Shown piece after piece: positions 1 through 45,881 of a stretch of DNA of 45,881 bases. How positions within the stretch are numbered: position 1 is the stretch's first letter; every line of letters begins with the position of its first letter. Both the position numbers and the translations under genes were made by a program. The notes beneath the pieces were generated by a model. It was given only the letters and a program-made list of their open reading frames with translations, searched no databases and had not been told where the DNA came from. The stretch is from Bacteroidota bacterium (lineage in GTDB: Bacteria; Bacteroidota; Ignavibacteria; Ignavibacteriales; Melioribacteraceae), in NCBI GenBank assembly GCA_018818165.1, contig JAHISP010000024.1, positions 1 to 45,881 on the forward strand. The letters run 5' to 3'.

Positions 1-2
1 AT

Positions 3-1838
3 TTAAAACGAAGATGGCTTAAAACAGATTTATTGCCTTATGAAATAGTTGATATTCAGTTGCCAAAAGATGGGGAAGTGATAAAAATTGGAACAAGTGC
101 AACACGCGAACCATTTTGCTTTGTGGATGAAAATCAAAAAATTAGTGGACACGATGGCGAGTTTGCATTAAGAATTGCCGCCGAATTAAAGCGTCCAATC
201 CAATTTGTTGATATGAAGTTCTCAGCATTAATTCCCGCACTTCAATCTGGAAAAGTTGATATGATTGTTGCTGGAATGACTGCGACCGAAGAAAGAGCAA
301 AATCTATTAACTTTTCAACATCTTATTTTAAAAATTCGCAGGTAATGATTGTTAAAAGATCATTTGATGAACAAAACATTGGAAATAAAAATGAAAAAAT
401 TAAATCAATTGATGAATTAAAAGACAAGCAAATTGGTGTACTTCTTGGTTCTGTTCATGATACTTATGCAATCAAAAATTTCCCCAATGCGAAGATAATG
501 CAGTATAAAAATCCATCTGAATTGATTTTAGCGGTAAAATCTGGAAAAGTTGATGCAGCAATGTACACAAGTGAGACTCTTTATGAAATTTTAAGAATTG
601 AAAAGGATATGCAGATTTTAGGCGATACTTTGTTTTCTGTTCCAATAGCAATGGGTTTTAATCAAAAAAATGATGAATTAAAAGAAAAATTCAATCAATT
701 TTTGCAAAGCGTAAAGGAAAACGGAATATTTGACGATATGGTAAAACGTTGGATTACAGAGGGCAAAGATGAAATGCCAAAAATTAATAATTTGAAGCAA
801 AATGGAGTTTTAATAATTGGAACTGTCAGCGATAAAGGTCTGCCATTTACAATTGTAAAAGATAATAAATTAATTGGATTTGACATTGAATTAGCCGAAA
901 GATTTGCTGCATCTTTAGGCAAAGAAGTTAAATATTCTGACATGGAATTTGGAAGTTTGATTGTTGCTGCCGCCACAAATAAAATTGATATGATTACAAG
1001 CACTTTAATGATAACAAAAGAACGTGCAAAACAAATAGATTTTTCAGATGCTTATATGCAGCTCGGTGCAAGTATGTTCATCCTTAAAAATAGAGCGGAT
1101 GGTTCAGAATTCACTAAAGAATCAAGTTCGGAATTATCTTTCTTACAAGGAGTTATTCAGAGTTTTAAAAGCAATATTATTCAAGAAAATCGTTATTTGT
1201 TAATTTTGGATGGACTTCAAACAACAGCAATAATTTCAGTTTTGGCAACAATTTTTGGAACTTTACTTGGTGGATTGGTTTGTTTTATGCGTATGTCGCG
1301 CCGAAAAATTCTGTTGGTAACCGCAAAAGTATTTATTTCTGTTTTGAGAGGCACACCAGTATTAGTTGTTTTGATGATAATATTTTATGTGGTTTTTGCT
1401 TCTGTTGATATTGATCCAGTTTTTGTTGCGGTAATTGCTTTTGGATTAAACTTTGCAGCTTATGTTTCAGAAATGTTTAGAACAGGTATTGAAGGTGTTG
1501 ATAGGGGACAGACAGAAGCAGGAATTGCTATTGGTTTTTCAAAAGTAAAGACATTTATTTATATAGTTTTACCACAAGCAACACGGCGTATATTGCCCGT
1601 TTATAAAGGCGAAATGATTTCACTTGTTAAAATGACATCTATTGTTGGATATATTGCAGTTCAAGATTTAACCAAAGCAAGCGATATTATTAGAAGTCGC
1701 ACATTTGATGCTTTTTTTCCACTAATCATGGTAGCAGTTTTGTATTTTCTTATTTCGTGGTTGCTTATGGTTTCAATTGGATATATTGAACGCATTACAA
1801 ATCCAAAATTGAAAAGAATAGAGGTTAACAATGATTAG
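3..1838 (+). CDS. GlnP-like ABC permease fused to substrate-binding domains (5' end outside window)
   Basis: Polar amino-acid importer subunit combining periplasmic binding domains and the inner-membrane pore, like GlnP of GlnPQ systems. The frame is open to the left edge, so the start is missing; the first visible residues ([14 protein letters not shown]) look like the end of an earlier binding domain. Counting from the TTG at 33, a complete SBP_bac_3 domain spans about residues 15-245 (GTSATREPF, then lobe 2 from [15 protein letters not shown]). A second unit at about 255-355 contains only lobe 1 ([30 protein letters not shown]). The HisM-type membrane domain follows at about 385-590, with an EAA-type loop ([17 protein letters not shown]). 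The stop overlaps the next ATG by 8 nt, so translation is probably coupled. The lone half-domain before the pore is odd. Family is secure; substrate is not known. Confidence 0.9.
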
Positions 1839-2922
1839 AGTTGAGCATTTAGAGAAAAAATTTGGAAACCTAACGGTTCTTAAAGATATAAATGTTGAGA
1901 TTCATAAAGGGGAAGTAATTTCAATTATTGGTCCTTCGGGTACAGGCAAAAGTACGTTTTTAAGATGCTTAAATTTATTGGAACAACCAACAGGTGGAAA
2001 AATATTTATTGATGAAATTGACATACTTGACAAGAATACAGATGTTCCTAAAATGCGTCAGAAAATGGGAATGGTTTTCCAGTCATTTAATCTTTTTAAT
2101 CATCTTTCAATTCTTGAAAATTTAACAATTGGTCCAATTAAATTATTAAATAAAACAAAAGAGGAAGCAGAAAATAAAGCTATTGAACTGCTTAAAATGG
2201 TTGGACTTGCGGAAAAAGCCGATAGTTTTGCTGATGAACTTTCTGGTGGACAAAAGCAAAGAGTTGCAATTGCAAGGTGTTTATCAATGGACCCTGAAAT
2301 AATCCTTTTTGATGAGCCGACTTCCGCACTTGACCCAACAATGGTTAGCGAAGTGCTTGCTGTTATTCGCAGACTTGCACGAGAGGGAATGACTTTGGCA
2401 ATTGTAACTCACGAAATGGATTTTGCAAGAGATGTTTCAAATCGTGTCTTTTATATGGATGAAGGTCTTATTTACGAAGACGGGCCACCAGAACAGATTT
2501 TTGAAAATCCTAAAAAAGCGAAAACAAAAGAATTTATCAATAGAGTACGCAGTTTTAATTATCATATAGACAGTCCAAATTATGATCTATATAAAATGAA
2601 TTCTGAGATTGAACAATTTTCGGAGAAGCACGTATTTTCGCATAAAATGGTAAATGACATTTTATTGATAATTGAAGAATTATTAGTCCTTTATAAATCT
2701 CAAACTGAAACTATGAAAGTGGATTTAAGAATTTCATATTCAGAGAAACACAATTCTGTTGAAATTATTTTTGAAACTGATGATAAAGAATTAAATATCA
2801 TAGAAAATGCAGAGCCTGATGATATTGGTGTAATGATTATTAAAAATAAAACTGAAAAAATTGAGTTTGAGAGAAGTGAGGATAAAAATACACTCACTTT
2901 GTATTTGAAAATGAATAAATAA
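1831..2922 (+). CDS. Amino-acid ABC transporter ATPase (GlnQ-like) with GHKL-like C-terminal extension
   Basis: ATP-hydrolysing subunit for the preceding permease. Walker [10 protein letters not shown] is at residues 34-42, followed by the Q-loop (VFQSFNLF), signature [14 protein letters not shown], Walker B with DEPTSALDP, and the switch histidine (VTHEMDF). The normal GlnQ domain ends near residue 240. About 120 further residues follow. Their pattern (helix with [11 protein letters not shown], alternating strands, a glycine turn near DDIGVMIIK, final strands) resembles an RsbW/HATPase_c_2-type GHKL ATPase, but the usual N-box Asn is not seen after EEL, so it may bind no nucleotide. The ATG lies inside the end of the permease gene. 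ATPase call is very secure; the GHKL reading is inference from the pattern. Confidence 0.93.
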
Positions 2923-3244
2923 ACCACTATGGACTGTAAGTCTGTAGTTTTGGTTACGAATAAAATTAGTTTTGAAAGACAAAATGACAAACCACAAAAA
3001 CCAAATAATATCCAAATTTCAAGTTCTAATATCCAAACTATTTTCTTTTTTACACATGATTTATTTAAAAATAATGAGTTTGGATTTGGGTTATTCGTTT
3101 TTGTTATTTGTTTAAAATTTATTTTTTGTCGTTTGTTATTTATTATGACATTTTTAGAAGATAAAGCGAGATAAAATTAAGTGCATAGTTTTAAATTAAG
3201 CTGAGACAAATAAAAATTAAATAAGCATAAAGAGAAAATTAAAA
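2923..3244. other. Intergenic stretch with CAAA-rich imperfect inverted repeat
   Basis: No convincing gene. The left part is rich in CAAA/CCAAAT words and the right part in the complementary TTTG/ATTTGG words. A perfect 9-bp stem (ATCCAAACT at 3031-3039 with AGTTTGGAT at 3079-3087) sits at the core. An 81-residue frame across it is low-complexity and has no domain features, so it is not called. Confidence 0.4.
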
Positions 3245-4012
3245 ATGAGAAAAATAATAAGCATTTTGTTTCTTGTATTAGTTCTAGTAGCGTGTTCAAA
3301 AGAGAATGAAAAGATTAACGAAACAGCACAGTTAAAGAATAAAAAAATAGCAGTTCTTACGGGCTCTGCAGGCGATATTGCAGCGAGAAAAGTTTTTCCT
3401 AATGCAAAATATTTCGATTTTATTGCAAGTGCTGATGCAGCTTACAATGTAAAAATTGGAAAAATTGATGCTTTCATATTTGATAAATCTGTACTTGTGA
3501 GCCTTACAAAAAAAGATAACTACTTAAAAATATTGAGTGATCCCGTTGCAAATGTTGAAATAGCTATTGCGTTAAGTAAAGAAAATAACAGCCTTCTTAA
3601 TGAAATTAATAACGCTTTAGAAGAATTAAGAAACGATGGTTCGCTTGAAGCCATGAAAGAAAAATGGATTGACTCACAATACAAAACAGTTCCAGAATTG
3701 CCAGTTATTCAAAATGATTCTAAAAATGGAAAACTTAAAATGGGTACTTGTGCTACGGTTGAGCCTATTACATTTTTATATAATAATAAGATTACAGGAT
3801 TTGATATTGAATTGTCTTTGAAATTAGGCAAAATACTAGGTAAGAAAATTGAAATTATTGATATGAATTTCGAAAGCTTAATCTCAGCATTAAAATCTGG
3901 GAAGATTGATTTTGCTCTTTCTAATTTTAATGTTACTGAAGAACGAAAGCAATACATCAATTTTTCAAGTGCTTATCTTATTAATGATATATCGGCATTA
4001 GTAAAAAAATAA
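3245..4012 (+). CDS. Lipoprotein with lobe-swapped (lobe 2 then lobe 1) SBP_bac_3 halves
   Basis: Probable lipid-anchored binding component of the adjacent ABC importer. The N-terminus is a lipoprotein signal with lipobox LVAC (Cys17). About residues 30-155 match the second lobe and C-terminal helix of the permease-fused binding domain (LKNKKIAVLTGS against [12 protein letters not shown]; both share FPNAK). About residues 160-255 match a first lobe (GTCATVEP, GFDIELSLKLGK, TEERKQYINFSSAY). The order is therefore reversed relative to an ordinary class II binding protein, and the gene ends straight after lobe 1. It lies 322 bp after the ATPase in the same direction. It may be a circular permutant, a remnant of a tandem-domain protein, or a partner completing the lone lobe 1 in the permease. 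Confidence 0.85.
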   Translation: MRKIISILFLVLVLVACSKENEKINETAQLKNKKIAVLTGSAGDIAARKVFPNAKYFDFIASADAAYNVKIGKIDAFIFDKSVLVSLTKKDNYLKILSDPVANVEIAIALSKENNSLLNEINNALEELRNDGSLEAMKEKWIDSQYKTVPELPVIQNDSKNGKLKMGTCATVEPITFLYNNKITGFDIELSLKLGKILGKKIEIIDMNFESLISALKSGKIDFALSNFNVTEERKQYINFSSAYLINDISALVKK

Positions 4013-4112
4013 ATTATGTATTGTATATCAACCAATTTAAAAACCCCATAATTAGGATATTAAAAGATATATTTAGATAAGTCAGTTGGAATTTATTGCT
4101 GAAATTTGAGAT

Positions 4113-4146
4113 CACTTTGCGCCAACCTTGTTTTATAAGCAAAGTG
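4113..4146. terminator. Candidate hairpin between convergent genes
   Basis: CACTTTGC (4113-4120) pairs perfectly with GCAAAGTG (4139-4146) around an 18-nt loop. It lies between the ends of a plus-strand and a minus-strand gene. No strong T-run follows, so terminator function is only possible. Confidence 0.35.
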
Positions 4147-4195
4147 GCGCTTGTGAAAACAGATATGCTTATGTATCAATCAATCTTGCATACTA

Positions 4196-6124
4196 TTATT
4201 TAATCAACATTAATTTTTTTATCATTTTCATTCCGCTTGAAGTATTAATTCTATACAAATAAATTCCGCTTGATAAATGACTAGCATTAAAATTCACTTC
4301 ATAAGTTCCAGCAGATTTTTGTTCATTAACCAAAGTTGCTACTTCATTTCCTAGTACATCAAAAACTTGTAAAGTTACATATTGATTGCTAGGAACTGAA
4401 TACTTTATAATGGTTGTTGGATTAAATGGATTTGGATAATTTTGTGCCAAGCTAAAAATAAATGGGAAATTATTATCTTCTCTTTTAACACCTGTCAAAG
4501 AACCGTTACTTGTTAAAACTGCCTTGAGTTTCATTGAGCTTTCAGTAGTTTCCATTCCGGAACTGGTTTCTTCTTGAATAGTTTCCGTTTGAAAACCTGT
4601 TATAAAATAAGATGAATCGGTTTTAGTTACCGTACACTCTCCATCCAGAAATACTGCTCCAACAGAAAAAAAAGATGAACTATTGTTGGTTTCCTTTTCA
4701 ATCTTTCTTTCAGGGAAATAAACCGAATGTGTCCTACTCATTGAACCTTCTGCTACACCACCACCAGCAGCCGTTATTACAATTTCACCAGGTTCGGTTG
4801 GATAATGAAATTCAAATTCAGTTGATCCAGGTTCAACTATTCCTCTATAGATACAATTTTCAATATCCATTTCTGGTAATGGATCTGCCCAATTAAGGTA
4901 GTATTTGTTAAAATAATCGATATTACCAAATCCGCTTACTGTGCAATTTTCTATAGGATTTTCATACTCGTCACTATAAACAGCGTAAAACATAGAATCT
5001 AGAGATTCGTTTTTAATTAATCCGGAAATAAAAGCAGTACCGTTGAATTTTTCATGCATTCTATAAGAGCCATTGTTATTACCATCAGTCCAGCTTGTAT
5101 CTATAGACCGCGTAAATTGTTCCGATATTTTTACATTTAAAATCCATTTATCTACAGGCGGTTTTCCAATAACAACAATTGTATTTTCTAAAAAACCATC
5201 AGGAGCACCGTATGTTCTTTTGTGAGGGAAAAATGCGGAAATATTAGCAATGCCTAAAGAATTTCCCGCAGTAAATTTAACAGTCGCTTTTCCGTTTGCA
5301 TCGGTATAAACAATAGGCGGATCAATTACACCTCCTTTAGTGCCGGTAAATTCCATTTCCATAATTGTTGTATCGGCAAAAAATATTTGACGATTGTCTA
5401 GCGGAACACCGTCACAATCAATCATTTCCAGTTCAATATCAATAGTTTCGTTCGGTTCAACTTTTTGCTTTTCAGGTGTAAGTACAATTTCCGGATTCGA
5501 ATTCCTTGTCCACAAATCTCTAATGGCAACTTCGTTATCAGTGTCTCTTTTAAACCTTTCAAAATCTTTTATTACATCCCAAATAGAACCAAACTTAATA
5601 GCAAGGTTTTTACCAACTTCTGAAATATTTGTTTGTGTGTTTTCATACTCAATGCTTACTGATTTAACCATTTCGCGTGAATAGGCAGCTTCAAGAGTAA
5701 GTGCTGATTCATAATGACCGTTAAGCTCCCTTGTAAATCCACTTAAAATATAATCAGACGAGGTAAGTGGTCCGTCCGGTGGTAGATTTAAGTATTCCGG
5801 TCCGAACACTAATATTATTCCCTCCAATGCCCTCGCATTTAAAATTGCTCCGTCAAACCAAGTTATACAATCTGATTTTGGTTCATTAGCCCTTAAGGCT
5901 GATGTGGCAAAAATACCAGGCCAAAACAAATTCATCCATTTAAGAATTAGACTATCGGTTTGTGGTCTGGCAATTTGTAAATCAAAATCATAGACAGCTA
6001 CGTTTGGTCTTGAACATTCATCGCAATATTGAGCAAATACATTTTGAGTTAAAAACAGTGGCAATACTAGAAGTGAGAAAAAAAACATAAAAGATTTGAA
6101 GACATTGCAAGTTTTACTTTTCAT
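4196..6124 (-). CDS. Exported Ig-like protein with type IX secretion sorting domain
   Basis: Predicted cell-surface or secreted protein. I chose the ATG at 6124 rather than the longer frame to 6160. It begins a clear Sec signal peptide (MKSK..., hydrophobic FFFSLLVLPLFL, cut near VFAQ) and has GGAG 8 nt upstream. The body is unassigned N-terminally. A bacterial Ig-like (Big1/invasin-style) segment around residues 195-310 shows LTPEKQKVEPNETIDIEL and DANGKATVKFTAG. The last ~85 residues are a Por/T9SS type A sorting domain (AQNYPNPFNPTT, DVLGNEVATL, SSGIYLYRI, final KKLMLIK). The sorting domain implies export through T9SS machinery encoded elsewhere. The specific role is unknown. Confidence 0.9.
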   Translation of the reverse strand: MKSKTCNVFKSFMFFFSLLVLPLFLTQNVFAQYCDECSRPNVAVYDFDLQIARPQTDSLILKWMNLFWPGIFATSALRANEPKSDCITWFDGAILNARALEGIILVFGPEYLNLPPDGPLTSSDYILSGFTRELNGHYESALTLEAAYSREMVKSVSIEYENTQTNISEVGKNLAIKFGSIWDVIKDFERFKRDTDNEVAIRDLWTRNSNPEIVLTPEKQKVEPNETIDIELEMIDCDGVPLDNRQIFFADTTIMEMEFTGTKGGVIDPPIVYTDANGKATVKFTAGNSLGIANISAFFPHKRTYGAPDGFLENTIVVIGKPPVDKWILNVKISEQFTRSIDTSWTDGNNNGSYRMHEKFNGTAFISGLIKNESLDSMFYAVYSDEYENPIENCTVSGFGNIDYFNKYYLNWADPLPEMDIENCIYRGIVEPGSTEFEFHYPTEPGEIVITAAGGGVAEGSMSRTHSVYFPERKIEKETNNSSSFFSVGAVFLDGECTVTKTDSSYFITGFQTETIQEETSSGMETTESSMKLKAVLTSNGSLTGVKREDNNFPFIFSLAQNYPNPFNPTTIIKYSVPSNQYVTLQVFDVLGNEVATLVNEQKSAGTYEVNFNASHLSSGIYLYRINTSSGMKMIKKLMLIK

Positions 6125-6506
6125 AGCAATAACTCCATAAATGATAACATTTTGAACCAATTACTTGGTTACGCAAAAAATACTTTAACTATTAGATAGG
6201 AGATTCTTTGTAGAAAAATATAAAAATAATTAAACGATTGCTATAATTTTGAATAAAAAAATATTTGATATTTGAGAAGATTAAAAATTTCTTTGATTTT
6301 GTTAATTATTCATCTGTTCCAAAAATAGTTTATTAAAATGAATATGATTTTTCTGGTTTTGTTTTCAAAGTTATTTAGTGGTTTTGGGTTTTTGTTTTAA
6401 CATTTCATGTTTAGATTTTGCCAATATTTTAGACATACAGACGACGCACCTCTATGTTAGGAATTTAATGATTTTGCGTGATTATCAGGATTATCTATTC
6501 TGTCAA
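6125..6506. other. AT-rich gap with short repeat remnant
   Basis: No gene seen. It holds the presumed promoter of the T9SS protein on the left. Near 6466-6510 a stretch of GATTATCAGGATTATC-type words abuts the broken end of the CHASE gene and looks like a short interspersed element, although I cannot name its family. Confidence 0.3.
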
Positions 6507-7106
6507 TTATCTGTCTTTGTTTGAGTCGCGTGCAGTTTCCATTGCTTTTCTACGAACCGGTTCAGAATACATATCATATCCAAATGCACGAAGATTGAGG
6601 TCTTTGAATGGCTCAAGATAAATTATGGAAGTGTAAGTTTCCCTAATTCCCTCAGGCCACAATTTGTATTCGGCAAATCCTTCTTTACGAATTGCAGTTG
6701 TATGGTTTATAATTTGCTCTGAAGGAATTATTAAAGAAAAACCAACACCTTGTATTCCAGGATAAGTTTCATCAAGATTTTGGGAATCAAAGAATGAATG
6801 GAATTCTGCCCGAGTTACTTCATCGCTTGCTTGGAATAATCCTAGCGTGCTTTTAAGTATTTGCTTATAACTAATAACCAGGTGCTCAATGTGTTCATTA
6901 ACATCATCTGCTCGATATTTAAAATATGATTGAAGTTCAGTTTTTCTAGCGGTATTAGCAAAATCCCAATTAAAGTAAGTGATTACTAAACATGTAGCCA
7001 AAACCAAAGAGGGGAGAATGTATCTAGTGCGGGTAATATTGCTCATTAGCCGTGATGTTAATTTATTATATCTATTTTTTGTCAATCTATCTATTAAAGA
7101 ATCCAT
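6507..7106 (-). pseudogene. Truncated CHASE-domain sensor protein
   Basis: N-terminal fragment of a membrane sensor, probably once a hybrid histidine kinase or diguanylate cyclase. A membrane segment at about residues 30-46 (ILPSLVLATCLVITYF) is followed by a periplasmic CHASE domain with the usual phrases PGIQGVGFS, FAEYKLWPEG and FGYDMYSEPVRRKAMETARD. The frame ends six residues later (SNKDR, stop), where an intact CHASE domain continues to a second membrane helix and signalling modules. The 3' part seems lost, with repeat-like sequence directly after the break. A free CHASE fragment could still fold, but it cannot signal as an ordinary kinase. It is on the same strand as the orphan response regulator at 12937-13605. 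Confidence 0.8.
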
Positions 7107-7210
7107 TTGTTTTGCTCATGTGCTTTAGAATAAAATGAAATTATAGTGTAAATTAATTCACAACTAATTAGGAATAATATAGTTTACGAATATTGATGAA
7201 TAAGCTCAAT

Positions 7211-7244
7211 AGAGCAAAAGGATGATAAAAGGACTAGATCTTTT
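7211..7244 (-). promoter_or_regulatory. Shared upstream motif, copy 1
   Basis: Plus-strand AGCAAAAGGATGATAAAAGG followed by ACTAGATCT. The AAGGATGA core (7218-7225) starts exactly 112 bp from the ATG of the CHASE gene. A near-identical block sits exactly 112 bp before the gene starting at 10680. The equal spacing suggests a promoter or operator element read on the minus strand. Confidence 0.5.
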
Positions 7245-7277
7245 AATTAAACTGAAGTAAATATTTTTCTACATGTT

Positions 7278-7421
7278 TTCAGTATTGGGACACCAAACTT
7301 TTTAAGAACATTATTGTAATTTGCCAATTTCTAATACAGTTTTACAAGTTTGTCAGTATCGTTGCGTTTCGGCGAATCGCACTACATTGTAGCTCGAATC
7401 GCTGATTCGAGAGCTTTGCCA
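7278..7421. repeat. ~145-bp direct repeat, copy A
   Basis: Begins TTCAGTATTGGGACACC and ends GAGAGCTTTGCCA. Copy B lies 226 bp downstream with only scattered differences. In this copy the second palindrome (CTCGAATC-GCT-GATTCGAG) is intact, while the first (GCGTTTC-GGC-GAATCGC) has one mismatch. Confidence 0.85.
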
Positions 7422-7503
7422 TTTACTAGTTTGCTATTCACACTACAAAATTAATATAACGAATCTATCTTGTCTTTTTTATCCAAAAACCAATTGTCTT
7501 GGA

Positions 7504-7648
7504 TTCAGTATTTGGACACCTCAACTTTTTAAGAACATTGTTGTAATTTGCCAATTTCTAATACAGTTTTACAAGTTTGTTAGTAGCGTTGCGATTCGGC
7601 GAATCGCACTACATTTTAGCTCGAATCGCTGAATAGAGAGCTTTGACA
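7504..7648. repeat. ~145-bp direct repeat, copy B
   Basis: Begins TTCAGTATTTGGACACC and ends AGAGAGCTTTGACA. Here the first palindrome (GCGATTC-GGC-GAATCGC) is perfect and the second is decayed, the reverse of copy A. Confidence 0.85.
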
Positions 7649-7779
7649 TATTATTTTGAGATAATCTGTACTGAAATACTTTCAATATATATTTTCCTTT
7701 TATCTTAAATACACTTACAAATTAACTCGGGACACCCATTTATTTTGAAATATCTTTGCAAAATAATCTAATAAAATTA

Positions 7780-7808
7780 AACTCCTATAGGAGTTATCTG
7801 AATAGAAA
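7780..7808. repeat. Short palindromic element 1
   Basis: Perfect 16-bp palindrome AACTCCTATAGGAGTT followed by ATCTGAATAGAAAC. The layout, a variable stem closing on ATAGG followed by an AT-rich tail with ATAGAAA, matches dispersed repeats that I recall from Bacteroidota intergenic regions. The family assignment is from memory. Confidence 0.4.
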
Positions 7809-7863
7809 CATAATATAGACCAATCTCATAGATAAATCATTAACCACATTATCTTTATAAGTC

Positions 7864-7892
7864 AATCCAGATAGGGATTAAATTTAAATAGG
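7864..7892. repeat. Short palindromic element 2
   Basis: AATCC-N6-GGATT stem (7864-7879) followed by AAATTTAAATAGG. It has the same layout as the element at 7780 with a different stem sequence. Confidence 0.3.
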
Positions 7893-8053
7893 TAATGAAA
7901 TGCAACTTGTTGAATAATTTCAATAAGTAATGCATTATAATTGAAACATTATCCATAATTTGTCAATAGGCATAAATTTCTAATGACGGATTTTGGTTTT
8001 ATCTATGTGAAAAATAATAACGAAATATTCATTTGCAAAAGACGTATTGGGTT

Positions 8054-8437
8054 TTACTTTTTATAGTTTTTCCAGAATGAACCAATACCTTTACCCAAAG
8101 CTCGGAAGTATTTTGCTAAAGGACCAACAGCTTCTTCAATACCATCTCGAATTATGGTTTCTAAATTCAATAATTTATTTGCAAATTCTCTAACATCACT
8201 AATAATCGATCTCGTGACTTTTAGCTGTATATCAATTTCATTTGTTACATTATCAATATTTTTGGAAACCTCATGAGCTGAATCGATAAATAAATTAATC
8301 TTGATTGAGAGATTCGCGAAATTTGAACTAATAGATTGCACTGATTTAGCAATCAGAAAATGAAAGTAAATCAGTGCAATACAAAGAGCTGAAGCTGATA
8401 TTAGCAAAATAACTATTAAAATTTCTGTTATGTTCAT
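8054..8437 (-). CDS. DUF948-like membrane-anchored coiled-coil protein
   Basis: Small inner-membrane protein of 127 residues. It has one N-terminal helix (about residues 5-28, ILIVILLISASALCIALIYF) and then a long amphipathic region (SIKINLFIDSAHEVSKNIDNVTNEI...) of the DUF948/YtxG type. Members of that family often sit beside YtxH genes, as here: it starts 9 bp after the YtxH stop, implying coupling. The role is unknown; it is thought to be an envelope-stress accessory. Confidence in the family is moderate because the sequence is short and low in complexity. Confidence 0.7.
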   Translation of the reverse strand: MNITEILIVILLISASALCIALIYFHFLIAKSVQSISSNFANLSIKINLFIDSAHEVSKNIDNVTNEIDIQLKVTRSIISDVREFANKLLNLETIIRDGIEEAVGPLAKYFRALGKGIGSFWKNYKK

Positions 8438-8446
8438 TTTATTACT

Positions 8447-8866
8447 TTACTTTTTTTTCTTTTCATCATCATAGGTTTCTTTTCCTGCTTTAACCGAAGA
8501 CGTCAATTTCTCTGTTTCTGTTTCAACTATTTCTTTCCCGGAATTAAAGACTTCAATTGTTTTTTCTTTTGCATCATTAAAGACTTTTTCAGCATCCCTG
8601 TACATGGCTTCCGATTTTGATGTCATATCGTGCAGAACATTTGCAAATTTCTTTCTATTTTTATCTATGACTTTAACAGCATCACGTTTTGTCTTGGAAA
8701 TATACTTATCCACTTCATCAATGTATTCATCGGACTTTTGTATTATTTCTTTTCTCATTTTCTTACCGCTTTTAGGTGTAGTTAAAAAGGCAACTGCAGC
8801 GCCAACAACACCGCCAGCCAAAAAGCCAATGAAATATCCTTTTACATTTTTAGTATTTTGTGACAT
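8447..8866 (-). CDS. YtxH-family gas-vesicle-like stress protein
   Basis: A 139-residue protein with the YtxH hallmark: an N-terminal glycine-zipper membrane hairpin (GFLAGGVVGAAVAFLTTPKSG) followed by KKMRKEI and a charged helical tail. I chose the ATG at 8866 (MSQNTKNVKGYF). It has AAGGA 7 nt upstream, and the glycine-rich segment then sits at the very N-terminus as usual. The longer frame up to 8956 adds an unrelated leader. YtxH proteins are general-stress membrane proteins of unknown mechanism. The gene lies between the coiled-coil lipoprotein and the DUF948 gene in one direction. Confidence 0.85.
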   Translation of the reverse strand: MSQNTKNVKGYFIGFLAGGVVGAAVAFLTTPKSGKKMRKEIIQKSDEYIDEVDKYISKTKRDAVKVIDKNRKKFANVLHDMTSKSEAMYRDAEKVFNDAKEKTIEVFNSGKEIVETETEKLTSSVKAGKETYDDEKKKK

Positions 8867-8993
8867 AACAAATTCCTTTCGTTTATAATTATTTTTTTTA
8901 TTGGTCATAATTAATACAACGGACCAAATCTTACTATTCAATAAAGAATAAAACATTATTACATTTTATAAATCAGAAATAAATTGCATATTA

Positions 8994-9428
8994 TTAGTTT
9001 TGGTTTAACACATCCTTTAGAGCCTTTTCAGTTGCATCCAAATCATGATTAAACTCTCGTTTGAATGCTTCCCAATTATCTTTTCCTTGAAAATTATATT
9101 CGCTTATTCTCTCCTTTAGTTCTATGTTTTTTTCTTCAAGAGACACTATTTCATTTTCAAATTTGTTTTTAAATGTTGAACTCGCAGTGCGGAGTTTAAC
9201 TTTAAAATCATCAATTCCTTTTTGGTTTACATTAATTTTTAGTTCAGAATCAGTTCTGAATTGCTGCCATTCTTTATCATACTCAGCTCGCGCATCTCTA
9301 AGATCTTGTTTTGCGCTTTCAACATCCTCTTTAGCATCCGCAACATTTTTTCGATTGTTTTCACAACTGGTAAAAACGAATCCTGCCAATAGCATGATAA
9401 CTAGTGTAATAAAATATTTCGCTTTCAT
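8994..9428 (-). CDS. Coiled-coil lipoprotein
   Basis: A 144-residue envelope lipoprotein. The ATG at 9428 gives MKAKYFITLVIMLLAG and a lipobox FTSC, and it has GAGG 6 nt upstream; the frame to 9443 adds five residues without improving the signal. After the Cys comes almost entirely charged heptad-like helix (VADAKEDVESAKQDLRDARA, then FKVKLRTASSTFKNKFENEI). No catalytic motif is visible. It resembles short alanine-rich, Lpp-like or DUF4398-neighbour lipoproteins that accompany OmpA proteins, and may space or brace the envelope. Confidence 0.75.
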   Translation of the reverse strand: MKAKYFITLVIMLLAGFVFTSCENNRKNVADAKEDVESAKQDLRDARAEYDKEWQQFRTDSELKINVNQKGIDDFKVKLRTASSTFKNKFENEIVSLEEKNIELKERISEYNFQGKDNWEAFKREFNHDLDATEKALKDVLNQN

Positions 9429-9496
9429 AATTATCCTCAACATTGTTTATCTTGATTTTAATGATAATAAATAGTGCTTAGCTATATTCGACAATG

Positions 9497-10297
9497 TTAC
9501 TTATTATCTATAATTATCTCTACTCTTCTGTTATTTGCTCTTCCTTCAGCAGAGTTATTATCAGCAATAGGTCTGCCTTCTCCTATACCTTGCGCAAAAA
9601 TCATATCGCTAGGATAACCGCGAGAGATAATGTATGAACGCACAGCTTCAGCACGATTTTGAGCTAAATCCAAATTATAGCTTATAGCACCTTGTGAATC
9701 GGTATGTCCTTCAATTGTCAGTTTTCGTTCTTTTGTTGCCAGAAGTGCGTCTGATACTTCGTTTAATTTATTTTGAGCCGCAGGCATTAGTTCCGATTTA
9801 TTAGAAGCAAAAAGAACACTTCCCGAAAGAGTAATTACAAGTCCACGTTCTTCTTCCTTTGCTGCAAGTTTTACAAGTGCCGCTGCCAGTTGATCGGCTT
9901 TAAGTTTTGATTCACTTTTAGATTTTGCAAGGTCCACTTTTGCTTTTTCTATAATCTCAGCTTGTGCTATTTCATAATCTTTATTTGCTTTTTCTGCTGC
10001 AGCTTTTTCTACTGCACTATTTGCAAGCCCTTCGGCCATTTTTGCTTTTCTATCAGCAATATACGCAAGATCTCGTGTGGTAAATGAATTTGGATCTTCC
10101 AGAAATGATTTCTCTGCTATTGCAAGTGCTACTTCGGCTTTATGCAATTCTGCAGGCACTAATTTTAATGCTTGTCCTTTACTTGCCTTTTCGTAAGACA
10201 TACGTGCGTCCTTCAATTCTTGTGGTGGAAGACTTGCCGAACAGCCAATAAATATTGCAACAATTACTGTTACAAAAAAATATTTAATTGATTTCAT
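9497..10297 (-). CDS. OmpA-family peptidoglycan-binding lipoprotein with DUF4398-like N-domain
   Basis: A 266-residue outer-membrane-associated protein. It has an N-terminal signal with lipobox-like IGCS (Cys19). A DUF4398-like helical domain follows (about 28-100, ELKDARMSYEKASKG), then an Ala/Lys-rich coiled linker. The OmpA C-terminal domain (about 150-266) has TIEGHTDSQG, LAQNRAEAVRSYI and NRRVEI, the residues that bind meso-diaminopimelate peptidoglycan. AAGGA precedes the ATG at 10297. It lies 20 bp after the DUF4398 lipoprotein, so the two are probably co-transcribed. Pal/OmpA-type tethering of the envelope to the wall is the likely role. Confidence 0.9.
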   Translation of the reverse strand: MKSIKYFFVTVIVAIFIGCSASLPPQELKDARMSYEKASKGQALKLVPAELHKAEVALAIAEKSFLEDPNSFTTRDLAYIADRKAKMAEGLANSAVEKAAAEKANKDYEIAQAEIIEKAKVDLAKSKSESKLKADQLAAALVKLAAKEEERGLVITLSGSVLFASNKSELMPAAQNKLNEVSDALLATKERKLTIEGHTDSQGAISYNLDLAQNRAEAVRSYIISRGYPSDMIFAQGIGEGRPIADNNSAEGRANNRRVEIIIDNK

Positions 10298-10317
10298 TTT
10301 TCATTCCTTTTTAAAAT

Positions 10318-10680
10318 TTATTTATTAGTTTGTTGAAGTTTTTTAACACGCTCTAAAGCTTCAGTGGCTTCAGTTTTGTCTGCATCTCCATGTGAAAGAA
10401 CTATTGCTAGTTCGGCATCGGATTGAGCGCGGAGTAGCATTGACTCTGCTTGTTCCTTTTCACCTTCATTGGCAAGATTTTCAGCTTTTACCACTCCTTC
10501 TTTTGCCAGTTGCAAATAAAATGATGCTCTCGGAACTTCAGTTGCTCCTACTTCTTGAGCAGCTCTGATAGCTGACGTGGAAGCTTCTTTATTAACAGCT
10601 ACCTCGCTACTTCCGCAACCAGCAATTCCAAAAGCGATGATTATAAATCCCATAATTATAGAAATATGAAGATTCTTCAT
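10318..10680 (-). CDS. DUF4398 lipoprotein
   Basis: A 120-residue lipoprotein with a signal peptide, lipobox IAGC, and a DUF4398-type helical hairpin (IRAAQEVGATEVPRASFYL, LAKEGVVKAENLANEGE, EQAESMLLRAQSDAELAI). It has a perfect AGGAGG 5 nt before the ATG, the strongest ribosome site in this cluster, which suggests high expression. A conserved motif lies 112 bp upstream of the start. It is related to the N-domain of the next gene, so the two may interact or have arisen by domain duplication. Confidence 0.85.
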   Translation of the reverse strand: MKNLHISIIMGFIIIAFGIAGCGSSEVAVNKEASTSAIRAAQEVGATEVPRASFYLQLAKEGVVKAENLANEGEKEQAESMLLRAQSDAELAIVLSHGDADKTEATEALERVKKLQQTNK

Positions 10681-10785
10681 TGATTCCTCCTATTTAGTTA
10701 TTGTTGAATTTTCGGTTAACCATTAACTGAAAATTCCTTTAATGATTTATATTAAATTTACCGCACAAAGCTTTTAAAACATATC

Positions 10786-10820
10786 GAGCAAAAGGATGAA
10801 AAAAGAACTAGATCTCTTGA
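10786..10820 (-). promoter_or_regulatory. Shared upstream motif, copy 2
   Basis: Plus-strand AGCAAAAGGATGAAAAAAGA followed by ACTAGATCT, nearly identical to the block at 7211. The AAGGATGA core (10792-10799) starts 112 bp from the start codon at 10680, the same distance as copy 1. Confidence 0.5.
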
Positions 10821-10887
10821 TGTATTTTGGGTTGAATGGAAAAGAAAGAATATTCACATATTAGTAAAGTTTTAATCTTACTTATTT

Positions 10888-12612
10888 CTATTTTTGAGCA
10901 TTCGCTAATAAATCTGCTTTTCTACTTTCCGCCATTTTCTTTTGATGTTGCTCAAATCTTTCGGTTTTTGCTTTTTCCATATCTATAATTTTTAATGTTT
11001 CAGATTCTTCTGCTTTATATTCGGATTGCAATACAACAATCTGTGCATCTATAACCGCACGTTTGAGATTTAACGCAATTTGTTTACGCTCAATTTCCTG
11101 CTTACGTTGTAATTGTTCTTCTTTGTTTTTTGTTTCTTGCGATATTCGTGCTGTGCCGGTTAATACACCTTCCGGACCAACATAAACGTCAAGTAAATCA
11201 ATTCCCTTATCGGTTAATTTAAATTCACGAATCTGATTTGAATGCGACATACCTCGTGATTTAAGTATGTACAAACCTCGGTTCCGCTCACCACCAATTT
11301 CAATATCACGCAAAAGCAGCCATGTATCTATAAGTGACGATATTGCCATATCGGTAAGTTCTTGGCTATTACCGCAGTTTGTTAGATTTGCGAAAAACGC
11401 TGTTATATTGTTTCCTTTTAAAAAATCTACAAGCCGCAGTAACATAATTTTTACTTCGGTACGATTATCGCCCATAATAAATGCATCAATTGGGTCAAGA
11501 ACAACAATCCGCGGTTTAAATTTGTTAATTAACTTTATTGTGGTTGTTAGATGATGTTCCAATCCATATAGTGTTGGGCGAGTAGCATGAAAATGAAGAA
11601 TTCCTTTTTTTACGTGAGGCTCTAGGTCTATTCCGATGGAGGACATATTACGCATAAATTGACTTGGCGATTCTTCAAAAGCAAAATATAAAACACGTTC
11701 ACCTCTCTTACATGCTGCTTCAACAAACTGCGCTGCAAGACTTGTTTTACCCGTGCCCGCTGTGCCCGACACAAGAATTGTACTGCCACGGTAATATCCT
11801 TTACCCGAGAACATTGTATCCAAACGCGGAATTCCCGTTGAAATTCTTTCGTTAGAAGATATATGATTTAATCCCAAGGATGTAACAGGCAAAATTGAAA
11901 AACCATCTTCGTCTATCAGAAAAGGATATTCGTTTGTGCCATGAATTGAACCACGGTATTTTACTATTCGTAATCTTCGTATGGATGATTGATCGTGTAC
12001 ACGGTGATCCAAAAGAATTACACAATCCGAGACATACTCTTCTAATCCTTGGCGAGTTAAACTACCATTGCCGCGCTCGCCCGTTATAATTGCGGTAACA
12101 CCTTTCTTTTTCAGCCAACCGAATAACCTTCTAAGTTCCGTACGAATAACAATCGGATTTGGAAGCGCCGAAAAAAGTGATTCTATTGTATCCAACACAA
12201 CTCGTTTAGCTTTTGTGCTCTCTATTGCATGGTGAATTCGAACGAATAATCCCTTCAAATCATATTCGCCTTTCTCTTCAATTTCTCCGCGATCTATAAA
12301 AATATGTTCAAGCCAAAGCTTTTTCTTTGATACAAGATCATCTAAATCGAAACCTAAAGAAGCAACATTAGCCGTTAACTCTTTTTCGGTTTCCTCAAAG
12401 GAAATGAATACGCCCGGTTCATTATACATAGTGGCGCCATGAACAATAAACTCCATAGCAAACAAAGTTTTTCCGCATCCAGCATCTCCGCATATTAATG
12501 TTGGTCTCCCTTTAGGCAAACCTCCATCGGTTATTTCATCCAATCCTTTTATGCTTGTGAGTACTTTTGCAAGAGTTTTTCGCTTAAATTTTGTTTTGTT
12601 TTTGTTCATCAT
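10888..12612 (-). CDS. KaiC-like double RecA-domain ATPase/kinase
   Basis: KaiC-family protein with two RecA domains, numbered from the ATG at 12612. CI has Walker A GDAGCGKT (42-49) and catalytic Glu pair EE (73-74). CII has GTAGTGKT (283-290) and EE (313-314). The CII region aligning with the KaiC phosphorylation loop reads DMAISSLIDT, so Ser-Ser (425-426) replaces the clock protein's Ser-Thr. A charged coiled coil of about 85 residues follows (EEQLQRKQEIERK). The longer frame starts at a TTG (12624); the ATG is preferred because GGTGG sits just before it. Such non-cyanobacterial KaiC proteins are linked to stress signalling and form hexamers. No KaiA or KaiB is nearby. The closest regulator is the response regulator upstream. 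Confidence 0.9.
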   Translation of the reverse strand: MMNKNKTKFKRKTLAKVLTSIKGLDEITDGGLPKGRPTLICGDAGCGKTLFAMEFIVHGATMYNEPGVFISFEETEKELTANVASLGFDLDDLVSKKKLWLEHIFIDRGEIEEKGEYDLKGLFVRIHHAIESTKAKRVVLDTIESLFSALPNPIVIRTELRRLFGWLKKKGVTAIITGERGNGSLTRQGLEEYVSDCVILLDHRVHDQSSIRRLRIVKYRGSIHGTNEYPFLIDEDGFSILPVTSLGLNHISSNERISTGIPRLDTMFSGKGYYRGSTILVSGTAGTGKTSLAAQFVEAACKRGERVLYFAFEESPSQFMRNMSSIGIDLEPHVKKGILHFHATRPTLYGLEHHLTTTIKLINKFKPRIVVLDPIDAFIMGDNRTEVKIMLLRLVDFLKGNNITAFFANLTNCGNSQELTDMAISSLIDTWLLLRDIEIGGERNRGLYILKSRGMSHSNQIREFKLTDKGIDLLDVYVGPEGVLTGTARISQETKNKEEQLQRKQEIERKQIALNLKRAVIDAQIVVLQSEYKAEESETLKIIDMEKAKTERFEQHQKKMAESRKADLLANAQK

Positions 12613-12936
12613 TTTATCCACCAAAATAATTTACAATATTTTAATAATTTATCTTTCGCACTAACTCAAAAACACTGTGTCTTTCCCACATGTTTTTGGC
12701 TAGAATCTCAGCAAAAGATGCCTGATTAGAACATTCGGGCATGACATATGCGTGAGTTGAGTAATTCATTAACCTATGAAACAGAATATTTCTGTATTAT
12801 CATTTTGTCACAATTAATATTAACTACATCTTGGGATGAATACTATCGTCCAGAAGGATGAAAAATGGATTAATTCCTGAGTGTAAATTTTTTGTTGGAA
12901 TTATTTGCTGTTAAAAGAATCTGTTGTTTTCGTAGA
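12613..12936. other. Gap with two adjacent hairpins and a third motif-like site
   Basis: No gene. CAAAAACA pairs with TGTTTTTG near 12667-12700, and ATGCC pairs with GGCAT near 12718-12742. These may terminate the response-regulator transcript or lie in the KaiC leader. A partial copy of the shared motif (AGAAGGATGAAAAATGGAT) is at 12852-12870. Confidence 0.4.
12852..12870 (-). promoter_or_regulatory. Shared upstream motif, partial copy 3
   Basis: AAGGATGAAAAA core matching the sites at 7218 and 10792, but without the ACTAGATCT extension. It lies 242 bp before the KaiC-like start, so support is weaker. Confidence 0.25.
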
Positions 12937-13605
12937 CTAATTTCCGTCCCAAGACTGTGCATGTTTTGCAATCTGTACTCTTGAGTTAAGTGTTAATTTT
13001 TCAAGTATGTTGTGTACGTGACTCTTTACGGTAAGAGGCGAAAGATGAAGTATCTGTGCTATTTCTTTATTTGTGGAACCATCGGCAATCAATTCAACTA
13101 CCTGACGTTCACGTTTGGTCATTCTGACTGTATTAAGAACTTTAGAGGGTTTATCCTCGTTTAACGATTGATCAACTATTTGAGAAAAGAGCGAACCGGT
13201 TAAATCAGAGGGCAAAACTTGAACACCTTCATATACTGATCTGATTGTTTTGAAGAAATCATTACTGTTGGCATCTTTGAGTATAAAACCAGAAACACCT
13301 GCTTGAACATAATCCAGAACATCAGCCTGCAGTGGAATTAAATCCATCACAATAATTTTAGTTTTCTCGAAATTTATTGTAATCAATTTTACGACTTGAA
13401 GACTATTTTGACTTCGCAAGCCAAGATCAATAAGAACTACATCAGGATTTAATTTATCCATTATTGTCAAAATATTATCGCCGTCACCAATTTTAGCAAC
13501 CACATGCATGTCATCTTGCTGCTTTAACATTGCAGAAATACCTTCACGGAGAAGTCTGTTATCCTCAATCAAAAGTATTTTATTTTTTTTATCTAATTTC
13601 TTCAA
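12937..13605 (-). CDS. NarL/LuxR-family response regulator
   Basis: DNA-binding response regulator of 222 residues. The receiver domain has acidic pocket ED (14-15), phospho-acceptor Asp60 in VVLIDLGL and the conserved Lys in GFILKDA. The usual Thr/Ser after strand 4 appears to be replaced (IIVMDLI). The C-terminal LuxR helix-turn-helix reads MTKRERQVVELIADG, NKEIAQILHLSPLTVKSHV. The start is a TTG at 13605; the first internal ATG falls after the acidic pocket and would destroy the domain. No histidine kinase lies beside it. It is the most likely controller of the downstream KaiC/OmpA/YtxH genes on this strand. Confidence 0.9.
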   Translation of the reverse strand: MKKLDKKNKILLIEDNRLLREGISAMLKQQDDMHVVAKIGDGDNILTIMDKLNPDVVLIDLGLRSQNSLQVVKLITINFEKTKIIVMDLIPLQADVLDYVQAGVSGFILKDANSNDFFKTIRSVYEGVQVLPSDLTGSLFSQIVDQSLNEDKPSKVLNTVRMTKRERQVVELIADGSTNKEIAQILHLSPLTVKSHVHNILEKLTLNSRVQIAKHAQSWDGN

Positions 13606-13911
13606 TTATAATTTTAACAATAAATAATGACAAGAATTTTTTGATAGATTAATTGCAATATGTTAAATAGACAATAATGCATAAACTAATTGTCTAGCCG
13701 TTTTTATATGAGAGTAAATTTAACAATCTAATAACCTTTTGGCAATAATATTCATAAATCCATTGACATAAAAAGAAAGCCATTATACTTGATAGAAATT
13801 ATATTTGCAGTACTTAGTAATTATCAATATGAGAAGGGAATTATAACGCAGTATTGCATTAAAATAGAGGTTTGAACTTAAATTGAAACAGAAAAGCAAA
13901 TGTGTTTATAA
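13606..13911. other. AT-rich gap upstream of the response regulator
   Basis: About 306 bp with no gene, RNA or repeat that I can support. It presumably contains the regulator's promoter. Confidence 0.4.
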
Positions 13912-14349
13912 TTACACCAAAAATGTTTTAATATTTGGATAATATTTTTGTAACAATTTAGTTGGTATTGAATATGACGAATAAAACAAATGTGTTTTTG
14001 TCTCCTTCGTATCAGAATTACCAAATCCTTCTATTGCTATTTTGGAATTAAAGTAGTTATTAAAATTATTAGCTAATTCTGCTTCAACATGTTTTTCAGC
14101 GTCAATAATAACATAGGAAGCAAGAGTTTTCATATTTTGGTGAGTTGTCAAATGGTCAATGTGCCAATGAATATTTTTTTCTCTCTTAAAATGCCGTTCA
14201 ATTCTTGATTTGAGGTTTTTTTGAGCACTTCCAATATAATAGTAATAGCCTTTTGGAAATACAGTATTTTTGAATTTATTGATAGAAACTGAAAATACTT
14301 TTTCTGCAAAAAGTTCTAAAACGTAAACTCCACTATTTGAAATATTCAT
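13912..14349 (-). CDS. DUF123 / GIY-YIG nuclease-superfamily protein
   Basis: A 145-residue protein of the DUF123 branch of the GIY-YIG fold. It shows GVYVLEL (the GIY strand), then GYYYYIGSAQKNLKSRIERH (the YIG strand and catalytic Arg helix), then IHWHIDHLTTH and GFGNSDTKETKTHLFY. The family usually has Cys residues near the last block (SDC..CHLFY); here they are Thr and Lys/Thr, so any metal site may be changed. The cellular role of DUF123 proteins is not established. It is on the same strand as the cytochrome-like gene, with an 18-bp gap. Confidence 0.85.
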   Translation of the reverse strand: MNISNSGVYVLELFAEKVFSVSINKFKNTVFPKGYYYYIGSAQKNLKSRIERHFKREKNIHWHIDHLTTHQNMKTLASYVIIDAEKHVEAELANNFNNYFNSKIAIEGFGNSDTKETKTHLFYSSYSIPTKLLQKYYPNIKTFLV

Positions 14350-14367
14350 AACAAATAATCAATTTTA

Positions 14368-14778
14368 TTAATTACTTTTTGCACCTTCTTTAATCCATGT
14401 TTTTATTCCATTAACTTGATTAGTATTAAGTGGTTTTGAAAGCAATGCGCCAATAGGAGGCATAATTTCAACACCCATTCCTTCAATTCGCCAAACTAAA
14501 ATGCTAGTTTCAATATCACCAGGATTAACAATACCGGGTGTAACAACGTTTGACCAACTTGTAACACTGTAATTTCCAGCACGCGATTCGTCATCATGGC
14601 AACCAGAAGTTGAACATTTAATTGTTAAAACTGGTTGGATGTATTGGCTATAACTTACGTTTTTATCTGGAATAACAACAGCGTCAATATTACTTTCATT
14701 AAGAGTGTCATCACATCCAGAAATTACTACTATTAAAATTAGGATTAAAATTACTATTTTGGAAAATATTTGATTCAT
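14368..14778 (-). CDS. Small c-type-cytochrome-like lipoprotein
   Basis: Lipoprotein (lipobox ISGC) carrying one candidate haem-binding motif, CSTSGCH, in which Cys pairs with CH across four residues. It is followed by the distal Met-type segment IMPPIGALLS and the tail VNGIKTWIKEGA, typical of short planctomycete-type cytochrome domains common in Ignavibacteria. The ATG at 14778 places the signal at the N-terminus; the frame to 14796 has two more upstream ATGs and no clear ribosome site, so the start is uncertain. It could carry electrons in the periplasm. Haem binding is predicted, not shown. Confidence 0.7.
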   Translation of the reverse strand: MNQIFSKIVILILILIVVISGCDDTLNESNIDAVVIPDKNVSYSQYIQPVLTIKCSTSGCHDDESRAGNYSVTSWSNVVTPGIVNPGDIETSILVWRIEGMGVEIMPPIGALLSKPLNTNQVNGIKTWIKEGAKSN

Positions 14779-15014
14779 TGTTTTAATTTCCATCATTTAA
14801 TTAGTCAATTATCAAATTCAAATTTAATATATTATTCAATTAAAATTATTGTTTTAGGATAAAACTTAAAAATACTTTTTTGCTTTTACATTGGTTCAAT
14901 TTTAAAATATTATTAGTAAAATTAAATAATAATAAATTTAAACAAATAAACTGTTTCTTTAAGAAAAGATATAAGCTTATGATTAGATTAGCATATCAAA
15001 AATAATTCCTTTAA

Positions 15015-17132
15015 ATGAAAAATACATTAATTACATTACTTCTACTTGTTGCAACAACATTTGCTCAAAACATCAAATTAATTGAACTAAAAAAAATTAG
15101 TTTTACTGGCAATGAATTCTTTTCTGATACAGAATTAAAAGATGTTATTGCCTTAAAAGAATCGCCAAGTTCATTATCTCAATCGTTAAACAATTTAATT
15201 GGGTTAGGAGAAGAAGCAGTTTATTTTGACTCACTTTCGCTAAATGCTGAAATGTTACGATTAAAATCTTTTTATTTTGATAATGGATATTTTAATTCAA
15301 GTATTAGCGAAAAACATTTTATTAACATAAATGAAAAAAGTGCAGAAATTGAATTCAATATTTTTGAAGGAAAATCAAACCATTATAAAAGAATTGATAT
15401 TTTTGGGTTAGATTCACTTAATAGTGCAGAAAAAAAAAAAATAAAAGACTTTGTGGTTATCGATACTTCTGAAATTTACACTTATAATTTTATTGCAAGA
15501 ATGAATGATAATATTGTAAATTATCTTAAAGATAATGGTTTTATGTTTGCAAGTGTTGATAGTACTCTCATTTTTATTGATACAACGCAAAATTATGTAA
15601 ATACTGAAATATACTATCATCCAGGTAAAAAGTATAAAATATCGGATATTATAATTGAAAGAAGTGGCGAAGGAAAAGACGAAGTAGAAGATAATCTTAT
15701 ATATGATATTGTTGGAATTAAAGAAGGGGAAACATATAGTAGATATAACATTGAACTTGGTCAAAACCGTTTATTCAAATCAAAATTATTTAACGTTGCA
15801 ATTATTAATAGCGAAGTTGATGACACAGTTGGGAATAAAGTTCCACTAAAAATATCTGCTGAAATTGGAAATATGTATCAAGCTTCACCCGAAGTTATTA
15901 TGAACGATGAAGACCGTACGTTTAATCTTGGTCTTGGTTTAGGTTTCTCAAAACGGAATTTCCTTGGTGGTGCTCGCATATTAACGTTAAATTCTTCAAT
16001 TGCCGCCCAAAATATTTTTGATTTTATTCAAAATATGTCAGTCTCAAATACTCAAGTAATTGGTTATGCCGATTTAAGATTAATTCTAGAACAACCATTT
16101 CTATTTGGAGAAAATATTGATACACGATATGAATTATATTCCACTTTGCAAAAAAGAAAAAATGAATACAACACTATTGCCAGCGGTTTTAAAGTAAGTC
16201 TAAATTTTGAACTTCCTCAATACGTTTATTTAACCTCATTTGGAACTTCATGGAATTTGGAAAAATTAAGTGTTTTATATCAAGAAGAATATATTAAGCA
16301 AGTTTCAATTAAAGTAATTGAAAATCAAAATAGCGAATTAACTACAGAACAAATTGATTCTGCGGCAACTGAATTCGCGAAGGAAATATCAAAATCAACA
16401 AATAGCATTAACACGCTTCTTTTATTAAATTTTGGAGTTAATAAAACAGATGATTTTACATTTCCTACTGTAGGATATAGAGCTAATATTATATTAGCAA
16501 ATGCTAATTTTACCCAATTATTATCGAGTAAATTATTTAATTATGAAATTAAAAGTCCGCTATATTATAAAGTTCTAATCGATTTAAGTCTATATCCTTC
16601 TTTTTATTACTCAAAAGAAAATGCTTTTGGAATAAAACTAAGAGCAGGCAATATTTTAGTTTATGACGGAATTGAAACGACTGTTCCTTACAACCAAAGA
16701 TTTACAAGCGGTGGCAGTAACTCTGTGCGTGGTTGGCAATCCAGAGGTTTGGTTCCTGAATTTGATTCAAGGAATTTAGATTTTAATTCTTTATCCCCAT
16801 CAGATTTAGAATCAATATTTCTTGACCAAGCTACACCTGGAGGATTATTTCAATTTGAAGGTACATTTGAAACTAGAAATAGGCTAATTGGTAATATTGG
16901 TACAGCATTATTTGTCGATTATGGAAATACTTGGAGTAATGTAAAATCATTCCGTTTTGATGAAATTGCAATTTCAGCTGGTTTAGGATTTAGATACTAT
17001 ACCGATTTTATACCTTTCAGAATTGATTTTGCTGTTAAGGTTTACGATCCAAATTCGAGTAAAAGCATTTGGAAAAGACCATTTTGGAGTGATTTACTTC
17101 AAATACATTTTGCAATTGGTGAAGCATTTTAA
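15015..17132 (+). CDS. BamA/TamA-family outer-membrane barrel protein
   Basis: A 705-residue Omp85-superfamily protein. It has a signal peptide (LITLLLLVATTFAQ), at least two POTRA-like modules (about 25-290, e.g. LKKISFTGNEFFSDTELKD and KYKISDIIIERSGEG), then a C-terminal 16-strand-type barrel (about 300-705). The barrel shows the lid-loop phrase GGSNSVRGWQSRGL, equivalent to the VRGF motif, and ends in a predicted strand with a terminal Phe. The housekeeping BamA is usually longer and has more POTRAs, so this is more likely a TamA-like or accessory copy for outer-membrane protein insertion. It stands alone, divergent from the cytochrome-like gene. Confidence 0.88.
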   Translation: MKNTLITLLLLVATTFAQNIKLIELKKISFTGNEFFSDTELKDVIALKESPSSLSQSLNNLIGLGEEAVYFDSLSLNAEMLRLKSFYFDNGYFNSSISEKHFININEKSAEIEFNIFEGKSNHYKRIDIFGLDSLNSAEKKKIKDFVVIDTSEIYTYNFIARMNDNIVNYLKDNGFMFASVDSTLIFIDTTQNYVNTEIYYHPGKKYKISDIIIERSGEGKDEVEDNLIYDIVGIKEGETYSRYNIELGQNRLFKSKLFNVAIINSEVDDTVGNKVPLKISAEIGNMYQASPEVIMNDEDRTFNLGLGLGFSKRNFLGGARILTLNSSIAAQNIFDFIQNMSVSNTQVIGYADLRLILEQPFLFGENIDTRYELYSTLQKRKNEYNTIASGFKVSLNFELPQYVYLTSFGTSWNLEKLSVLYQEEYIKQVSIKVIENQNSELTTEQIDSAATEFAKEISKSTNSINTLLLLNFGVNKTDDFTFPTVGYRANIILANANFTQLLSSKLFNYEIKSPLYYKVLIDLSLYPSFYYSKENAFGIKLRAGNILVYDGIETTVPYNQRFTSGGSNSVRGWQSRGLVPEFDSRNLDFNSLSPSDLESIFLDQATPGGLFQFEGTFETRNRLIGNIGTALFVDYGNTWSNVKSFRFDEIAISAGLGFRYYTDFIPFRIDFAVKVYDPNSSKSIWKRPFWSDLLQIHFAIGEAF

Positions 17133-17160
17133 GAAATTTACAATCTCAATTATTAAAATT

Positions 17161-17233
17161 GGGGCTATAGCTCAGTTGGGAGAGCGCTTGACTGGCAGTC
17201 AAGAGGTCGTCGGTTCGAACCCGTCTAGCTCCA
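17161..17233 (+). tRNA. tRNA-Ala (anticodon GGC)
   Basis: A 73-nt cloverleaf: acceptor GGGGCTA with TAGCTCC, D-stem GCTC/GAGC, anticodon stem CTTGA/TCAAG with loop CTGGCAG giving GGC, and T-loop TTCGAAC. CCA is not encoded. The T-stem (GTCGG/CCGTC) has one T-T mismatch at the second pair. The normal partner would be CCGAC, so the 3' half may have been altered by the adjacent integrative element. Confidence 0.95.
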
Positions 17234-17240
17234 CTCTCGT

Positions 17241-17276
17241 AAAGCCTTGTAATTAAATAAGTTACAAGGCTTTTTT
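17241..17276 (+). terminator. Rho-independent terminator after tRNA-Ala
   Basis: Perfect 12-bp stem AAAGCCTTGTAA / TTACAAGGCTTT around a 9-nt loop, running into a T-run (TTTTTTGTTTTG). It also separates the tRNA from the convergent integrase gene. Confidence 0.9.
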
Positions 17277-17355
17277 GTTTTGTTCAATTCACTTAAATAT
17301 AAAACTATAACACCTTTTATAACACCTTTTTTATATTCTGCCAATTTTATTATCA

Positions 17356-18540
17356 TTATTTTGCATTCAATAAACTTCCAGATGTTATTGCAAACATATC
17401 TTTCCTAATTCTTTGTGTATTATACGATACATAATGCTTATCAGTTATTTTTATATTTGTATGATCTAACAATTTTTGAACATCATAAATATCTATTCCA
17501 AGTACATTTATTAGAAATGTTGCAAAAGTAGGTCTTATCTGTTTTAATGTATATTTTTCTGGAATAATCTCATTCTTGTGCAAATAGTTGATCGCTCTTT
17601 TCCAAAATGTTAATGGCCATGTGTAGTGCTCAGGTACTACACTAAACTGTTCAAATAATCTACCTTTATTCCCTTGAACTACTCCCATTTCTTCATATAA
17701 AAATCTTTCAAGTTCTGGATAAAGAGGGAAGCGATAGAACTTTTTCCCTTTCCTTGCGCCAGTTTTTATGTTGTTTATCGTTATCTGTTTACTAAGAAAA
17801 TCAATATCCTCTTTTAACTGTTCAATTGCTGAACTTGGACGACACCCCGTTAAAAGCATAAAATAAATTATTTGATAATGGTGCTTATTCTCATTTTCTT
17901 TTAAATATTTTATTATTATAGCCATCGTTCCTAATGGAATTGGATTTGGATCTTTTTCTTCTGGTTCTACTATATCAATTATATTTTTTCTTGCATAATG
18001 TTTAATCTCAAAAAATTTCCAAACCGAATGCAAAGCTTTTGAATAAATTGAACGCGAATTTATTGATAACCCAATACTCTCAAAATGGAATAAAAGTTGG
18101 TTATAATCACTTTCTTTATACTTATAAATTAGTTTATTGCTGCAGCATTTAAGCATATGATCTACAGCAATTGTATAATTTGAAATTGTACTTTGTTTTA
18201 TCGAACCCTTACGACCAGGAATGGTTTTATCCTTTTTATATTCTTCAAATCCTTCACTAAATGTCAAAGTTTTTATCAATTCAATACCAGTATTCATTTT
18301 TATCGCCCATTCTGCCAGCCCTTGCTCAAACTCTCTCTTCAATTTCTTTAGTTCGGGTGTACCAATAAGCTCTGCTTTTTCATCCTTTGTCTTAGCAAGT
18401 TTAATCCTTTTCTTATCAGCTTCCGTTACTGGTATTTTTGTGTTTAAGGATTTTCTCTTTTTCTTTGGGTCTTCCTCAAACTTATTGTAGTATCTTAGCC
18501 AATAATATGGACTATTATTTTGTGTGTATATCCCGCTCAT
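17356..18540 (-). CDS. Tyrosine recombinase / integrase
   Basis: A 394-residue phage-type site-specific integrase pointing at the tRNA-Ala 123 bp away, the normal arrangement for integration at a tRNA 3' end. It has an N-terminal arm/SAM-like region, then the catalytic domain: Arg234 (TGCRPSS), Lys259 (NNIKTGARKG), Arg336 in LKQIRPTFAT, His360 (LLDHT) and nucleophile Tyr370 (KHYVSYN). The box II His, three residues before the second Arg, is Lys333, a tolerated but uncommon change. The product likely inserts and excises the element to its right. It is the last gene of a leftward unit with the two genes upstream. Confidence 0.92.
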   Translation of the reverse strand: MSGIYTQNNSPYYWLRYYNKFEEDPKKKRKSLNTKIPVTEADKKRIKLAKTKDEKAELIGTPELKKLKREFEQGLAEWAIKMNTGIELIKTLTFSEGFEEYKKDKTIPGRKGSIKQSTISNYTIAVDHMLKCCSNKLIYKYKESDYNQLLFHFESIGLSINSRSIYSKALHSVWKFFEIKHYARKNIIDIVEPEEKDPNPIPLGTMAIIIKYLKENENKHHYQIIYFMLLTGCRPSSAIEQLKEDIDFLSKQITINNIKTGARKGKKFYRFPLYPELERFLYEEMGVVQGNKGRLFEQFSVVPEHYTWPLTFWKRAINYLHKNEIIPEKYTLKQIRPTFATFLINVLGIDIYDVQKLLDHTNIKITDKHYVSYNTQRIRKDMFAITSGSLLNAK

Positions 18541-18643
18541 TTTTTACTCTTTTCAATGTTTCAAAAATAAGTCTTTCTTTTTCTTTTCTATAAATCTTAA
18601 TATTTTTCCTTCTGCGTAAACAATATTTTATATCTCTTGTCTA

Positions 18644-18964
18644 TTATTCTATCTTTTGAATTTCTTCAAATAAATTTAATTGTGGCTGAACTATAGTTGT
18701 ATTTTGCCAATCACAATGGTCTTGCTTAATTATATGATAATATATCTCTGGAAGCATTGTTTTTACAACTAGTTCCATGCTTTGTATGGCATTTTTTTTT
18801 GCTTTCACCAATTTGAATAGTTTTTTAACGTGTTTATCTTTTTTGTTTAGCTTGCGTTCAATTTCGAGGATTTGTTTCTTGCATGAATCGTTGTAATAAT
18901 TATTTGTTTGAATAACGCTTGCTTCGCCTGCATTATTGTCTATACCTAACTTTTTTACTTCCAT
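18644..18964 (-). CDS. Small hypothetical protein of the integrative element
   Basis: A 106-residue charged protein I do not recognise. A probable coiled helix covers about residues 30-70 (CKKQILEIERKLNKKDKHVKKL). It has a very strong purine-rich ribosome site (GGAGGGG...AAGGG) directly before the ATG, so it is very likely translated. It lies 25 bp after the HTH gene and upstream of the integrase, suggesting a three-gene leftward operon. It may be a regulator or directionality factor; nothing in the sequence proves this. Confidence 0.65.
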   Translation of the reverse strand: MEVKKLGIDNNAGEASVIQTNNYYNDSCKKQILEIERKLNKKDKHVKKLFKLVKAKKNAIQSMELVVKTMLPEIYYHIIKQDHCDWQNTTIVQPQLNLFEEIQKIE

Positions 18965-18989
18965 CCCTTCACCCCTCCAGAGTGTTTCC

Positions 18990-19343
18990 CTAATTTTTGC
19001 TTTTCAGCAGAGCAATAATCTCATCCTTTCCATTTATTATTTCTCTGAGCATGGCAATTTCATTTTTAAGATTTTCAATTTCAGTAACTAATAATGAATT
19101 ACTGGACCCTATTTTAATATCTCCTCTATTGTTTTTTATGTTGGATTCTCCTATTTGAATTCCTTCATTTAGGTTCACACCCGCTGTTATTAATTCCTTT
19201 ATAAATGCTCGTGACTGCCTATCAATCTTTCCGTAAATATTCTGGCGTGAAGTTCCTAAATGTTTCGCTAAGTCATCTACAGATCCAAATTTATCTACTA
19301 TTGCATCTACTATATCTTCTTTATAGTATTTCTTGTTTTTCAT
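18990..19343 (-). CDS. HTH DNA-binding regulator of the element (repressor-like)
   Basis: An approximately 117-residue protein with an N-terminal helix-turn-helix (IVDAIVDKFGSVDDLAKHLGTSRQNIYGKI) and a C-terminal coiled coil (VTEIENLKNEIAMLREIING). No peptidase domain is present, so it is not a classical self-cleaving CI. I use the ATG at 19343; the longer frame uses a TTG (19352). It is divergent from the early genes at 19462 and faces the operator region, the position of a phage lysogeny repressor. Role by position; family by HTH pattern. Confidence 0.75.
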   Translation of the reverse strand: MKNKKYYKEDIVDAIVDKFGSVDDLAKHLGTSRQNIYGKIDRQSRAFIKELITAGVNLNEGIQIGESNIKNNRGDIKIGSSNSLLVTEIENLKNEIAMLREIINGKDEIIALLKSKN

Positions 19344-19359
19344 ATTTCCCAATAAATAA

Positions 19360-19388
19360 TTGACAAAACATTTCTATATTAATAAAAT
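19360..19388 (+). promoter_or_regulatory. Sigma-70-type promoter P1
   Basis: TTGACA (19360-19365), 17-bp spacer, TAAAAT (19383-19388), reading right toward the early genes. The sequence after -35 (AAAACATTTC) resembles that of P2. Confidence 0.7.
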
Positions 19389-19390
19389 TC

Positions 19391-19419
19391 TTGACAAAAA
19401 CGTTTCAAGAAACTATATT
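19391..19419 (+). promoter_or_regulatory. Sigma-70-type promoter P2
   Basis: TTGACA (19391-19396), 17-bp spacer, TATATT (19414-19419), 31 bp after P1. The spacer contains the palindrome GTTTCAAGAAAC. Confidence 0.8.
19402..19413. promoter_or_regulatory. Candidate repressor operator
   Basis: GTTTC-AA-GAAAC inverted repeat filling the end of the P2 spacer and abutting its -10 box. A bound repressor would block RNA polymerase. The divergent HTH gene at 19343 is the obvious candidate ligand. Confidence 0.55.
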
Positions 19420-19461
19420 GCACTAACAAATAATAATTTCATTTAATAATAAGGAAATATA

Positions 19462-19677
19462 ATGGAAAATGCAAAAGAATTTAAAGCAAATGTTGGACGT
19501 CCAATTACTCGCGAACCAAACACTAAATATGGCTTTCTTAAGGTGCACATAAGCATTCATGACACTATCAGAAATATCGCTGTTTCGGAAGAAAGAAATA
19601 TTCAAACCGTAACTGAAAGAATATTAAAAAAAGCTTTACAACAAGAAGGTTTTAAGGAATTTATATCAAATAAATAA
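19462..19677 (+). CDS. Small ribbon-helix-helix-like protein
   Basis: A 71-residue protein, first rightward gene of the element, with AAGGA before the ATG and the tandem promoters upstream. The segment LKVHISIHDTIRNIAVSEERNIQTVTERILKKAL has a strand, helix, turn, helix pattern like Arc/CopG-type RHH regulators. Its position corresponds to a Cro-like or antirepressor gene in phages. I do not recognise a closer family. Confidence 0.65.
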   Translation: MENAKEFKANVGRPITREPNTKYGFLKVHISIHDTIRNIAVSEERNIQTVTERILKKALQQEGFKEFISNK

Positions 19678-19699
19678 TTTCAACTAAGGGAAAATTGTA

Positions 19700-20059
19700 A
19701 TGTTGGTTACTCAGCAAATGATTTGGGATGAACTAATTGAACAGCGTAAAATATTAACTCAATTAGTTAACAGAGAAGAGCTGCATAGCATTGAAGAGGT
19801 TAGCCTTAATAAAGCTTCAAAGTTGTTGAAAAGAGGTTCAGAAAGCGTTATAGAGGATGTTAAAAAGGGAAATCTCAAAGCTCGTACCTATAAGGATAAA
19901 AATCATAATACTCGTTACCGTTTTCGTCTGGCAGATATCAGAATTTTCCAAGAGACAAGTGTTTATCAAGTTTCTGAAATTCCATATAAAGAAACAATTA
20001 TAACTTTTAACCCAAATGAATTCGTTAAAGAGTTTCATCAAAGGAGGAAATCTTTATGA
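19700..20059 (+). CDS. Excisionase-like helix-turn-helix protein
   Basis: A 119-residue protein. Residues 30-85 (SIEEVSLNKASKLLKRGSE, then VKKGNLKARTY, then RYRFRLADIRIFQ) follow the HTH_17/excisionase scheme: HTH, a basic turn that sets the wing, and a closing helix. Excisionases bend DNA and steer the integrase toward excision. The gene lies in the early rightward unit and overlaps the next gene by ATGA. The family call rests on the pattern only; a plain MerR-like regulator is possible. Confidence 0.6.
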   Translation: MLVTQQMIWDELIEQRKILTQLVNREELHSIEEVSLNKASKLLKRGSESVIEDVKKGNLKARTYKDKNHNTRYRFRLADIRIFQETSVYQVSEIPYKETIITFNPNEFVKEFHQRRKSL

Positions 20060-20499
20060 GTATCCAATATACTATAATCGCAGTCCTTATTAGTGCAATC
20101 ATTATTCTTTTTCCTTTCCTAATCGTACAGCTAATAAAACTCAGAAATCAAATTAATAACTTAGGAGTAATCATGGAAATCCAAGTAAACAAACCTGGTA
20201 TTTATGCCGAGCTAAATCTAACCAAAAAACAATTCGAAAATTGCCTTCTGCCTTTGTGGCTATATGGTGAAGCTACTTCACAAGAAATTTCCGAATTTCT
20301 AAAAATCCCAATTCTGGAAATTTCTGAACAGTTCAAAGCTTCAGCTAAAAATGAATTAATTCAAGTCCACCCAATAAAACCAAGCAAATTCAATCCAGTA
20401 TCAAAAAAATCTAATATCAATTACATCCTTACCACAAAAGGAAAGGTAATTGTAAATACAGTTATGGCATTTATTAATAGCTCTAAGGAAGTAGCATGA
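20056..20499 (+). CDS. Winged-helix-like protein with optional N-terminal membrane helix
   Basis: A 147-residue protein that I do not assign to a family. The N-terminus is a membrane helix (about 5-28, IIAVLISAIIILFPFLIVQL). About residues 40-140 look like a winged helix (FENCLLPLWLYGEATSQEI, SEFLKIPILEISEQF, then YILTTKGKVIV). The first ATG overlaps the previous stop (ATGA). A second ATG at residue 40 has its own GGAG (TTAGGAGTAATCATG) and would make a soluble form without the membrane helix. It overlaps the following gene by 4 bp. Confidence 0.65.
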   Translation: MSIQYTIIAVLISAIIILFPFLIVQLIKLRNQINNLGVIMEIQVNKPGIYAELNLTKKQFENCLLPLWLYGEATSQEISEFLKIPILEISEQFKASAKNELIQVHPIKPSKFNPVSKKSNINYILTTKGKVIVNTVMAFINSSKEVA

Positions 20500-20792
20500 T
20501 AAAAAATAAAAAAAACAATTCGTTAGCTACACAAAAATCGGTAGCTGAGCGGAGTCGAAGCTCGGTTGATTATCTAAAGTTCATATTCGCGAATAAATAT
20601 TTTCTTCTTAAACATAAAAATGGTGCTAAACATTTTAAAGCTATGGAGGATATCGCCAAAACAGAAAATCGAAAATTTACTCCCAAACAATTAAGCTATA
20701 TCGATGACGTTTACGAAATGGTTATGCGTGAACTTGGCTTTCCATCCTACAAAGGACAAAAATCCAAATACGGAGTAAACCTAAAATGCTAA
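20496..20792 (+). CDS. Small element protein interrupted by an interspersed repeat
   Basis: A 98-residue protein of unknown function. Residues about 15-25 (SVAERSRSSVD) are encoded by a TGAGCGGAGTCGAAG repeat that has been absorbed in frame. The rest (about 26-95: YLKFIFANKYFLLKHKNGAKH, then FTPKQLSYIDDVYEMVMREL) looks like a normal helical protein. The end KYGVNLKC comes from a 23-bp sequence repeated 179 bp downstream, so the original stop probably overlapped the ATG of the zinc protein at 20965. The ATG overlaps the previous stop. Confidence 0.55.
   Translation: MIKNKKNNSLATQKSVAERSRSSVDYLKFIFANKYFLLKHKNGAKHFKAMEDIAKTENRKFTPKQLSYIDDVYEMVMRELGFPSYKGQKSKYGVNLKC
20543..20562. repeat. TGAGCGGAGTCGAAG interspersed repeat, site 1
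   Basis: AGCTGAGCGGAGTCGAAGCT, lying in frame inside a coding sequence. Related sites are at 20821 and 21217. Confidence 0.75.
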
Positions 20793-20967
20793 TTAAAATT
20801 TCAATCCGCGTAAATCAGTTCGCACTGAGCGGAGTGGTCATTGAGCTTAGCCGAAATGTCGAAGTATTCCATGGGGTTATTCCATCATTCCACTATTCCA
20901 ATATTCCTTTTTCCTTTTATGCCTTAGTAGTTAGTCTTTTTCTAAAATACGGAGTAAACCTTAAATG
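20766..20967. repeat. Insertion flanked by 23-bp direct repeats
   Basis: AAATACGGAGTAAACCT plus WAAATG occurs at 20766-20788 and again at 20945-20967. Between them are a TGAGCGGAGT repeat (20821-20870) and a T/C-rich ATTCCA tract. The downstream copy supplies the GGAG ribosome site of the zinc protein. This looks like an insertion with duplication of the target segment. Confidence 0.65.
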
Positions 20968-21174
20968 ACGACAACTACACCAGTAGCATGTAAATCATGC
21001 GGAGCTAAAATCATTTTCATGAGAACAAATTCAGGCAAATATATTCCAGTCAATTTTGATTCAGTTGTGGGTAGTGGAATCCCTAGCTATGAAATATTCA
21101 ATTCAAAAAAACACACATCCCATTTCGCAACTTGCCCTTATGTTGCTACACATAGAAAAAAGCGAGAAAATTAA
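20965..21174 (+). CDS. Small zinc-ribbon-like protein
   Basis: A 69-residue protein. CKSCGAKIIFM supplies a CxxC knuckle at residues 9-12, and HTSHFATC supplies a likely second pair, an arrangement seen in short phage zinc proteins. The hydrophobic middle (GKYIPVNFDS) fits a small beta fold. GGAG precedes the ATG. It is in the early rightward unit before the replication gene. The function is unknown. Confidence 0.65.
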   Translation: MTTTTPVACKSCGAKIIFMRTNSGKYIPVNFDSVVGSGIPSYEIFNSKKHTSHFATCPYVATHRKKREN

Positions 21175-21216
21175 ATGACTAAAAATCTAATCCGTGCAAA
21201 TCAATCTAATCCGCCC

Positions 21217-21288
21217 GCACTGAGCGGAGTGGTCATTGAGCTTTGTCGAAATGTCGAAGTGTGGTCACTGAGCGGAGTCGAAGTGTTC
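21217..21288. repeat. TGAGCGGAGTCGAAG interspersed repeats, site 3
   Basis: Two head-to-tail units (GCACTGAGCGGAGTGGTCA, then GGTCACTGAGCGGAGTCGAA), followed to 21425 by a T/C-rich tract of ATTCCA and CACTTCT repeats. Open frames across it are repeat translations, not genes. Confidence 0.75.
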
Positions 21289-21433
21289 AATCCGCGTGCT
21301 ATCGCTTTTTGTCTTTTCCATCATTCCACTATTCCATTTTCCATAATTCCCTTTGCGTCTTTCCGCCCTTGCGGTTTTCCTTTTCTCACTTCTCACTTCT
21401 CACTTTTTCTTTTCCATCAGCGTGCTATTAACC

Positions 21434-22426
21434 ATGGCTAATCCTCAACCTGATGAATTCACCCGTATCTCTAACGAACTTCTGGACCATCTTTTCTCAA
21501 TAAGAATTCCCGGAGAGGCAATGCAAATTCTCCTAGTAATATTTCGTAAAACTTATGGCTATAACAAAAAGGAAGATAAAATTTCTTTAACCACCTTCTC
21601 AGAACTCACAAATATGACAACCTCCAATTGCTCACGAGCAATTAAAAAACTTGAAAAAATGAACTTAATTACTGTCAAGCGAGACCAATATATCTCTATC
21701 TATCAAATCCAAAAGGATTATGATAAATGGCAGATACTATCAAAACCGATAGTTATAGGTACTATCCAAAACGATAGTAAAGATACTATCACTTTGGAGT
21801 CAGATACTATCCAAAAGGATAGTAAAACTACTATCCAAAACGATAGATACAAAAGAAAGAAAGAAAGTTTAAAAGAAAGTAAAGAAAGGGAAACTTCTTT
21901 AACTTCTCAAAAAATTACTTCCGAAAACATCAAAGAGCTTTTCACAAAGCATACTAGAATTTCAAATCCCAATCCAGAAACACACATTACCCCAATTCTA
22001 AAAATTCTTAAAACAATTCCTCCAGAACTTACAGAAGATGATGTTGGAATTTGTTTAACCCAAACATTTTCTAAACTCCGCAAGGAAAATGGAGTGATGA
22101 TGAATTTTCTTTTGGAAAATATCAAAAAATCTATTTCTGTAAAACATGAGGAAATTCTATCTGAAAAGAAAAAGAAAGAGCTGAGTATAACAGATGTAGA
22201 ACGTGAAAGATTAGCAAAAGCTAAAATCATTCAACACAATGAAAATGCTAAAAAATATCTAAAAGAAACTGCTGAAAAAATTATAAAATATTCAGAATTC
22301 TTTACCAAAAATAAATTGCTCTTTTCAACAATGGAGAAATACGAAATAGAAACCGCTTTCAAAAATAATTCCGTTATGCTCGTTGAAAATATATTTTTAA
22401 ACAAAATGGATTCCAGTTATGTATAA
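21434..22426 (+). CDS. Phage O-like replication initiator
   Basis: A 330-residue replication protein. The N-terminus is the Phage_rep_O winged helix: FTRISNELLDHLFSIRIPGEA, then ILLVIFRKTYGYNKKEDKISL, then NCSRAIKKLEKMNLI. I start at the ATG at 21434 (MANPQPDEF), because the frame further upstream reads through a low-complexity tract. No Shine-Dalgarno is visible. About residues 100-140 repeat TIQ-N/K-DS and are encoded by iterons. The C-terminal half is charged and helical, possibly for helicase-loader contact. By analogy with lambda O it would bind the iterons inside its own gene and recruit host helicase. No lambda P or DnaC-like gene follows. Confidence 0.82.
   Translation: MANPQPDEFTRISNELLDHLFSIRIPGEAMQILLVIFRKTYGYNKKEDKISLTTFSELTNMTTSNCSRAIKKLEKMNLITVKRDQYISIYQIQKDYDKWQILSKPIVIGTIQNDSKDTITLESDTIQKDSKTTIQNDRYKRKKESLKESKERETSLTSQKITSENIKELFTKHTRISNPNPETHITPILKILKTIPPELTEDDVGICLTQTFSKLRKENGVMMNFLLENIKKSISVKHEEILSEKKKKELSITDVERERLAKAKIIQHNENAKKYLKETAEKIIKYSEFFTKNKLLFSTMEKYEIETAFKNNSVMLVENIFLNKMDSSYV
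21736..21850. other. Candidate replication origin: iterons inside the initiator gene
   Basis: Five phased iterons start at 21736, 21761, 21785, 21806 and 21830 (spacing 25, 24, 21, 24 bp). Four have both arms, ACTATC-N6-GATAGT (the last ends GATAGA); the third has only ACTATC. The right flank (21851-21898) is a purine-rich A/G tract that could be an unwinding element. This matches the lambda ori layout. Confidence 0.7.
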
Positions 22427-22643
22427 ATAATTTTTGTTATATTTTATTTTTTTGATTTTTGAATTATAAACTTTTTTATTAAATTATTCAGGTCGGAATT
22501 GGCACAAAAGGCACAGTGGATTTTTATTGGGCAATAGACATTTCCGGTATACACAAAATAATAGGTATCTATTCTTTGACACTTAAATAACAGGTTTACC
22601 GCAATGCTGAAAATTATTTTATATTGAAAATGAGGGACTAATT
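22427..22643. other. Leader region of the giant Rhs gene
   Basis: No gene seen. TTGGCACAAAAGGCAC at about 22499 and TTGACA near 22576 are visible but lack convincing partner boxes. GAGG lies shortly before the ATG at 22644. Confidence 0.35.
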
Positions 22644-25600
22644 ATGACTGCAATTAAAAAAACATGGTTAAGTATTATTTTATCTTTGTTATTTTCTACA
22701 AATATTATCGGACAAAATTCACCTATACTTAATTTACCAAGTAATGGCGCAACCAATATCCCAATAACAAATACATTCTATTGGTCAGAAGTCACTGGTG
22801 CTTCGTCTTACGTTTTACAAATTTCAAGTACTTCTGGATTTTATTGGAATCAGATAGATCTTTCTAATCTAACTACAACTCATCAACAAGTAAATGGTCT
22901 CTATATGGGCTCTCTTTATTATTGGAGAGTTGGAGCTGTGGTAAGCGGAATAACATACTGGTCTACTACTGGTAGTTTTACAACGGGTTCTCCTGGAGGT
23001 GAAGGGGGTAATCCTGGTCCTAATCATATTGCTCCATCAAGTGGTTCAACTGTTCCACAAACAAATCAAAGCTTAACTTGGGATCCAGTATCCGGAGCTA
23101 CTTATCATGTTCAAATATCGACAACTTCAAATTTCTCATATAACCAAGTAGAGCAAAGTGGACTTACTATTGCAGAAATTATACCTACAGGGTTATATTT
23201 AAATATTACATATTATTGGCGAGTTAATGCTACAGTAAATGGTGAAACAACAGATTGGACAGTTCCATGGTCATTTACTACATCTTCTACTCCACCTTCA
23301 ATCCCTGCCGCACCAATATTAGCAACTCCATCTAATAATTCAAGTGGAACTGGTACAACTCCAACACTAACTTGGAATGCTTCGAGTGGTGCGGATTCAT
23401 ATGGTTTGGAAGTCTCTTCTGATGAGCAATTTGCAAACATAATTACAAACCAGACTGGAATTACAACAACAAGTTATGCTCTATCTGGGTTAAGCAATCA
23501 AACTACTTATTACTGGAGAGTTAATGCTACTAACAATTCGGGTTCAAGTAGCTGGTCAAACGTATTTAATTTTAATACTTCAACTTCTACAAGTACAGCC
23601 ACTACATTAGTTTCCCCAAATAATGGCGCAACTGGTGTGCCTATTGTAAATACTTTTTACTGGAATGAGGTACAAGGTGCTACATATACATTGCAAATAT
23701 CTGGGACATCCAATTTTTCAATTAATAATATAGATGTAAGTGGTATTACAGACACAAATTATCAAGTTACTAATTTAGGTTATGCAACATTTTATTATTG
23801 GCGAGTTGGAGCTAATGATGGTAATGGAGTTGTGTGGTCTAATTCTCGAAGCCTTACAACTGGTAGTTCGGGTGGAATTGGAGGAAATCCTGGTCCCTCT
23901 TTATTAGTCCCTTCTAATGCTTCAAGTAATATCCCTACAAATCAAACATTTGCATGGGAAGAAGTAGCTGGAGCGACGTATCAAATTCAAATATCAGCAT
24001 CTTCCTATTTTGGAGCAAATCAAGTAGATCAGAGTGGGGTAACAGTTCCATCATACCCAGCATCAGGATTATACCTTGGTACATCATATTTCTGGAGAGT
24101 AAATGCAACAACAGTAGAGGGTACTACCGATTGGTCTGAAGTTTATAGTTTTACAACATCTTCAACTTCACCTACTAGTCCTGTTTCACCAATCTTGGCT
24201 TCCCCAGTAAATAGTGCAACGGATGTTTCAACTAGTACTCAATTAGTGTGGTATCAATCTTCAGAAGCTGATAGCTATACAATAGAAGTTGCTACTGATG
24301 CTAGTTTCAACAATACAATTATTAATCAAGCTGGCATAACCACTACTTCATACAATACTTCTGGTTTATCGCAAGGACAAATATATTATTGGCGTGTTGA
24401 GGCTGTTAGTACAAGTGGAAACAGTGGTTGGTCAAACGTGTGGTCTTTCACAACTACATCAACTAGTATTACTCCAGTATTAACAGTAACAACTCCAGAA
24501 GATAATGCTCTAACTAATGTATCTCCTGTTACAGTTACTGGCAGTGTAGATGATCCAGCTAATAGTGTTAAGATAAATGGAGTAAATGTAACAGTTAATG
24601 GTGATGGTTCGTTCAGTGGAACTGTAACGCTAACCGAAGGCGAAAACACGGTTCTTATTACAGCCTATAATGAAATAAACGATAGTGTCTCTGTTTTCAG
24701 ATTAATAAATTATGATTCCACTCTTCCAGTTATTACTATTATATCACCAGATAATAATCTAATAACAAGTAGTAGTTCACTAAATATAACTGGTTCGGTT
24801 AACGATGCAAGTGATGTTACACTTACTGTAAACGGCGATACAACTACAGTTGATGGTAGTGGTAATTTTACATATAACGCTTCACTTTTAGAAGGAACAA
24901 ATAGTATTATAGTTATCGCCACGGACGAAGCAGGTAACTCAAATACTGAAACCAGAACTCTGCTTGTAGATACAGTTGAACCGATTATTGTAATTACAAA
25001 TCCAGTAGATAGTTCAGTTGTAGGAAGTTTATCAACTACTCTAACTGGTAATGTTAATGATACAGCTATATCATTATTAACTATAAATGGAGATACAGTT
25101 GCAGTTGATGGTGTTGGCAATTTTACATTTAATGTTTCACTTTTGGAGGGTGAAAATAATATAAATATAATTGCTACAGATAAAGCAGGAAACCAAACAA
25201 ACAAAATGCATCTTATTGTGGCTGATACTACACCAGCATTACTTGTTGTAAATACACCGACTGATAGTTTAACTACTAACCAAACAACAATTGCTGTAAC
25301 TGGTAATGTTACAGATGCAACAGATATGATTGTTACAGTTAATGGAGATACTGTTATTGTTGATGGTACTGGTAATTATTCAACCAATGTTGTTTTATCT
25401 GAAGGTCAGAATGTTATAATGATAATTGTTAGCGATGAAGGGGGGAACACCAAAACAGTTACTCGCAATGTATTATTAGATATAATCGCTCCTAGTATAA
25501 CAATCACAAGTCCGGCTGATAGTTCTATTACAAGCTTAACTACAGCAACGTTAATCGGAAATGTTACAGGAACAGATATAAATGTAGTAACTGTAAATGG

Positions 25601-28600
25601 TGATACAGTTATTGTAGATATAAATGGGGATTTTAGTGCTTTTATTAATCTTGTTGAAGGTAAAAACAATATAAGTATTGTTGCTACAGATACAGTTGGT
25701 AACGAGACAAATTTAGCACATGTTATTTATTTAGATAGTACACCACCAGTTTTAACAATTACTAACCCAGCAGATAGTACTGTAACAAATCAAGCAACAA
25801 TTATACTTACTGGTACTGTTGATGGATCAAATGATGTTGTTATAGTCAATGGAGATACAGTGGCTGTTGATCAGAATGGAGATTTCTCAAAAGAGCTTAC
25901 TCTTGCAGAGGCAGAAAATATAATAAATATCACAGCTACTGATGAAGTTGGGAATGAAACAAGTATAACTCGCTTGATTACTTTAAGCTATATGCCTCCA
26001 GTTTTAACAATTGATGAACCCCAAAATAACTTTAGAACAACAGAAAATTTTGTAACAGTTACAGGAGAAGTAAGTGAGTCTGCAGCAATTGTTACAATTA
26101 ATGGAGATACGGTTGCCGTCACTTCAGAAGGATTATTTACTGCTTTAACAGAGATTAATTATGAAGTAAATATTATTGAAATTATTGCAGTAAATGCTGC
26201 TGGTTCGGATAAAATAACAAAAACTGTAATAAAAGAAGAAATAATAATAATTCCAGATAATCCAATTGATATAGCTCCACCAATAGATTCTACTGTTGTT
26301 ACTACATTAGGGAAATCAGTAGAATTTTTATACACTGGGTCTAATCCAATTCAAACAGATCTTGTTGTAGATACTTTAAGCGAACTTAGAATAGCTGTAT
26401 TAAGAGGAAATGTGGTTGATAATAACGGCAGTTATTTAAGTGGCGTTAAGGTATCAATAAAAAATCATAATGAATTTGGCAAAACATATTCAAGAGATGA
26501 TGGTTGGTTTGATATGGTTGTTAATGGGGGTGGAGAATTTGTTGTGAATTTTTCTAAAAATGGATATTTAACCGCTCAAAGACTTATCGAGACTTATTGG
26601 CGTGATTATTCAATTTTAGATCCTATTATACTAGTGGCATTAGATACAAATGTAACCCATGTAGATTTTACAGACTCAGTACAGGTAGCGCATGGAAGTG
26701 TAGAAACTGATACTGACGGAAGTAGGCAAGCAACCATGCTATTTAAAGAAGGAACAAGTGTAATTCTTGAATTACCTGACGGTTCCACTCAATCTTTAAG
26801 CTCAGTTAATGTAAGAGCAACTGAATATACTGTTGGAGAAGGGGGTCCCTCAAAAATGCCAGCTGATCTTCCACCAGCAAGTCAATACACATATTGTGTG
26901 GAACTTACTGCTGATGAAGCTATTAATGTTGGAGCAACTAAAGTATCTTTTGATAAACCCATCTCTTATTTTGTGGAAAATTTTCTTAATTTTCCCATTG
27001 GAACTGTTGTTCCAGTTGGTTACTACGATCGAGAAAAATCAGAATGGGTTGCAGCAGATAATGGTAGAGTAGTTAAAATAGTAGATATAGTTAATGGCTT
27101 TGCTGAAATTGATATTACCGGTGATGATATTGCTGAGAGTTCAATAATACTTCAACCCTTTGGAATATTAGATTTAGAAAGAAAAGAACTAGCAGAAAAA
27201 TATTCAGTCGGGCAAAGCTTATGGTTTATAAATATAAGTCATTTTACACCATACGATTTTAACTGGGGATTATCTCGCTATGCTACAAGTATTAATGTTT
27301 CCCCTCCAAATAATAAACAAATTGATAACGGGTGTACTATACAAGGTTCAATTATTGGTATTCATAATCAAACTTTGGGTGAGAGTATTGGTATTGTTGG
27401 TACCCCATATTCATTGAATTATACTACTGAAGCAGTAGATGGGTACAAAAAGAATAGATACTTAAAGATTCCTGTTATAGGAGAATCAGTTCCTGTTGCT
27501 CTAGGGTCAGTTTCTGTTACGGTACGTATAGCTGGTACAGAACACATTGAGAAATTTGACTCTTTATACCCGAATTTAACGTACAATTTTATCTGGGATG
27601 GAAAAGATGGTTATGGAAGAGATGTAAAAGGTAGTTTCCCTGTTTTAACTAGTAAAAGTTATAAGTTTACTGGTAGTACCAATGATAACAATTCCGAATA
27701 TGGTGTTCTTATTGATACAAGCACTGCCCCGCTTTCTTCCAGTCCAAAAGCATTTTCAAGGAGAGGATGGTGGTGGAGCGATTGGACCATGAATAGTGAA
27801 CCAAGAATTGCAACTAGAGATAATACAGTTAATCAATTCACTAATAGCTTTCTTACTGCACCTCTAGATAGGAGTATAAAAGCTTTACCAAATTGGGGTA
27901 TAAATGTACACCATAGCTATGATGTTAATAAAGGAACATTATATTTTGGAGATGGAAGTAAAAGAAGTGTTAGAGGAGAATTATTAATTAAAACAGTAGC
28001 AGGAAATGGAAATCACGGTGATTTAATTTATTGCTATGGCGGAATGGGCGGTAATGCTCAAGATGCATTTTTTAGTATGCCAGAAGGTGTAAAAGTAGAT
28101 TCTGATGGAAATGTATATTTTTCCGTTTATAGTTGTAATAAAATATTTAAAGTAAATAAAGAAGGGATTATTTCTCCTTTTATACATCAAAATCGTGTTG
28201 AAGATTTTGATATTGGTGTTGATGGCTCATTCTATATTATAGGAAATAATACAATCCGAAGAGTTCGCCCAGATGGGACTAGTGAAACTATTGCAACACC
28301 TCCAACGGGTGGTGGAAGTGGTATTGCTGTTTCTCCAGAAGGAGATATCTATTACTTTAATTATGTAACCAGAAAAATGTATAGAATTGCAAATGATGGT
28401 ACTTCAACAATTATTGCAGGTAATGGAAGTTATACCTCTTCTGGAGATGGTGTTTCTGCTTTGGAAGCTGGTATTAATGTAAGAGGAATTGATGTTGGGA
28501 AAGATGGAGAAATCTACTTTGCTGATGATATGGGGCAGGCGATAAGAAAAATAGATAAAGATGGATATATAAGAACTATTGCTGGAACACTAAATAATTA

Positions 28601-31600
28601 TGGTTATGAAGGTAATGGTGAGCTAGCTGTAAATGCTCTACTTTTTTATCCATCTGGTGTAACAATAGATGATGACGGAAATATTATTATTACAGAGGGT
28701 GCAAATGTTAGTAGTCTTTGTATTATTAGAAAAGTAGATACTGAAGGTATTATTTCAACAATAGCTGGAAAGGCTTATGTTAATGATTTCAGTGGAGAAG
28801 AAACATTTGCTTTAGATGCTAAGTTAGATGACCCTAGAGGAATTGCAGTTGGTCCTGATGGAGTAATCTATTTTGCTGATTATTATAATTACAGAATTAG
28901 AAAGCTATATCCTTCTATGCCTCAATTTTCGGCTAATGATATTAGTATAGCCTCAGAGAATGGAAGTGAAGTATATAATTTTTCTTCTTATGGTAAACAT
29001 CTAAATACAATGGATGCAATAACTAGCAAAATTAAATATAACTTTAGCTACAATTCTGATGGTTTGTTAACATCTATAACAGATATTGATAGTTTAGTTA
29101 CACATATTGAACGAAATGCTTCTGGCAATCCTACAGCTATAATTGCTCCATTTGGGCAGAGAACTGAAATAACATTGGATGGAAATGGTTATGTTGGTGA
29201 AATTAAGAATCCAAATAATGAAATTGTAAGTCTCGAATATATGTCAGATGGATTATTAACAAAAATGACCAACCCAAGATTATTCGATTATATCTTTACA
29301 TATGATTCGTTAGGACTTTTAATTAAAGATGAAAATCCGGCGAATGGGTTTACTGAGCTTGAACGTACTGAAACTAACAATGGATACCAAGTTTTAACAA
29401 GAACTGCTGAGGGTAGGGAAAAAACTTATGGTGTGGAATGGATGTCGGAAGGTGGTATAAGATTTAATAATACTGGTGAAGATAGTTTGAGTATAATTGT
29501 AGAACAAAAACCTAATGGAACCTCAACAAAATATAGTCCTGATGGAACTATAACTATTACCAAACTTGAACCCGACCCTCGTTTTGGCTTGGAAGTTCCA
29601 TTAAAAAATTATGAAACTACTCTCCCTTCTGGTTTGAAAATGAAGTTTGAGCATAAAAGAATTATTACACAAATGATTGCCAATGAAGTTACTGGAATTG
29701 CCGATACAGCAATAGTTAATGGTAAAAAATGGATATCCGATTACAATGGTAACTTAAACATGTTTACCTCAACTTCACCTGAAGGAAGGCAATCATTCAG
29801 TTACACCGATTCACTTGGTAGAGTATTCCAAAGTTCTGCGCTTGGTATTGCTCCAGTAAATTATTTGTATAACAGCAATGGTTTCTTAACTTCTGTTTCG
29901 CAAGATGGAAAAACATCTACATTTAACTATAATACAAACGGTAGGTTACAATCAACCACCGACCCAATGAACAGAACAGAAAGCTACGAATACGATGCAG
30001 TAGGCAGAGTGGTGAAACAAACACTATACAATAACAAAGAGATTCTTTATAGCTATGATGCAAATGGTAACCTTACATCACTAACTCCACCTGGGAGACC
30101 AGCACATATATTCGATTACACTGCTGTTGATTTAACCAATAACTATGTACCACCAATAGTACCCGATAGTGCTGGCGTGACAAAATATATTTACAATTTG
30201 GATAAACAATTAGTAAGTACAATACTACCCGATAGTACTTCAATAAATATAACATACGATACAACCGACTGTGGTTGTAGCAGCAACGGCAAACCAACAG
30301 AAATAAACTTTAGCCGTGGCACTCTGTTTATAAACTATGATACATTAGGCAGATTAGAAAGCACCATAACTCCCGAAAGCAACTTGCTTACATATAGCTA
30401 CGATGGAAGTCTTCCACTATCTATTGCATGGAGTGGAGCTGTAAATGGAACAGTAGGCGTAATCTACAACAACGACTTTAATGTAGTCTCGCAATCGATA
30501 AATGCCAGCAACACAGTAAACTTCAGCTACGATAATGACGGATTACTAACCTCTGCTGGATTGATGAATTACAACTACAACATGCAAAACGGATTACTTT
30601 TAAGTAGCAGTCTCGGCAATTACACAAGCAGCTATGCTTACGATAATACCGGTAATATTGACACTTTTACCACTAAATATAACACAACTGATTTGTTCAA
30701 GACCGTTTATGAAAAAGACTCCCTCAGTAGAATAACAAAAATAACAGAAACCATTGAAGGCGTATCTACTGAAACAGAATACAGATACAACCAAATAGGT
30801 TATTTGGTAGAAGTAAAACAAAATGGAATTGTAAGCACTCAATACAGTTACGACAACAACGGTAACCGCTTAATGACAATAAAAAACCCAATGACAACAA
30901 ATGACACGCTCCTTGCCGTTTACGACAACCAAGACCGAATGCTAACCAATGGAACAGAAAGTTACATTTACGGCAAACGAGGTAATCTACAAGCAAAAGT
31001 AAGTGGAACAGATACCACAAAATATTATTACGATAATCTTGGAAACCTAAACTCAGTAATATTGGCAGATGGAACAATAATTGATTATGTTATTGACGGA
31101 CAAAACAGACGGATTGCTAAATTGTTAAACGGTCAAATTACAAAAAAATGGTTATACCAAGACCAACTAAACCCAGTAGCAGAACTGGATAGTGCAAACA
31201 ATATTGTAGCAAGATATGTTTATGGAACCAAAGCAAACGTACCAGAATACATTGTTAAAGCAGATACAACATATAAAATTATAAGCGACCATCTCGGTAG
31301 TGTGCGAATGTTAGTAAATACAAGTAACGGAAATATTGCCCAACAAATGGATTACGATGCTTGGGGAAACCAAGTTTCAAATCTTGGGTCTAATATCTCA
31401 AGTCTCTCTTTCGCTGGTGGTTTATATGATGAACATACTGGTTTAGTTAGATTTGGAGCAAGAGACTATGATGCTACAGTTGGAAGATGGACGAGTAAAG
31501 ATCCAATTCTTTTTGCTGGTGGGCAGAGTAATTTATATGAATATTGTCTGAATGATCCAATAAACATATTAGACCCAAATGGACTTCAGGTAATAGGTAT

Positions 31601-32009
31601 TTATTCAAAATCAAGTGGTAAAATCCATGCATTGGATTTGAATACTTTTGATGTAGTAAATATAAATGCTGAATCAGGAGGTAAACCTTTTGGCGATCCT
31701 ATACCAAATGGTTTGTATGAAATATTGGATCAAGCTCAAAATCCTGAATCATTCAGACTTGATGCTGCTGATAGATATCCAAGAAACGATGTACATGAAA
31801 GCTCTGGAAGAAACAGATTTAGACTACATGAACCTGGAAATACGATTGGTTGTATTGCAGCAACAAATACAACAGGCTGGCAATCTTTGAAAAATTTGTT
31901 GAACAATACGAAAACTACTCAAGTACCTGATAATGCAAAACCGTGGTGGAAGTTTTGGGGTGGTCAAGAGTATATAAAACGATATGGTTTCTTTTATGTG
32001 AGAGATTAA
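22644..32009 (+). CDS. Giant exported Rhs/YD-repeat polymorphic toxin-like protein
   Basis: A 3121-residue exported protein. In order: Sec signal peptide (about 1-24); six FN3-like repeats of about 97 residues (27-608, YYWRV and SWSNVWSF hallmarks); seven bacterial Ig-like repeats of about 84 residues (610-1200, NGDTVAVDG motifs); a carboxypeptidase-regulatory-like domain (about 1250-1320); an NHL-type propeller (about 1783-2083, DGEIYFADD); YD repeats (about 2129-2875); an Rhs core (ISDHLGSVR through GLVRFGARDYD and DPNGLQ, about 2880-2982); and a variable tip (2983-3121). NHL followed by YD repeats recalls teneurins. The YD shell usually encloses the tip. There is no PAAR or T9SS domain, so the export route after Sec is unclear. 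The next gene is a membrane protein 10 bp away, the likely immunity partner. Confidence 0.93.
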   Translation: MTAIKKTWLSIILSLLFSTNIIGQNSPILNLPSNGATNIPITNTFYWSEVTGASSYVLQISSTSGFYWNQIDLSNLTTTHQQVNGLYMGSLYYWRVGAVVSGITYWSTTGSFTTGSPGGEGGNPGPNHIAPSSGSTVPQTNQSLTWDPVSGATYHVQISTTSNFSYNQVEQSGLTIAEIIPTGLYLNITYYWRVNATVNGETTDWTVPWSFTTSSTPPSIPAAPILATPSNNSSGTGTTPTLTWNASSGADSYGLEVSSDEQFANIITNQTGITTTSYALSGLSNQTTYYWRVNATNNSGSSSWSNVFNFNTSTSTSTATTLVSPNNGATGVPIVNTFYWNEVQGATYTLQISGTSNFSINNIDVSGITDTNYQVTNLGYATFYYWRVGANDGNGVVWSNSRSLTTGSSGGIGGNPGPSLLVPSNASSNIPTNQTFAWEEVAGATYQIQISASSYFGANQVDQSGVTVPSYPASGLYLGTSYFWRVNATTVEGTTDWSEVYSFTTSSTSPTSPVSPILASPVNSATDVSTSTQLVWYQSSEADSYTIEVATDASFNNTIINQAGITTTSYNTSGLSQGQIYYWRVEAVSTSGNSGWSNVWSFTTTSTSITPVLTVTTPEDNALTNVSPVTVTGSVDDPANSVKINGVNVTVNGDGSFSGTVTLTEGENTVLITAYNEINDSVSVFRLINYDSTLPVITIISPDNNLITSSSSLNITGSVNDASDVTLTVNGDTTTVDGSGNFTYNASLLEGTNSIIVIATDEAGNSNTETRTLLVDTVEPIIVITNPVDSSVVGSLSTTLTGNVNDTAISLLTINGDTVAVDGVGNFTFNVSLLEGENNINIIATDKAGNQTNKMHLIVADTTPALLVVNTPTDSLTTNQTTIAVTGNVTDATDMIVTVNGDTVIVDGTGNYSTNVVLSEGQNVIMIIVSDEGGNTKTVTRNVLLDIIAPSITITSPADSSITSLTTATLIGNVTGTDINVVTVNGDTVIVDINGDFSAFINLVEGKNNISIVATDTVGNETNLAHVIYLDSTPPVLTITNPADSTVTNQATIILTGTVDGSNDVVIVNGDTVAVDQNGDFSKELTLAEAENIINITATDEVGNETSITRLITLSYMPPVLTIDEPQNNFRTTENFVTVTGEVSESAAIVTINGDTVAVTSEGLFTALTEINYEVNIIEIIAVNAAGSDKITKTVIKEEIIIIPDNPIDIAPPIDSTVVTTLGKSVEFLYTGSNPIQTDLVVDTLSELRIAVLRGNVVDNNGSYLSGVKVSIKNHNEFGKTYSRDDGWFDMVVNGGGEFVVNFSKNGYLTAQRLIETYWRDYSILDPIILVALDTNVTHVDFTDSVQVAHGSVETDTDGSRQATMLFKEGTSVILELPDGSTQSLSSVNVRATEYTVGEGGPSKMPADLPPASQYTYCVELTADEAINVGATKVSFDKPISYFVENFLNFPIGTVVPVGYYDREKSEWVAADNGRVVKIVDIVNGFAEIDITGDDIAESSIILQPFGILDLERKELAEKYSVGQSLWFINISHFTPYDFNWGLSRYATSINVSPPNNKQIDNGCTIQGSIIGIHNQTLGESIGIVGTPYSLNYTTEAVDGYKKNRYLKIPVIGESVPVALGSVSVTVRIAGTEHIEKFDSLYPNLTYNFIWDGKDGYGRDVKGSFPVLTSKSYKFTGSTNDNNSEYGVLIDTSTAPLSSSPKAFSRRGWWWSDWTMNSEPRIATRDNTVNQFTNSFLTAPLDRSIKALPNWGINVHHSYDVNKGTLYFGDGSKRSVRGELLIKTVAGNGNHGDLIYCYGGMGGNAQDAFFSMPEGVKVDSDGNVYFSVYSCNKIFKVNKEGIISPFIHQNRVEDFDIGVDGSFYIIGNNTIRRVRPDGTSETIATPPTGGGSGIAVSPEGDIYYFNYVTRKMYRIANDGTSTIIAGNGSYTSSGDGVSALEAGINVRGIDVGKDGEIYFADDMGQAIRKIDKDGYIRTIAGTLNNYGYEGNGELAVNALLFYPSGVTIDDDGNIIITEGANVSSLCIIRKVDTEGIISTIAGKAYVNDFSGEETFALDAKLDDPRGIAVGPDGVIYFADYYNYRIRKLYPSMPQFSANDISIASENGSEVYNFSSYGKHLNTMDAITSKIKYNFSYNSDGLLTSITDIDSLVTHIERNASGNPTAIIAPFGQRTEITLDGNGYVGEIKNPNNEIVSLEYMSDGLLTKMTNPRLFDYIFTYDSLGLLIKDENPANGFTELERTETNNGYQVLTRTAEGREKTYGVEWMSEGGIRFNNTGEDSLSIIVEQKPNGTSTKYSPDGTITITKLEPDPRFGLEVPLKNYETTLPSGLKMKFEHKRIITQMIANEVTGIADTAIVNGKKWISDYNGNLNMFTSTSPEGRQSFSYTDSLGRVFQSSALGIAPVNYLYNSNGFLTSVSQDGKTSTFNYNTNGRLQSTTDPMNRTESYEYDAVGRVVKQTLYNNKEILYSYDANGNLTSLTPPGRPAHIFDYTAVDLTNNYVPPIVPDSAGVTKYIYNLDKQLVSTILPDSTSINITYDTTDCGCSSNGKPTEINFSRGTLFINYDTLGRLESTITPESNLLTYSYDGSLPLSIAWSGAVNGTVGVIYNNDFNVVSQSINASNTVNFSYDNDGLLTSAGLMNYNYNMQNGLLLSSSLGNYTSSYAYDNTGNIDTFTTKYNTTDLFKTVYEKDSLSRITKITETIEGVSTETEYRYNQIGYLVEVKQNGIVSTQYSYDNNGNRLMTIKNPMTTNDTLLAVYDNQDRMLTNGTESYIYGKRGNLQAKVSGTDTTKYYYDNLGNLNSVILADGTIIDYVIDGQNRRIAKLLNGQITKKWLYQDQLNPVAELDSANNIVARYVYGTKANVPEYIVKADTTYKIISDHLGSVRMLVNTSNGNIAQQMDYDAWGNQVSNLGSNISSLSFAGGLYDEHTGLVRFGARDYDATVGRWTSKDPILFAGGQSNLYEYCLNDPINILDPNGLQVIGIYSKSSGKIHALDLNTFDVVNINAESGGKPFGDPIPNGLYEILDQAQNPESFRLDAADRYPRNDVHESSGRNRFRLHEPGNTIGCIAATNTTGWQSLKNLLNNTKTTQVPDNAKPWWKFWGGQEYIKRYGFFYVRD
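31590..32009 (+). other. Variable C-terminal tip: Tlde1/L,D-transpeptidase-like domain
   Basis: The last 139 residues of the Rhs protein follow the Tlde1 (DUF2778)/YkuD-like scheme: an opening SKSSGKIHAL strand pair, DPIPNGLYEI (usual PIPxGxYxI), RNRFRLHEPGN and TIGCIAAT. This gives candidate catalytic His3062 and Cys3070. Relatives cut or exchange peptidoglycan stem peptides in the periplasm. The spacing between His and Cys is shorter than in classic YkuD, so activity needs testing. Confidence 0.65.
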
Positions 32010-32018
32010 GGAAATAAA

Positions 32019-32735
32019 ATGAGAGTACAATATTTTTTGTGTAGTATAATAATAAACCTTTTTTTATTAGGAATTTTAGTTTTTACTAGGTTAGTAAGTT
32101 ATGATCTAGATTTTAATCAGATATTGAACGATTTGACATTTGGAAATTTCATCTTCTTTCTATATCTGTTGCTAATTCTTTGCTCACTAGCCTGGCAGTA
32201 TTTAACAATTCATTCAGAAATTCAATTTACGATATTAAATATTATTTTGCTTTTACTTAGCTCTTTTTTATTTGTGGTTATCATAGCTTCGTTAATTAGT
32301 TTTATTTTTAGAGGAGGTATAATTGAATTTGATAATTACTTAATTTATTATAGTGCTAGAAAAATTAAGTTTCTCATTCCACTTTTTATTATTGTAACAA
32401 CATTCTTCTTTTGGCGAAAGTTCTTTCGATTATCAAAAATTAGTAACTTTAAGAAAATCTATAATCGATCAATATTAATTGGAGTAATGTCCTTTATTAC
32501 AGCACTAATGTTTTATTTTGTAAAATTTATTTTTCTAAAAGAAACTAGTTCAAATCTATTTCAAGGACTATTAGTTCTTGTTGGATTTATAATGCCATCT
32601 TATTTTTTTGTTATGAGTTCTATGGCATTACTAAAAGCAAAATTATCGAAGCAAGAGTTTAAGATCAAAAAGATATTTATAATTTTTAGTTTATTAGGCT
32701 CTATTGGATTTACATTAATTACTTCTTTCCTTTAG
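32019..32735 (+). CDS. Multi-pass membrane protein, candidate immunity to the active Rhs tip
   Basis: A 238-residue hydrophobic protein with about six to seven membrane segments (e.g. FFLYLLLILCSLAWQYL, FTILNIILLLLSSFLFVVII, FLIPLFIIVTTFFFW). It has no recognised family motif. It starts 10 bp after the Rhs stop with AAGGAAA in front of the ATG, so it is co-transcribed. A membrane partner fits a tip predicted to act on the cell wall. Immunity is inferred from position only; a transport or anchoring role is possible. Confidence 0.7.
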   Translation: MRVQYFLCSIIINLFLLGILVFTRLVSYDLDFNQILNDLTFGNFIFFLYLLLILCSLAWQYLTIHSEIQFTILNIILLLLSSFLFVVIIASLISFIFRGGIIEFDNYLIYYSARKIKFLIPLFIIVTTFFFWRKFFRLSKISNFKKIYNRSILIGVMSFITALMFYFVKFIFLKETSSNLFQGLLVLVGFIMPSYFFVMSSMALLKAKLSKQEFKIKKIFIIFSLLGSIGFTLITSFL

Positions 32736-32828
32736 TTAAAGTGTGAGTTAATTGAAAGTATAGTTTCATGGCTGTCATGGTTAACAGTGGGAGCCTTTTC
32801 TTTTTTATACAAGTAAATAGTTTTTCAA

Positions 32829-33909
32829 TAGTTACGACAACCAAGACCGAATGCTAACCAATGGAACAGAAAGTTACATTTACGGCAAATGAGGCAATCT
32901 ACAAGCAAAAGTAAGTGGAACAGATACCACAAAATATTATTACGATAATCTTGGAAACCTAAACTCAGTAATATTGGCAGATGGAACAATAATTGATTAT
33001 GTTATTGACGGACAAAACAGAAGAATAGCAAAAAAAGTGAATGGCTCAATTGTTAATAAATAGTTATACCAAGACCAACTAAACCCAGTAGCAGAACTGG
33101 ATAGTGCAAACAATATTGTTGCAAGATACGTTTATGGAACCAAAGCAAACGTACCAGAATACATTATTAAAAGTGATACTACTTATAAAGTAATAAGCGA
33201 CCATTTGGGTTCAGTTAGATTATTAGTAAATGTTTCAAACGGAAATATTGCTCAACGAATAGACTACGATGCGTGGGGCAACCAAGTCGCAAATCTTGGG
33301 TCTAATATCACAAGTCTCTCTTTCGCCGGTGGTTTAACAGATGAACATACTGGACTTGTCCGCTTTGGAGCAAGGGATTATGATCCGATAGAAGGAAGAT
33401 GGACAAGCAAAGATCCAATATTGTTTGCTGGAGGGCAAAGTAATCTTTATGTATATGTTTATAATAATCCAATCAATATTTATGATATTAGTGGATTACA
33501 AGGTAATGTTTGTTCAAAAAACTCAACTGAAGATTATAAAGATGCCCTAAGAAGAATGGAAGCTTTATTAAATCAATTGATTGAAAACAACAAAAATTAT
33601 GAGCAAATAAAAAAGAACGAACAAACTGTTGCTCCATACTTATGGCAACCACCAACGTTTTGGGAAGGTCTTGATCAAGCAGTTCCTATTATGCTTGATG
33701 GAGGAGCAATAGCAGCACTTTATGCAGGTCAACCAATTTTGGCGGGGGGATTTTCTTTTACATCTACTGCATGGACAGCAAAAAATGAAGGTTTTAGTGG
33801 ATCAACAGGAGTTGGTGTTGTGACTATGATTGCTGGGACATATGGACCATTATCTTATCCAATGGCGATTGTGCAAATAGTTTATGATGTATATAGTACA
33901 AAAAAATGA
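32829..33909 (+). pseudogene. Displaced Rhs cassette 1: YD/core remnant plus tip
   Basis: Begins abruptly at TTACGACAACCAAGACCG, matching the intact gene from about 30920 onward nearly base for base. Two in-frame stops (TGA 32890-32892 where the intact gene has CGA; TAG 33061-33063 where it has TGG) prevent expression from upstream. From 33205 the frame is open: ISDHLGSVR core, then a different tip of about 137 residues (KDALRRMEALLNQL, YLWQPPTFWEGLDQAVPIM, then Gly-rich hydrophobic stretches). The tip resembles a membrane-inserting domain. It has no ATG of its own and is probably a donor for tip exchange. Confidence 0.85.
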
Positions 33910-33955
33910 CATTTTTAGTTTTCTGAGTATTTTTATAAAATAAAGGAATAAATAA

Positions 33956-34174
33956 ATGATATTGGTTTTCAGTGTTATTTTGATTTTTATAGGTGCAATA
34001 TTAATGTTTTTTAATGAAAAGATAATAGAACTGTTTAATGAAGATGGATATTTCACCCATAAACAAAATAAATACAGAAAAATTGTAGCGGGTTTAGGAT
34101 TAGTCATTCTTGGTATTTGGGGAATACTCGAATATTTTGGTATCACAGCTTTTATGGGGCAATATGTGAAATAA
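33956..34174 (+). CDS. Two-helix membrane protein, partner of cassette 1
   Basis: A 72-residue protein with two membrane helices (ILVFSVILIFIGAILMFF; IVAGLGLVILGIWGILEYF) separated by a charged loop with a YFTHKQNKYRK motif. AAAGGA lies before the ATG. It is homologous to the partner of cassette 2, and the tips of cassettes 1 and 2 are homologous too, so tip and partner have been inherited as a pair. This is the main argument for an immunity role. Confidence 0.7.
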   Translation: MILVFSVILIFIGAILMFFNEKIIELFNEDGYFTHKQNKYRKIVAGLGLVILGIWGILEYFGITAFMGQYVK

Positions 34175-34260
34175 CAGATTTGTTGCTTTTGCTACGTTTA
34201 GCAAACTTGAAAGTGTTTTTAATAATAGCTCAGAAAATAGTCTTCAACTAGTTTTGTGTT

Positions 34261-34848
34261 ATAATCTCAAGTCTCTCCTTTGCTGGTGGTTTATATGATG
34301 AACATACTGGCTTAGTAAGATTTGGGGCGAGAGATTACAATCCAACATTAGGACGTTGGATAAACAAAGACCCAATTGGTTTTGGTGGCGGTGTTAGTAA
34401 TTTGTACGAGTATTGTGTTAATGATCCAGTTAATTTTGTTGATTTATCAGGTCTTCAGTGTACCATAACTTCTGAGGAATACAAGAAAGATCTTCAGAAA
34501 CTTACTTCATTATATGAACAATTAATAGAGAACACTACTGATTATGCTCAACGAGAAAAAAATGGATTAGCAGTAGAGCCATATTTATGGCATCCACCAA
34601 CTTATTGGGAAGGTCTTGATCAATCGGTTCCTATTATGCTTGATGGAGGAGCAGTAGTTGCAACTTATTTAGGTCAAGTACACGTGGCTGGTGGTCTTGG
34701 CGTAGCATCAACTTTATGGACTCTGAAAAATGATGGTTTAGGTGTCTCAGTTGGTGTTAGTGCAACAACAACTGTTATTGGTGCAGTCTCACCACCTTAT
34801 ATTGCAATACCTGTTGCTCTTGGTCAATTTATTTATGATTTATTTTAA
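34261..34848 (+). pseudogene. Displaced Rhs cassette 2: core fragment plus tip
   Basis: The Rhs core starts mid-motif (ISSLSFAGGLYDEHTGLVRF), 4 codons after an in-frame stop at 34249-34251, with no ATG or ribosome site. The core ends DLSGLQ and is followed by a 131-residue tip paralogous to cassette 1 (YLWHPPTYWEGLDQSVPIMLDGGA; Gly/Val-rich end). It is silent as it stands. The upstream 60 bp repeats before cassette 3. Confidence 0.85.
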
Positions 34849-34888
34849 TAAATAATTGTTTTTTTTTTTATAAATTTGAAGTTAAACG

Positions 34889-35080
34889 ATGGAATTATTT
34901 TTTGGTATTGTTACAATTATTATTGGTATTATGTTGATAGCATTTAATGAAGAATTAATAAAGCTATTAGGTACAGATAAATATTATGACCATAAAAAAG
35001 ATAAGTACAGAAAAATCATTGTAGGAATTGGAACTATTATTTTAGGTATATGGGTATTATTAGATTATTTCATTTCTTAA
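34889..35080 (+). CDS. Two-helix membrane protein, partner of cassette 2
   Basis: A 63-residue paralogue of the protein at 33956: helix 1 (FFGIVTIIIGIMLIAF), loop YYDHKKDKYRKI, helix 2 (GIGTIILGIWVLLDYF). No clear Shine-Dalgarno, so expression is uncertain. Its retention with intact reading frame next to a silent tip suggests that the cassette is kept as a unit. Confidence 0.65.
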   Translation: MELFFGIVTIIIGIMLIAFNEELIKLLGTDKYYDHKKDKYRKIIVGIGTIILGIWVLLDYFIS

Positions 35081-35169
35081 ACTGAAATATTGCATTAAAA
35101 TTAATAGTCTTAATTGAAAGTGTTTTAATAATAGCTCAGAAAATAAACTACAATGAGTTTTGTGTTATA

Positions 35170-35790
35170 ATCTCAAATCTTGGGTCTAATATCTCAAGTC
35201 TCTCTTTCGCTGGTGGTTTATATGATGAACATACTGGTCTTGTCCGCTTTGGAGCAAGAGATTTCAACCCAACAATTGGTCGTTGGATTAGCAAAGACCC
35301 AATTGGCTTTAATGGTGGTGTTAGTAATTTGTACGAATATTGTGTAGATGACCCAGTTAATTATGTTGACCCAAGTGGTTTGCAGGGGCTATCAACCCCA
35401 GTTTCAAGACATTTTTATATTTCGGAAATGTCTGCGGCACAACGAGCGAGAATGATGGAGAATTATGGGAAATATACAACAGGAGTACTTAGCGGTGTTA
35501 GTGTTGCGTTAGTTGTAGTGGGAACTCCGTTTACAATTAGTGCAGCAGGTGTTATTGGTGGTATTTCTGTTGGTATATCTTTTATAAATGGGGAGTATGG
35601 GGATGTAGCTTTAGGAGTTGCATTGTTAGGAATAGGTGCTCAGATAGTGAATCCATCAGCTAGAATAGCTTATGCTTTGGCGCAATTCGGATACGAATTG
35701 TTGCCTGATGGAAGAGTTATTAAGATTGAATATCAAGATCCTATGTCTGTTCAAGATAATACAGCAGTTGCTAAAAAAACTTGTCCTTAA
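35170..35790 (+). pseudogene. Displaced Rhs cassette 3: core fragment plus tip
   Basis: Joins the Rhs core at SNLGSNISSLSFAGG. The frame is open back to 35086 but has no ATG. After DPSGLQ comes a tip of about 134 residues with a long Gly/Ala/Val-rich hydrophobic stretch (TTGVLSGVSVALVVVGTPF, GVIGGISVGISF, GVALLGIGAQI), suggestive of a pore-forming or membrane-inserting domain, and a C-terminal tail AKKTCP. It is silent as it stands. Confidence 0.85.
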
Positions 35791-35810
35791 TATTTATGGA
35801 GATTAAAACT

Positions 35811-36020
35811 ATGAATGAAGCTATTATTTTAGGAATTATATCATTTATAATAGGTTTGTTCCTATCATTAAATTGGGAGAAAATAATTGAATCACAAGGG
35901 CCAATTAAAGATGGTGATTACCCATTTGAAACTAGAAAGGCACAACTTATTGGAGTAGGTATTGGATTAATAATTGCTGGTATTGTTGGTATAATTAAAG
36001 GTCTATTTTTCTTTAAATAG
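35811..36020 (+). CDS. Small membrane protein, partner of cassette 3
   Basis: A 69-residue protein from the ATG at 35811 (MNEAIILGIISF), with GGAG 9 nt before it. Longer frames from 35781 or 35796 are less likely. Two membrane helices (AIILGIISFIIGLFLSL; GVGIGLIIAGIVGIIKGLFF) flank a polar loop. It shares the two-helix layout with the other partners but little sequence. Candidate immunity protein by position. Confidence 0.65.
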   Translation: MNEAIILGIISFIIGLFLSLNWEKIIESQGPIKDGDYPFETRKAQLIGVGIGLIIAGIVGIIKGLFFFK

Positions 36021-36062
36021 TAAATAGTTTTAATATAAAAAGCAGATAAAGAGTATGCTTGT

Positions 36063-36776
36063 TTAATAATTGTACGCTGTGTTTTCGGTACAAAAATTAA
36101 CATACCAGAAAACATAAATAAAAATGCCTTCCCCGACTCTTTTTGCGGGGGCACAACATATAAAGTAATAAGCGGCCATTTGGGTTCAGTTAGATTATTA
36201 GTAAATGTTTCAAACGGAAATATTACACAACGAATAGATTACGATGCGTGGGGCAACCAAGTATCAAATCTTGGGTCTAGTATCTCAAGTCTCTCCTTCG
36301 CTGGTTGTTTATATGATGAACATACTGGTCTTGTCCGCTTTGGAGCAAGAGATTTCAACCCAACAATAGGACGTTGGACAAACAAAGACCCAATAGGTTT
36401 TGGTGGAGGTGTTAGTAATTTGTACGAGTACTGTATAAATGACCCAGTTAATTTTGTTGACCCAAGTGGTTTGCAATGGATTTTTTCTATAGCTCGTTAT
36501 ATTGGAGGTTTTATTGGTAGAGGAGGTGGCTTCATTTCTGGTTCTATGCCAATGAAAGGTGGGTTTGGTGAGCAAGGATACGATTTGGATTTTGATGGAA
36601 CGCCTGATGATCAAGATGAAAGAGATAATAGAAAAGACCCTTTATGGCAATGGGAACAATATGAAAAACTCCAAAAAAAGCTTGAAAATCTTGAACAAAG
36701 AGATAAACTTGAGAAAGGGATTGAACATATGAAGTTAAAAGCATTCATTGAGCTAATGGATAATCCTTGTGATTGA
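36063..36776 (+). pseudogene. Displaced Rhs cassette 4: core fragment plus tip
   Basis: A longer core remnant, readable from IVRCVFGTKINIPEN (intact gene: IVARYVYGTKANVPEY), with an in-frame GC-rich insert at about 36125-36152 containing CCCCG-N10-CGGGG. The core continues GSVRLLVN to DPSGLQ. The tip of about 98 residues is unlike the others: a Gly-rich start (YIGGFIGRGGGFISGS), an Asp-rich DLDFDGTPDDQDERD block like a calcium loop, a coiled helix, and an end of NPCD. There is no ATG upstream. Confidence 0.8.
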
Positions 36777-36793
36777 TAAATGAAGGAGTAATT

Positions 36794-36928
36794 ATGGTGG
36801 CATTAAATTGGACGGAAGTAACAATTGCGCTTATAGTTTTTATAATACTTATTCTTTTTTCAAAAAGGGTTAGAAAAATAATGCGAGAGATAATAGAAGT
36901 TATCAAAGATATTTTCTTTTGGATGTAA
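36794..36928 (+). CDS. 44-residue single-helix membrane protein, partner of cassette 4
   Basis: A very short gene with a strong AAGGAG before its ATG. It has one membrane helix (VTIALIVFIILILF) and then a basic amphipathic helix (SKRVRKIMREIIEVIKDIF). It fills the partner position directly after tip 4. It is small enough to be missed by length-filtered gene callers. Candidate immunity or regulatory peptide. Confidence 0.6.
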   Translation: MVALNWTEVTIALIVFIILILFSKRVRKIMREIIEVIKDIFFWM

Positions 36929-36930
36929 AG

Positions 36931-37579
36931 GATAGTGCAAACAATATTATTACAAGATATGTGTACGGTACACAAAAAACATAACGTCGCTTGGGGAAAC
37001 CAAGTTTCAAATCTTGGGTCTAATATCTCAAGTCTCTCTTTCGCTGGTGGTTTATATGATGAACATACTGGTCTTGTCCGCTTTGGAGCAAGGGATTACA
37101 ACCCAACAATAGGACGTTGGATAAGCAAAGATCCAATTGGATTTGATGGTGGTCAGAGCAACCTGTATTCTTATGTTGATAATAATCCAATTATTTTTGT
37201 TGATATTACTGGGCAAGGTAAATGGGGTTATCGTGGATTATATATGGGTGGTGGCTACTATTTACCATTTCATTGGACACTTGGAGGTGAAGAAGGTAAT
37301 ATACTCCTTATGCATGAACAATATTGGTTTAATGATGGAACAAGCAAAGGATATGGTGATGGGATTTGGGTGGAAGAGTTTTCTTATCAAGATGTATATA
37401 AACAATATGTGTTTTTATTTAGCAAAGAGTATAATGATAAACTTATGAGAGATGCTATGAATCTTGTACTGTGGAATCCAAAAGAGTACTTTTTAGTTGG
37501 CCATAATTGTCAAGATTGGGCATCTGCTGTTAGAGAAAAATATAGAGAGCTTGAGAAAAATGAAAAATCTTGTCCTTAA
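36931..37579 (+). pseudogene. Displaced Rhs cassette 5: core fragment plus papain-like tip
   Basis: Begins GATAGTGCAAACAATATT (intact: DSANNIVARYVYGT) but changes frame before WGNQVSNLGSN, so the join is a deletion junction. A GTG-started frame from 36935 is fortuitous. After DITGQGK the ~120-residue tip shows PFHWTLGGEEGN and later GHNCQDWASAVREKY, an order recalling permuted papain/LRAT-NlpC folds (His early, then NC). Tail KSCP. Confidence 0.8.
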
Positions 37580-37593
37580 GAATGGAAATATTT

Positions 37594-38463
37594 ATGAATA
37601 TTTTTAAAGTATTATCAGTATCAGTATTATTAGTACTTTTGGTAGCTTGTACAGAGCATGAAGAACTCTCTTTCCAACTGGATGGGAAAATTCTAACTGC
37701 TATTAGTGACATATATCAATATGACCTAAAATTAAAGAAAGAGACTCTATTTTATAAAGAGAAATCTTTGGGTAGTGGAATTATGTCCATAAGCTACTAC
37801 GATGATGAACACATTATTTATGGTACAATAACTAAGACAATAAAAAAACTGAATCTTAAAACAAAATTATCTAAAGAAATAGGATTTGGAATGAATCCAT
37901 TTTGCATTCCATCAAAGAGAATACTATATTTTTTTAATAGTAAAAATATAGATAGTGACATTACTCTTTGGAAAGCGAATTACGATTCTCTTGATAGTGC
38001 AAAAAAAATACTATCGCTTGGAAAGAGATTCGAAGGGTATTCAACGACAAAAATTGTTCAGATTTCTGATTCCACGATTGTACTGACAAATAAAGACGAA
38101 GAATTAGTTATTATCAATATTAATAACAATAAAATAAAGAAAACACCTTTTAAATACTATCATCCTATATTTTATGATGATATTTGTTCATTATTGTATT
38201 GCTACAGTACAAAAAGTGATTGGACAACATATAAAATAGATATGTTAAAAGAAAAGGTTTCAGAAATTGATTTGCATATAGAAGGTAATGCTCTGTATGT
38301 AAAAAAATATCATGCAGCAATTTTTGCAAAAGCAAGGATATCTTTAAAGTATGGAGAAACTGGCGATTTAATGATTAATTTTTTGCACAATGATAATAGC
38401 TATGAAATACTCGAAAGAACAAGATTTAATCAAGGTATTTATTTTGCAGAGACAATATTTTAG
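37594..38463 (+). CDS. Propeller-like lipoprotein, partner of cassette 5
   Basis: An approximately 289-residue lipoprotein (lipobox LVAC) directly after tip 5. The ATG at 37594 starts the signal; 37582 is an alternative. The mature part has repeated strand-turn units (MSISYYDDEHIIYG, TTKIVQISDSTIVLTN, SLLYCYSTKSDWTTYKID) like a beta-propeller, though I cannot name the family. A lipid-anchored periplasmic partner, unlike the membrane partners of the other tips, suggests that tip 5 acts in the periplasm. Confidence 0.75.
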   Translation: MNIFKVLSVSVLLVLLVACTEHEELSFQLDGKILTAISDIYQYDLKLKKETLFYKEKSLGSGIMSISYYDDEHIIYGTITKTIKKLNLKTKLSKEIGFGMNPFCIPSKRILYFFNSKNIDSDITLWKANYDSLDSAKKILSLGKRFEGYSTTKIVQISDSTIVLTNKDEELVIININNNKIKKTPFKYYHPIFYDDICSLLYCYSTKSDWTTYKIDMLKEKVSEIDLHIEGNALYVKKYHAAIFAKARISLKYGETGDLMINFLHNDNSYEILERTRFNQGIYFAETIF

Positions 38464-38525
38464 ATAATAGTCTTGTCTAGTAGGGGGCAGTTCATATAGC
38501 CAAATTTGGCGGGATGTATAAAATG

Positions 38526-38545
38526 GGTTAAATAATTATTTAACC
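38526..38545. terminator. Perfect 20-bp palindrome between convergent genes
   Basis: GGTTAAATAATTATTTAACC, with a second palindrome GCCAAATTTGGC about 20 bp to the left. It lies between the converging cassette-5 partner gene and the pilus-like operon, so a bidirectional terminator or a protein-binding site is possible. Confidence 0.4.
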
Positions 38546-38605
38546 ATGTGTAGCTTTATTGCGTTCATTATGGTTGAATTTGATTCCTATTTTGTAAATC
38601 CTGAT

Positions 38606-39103
38606 TTAATTAATATTAACTTCTTTAGAAATCTTATACTCTGTTAGTAAAACGGTTTTAGTATCTATTTTTAAAATTTTAATGTATTTATATTCTTCAC
38701 CCTCCCTGAGAAATAGTGTCTTGGAATTTGATTCATCATTAAAAATTATCATTTTCCCAGAGTTTGCTATTATCACACCTTTAATAGAATAATTTATTGT
38801 TTCTACGGGTGGCAGTGGCTTAATTTTATTCTTTTTTGCTGCAATTTTCTTTTCAGGTTTTATGATATCAGAAAAAGTGAAAGGATCTTGTTCTAAAGTA
38901 ATATATCCTATTTCTTCAGGTTCATCTAATTTTTTATTAACTGCAACTGGATGTAAAGGAAGTGATTCGTTGGCAATATCTATTTGAATATCATCGTTGT
39001 CAAGAAAATGTGTAGTTATTCTAAACAAAATAATACCCCATATTACTATAACAGTAGTAATTAAGAGAATAAAAGATATCCTTTTTTTATTGGGCATTTT
39101 CAT
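38606..39103 (-). CDS. GspC/PilP-like inner-membrane secretion component
   Basis: A 165-residue protein with one N-terminal membrane helix (FILLITTVIVIWGIILF), a Pro/Lys-rich linker, and a small beta domain (INYSIKGVIIANSGKMIIFN, KTLFLREGEEYKYIKI) of the GspC HR/PilP type that links the inner-membrane platform to the secretin. It is the last gene of the operon and overlaps the preceding gene by ATGA. Assignment rests on topology, position and the beta-domain pattern. Confidence 0.7.
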   Translation of the reverse strand: MKMPNKKRISFILLITTVIVIWGIILFRITTHFLDNDDIQIDIANESLPLHPVAVNKKLDEPEEIGYITLEQDPFTFSDIIKPEKKIAAKKNKIKPLPPVETINYSIKGVIIANSGKMIIFNDESNSKTLFLREGEEYKYIKILKIDTKTVLLTEYKISKEVNIN

Positions 39104-39630
39104 AAATTTAAATAGACGTTAATTTTTGTGAGAACTTTTAATTTTTGTTGCGTAATAGTTATTGGGTTTATACTAATTTCAGTTACTAATATTACTTTTT
39201 CTGAGCTTTCTAAAAATCTAATAAAATTATATAACTCTTCATAATTAGAATTAAACTCCAATTCAACGGGTAGCAGCCAGAGGTTTTCGTTGCTTTTTAG
39301 TTTACTAGGTTTTATTGAAGTAATACTAATGTTTGATTTTTTTGCAATGTTATTAAGATAACGCATAGTTGTTGAAATGTTTTTATTTTCCTCATAATCA
39401 GAAACTATCTGGTTTATCTGTGATTTAAGCTTTTTGTTTGTCTCCGTAAGCTTATATAAATTAGCATCAATTGCGGTTACTTTATCTAGTTTATTAGTGT
39501 CATTTATCCAGTTAATTGTTAATGAACTTAAATCCCAAATCCGTGGTAAAATCTCCCCAAATAATACAACTATTGTAAAAACAATAATTATTACATTAAT
39601 ATTTTTCCATTTCTTATTGTTAATTTTCAT
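39100..39630 (-). CDS. PilO/GspM-like inner-membrane protein
   Basis: An approximately 176-residue bitopic protein: a membrane helix near the N-terminus (VIIIVFTIVVLFGEIL), a coiled coil (LYKLTETNKKLKSQINQIV), and a ferredoxin-like fold with the PilO phrase YEELYNFIRFLESSEKVILV. I use the ATG at 39630; the frame to 39642 starts with TTG. It overlaps the end of the PilM-PilN gene. It forms the alignment subcomplex with PilN and PilP. Confidence 0.78.
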   Translation of the reverse strand: MKINNKKWKNINVIIIVFTIVVLFGEILPRIWDLSSLTINWINDTNKLDKVTAIDANLYKLTETNKKLKSQINQIVSDYEENKNISTTMRYLNNIAKKSNISITSIKPSKLKSNENLWLLPVELEFNSNYEELYNFIRFLESSEKVILVTEISINPITITQQKLKVLTKINVYLNL

Positions 39631-41152
39631 AATAGTTTGCAAGTATTGAAAAATTTATCATTGTTTTTCTTGGGAGTATAATATTTGACCTAAATTTCGA
39701 TTTTTCAACTAAGTTGGCATATTCAAGAGTAATGTTATTAAAATTATTTAATATTTCAATTCTATTGATAATATCAGTTACATCTTTTTGTGAATATGAA
39801 AGACCTTGGAGGTTTAGTTGCAATCCATTATTTGACTCAGTTATTAAAAAATTTGTTAGACATCCATTGTTGCCAATACCTTCAATTATTGAATATAGAA
39901 TTTTCGAAAAAACAATTCGTTCGCCTTTTAATTTAGTAAGTATAGAAAGATTTTTTGTCAAATTGTTATTGGCGTCATTAAGATTTTCTACCATTTTTGC
40001 TTTAACATCAATTTCTATCAAATTATTTTCATTGTTTTGAATTTGAGTGTTTAATACACCTTCTACAAAATAAATTGAAAGCAACAAAAAAACTAGTATT
40101 GAACCCAAAGTTAAAATAAGCTTCAAACTTGTCTTCTTTTCTATGTATTCTCTATTCACTAATTCAACTTCTACTGGTAAAAGGTTTATTGATTTATCGT
40201 TACCTGTCAAAAGTTTATTTATCGCAATTATTGAACTCAAATGCGAAGCTTCAATATCAAATGGCTCTTTATTTATTAACTCTGTTAAAAATATTGATCT
40301 CAGATGAGGAGCTATTTCTTGCTCAAGTATATTTTGTGAAGAAAAAAATATCTGTAGCTCTTCGTTAGCTGCTGGTAAAAACGTATTTAAGTTTTGCTTT
40401 ATTTCATTTAGACAGAAAATAATTGTATCAATATCATGAATATTCTGGTAGCCGTTATTTATTTCAAAATCAGTTTTAGTTTTATTTAAAAATAACTCAC
40501 TATAAATTAAAGAAGTCTTACTATTTGAAAACGAATAGATAATTTTATCGAAAACTACATTTAAAAATAAAATGTTCTTCTCTTTAGCAAAATTAAGTGT
40601 GTGGATTGATAAAGGAAAAGTAGAAATGCTAATTATTCTTAAGCCATTAATTTGGCAGGCTTTTGTAATATTTTCTATAAAGATTTTTCTAGCTATAGTT
40701 ATACAATAGTATTCATTATCCTCATCTTCAGAGTACTTTTCATAGGAAAACAAAAAATCATCTATTTGGCGTCCTTCAGGTAAAAACTTATCTGTGTTTT
40801 CTAAAAACCATAACTCCTTATCTTCTGTATCTATATCTATTTTTATTGTATTAAATCTAAATTCATTAATTCCAAGTATTATTAATGCTTCTTCCAGTTT
40901 GAATTTATCAGATAACTTTTTCAGACTATTTGTAATAAAAGAAAGATCATTGTCATATTCAATTATTTCCGAATATATGATTTTATCAGTAGTATTAAGT
41001 TTTTCTTTAGTTATTTGATAAAAGGGCTCCTTGATTTCAATATATGTACAATGAGCGTATTTTTTATGAATATCCAGAACTACAAAATTCTTAACCCCAG
41101 AAATTCTGTAAAAACTTATTCTTTCTAATATGTTTGATAAATTATTTAGCAT
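39620..41152 (-). CDS. PilM-PilN fusion (GspL-like)
   Basis: A 510-residue protein. Residues about 20-310 form an actin-like PilM/GspL cytoplasmic domain. INLLP at 322-326 is the conserved PilN N-terminal motif that normally inserts into PilM. A membrane helix (344-366), coiled coil and ferredoxin-like PilN domain (to about 510) follow. PilM and PilN are therefore one chain, equivalent to GspL. The PilM motifs are weak, so ATP binding is uncertain. It lies downstream of the ATPase gene after a 152-bp gap. Confidence 0.78.
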   Translation of the reverse strand: MLNNLSNILERISFYRISGVKNFVVLDIHKKYAHCTYIEIKEPFYQITKEKLNTTDKIIYSEIIEYDNDLSFITNSLKKLSDKFKLEEALIILGINEFRFNTIKIDIDTEDKELWFLENTDKFLPEGRQIDDFLFSYEKYSEDEDNEYYCITIARKIFIENITKACQINGLRIISISTFPLSIHTLNFAKEKNILFLNVVFDKIIYSFSNSKTSLIYSELFLNKTKTDFEINNGYQNIHDIDTIIFCLNEIKQNLNTFLPAANEELQIFFSSQNILEQEIAPHLRSIFLTELINKEPFDIEASHLSSIIAINKLLTGNDKSINLLPVEVELVNREYIEKKTSLKLILTLGSILVFLLLSIYFVEGVLNTQIQNNENNLIEIDVKAKMVENLNDANNNLTKNLSILTKLKGERIVFSKILYSIIEGIGNNGCLTNFLITESNNGLQLNLQGLSYSQKDVTDIINRIEILNNFNNITLEYANLVEKSKFRSNIILPRKTMINFSILANYYEN

Positions 41153-41304
41153 TTAATTAAATTTTCAATAATAAATTAACTCACTCTAAAGCACTGCATT
41201 AGAACCGCGTACTTTTAATGTAATTACTATTTAGTCCTTTCCCTTATTAATTAATGTTTTCTTAACTATTTCATATTGCTTGCACAAATATAAAATATAA
41301 AATT

Positions 41305-42720
41305 TTACAACATAGTTTCTTGTAATACCTCTTCATAAGTAGTAATTCCATCCCTCACTTTTTCCATCCCTGCTTCTCTTAGTATTTTGTAGCCTTGCAT
41401 AACAGCAGCTTCTCTTATCTTGGTAACTGAAACATTATTTGAAATTAATTCAGTTATCTTTTCGTCAACTTCCAATATCTCAAATATTGAAGTTCTTCCT
41501 TTAAAACCAGTATTATTGCAAGAATTACACCCAACGTTTTTATACCCAATTTCGTGTGGTTTAAGTTTCTCTTGAGTTAAGTTTCTTTTCAATACTTTAC
41601 AACTACACAGAGTTCTAACTAATCTTTGAGCAACAATTAACTTTAATGATGCAGAAATTAGAAATGGTTCAATTCCCATGTCAATCAATCTGGTGATTGC
41701 TGAAATAGAATCGTTTGTATGTAAAGTACTAAAGACTAAATGTCCTGTAAGAGAAGCTCTAATTGCAATCTCAGCAGTTTCTCTATCTCTAATTTCACCC
41801 ACCATAATAACATTAGGATCTTGCCTAAGAAAAGAACGAAGAGCTTTGGCAAAATCAAAGCCTATATCGGATTTTACATTACATTGATTAATTCCGTCAA
41901 TATTATATTCTATTGGGTCTTCAATAGTCATTATGTTTTTTTCAATTGAGTGTATTTGTTTTAATGCGGCGTATAGGGTTGTGGTTTTTCCACTTCCTGT
42001 TGGTCCAGTTACAAGTACCATTCCATAAGGGGCAGTAATAGTTTTTGTTAATATTTTATATTGTGATTCCGAAAGTCCTAATAGTTTTAAGTCAAGTTTT
42101 AGTTGCGATTTATCCAGAATTCGTAGGACAATTTTTTCACCAAATCCAGTTGGTAAAGAAGATACCCTAATATCTATATTGTGACCTTTATAAATAAATT
42201 TAATTCTACCATCTTGCGGTCTTCTTTTCTCTGATATATCTAAATTAGCCATTATCTTTAATCTGCTGGAAATTGATAAATGTCTTTGCTTTGGTAGATT
42301 TGAAACTTCACTTAAATGTCCATCAATTCTATATCTAACTCGAAATGCAGTTTCAAGTGTTTCAAAGTGGATATCACTTGCTTTAAGATTAATTGCATTA
42401 GCGATAACTTGATTTACAAATTCAATATTCGATTGTTCTGAATCCAGACTCTCCTTTATTATCTCTTCATTATTGTTGGAATAATTTGGATAAAGTTCTT
42501 TGAGCTTTTTTAATATCACATCTGCCGGGAATTCTGATACCCTAATTTCATAACCAGTTTCAAAAGAGACATCATTTATTAATTTTAAGTCATCTTGGTT
42601 TTGTACAGCTAAATGAAGCGTGAAATTTTTAATATCAATAGGCAAAACATTATGAGCGAATGCAAATTTAGGCGATAATATTGATTTTACTTCATGAGAT
42701 ATTTGTATTGAATCTAACAT
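41305..42720 (-). CDS. gspE: Type II secretion/type IV pilus assembly ATPase
   Basis: A 471-residue hexameric motor. Walker A GPTGSGKT (239-246), Asp box (IEDPIEY), Walker B VIMVGEIRD (304-312) and His box HLVFSTLHTN (327-336) are all intact. A Cys-rich zinc insertion has TLCSCK and GCNSCNNTG. Its N-terminal MshEN/N1E domain is compact (about 1-80). The start overlaps the prepilin peptidase stop by one base (TAATG). Drives pseudopilus assembly. The family is certain; GspE versus PilB cannot be settled from this gene alone. Confidence 0.93.
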   Translation of the reverse strand: MLDSIQISHEVKSILSPKFAFAHNVLPIDIKNFTLHLAVQNQDDLKLINDVSFETGYEIRVSEFPADVILKKLKELYPNYSNNNEEIIKESLDSEQSNIEFVNQVIANAINLKASDIHFETLETAFRVRYRIDGHLSEVSNLPKQRHLSISSRLKIMANLDISEKRRPQDGRIKFIYKGHNIDIRVSSLPTGFGEKIVLRILDKSQLKLDLKLLGLSESQYKILTKTITAPYGMVLVTGPTGSGKTTTLYAALKQIHSIEKNIMTIEDPIEYNIDGINQCNVKSDIGFDFAKALRSFLRQDPNVIMVGEIRDRETAEIAIRASLTGHLVFSTLHTNDSISAITRLIDMGIEPFLISASLKLIVAQRLVRTLCSCKVLKRNLTQEKLKPHEIGYKNVGCNSCNNTGFKGRTSIFEILEVDEKITELISNNVSVTKIREAAVMQGYKILREAGMEKVRDGITTYEEVLQETML

Positions 42721-43490
42721 TAATAACCCGATATAAAATTATTGTAAGTACTAATCAGCCAGTTGTCAAATAAGTTAGTAATTAAATAACCAAAACTTAG
42801 AAACAAAGCAAATGGGATTTTCTTTTCATCTGTATAATTACTGAATAATATTTTTATTATATAAAATCCAGGAATCGCAAGAAACGCTGAAAACCATAAT
42901 CCAAATAAAGATATTGGAAATGTGAAAAGCAAAGTAAGAATTCCTATGTACTTAATGTCTCCATATCCAATGGCTTCACTTTTTTTATATTTTGAATATA
43001 ATAAATTTACAGTAACTAATATAATTATTAGAATTACTGCACCAATTATACTCAATGCAACTTGAGAATCAACAATAAATAGATTTATTATTGCTATGAT
43101 TAGTAAGCTGCTTAATAGTGGATTAGGGATTATAAGATGCGAAAAATCAATAACTGCAATTACTAGCATAATTAAAAATGACAAGTAATATAAAATAAAC
43201 TCGAAAGATAATCCATACTTTTCGAAACAAATAATACCAAGAATTCCTGCAAAAATTTCAAACAAAAAATATCTTTTTGAAATTGGTTCGTCACAATAAC
43301 TACATTTGCCCTTTAAAAATAGAAAGCTAACCAAGGGTATTAATTCATAGTATTTCAATTTTTTTTTACCACACATACAAGTTGATCTTAAAATATCAAA
43401 ATGCATACTATTTGAAAAATAAGAAATAGCATTGTTTCCAAAACTTCCCAAAGATAACCCTAAACTAAAAACAATAAGCCATTCAATCAT
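42720..43490 (-). CDS. Prepilin peptidase (PilD/GspO)
   Basis: A 256-residue polytopic aspartic protease that cleaves and N-methylates prepilins at the inner membrane. Catalytic Asp115 (AVIDFSHLIIPN) and Asp178 (GYGDIK) are present. The cytoplasmic domain has paired Cys for zinc (CMCGKKK, CSYCDEP). The start overlaps the CsgG-like gene's stop region by 8 bp, so expression is coupled. Its substrate GspG is two genes upstream. Confidence 0.92.
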   Translation of the reverse strand: MIEWLIVFSLGLSLGSFGNNAISYFSNSMHFDILRSTCMCGKKKLKYYELIPLVSFLFLKGKCSYCDEPISKRYFLFEIFAGILGIICFEKYGLSFEFILYYLSFLIMLVIAVIDFSHLIIPNPLLSSLLIIAIINLFIVDSQVALSIIGAVILIIILVTVNLLYSKYKKSEAIGYGDIKYIGILTLLFTFPISLFGLWFSAFLAIPGFYIIKILFSNYTDEKKIPFALFLSFGYLITNLFDNWLISTYNNFISGY

Positions 43491-44046
43491 CCTTCTTCAA
43501 CCCTTCAGCTATTTCATTAACTATAGTATCAATTACATCTACTATATTATAATTTTTATAGTTACAATTAATATTTGCAAGACCAATAATTTCTCCTGTT
43601 TTTACTGATAATATTCTGAAAGTTAAATTTATATTTTGTTTCGATTTAGGTGAAATAAATTCACTACTTGCATATTTTAATAATTTCCCAACAACTATAT
43701 AATTAGCATTTAATTTAGAACCAATAGATTTTATTTCTGAATAATTAATATTTATCGGGTCATCAATGTCCAAATCATGTAAAACTTCATCTACCCTTAG
43801 TTTTTCTACAATGGAAAAATGTTTTGTTAGGAATAATCTATTTGATAATTTATCTGCAATCAGAACACTTGTATATTTGGGGAGGGAAGAGCCTTGTATT
43901 TCAAACGGCAGTATTACTATCTTAGTACTATCAATATCCTCTGTAAGATTTATTTCTGAATCTACAATATCGATGGTTTTAATAGAGCTGCAATTAGATA
44001 ATAAAAGAACTAAAAGTAAACTCAAAAAAAATAAATGCTTTTTCAT
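43483..44046 (-). CDS. CsgG/FlgO-like lipoprotein within the secretion operon
   Basis: A 187-residue lipoprotein (lipobox SNCS). The body follows the CsgG/FlgO nucleotide-like fold: KIVILPFEIQGSSLPKY, IADKLSNRLFL, FSIVEKLRVDEVL, LNANYIVVGKLL, then FRILSVKTGEIIG. It is too short to form a CsgG channel by itself. It is embedded between pseudopilin and peptidase genes with tiny gaps. A pilotin-like or outer-membrane assembly role is plausible but not shown. Confidence 0.78.
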   Translation of the reverse strand: MKKHLFFLSLLLVLLLSNCSSIKTIDIVDSEINLTEDIDSTKIVILPFEIQGSSLPKYTSVLIADKLSNRLFLTKHFSIVEKLRVDEVLHDLDIDDPININYSEIKSIGSKLNANYIVVGKLLKYASSEFISPKSKQNINLTFRILSVKTGEIIGLANINCNYKNYNIVDVIDTIVNEIAEGLKKDD

Positions 44047-44048
44047 AA

Positions 44049-44459
44049 TTAATCCGGAACTATTTCTTTAATTATACCATTTTCTGTAACTTCCCACTCA
44101 TTAAAGATGCCATCATTATCAAAATCAATAATAGAAGTCGCAGTAGCTCTAAAGGTTGAAAGTTCTGCAGTAACAATTTTAACAACATAGCGTGCAGTAC
44201 CATTATCAGTAATAAGTGTTTCCTGTTCAAATCCAACTTGAGCTAAGTCAAGAGAAAATTTGTCATACTCAAATCTGTATGCTTTTTGAAGCATGTATAC
44301 TTGTTTTAAACTTAATTTTGCTTCTGTTGCTTTAGCTTTATTTACAACAGGCATAAGTCGTGGTAAAGCTAGCAGAACTAGTATCCCAATAATTACCAAA
44401 GCAACCATCAACTCTGTAAGAGAAAAGCCATCTGTACGCTTTAAAAATTTATTCTCCAT
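44049..44459 (-). CDS. gspG: Major pseudopilin
   Basis: A 136-residue type II pseudopilin. The prepilin signal is short and basic, with cleavage at Gly11/Phe12 (DG|FSLTELMVALVIIGILV) and Glu16 at the +5 position. The C-terminal part has DFDNDGIFNEWEV, a DxDxDG calcium loop consistent with the calcium-stabilised GspG fold. AGGAG precedes the ATG by 6 nt. It lies between the GspF-like and CsgG-like genes. Confidence 0.88.
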   Translation of the reverse strand: MENKFLKRTDGFSLTELMVALVIIGILVLLALPRLMPVVNKAKATEAKLSLKQVYMLQKAYRFEYDKFSLDLAQVGFEQETLITDNGTARYVVKIVTAELSTFRATATSIIDFDNDGIFNEWEVTENGIIKEIVPD

Positions 44460-45515
44460 TTAAACTCCTAAGTAATTAATAATTTCAAACATTGGTAAAT
44501 ACATTGCTACTAAAATAACAGCAACTATTGCCCCAACAAATAAAATTAGTATTGGTTCAATAAAAGAGGTAACACTATCTAACTTGTGATCAAATTCTTT
44601 ACTATAATAATCACTTATTAACGTAAAGACATTACCCAACTCAGCACTTTCCTCGCCAGCAGCTAATAGCTTGGTGAAAGTTAAATCAAAAAATTTGGAA
44701 CCATGAACATTTGATGCAAAACTCTCACCCTTAATTAGCTTTTTAATAAATATTGAAATTTCAGATTTAAATATACTATTATTAGTAATATTTTTTGAAA
44801 TTTTCAAAGAATCTAAAAGATTGACTTTACTTTTTAATAATATAGACATACTTAATGAAAATCTGGCTAATATATTCATAGTATACAATTTTGAAATCAA
44901 TGGAATGGTTAGAATAAGTCTATCAAGAACACTTCTTTTAAAAGATTCATTTTTTATTGTAAAGCTAGTTAAAAACACTACTGAAATAAAAAGTAAAAGA
45001 ACAATTATACTATTATTTACTAGATAATTACTTATATCTAACAAAAATTGTGTCAAAGGTGGAATATTTGTTCTCATCGAAATAAATAGGGACTCAAAAG
45101 TTGGGATTAAGTAAAACAACATAAAAAATATTACGAGAAGGGCAATAAGCAATACGAAAATTGGATACCTTGCTGCTTGAGTTATTTTTCTTTTCAAATT
45201 TTCAAATTTTTCTTGATAATCGGTAAAATCTGTTAAGACTTCTGCCATATATCCAGTTTCTTCTGCAACCCTAAGATTGGCAATATAAATTTTTGAGAAA
45301 ACTTCTGGGTACTTTGAAAAACTTTTAGATAAAGAATTACCCGATTTTACATCTGTAATAACTCTTCTAATAATTTCTTTAAAATTAATATTTTGCGTTT
45401 GTTCATTAATTAGGGATAAAGCATCTATTAAAGATATCTTAGAAATCAATAGTAAACTTAAAACTCTATTAAATTCAATAAATTCTTTGTTACTAATTTT
45501 TTTTAGTTTAATCAA
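44460..45515 (-). CDS. gspF: Type II secretion platform protein
   Basis: A 351-residue inner-membrane protein with two T2SSF domains (about 15-135 and 215-340) and three membrane helices (YPIFVLLIALLVIFFMLFY; IIVLLLFISVVFLTSF; ILILFVGAIVAVILVAMYL). The family phrase LRVAEETGYMAEVL and its repeat LLAAGEESAELGNVF are present. It starts with TTG, overlapping the previous stop as TTGA. Anchors the ATPase to the pseudopilus. Confidence 0.92.
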   Translation of the reverse strand: MIKLKKISNKEFIEFNRVLSLLLISKISLIDALSLINEQTQNINFKEIIRRVITDVKSGNSLSKSFSKYPEVFSKIYIANLRVAEETGYMAEVLTDFTDYQEKFENLKRKITQAARYPIFVLLIALLVIFFMLFYLIPTFESLFISMRTNIPPLTQFLLDISNYLVNNSIIVLLLFISVVFLTSFTIKNESFKRSVLDRLILTIPLISKLYTMNILARFSLSMSILLKSKVNLLDSLKISKNITNNSIFKSEISIFIKKLIKGESFASNVHGSKFFDLTFTKLLAAGEESAELGNVFTLISDYYSKEFDHKLDSVTSFIEPILILFVGAIVAVILVAMYLPMFEIINYLGV

Positions 45516-45881
45516 TATTCTATATTCCTAAACTTATTAATACTAATATCTGGTTTTGTAAAAGTTAAATTATATTGTAATTTACTAATCATTATTTTTA
45601 ATTCAATTTTGTCAATCAACTCAGAAATAATTTTCTTTTTATCATTATGTGTCCTTTCTTGTTTGTCATTAGTTATAACCAGATTTTCCAAACCTTTCAA
45701 TTTTAAATCTAATTTAAATTTCTCAATTCCTTCTAGTTTGTATAAACTATTTATTGCAAATGAATTTTCTTTAAGTAATATTGTATCAACACCATCTAAT
45801 ACAAAAGAATAACTACTATCTAACTGTTGAAAATAAAATGAATGAGATTTTAATAGTTTACTATTTAATCTATATAAAAAA
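45512..45881 (-). CDS. 5'-truncated gene upstream of gspF
   Basis: A frame open through the right edge; at least 123 residues are visible and the start lies outside the window. The visible part (SYSFVLDGVDTILLKENSF, then YKLEGIEKFKLDLKLKGLENL, ending TFTKPDISINKFRNIEY) is rich in short alternating strands and could be a minor pseudopilin or another exported pilus component. I do not recognise it. It is coupled to gspF by a TTGA overlap. Confidence 0.6.
   Translation of the reverse strand, partial: FLYRLNSKLLKSHSFYFQQLDSSYSFVLDGVDTILLKENSFAINSLYKLEGIEKFKLDLKLKGLENLVITNDKQERTHNDKKKIISELIDKIELKIMISKLQYNLTFTKPDISINKFRNIEY

What the first reader, a model, noticed from the sequence alone, without database searches (positions are those of the whole stretch)
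32829..38463. Silent Rhs tip store: five displaced tip-plus-partner cassettes behind one expressed giant Rhs gene
Five fragments of the Rhs core follow the intact gene, each entering the core at a different point, lacking an ATG, ending after DxSGLQ/DITGQ, and carrying a different C-terminal tip plus a small downstream partner gene. Near-identical core DNA (e.g. GGTTTATATGATGAACATAC) in every copy would allow recombination to move any tip onto the expressed gene. Orphan CDI/Rhs tips are known in Proteobacteria. A five-member array with intact partners behind a Sec-exported, NHL-containing Rhs in an Ignavibacteria-like genome seems little described.
Basis: partly seen in the sequence, partly recalled or inferred. 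Interest (0 to 1): 0.85.

Follow-up and report, generated by a model that had tools for sequence, protein, structure and literature searches.

The report
Spare toxin tips behind bacterial teneurin
A bacterium carries one giant teneurin-like protein gene followed by five spare gene ends, probably toxin ends with matching protector genes, and comparison with relatives suggests that such ends have been swapped by recombination near one conserved spot in the gene.

Summary
Behind the intact 3121-codon gene (22644-32009) lie five core fragments, each with an open tip and a downstream partner (to 38463). The giant protein is more than an Rhs protein: it matches the solved Bacillus teneurin-like protein (E 2.6e-226) and animal teneurins (~1e-66). 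All six copies keep the autoprotease Arg/Asp/Asp at the published spacing.

Three other genera of the family carry the same one-gene-plus-orphans layout. In one (G145) the full-length gene's tip and partner recur as an orphan. Gap-aware MaxChi tests find mosaic cores: 17 of 209 pass Bonferroni, in three of four genomes, with breaks clustered around the conserved RFGARD codons. Orphan cores differ under purifying selection (dN/dS 0.13-0.29), against simple decay. The tip-exchange reading is thus supported for the lineage. But none of the window's own orphan tips was found on a full-length gene elsewhere, and 'store' versus 'graveyard of displaced tips' stays open.

Orphan tip cassettes are a known kind (Salmonella Rhs, Neisseria MafB). 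New here: behind a teneurin-like gene in this lineage, with a recurrent exchange joint, and beside a type II secretion/type IV pilus-like cluster in three genera.

The parts
22644..32009 (+). full-length gene, 3121 aa: N-terminal signal-like segment (read by eye), fn3/Ig-like repeats, teneurin TTR, weak FN-plug, teneurin NHL, YD-shell, tip T0
   Evidence: ORF; Pfam; PDB sequence match to BiTLP 9pt5/9ifo E 2.6e-226
31359..31442 (+). core patch identical to c5 over 84 nt (c3 66, c2 29, c4 23 nt, all ending at 31441-31442); left side of the exchange joint
   Evidence: MaxChi
31461..31589 (+). autoprotease tail of the core: Arg codon at 31461, Asp 13 and 37 residues further; ends DPNGLQ
   Evidence: spacing as in BiTLP (PMC13018210 section 7)
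31590..32006 (+). tip T0, sub-threshold Tlde1 (PF10908) match
   Evidence: E 1.2e-5, 26.2 bits, cut-off 30.1
32019..32735 (+). partner I0, 238 aa, about 7 hydrophobic segments
32821..33501 (+). core fragment c1, two in-frame stops upstream of 33064
33502..33909 (+). tip T1
33956..34174 (+). partner I1, 72 aa, two hydrophobic segments
34264..34458 (+). core fragment c2
34459..34848 (+). tip T2, relative of T1
34889..35080 (+). partner I2, 63 aa, two hydrophobic segments
35128..35385 (+). core fragment c3
35386..35790 (+). tip T3, related to G145 orphan tips C and C2
35781..36020 (+). partner I3, 79 aa, two hydrophobic segments, related to the partner of G145 tip C
36045..36476 (+). core fragment c4
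36477..36776 (+). tip T4, 39% identical to an orphan tip in G047
36773..36928 (+). partner I4, 51 aa, one hydrophobic segment
36930..37216 (+). core fragment c5 with an internal core deletion
37217..37579 (+). tip T5 after DITGQ
37570..38463 (+). partner I5, 297 aa, lipobox-like motif near the N-terminus
38606..45515 (-). neighbouring type II secretion / type IV pilus-like cluster: gene in PilP position, PilO, PilM/N-like, GspE, prepilin peptidase, CsgG-like, pilin, GspF; candidate export route
   Evidence: Pfam; same gene order beside the G125 teneurin-like gene

Best explanation
The locus is a bacterial teneurin-like polymorphic toxin. Steps inferred from known families: the signal-like N-terminus goes through Sec; the neighbouring type II secretion/type IV pilus-like system carries the giant protein to the surface or outside; the YD-shell cuts off its own tip at DPNG and the tip acts in a neighbour's envelope; the partner gene protects the producer. 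Behind it sit five orphan units, each made of the last part of the core, a tip and its partner, mostly without a start codon. Homologous recombination between these cores and the full-length gene exchanges the unit [autoprotease tail + tip + partner], with the joint in or close to the RFGARD codons. Shown by comparison: the units, tip-partner linkage, mosaic cores with a recurrent joint, purifying selection on cores. Inferred: toxicity, immunity, export route, present-day switching, and silence of the orphans.
For: Teneurin identity: BiTLP E 2.6e-226; TTR 79.4 bits, NHL 99.4, YD-shell 94.5, all above cut-off. Autoprotease residues in 6 of 6 window copies. Same layout in G145 (6 orphan cores), G125 (3) and G011 (7 over three contigs). 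Recombination, gap-aware run: 17 of 209 triplet tests pass Bonferroni (G011 8, G145 6, window 3, G125 0); 48 of 52 breaks with p<0.01 lie -35 to +26 nt from the catalytic Arg codon. With longer left flanks the window gives 4 of 52, one of them (c5 like c0, then c1) breaking at -19/-18, where an 84-nt identical patch ends. In the 498-nt G145 scan the A2 break is 10 nt before the Arg codon. In G145 one tail+tip type (A, A2, A3) follows three different upstream core sequences. 9 of 12 related tip pairs also have related partners, and the A3 tip with a new C-terminal half has a new partner. dN/dS 0.13-0.29 in 8 window core pairs, 0.38 T1/T2, 0.32 I1/I2.
Against: No window orphan tip was seen on a full-length gene in any other genome searched; T0 has no relative in 163 other order genomes or 394 other phylum genomes. 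G125 passes no test in the corrected run (2 of 12 at p<0.01; one had passed). For c2 and c4 the identical patch is not beyond codon-column shuffles (p 0.03 and 0.10). Divergence between duplicate tips is old (G145 block 74% over 1617 nt), so rapid switching is not shown. dN/dS partly reflects time that cores spent on full-length genes, here or elsewhere. The MaxChi tests share sequences, so they are not independent, and one search scanned only -60 to +110 nt. All functions rest on sequence alone.
Confidence: 0.7

Rival explanations
1. Graveyard rather than store: each incoming tip displaces the previous tip and partner downstream; the array records past replacements and is rarely or never read back.
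For: No window tip was found on a full-length gene elsewhere; c1 carries in-frame stops; c5 has a deletion in its core; one G145 orphan core lacks an open tip and one G145 tip copy has no core.
Against: Mosaic joins also occur among orphans: G145 A2 (upstream like orphan C, tail like A) and window c3, c4; G011 orphans o2 and o6 have an upstream part like the full-length copy and a tail like other orphans. All five window tips and partners are open.
Confidence: 0.3
2. Immunity bank: selection keeps the partner genes to protect against relatives' tips; the tips and core pieces are passengers.
For: Partner ORFs are intact in 5 of 5 cassettes; I1/I2 dN/dS 0.32; orphan immunity proteins are described for Serratia (PMC10539506, listing and start of abstract only).
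Against: Tips are equally intact and T1/T2 dN/dS is 0.38; the autoprotease residues of all five orphan cores are kept.
Confidence: 0.2
3. Degenerating tandem duplications without function.
For: Stops in c1, deletion in c5, 5' truncation of every copy; the T1 and T2 units look like an old tandem duplicate (1178 nt, 66%).
Against: Tips belong to different families, so simple duplication of one gene end does not explain them; dN/dS far below 1 at dS 0.28-1.20; the same layout in four genera.
Confidence: 0.08
4. Independently translated small toxins using TTG/GTG/ATG starts inside the fragments.
For: c1 and c4 have an in-frame TTG, c5 a GTG and an ATG, upstream of the catalytic Arg.
Against: c2 and c3 have no ATG/GTG/TTG between the upstream stop and the catalytic Arg. 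Ribosome-site rules of this lineage were not tested.
Confidence: 0.07

Closest known systems
Bacterial teneurin-like proteins (TLP; Bacillus inaquosorum BiTLP, PMC13018210; sections 6, 7, 8, 12 and passages read)
   Same: TTR, NHL and YD-shell in the same order, autoprotease Arg and two Asp at spacing 13 and 24, variable C-terminal tip of about 15 kDa, partner gene directly downstream.
   Different: That paper lists six phyla, and the words orphan, cassette, recombin, T2SS and bacteroid occur 0 times in its text. Here five orphan tip/partner units follow, and a type II secretion/pilus-like cluster lies next door.
Enterobacterial Rhs loci with orphan rhs-CT/rhsI modules (PMC3967940, passages read)
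   Same: Full gene followed by core+tip fragments, usually without start signals, with immunity genes; recombination within the core joins an orphan tip to the main gene.
   Different: Different carrier protein and probable export route; here the identical stretches are short (23-126 nt; Salmonella 522 bp at 95%) and the cores more diverged.
Neisseria maf islands with silent mafB-CT cassettes (PMC4287609, passages read)
   Same: Cassettes without start codon, each followed by an immunity gene, behind one full-length toxin gene.
   Different: Delivery protein restricted to Neisseria according to that paper.
Polymorphic toxin loci in general (PMC3482391, passages read)
   Same: Arrays of cassettes are called typical, with a median 1:3 ratio of active toxins to cassettes; type II export is among the listed routes.
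   Different: The word Ignavibacter does not occur in the 300,000 characters held; no teneurin-linked array appeared in the passages shown.

Membership tests
Bacterial teneurin-like proteins | NHL and YD-shell domains in order on one reading frame | tested here: met
   TEN_NHL 99.4 bits (cut-off 27.1), TEN_YD-shell 94.5 (cut-off 50); BiTLP match E 2.6e-226
Bacterial teneurin-like proteins | FN-plug domain | tested here: inconclusive
   PF24329 19 bits, below its cut-off 27.8, at the expected place 1607-1673; the authors' own models were not at hand
Bacterial teneurin-like proteins | TTR domain upstream | tested here: met
   PF25020 79.4 bits, residues 1247-1330
Bacterial teneurin-like proteins | TIP insertion domain (96% of TLPs in PMC13018210) | not tested
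   no model at hand
Bacterial teneurin-like proteins | aspartyl autoprotease Arg and two Asp at spacing 13 and 24 | tested here: met
   6 of 6 window copies
Bacterial teneurin-like proteins | toxic C-terminus neutralised by the downstream gene | not testable with these tools
   layout present; toxicity and rescue need experiments
Orphan Rhs-CT/immunity modules | core fragment plus tip plus partner gene behind a full-length gene | tested here: met
   that the partners are immunity genes is inferred
Orphan Rhs-CT/immunity modules | no translation start on the fragment | tested here: inconclusive
   no upstream ATG in four of five; c5 ATG 36959, c1 and c4 TTG
Orphan Rhs-CT/immunity modules | recombination with the main gene | tested here: inconclusive
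   comparative support only: mosaic cores, shared tip and partner family on gene and orphan in G145; no switched strain seen
Tlde1 peptidoglycan enzymes (for T0) | PF10908 domain at the curated cut-off | tested here: not met
   26.2 bits against 30.1; resemblance only

The most novel reading that the evidence does not exclude
Teneurin-like gene, tip store and the adjoining type II secretion/type IV pilus-like cluster form one accessory competition system in which the conserved autoprotease motif doubles as the recombination joint, so every swap delivers a complete self-cleaving tail, tip and protector; the pilus-like apparatus might even take up DNA of killed neighbours that refills the store.
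Probability: 0.25. Interest if true: 0.75.

Novelty: new variant of a known kind. Interest (0 to 1): 0.52.

Why it matters
Bacterial teneurins are the proposed ancestors of animal neuronal receptors (PMC13018210), and how their tips change is not treated in the one bacterial study found. This locus and its relatives give a family in which tip exchange leaves readable joints, place those joints near the self-cleavage residues, and name a candidate export machine that can be tested by gene removal.

Tried and rejected
AlphaFold of T5 (mean pLDDT 39.3) and T0 (37.7) from single sequences was useless, so no fold search was made. PDB sequence searches of T0 and T5 gave only one weak match each (E 0.87 and 0.38). 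Pfam on T1-T5 gave nothing above cut-off. The weak T5 match in G010 is an outer-membrane-like ORF, not an Rhs tip. Exact stretches of 14 bases or more from the tRNA-Ala end do not recur in the window, so no island boundary was found. The genome-contig scan returned 8 loci: three are the G011 contigs, two are relatives near 50% on short contigs (Calditrichaceae MAG 53%, Competibacteraceae MAG 48%, no orphans in the DNA held), three are distant (26-28%). A single core tree was not used as proof because the segments are mosaic and about 60 codons long.

A mistake mended: the first recombination run outside the window used ungapped registers, and the G011 full-length copy is one codon shorter in the tail, so its right side was out of register (20 of 203, all four genomes; tail figures for the same reason). 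I repeated it on a codon alignment (17 of 209, three genomes, G125 dropped below the threshold) and report that. The window and G145 copies have no such gap.

Rows dropped before counts: G028, L046 and G119 cores were not in the within-genome recombination tests (one copy or partial; G119 in none); the truncated G011 core at C322:1885, the G145 core at 19523 and the core-less G145 tip copy at 14329 were left out; triplets with under 20 informative sites or fewer than 4 of either kind were skipped. The 30 genomes were chosen by me.
Full report
What is there. The window is the whole contig C73 of a 4.88 Mb, 105-contig genome. A single gene at 22644-32009 (3121 codons) is followed by a 238-codon partner and then by five units, each a fragment of the same core, a tip and a partner, ending at 38463. 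At E<=0.001 no other copy of this core family was found in the genome apart from one distant gene on contig C7 (28% identity).

What the big gene is. Pfam finds fn3/Ig-like repeats, a teneurin TTR domain, a sub-threshold FN-plug, teneurin NHL and teneurin YD-shell in that order. The 1532-residue region matches the solved Bacillus teneurin-like protein with E 2.6e-226 and vertebrate teneurins with about 1e-62 to 1e-67. The catalytic Arg, Asp and Asp reported for that protein (R2103, D2116, D2140; PMC13018210 section 7) have the same spacing here in all six copies. In the 25 copies checked from six genomes or records, the exceptions are G125_o2 (first Asp is Asn), and G011_f and L046_f (second Asp one residue closer; L046_f also Glu for the first Asp).

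Tips and partners. T0 resembles Tlde1 below the curated cut-off. T1, T2 and T3 form one loose family with G145 tips C and C2, and their two-segment membrane partners are also related; these E-values are for a set of only 25 sequences. T5 has only a weak papain-like hit. All six window partners have at least one strongly hydrophobic segment, the one of T5 also a lipobox-like motif, which suggests envelope targets; that is inference. G125 partners have none. Of 12 related tip pairs among 25 cassettes, 9 also have related partners; the other three are A-A3 and A2-A3 (A3 has a different C-terminal half and a different partner) and G011 o1-o7.

Relatives. The core end was searched in 164 genomes of the order: 19, own included, match at E<=1e-12, six of them (own, G011, G028, G119, G125, G145) with at least 55% identity in their best copy. 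The four whose DNA behind a full-length copy can be read carry orphans: own 5, G145 6, G125 3, G011 2 on the same contig plus 5 on two other short contigs. G028 ends soon after its gene and G119 is a fragment. The four other genomes of the window's genus showed no match to the core.

Recombination. In the window the identity of c0 to orphans jumps along the core: c1 is identical over 30984-31109, about 65% around 31110-31150, then high again; c5 and c3 are identical to c0 over 84 and 66 nt up to 31442 and about 50-75% after it. Codon-column shuffles reject chance for c1, c3 and c5 (p 0.0002, 0.0008, 0.0002), weakly for c2 (0.03), not for c4 (0.10). The 21-codon patch before the Arg is genome-specific: 88% identity within the window's copies against 66% to other genomes, the tail 72% against 64%. 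Triplet MaxChi tests on a codon alignment of four genomes, scan about -60 to +110 nt from the Arg codon: 209 tests, 17 pass Bonferroni (G011 8, G145 6, window 3, G125 0); 52 tests have p<0.01 and 48 of these breaks lie within -35..+26 nt. An earlier ungapped run gave 20 of 203 in four genomes but had one G011 copy out of register; its window part, which used longer flanks and is not affected, gave 4 of 52. A 498-nt scan in G145 put the A2 break 10 nt before the Arg codon. The tests overlap in sequences and are not independent.

Tip moves in a relative. G145's full-length gene carries tip A with a 69-codon partner. An orphan 5 kb downstream carries tip A2 (69% aa identity) with a related partner; its upstream core is like that of orphan C and its tail like A. 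A 1617-nt block covering core, tip, partner and the start of the next core is shared at 74% and is followed by different tips. A third orphan has the A tail and first tip half but another second half and partner. So the same tip type sits on the full-length gene and in the array of one genome, though the event is old.

Selection. Window cores differ with dN/dS 0.13-0.29 at dS 0.28-1.20 (8 pairs), T1/T2 0.38, I1/I2 0.32; in G145 tip A 0.18 and partner A 0.18 with near-saturated dS. This argues against long neutral decay, but part of that history may have been on full-length genes.

Neighbourhood. Directly beyond the array lie, on the other strand, genes for PilO, a PilM/N-like protein, GspE, a prepilin peptidase, a CsgG-like protein, a pilin and GspF. 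In G125 the same gene order, with a secretin added, runs straight into the teneurin-like gene on the same strand. In G145 GspF and a prepilin-motif protein lie just upstream, divergent. In G026 a more distant Rhs array is followed by prepilin-like genes and GspF, with the CsgG-like and PilM/N-like genes further along the contig. A PilM/N relative occurs in 4 of 6 genomes with the close core (own included) and 2 of 24 others among 30 that I picked (Fisher p 0.007; not a random sample). G028 has the gene without this neighbour in the 28 kb contig read. The cluster is a candidate export route by association only; GspE scores for type II secretion and type IV pilus models are about equal and below both cut-offs.

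Comparison with what is known. Startless tip/immunity cassettes behind a full-length gene are known in Salmonella, where recombination onto the main gene was shown (PMC3967940, passages), in Neisseria maf islands (PMC4287609, passages) and generally (PMC3482391, passages). The teneurin-like protein paper does not use the words orphan, cassette, recombin or T2SS. Searches for 'teneurin-like + orphan + immunity + bacteria', 'Ignavibacteri + Rhs + toxin', 'Ignavibacteri + polymorphic toxin' and 'type II secretion + polymorphic toxin + YD-repeat + immunity' gave 1, 2, 1 and 4 papers, none of whose titles or listed abstract starts describes this. Only open-licence PMC papers were searched.

Verdict. 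The new points are the teneurin-like carrier, the recurrent exchange joint near the self-cleavage residues, and the secretion/pilus-like neighbour.

Noticed in passing
window 17161-22426: tRNA-Ala next to a tyrosine recombinase gene (17356-18540, minus strand) and a phage replication protein O-like gene (21353-22426): the region left of the locus looks like an integrated element; no repeat of the tRNA end was found in the window.
   Followed up: partly
window 38606-45515: Type II secretion/type IV pilus-like cluster with no secretin gene between the PilM/N-like gene and GspE, where G125 has one.
   Followed up: partly
L040 (G026:C7) 114-6326: Two tips share their first part (MMPLFETIDELHDYLFPEF) and then diverge, as in G145 A/A3: joins inside tips, not only in the core.
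   Followed up: no
L066 (G047:C102), reverse complement about 5090-9176: Rhs orphan cassettes of another core type; one tip is related to window T4, next to a 222-aa membrane-protein-like partner.
   Followed up: no
window 20813-21398: Short TTCCA-rich and other small direct repeats between genes, of unknown meaning.
   Followed up: no
window 10888-12624: KaiC-like gene (NCBIfam PRK09302, 742 bits) on the same contig.
   Followed up: no
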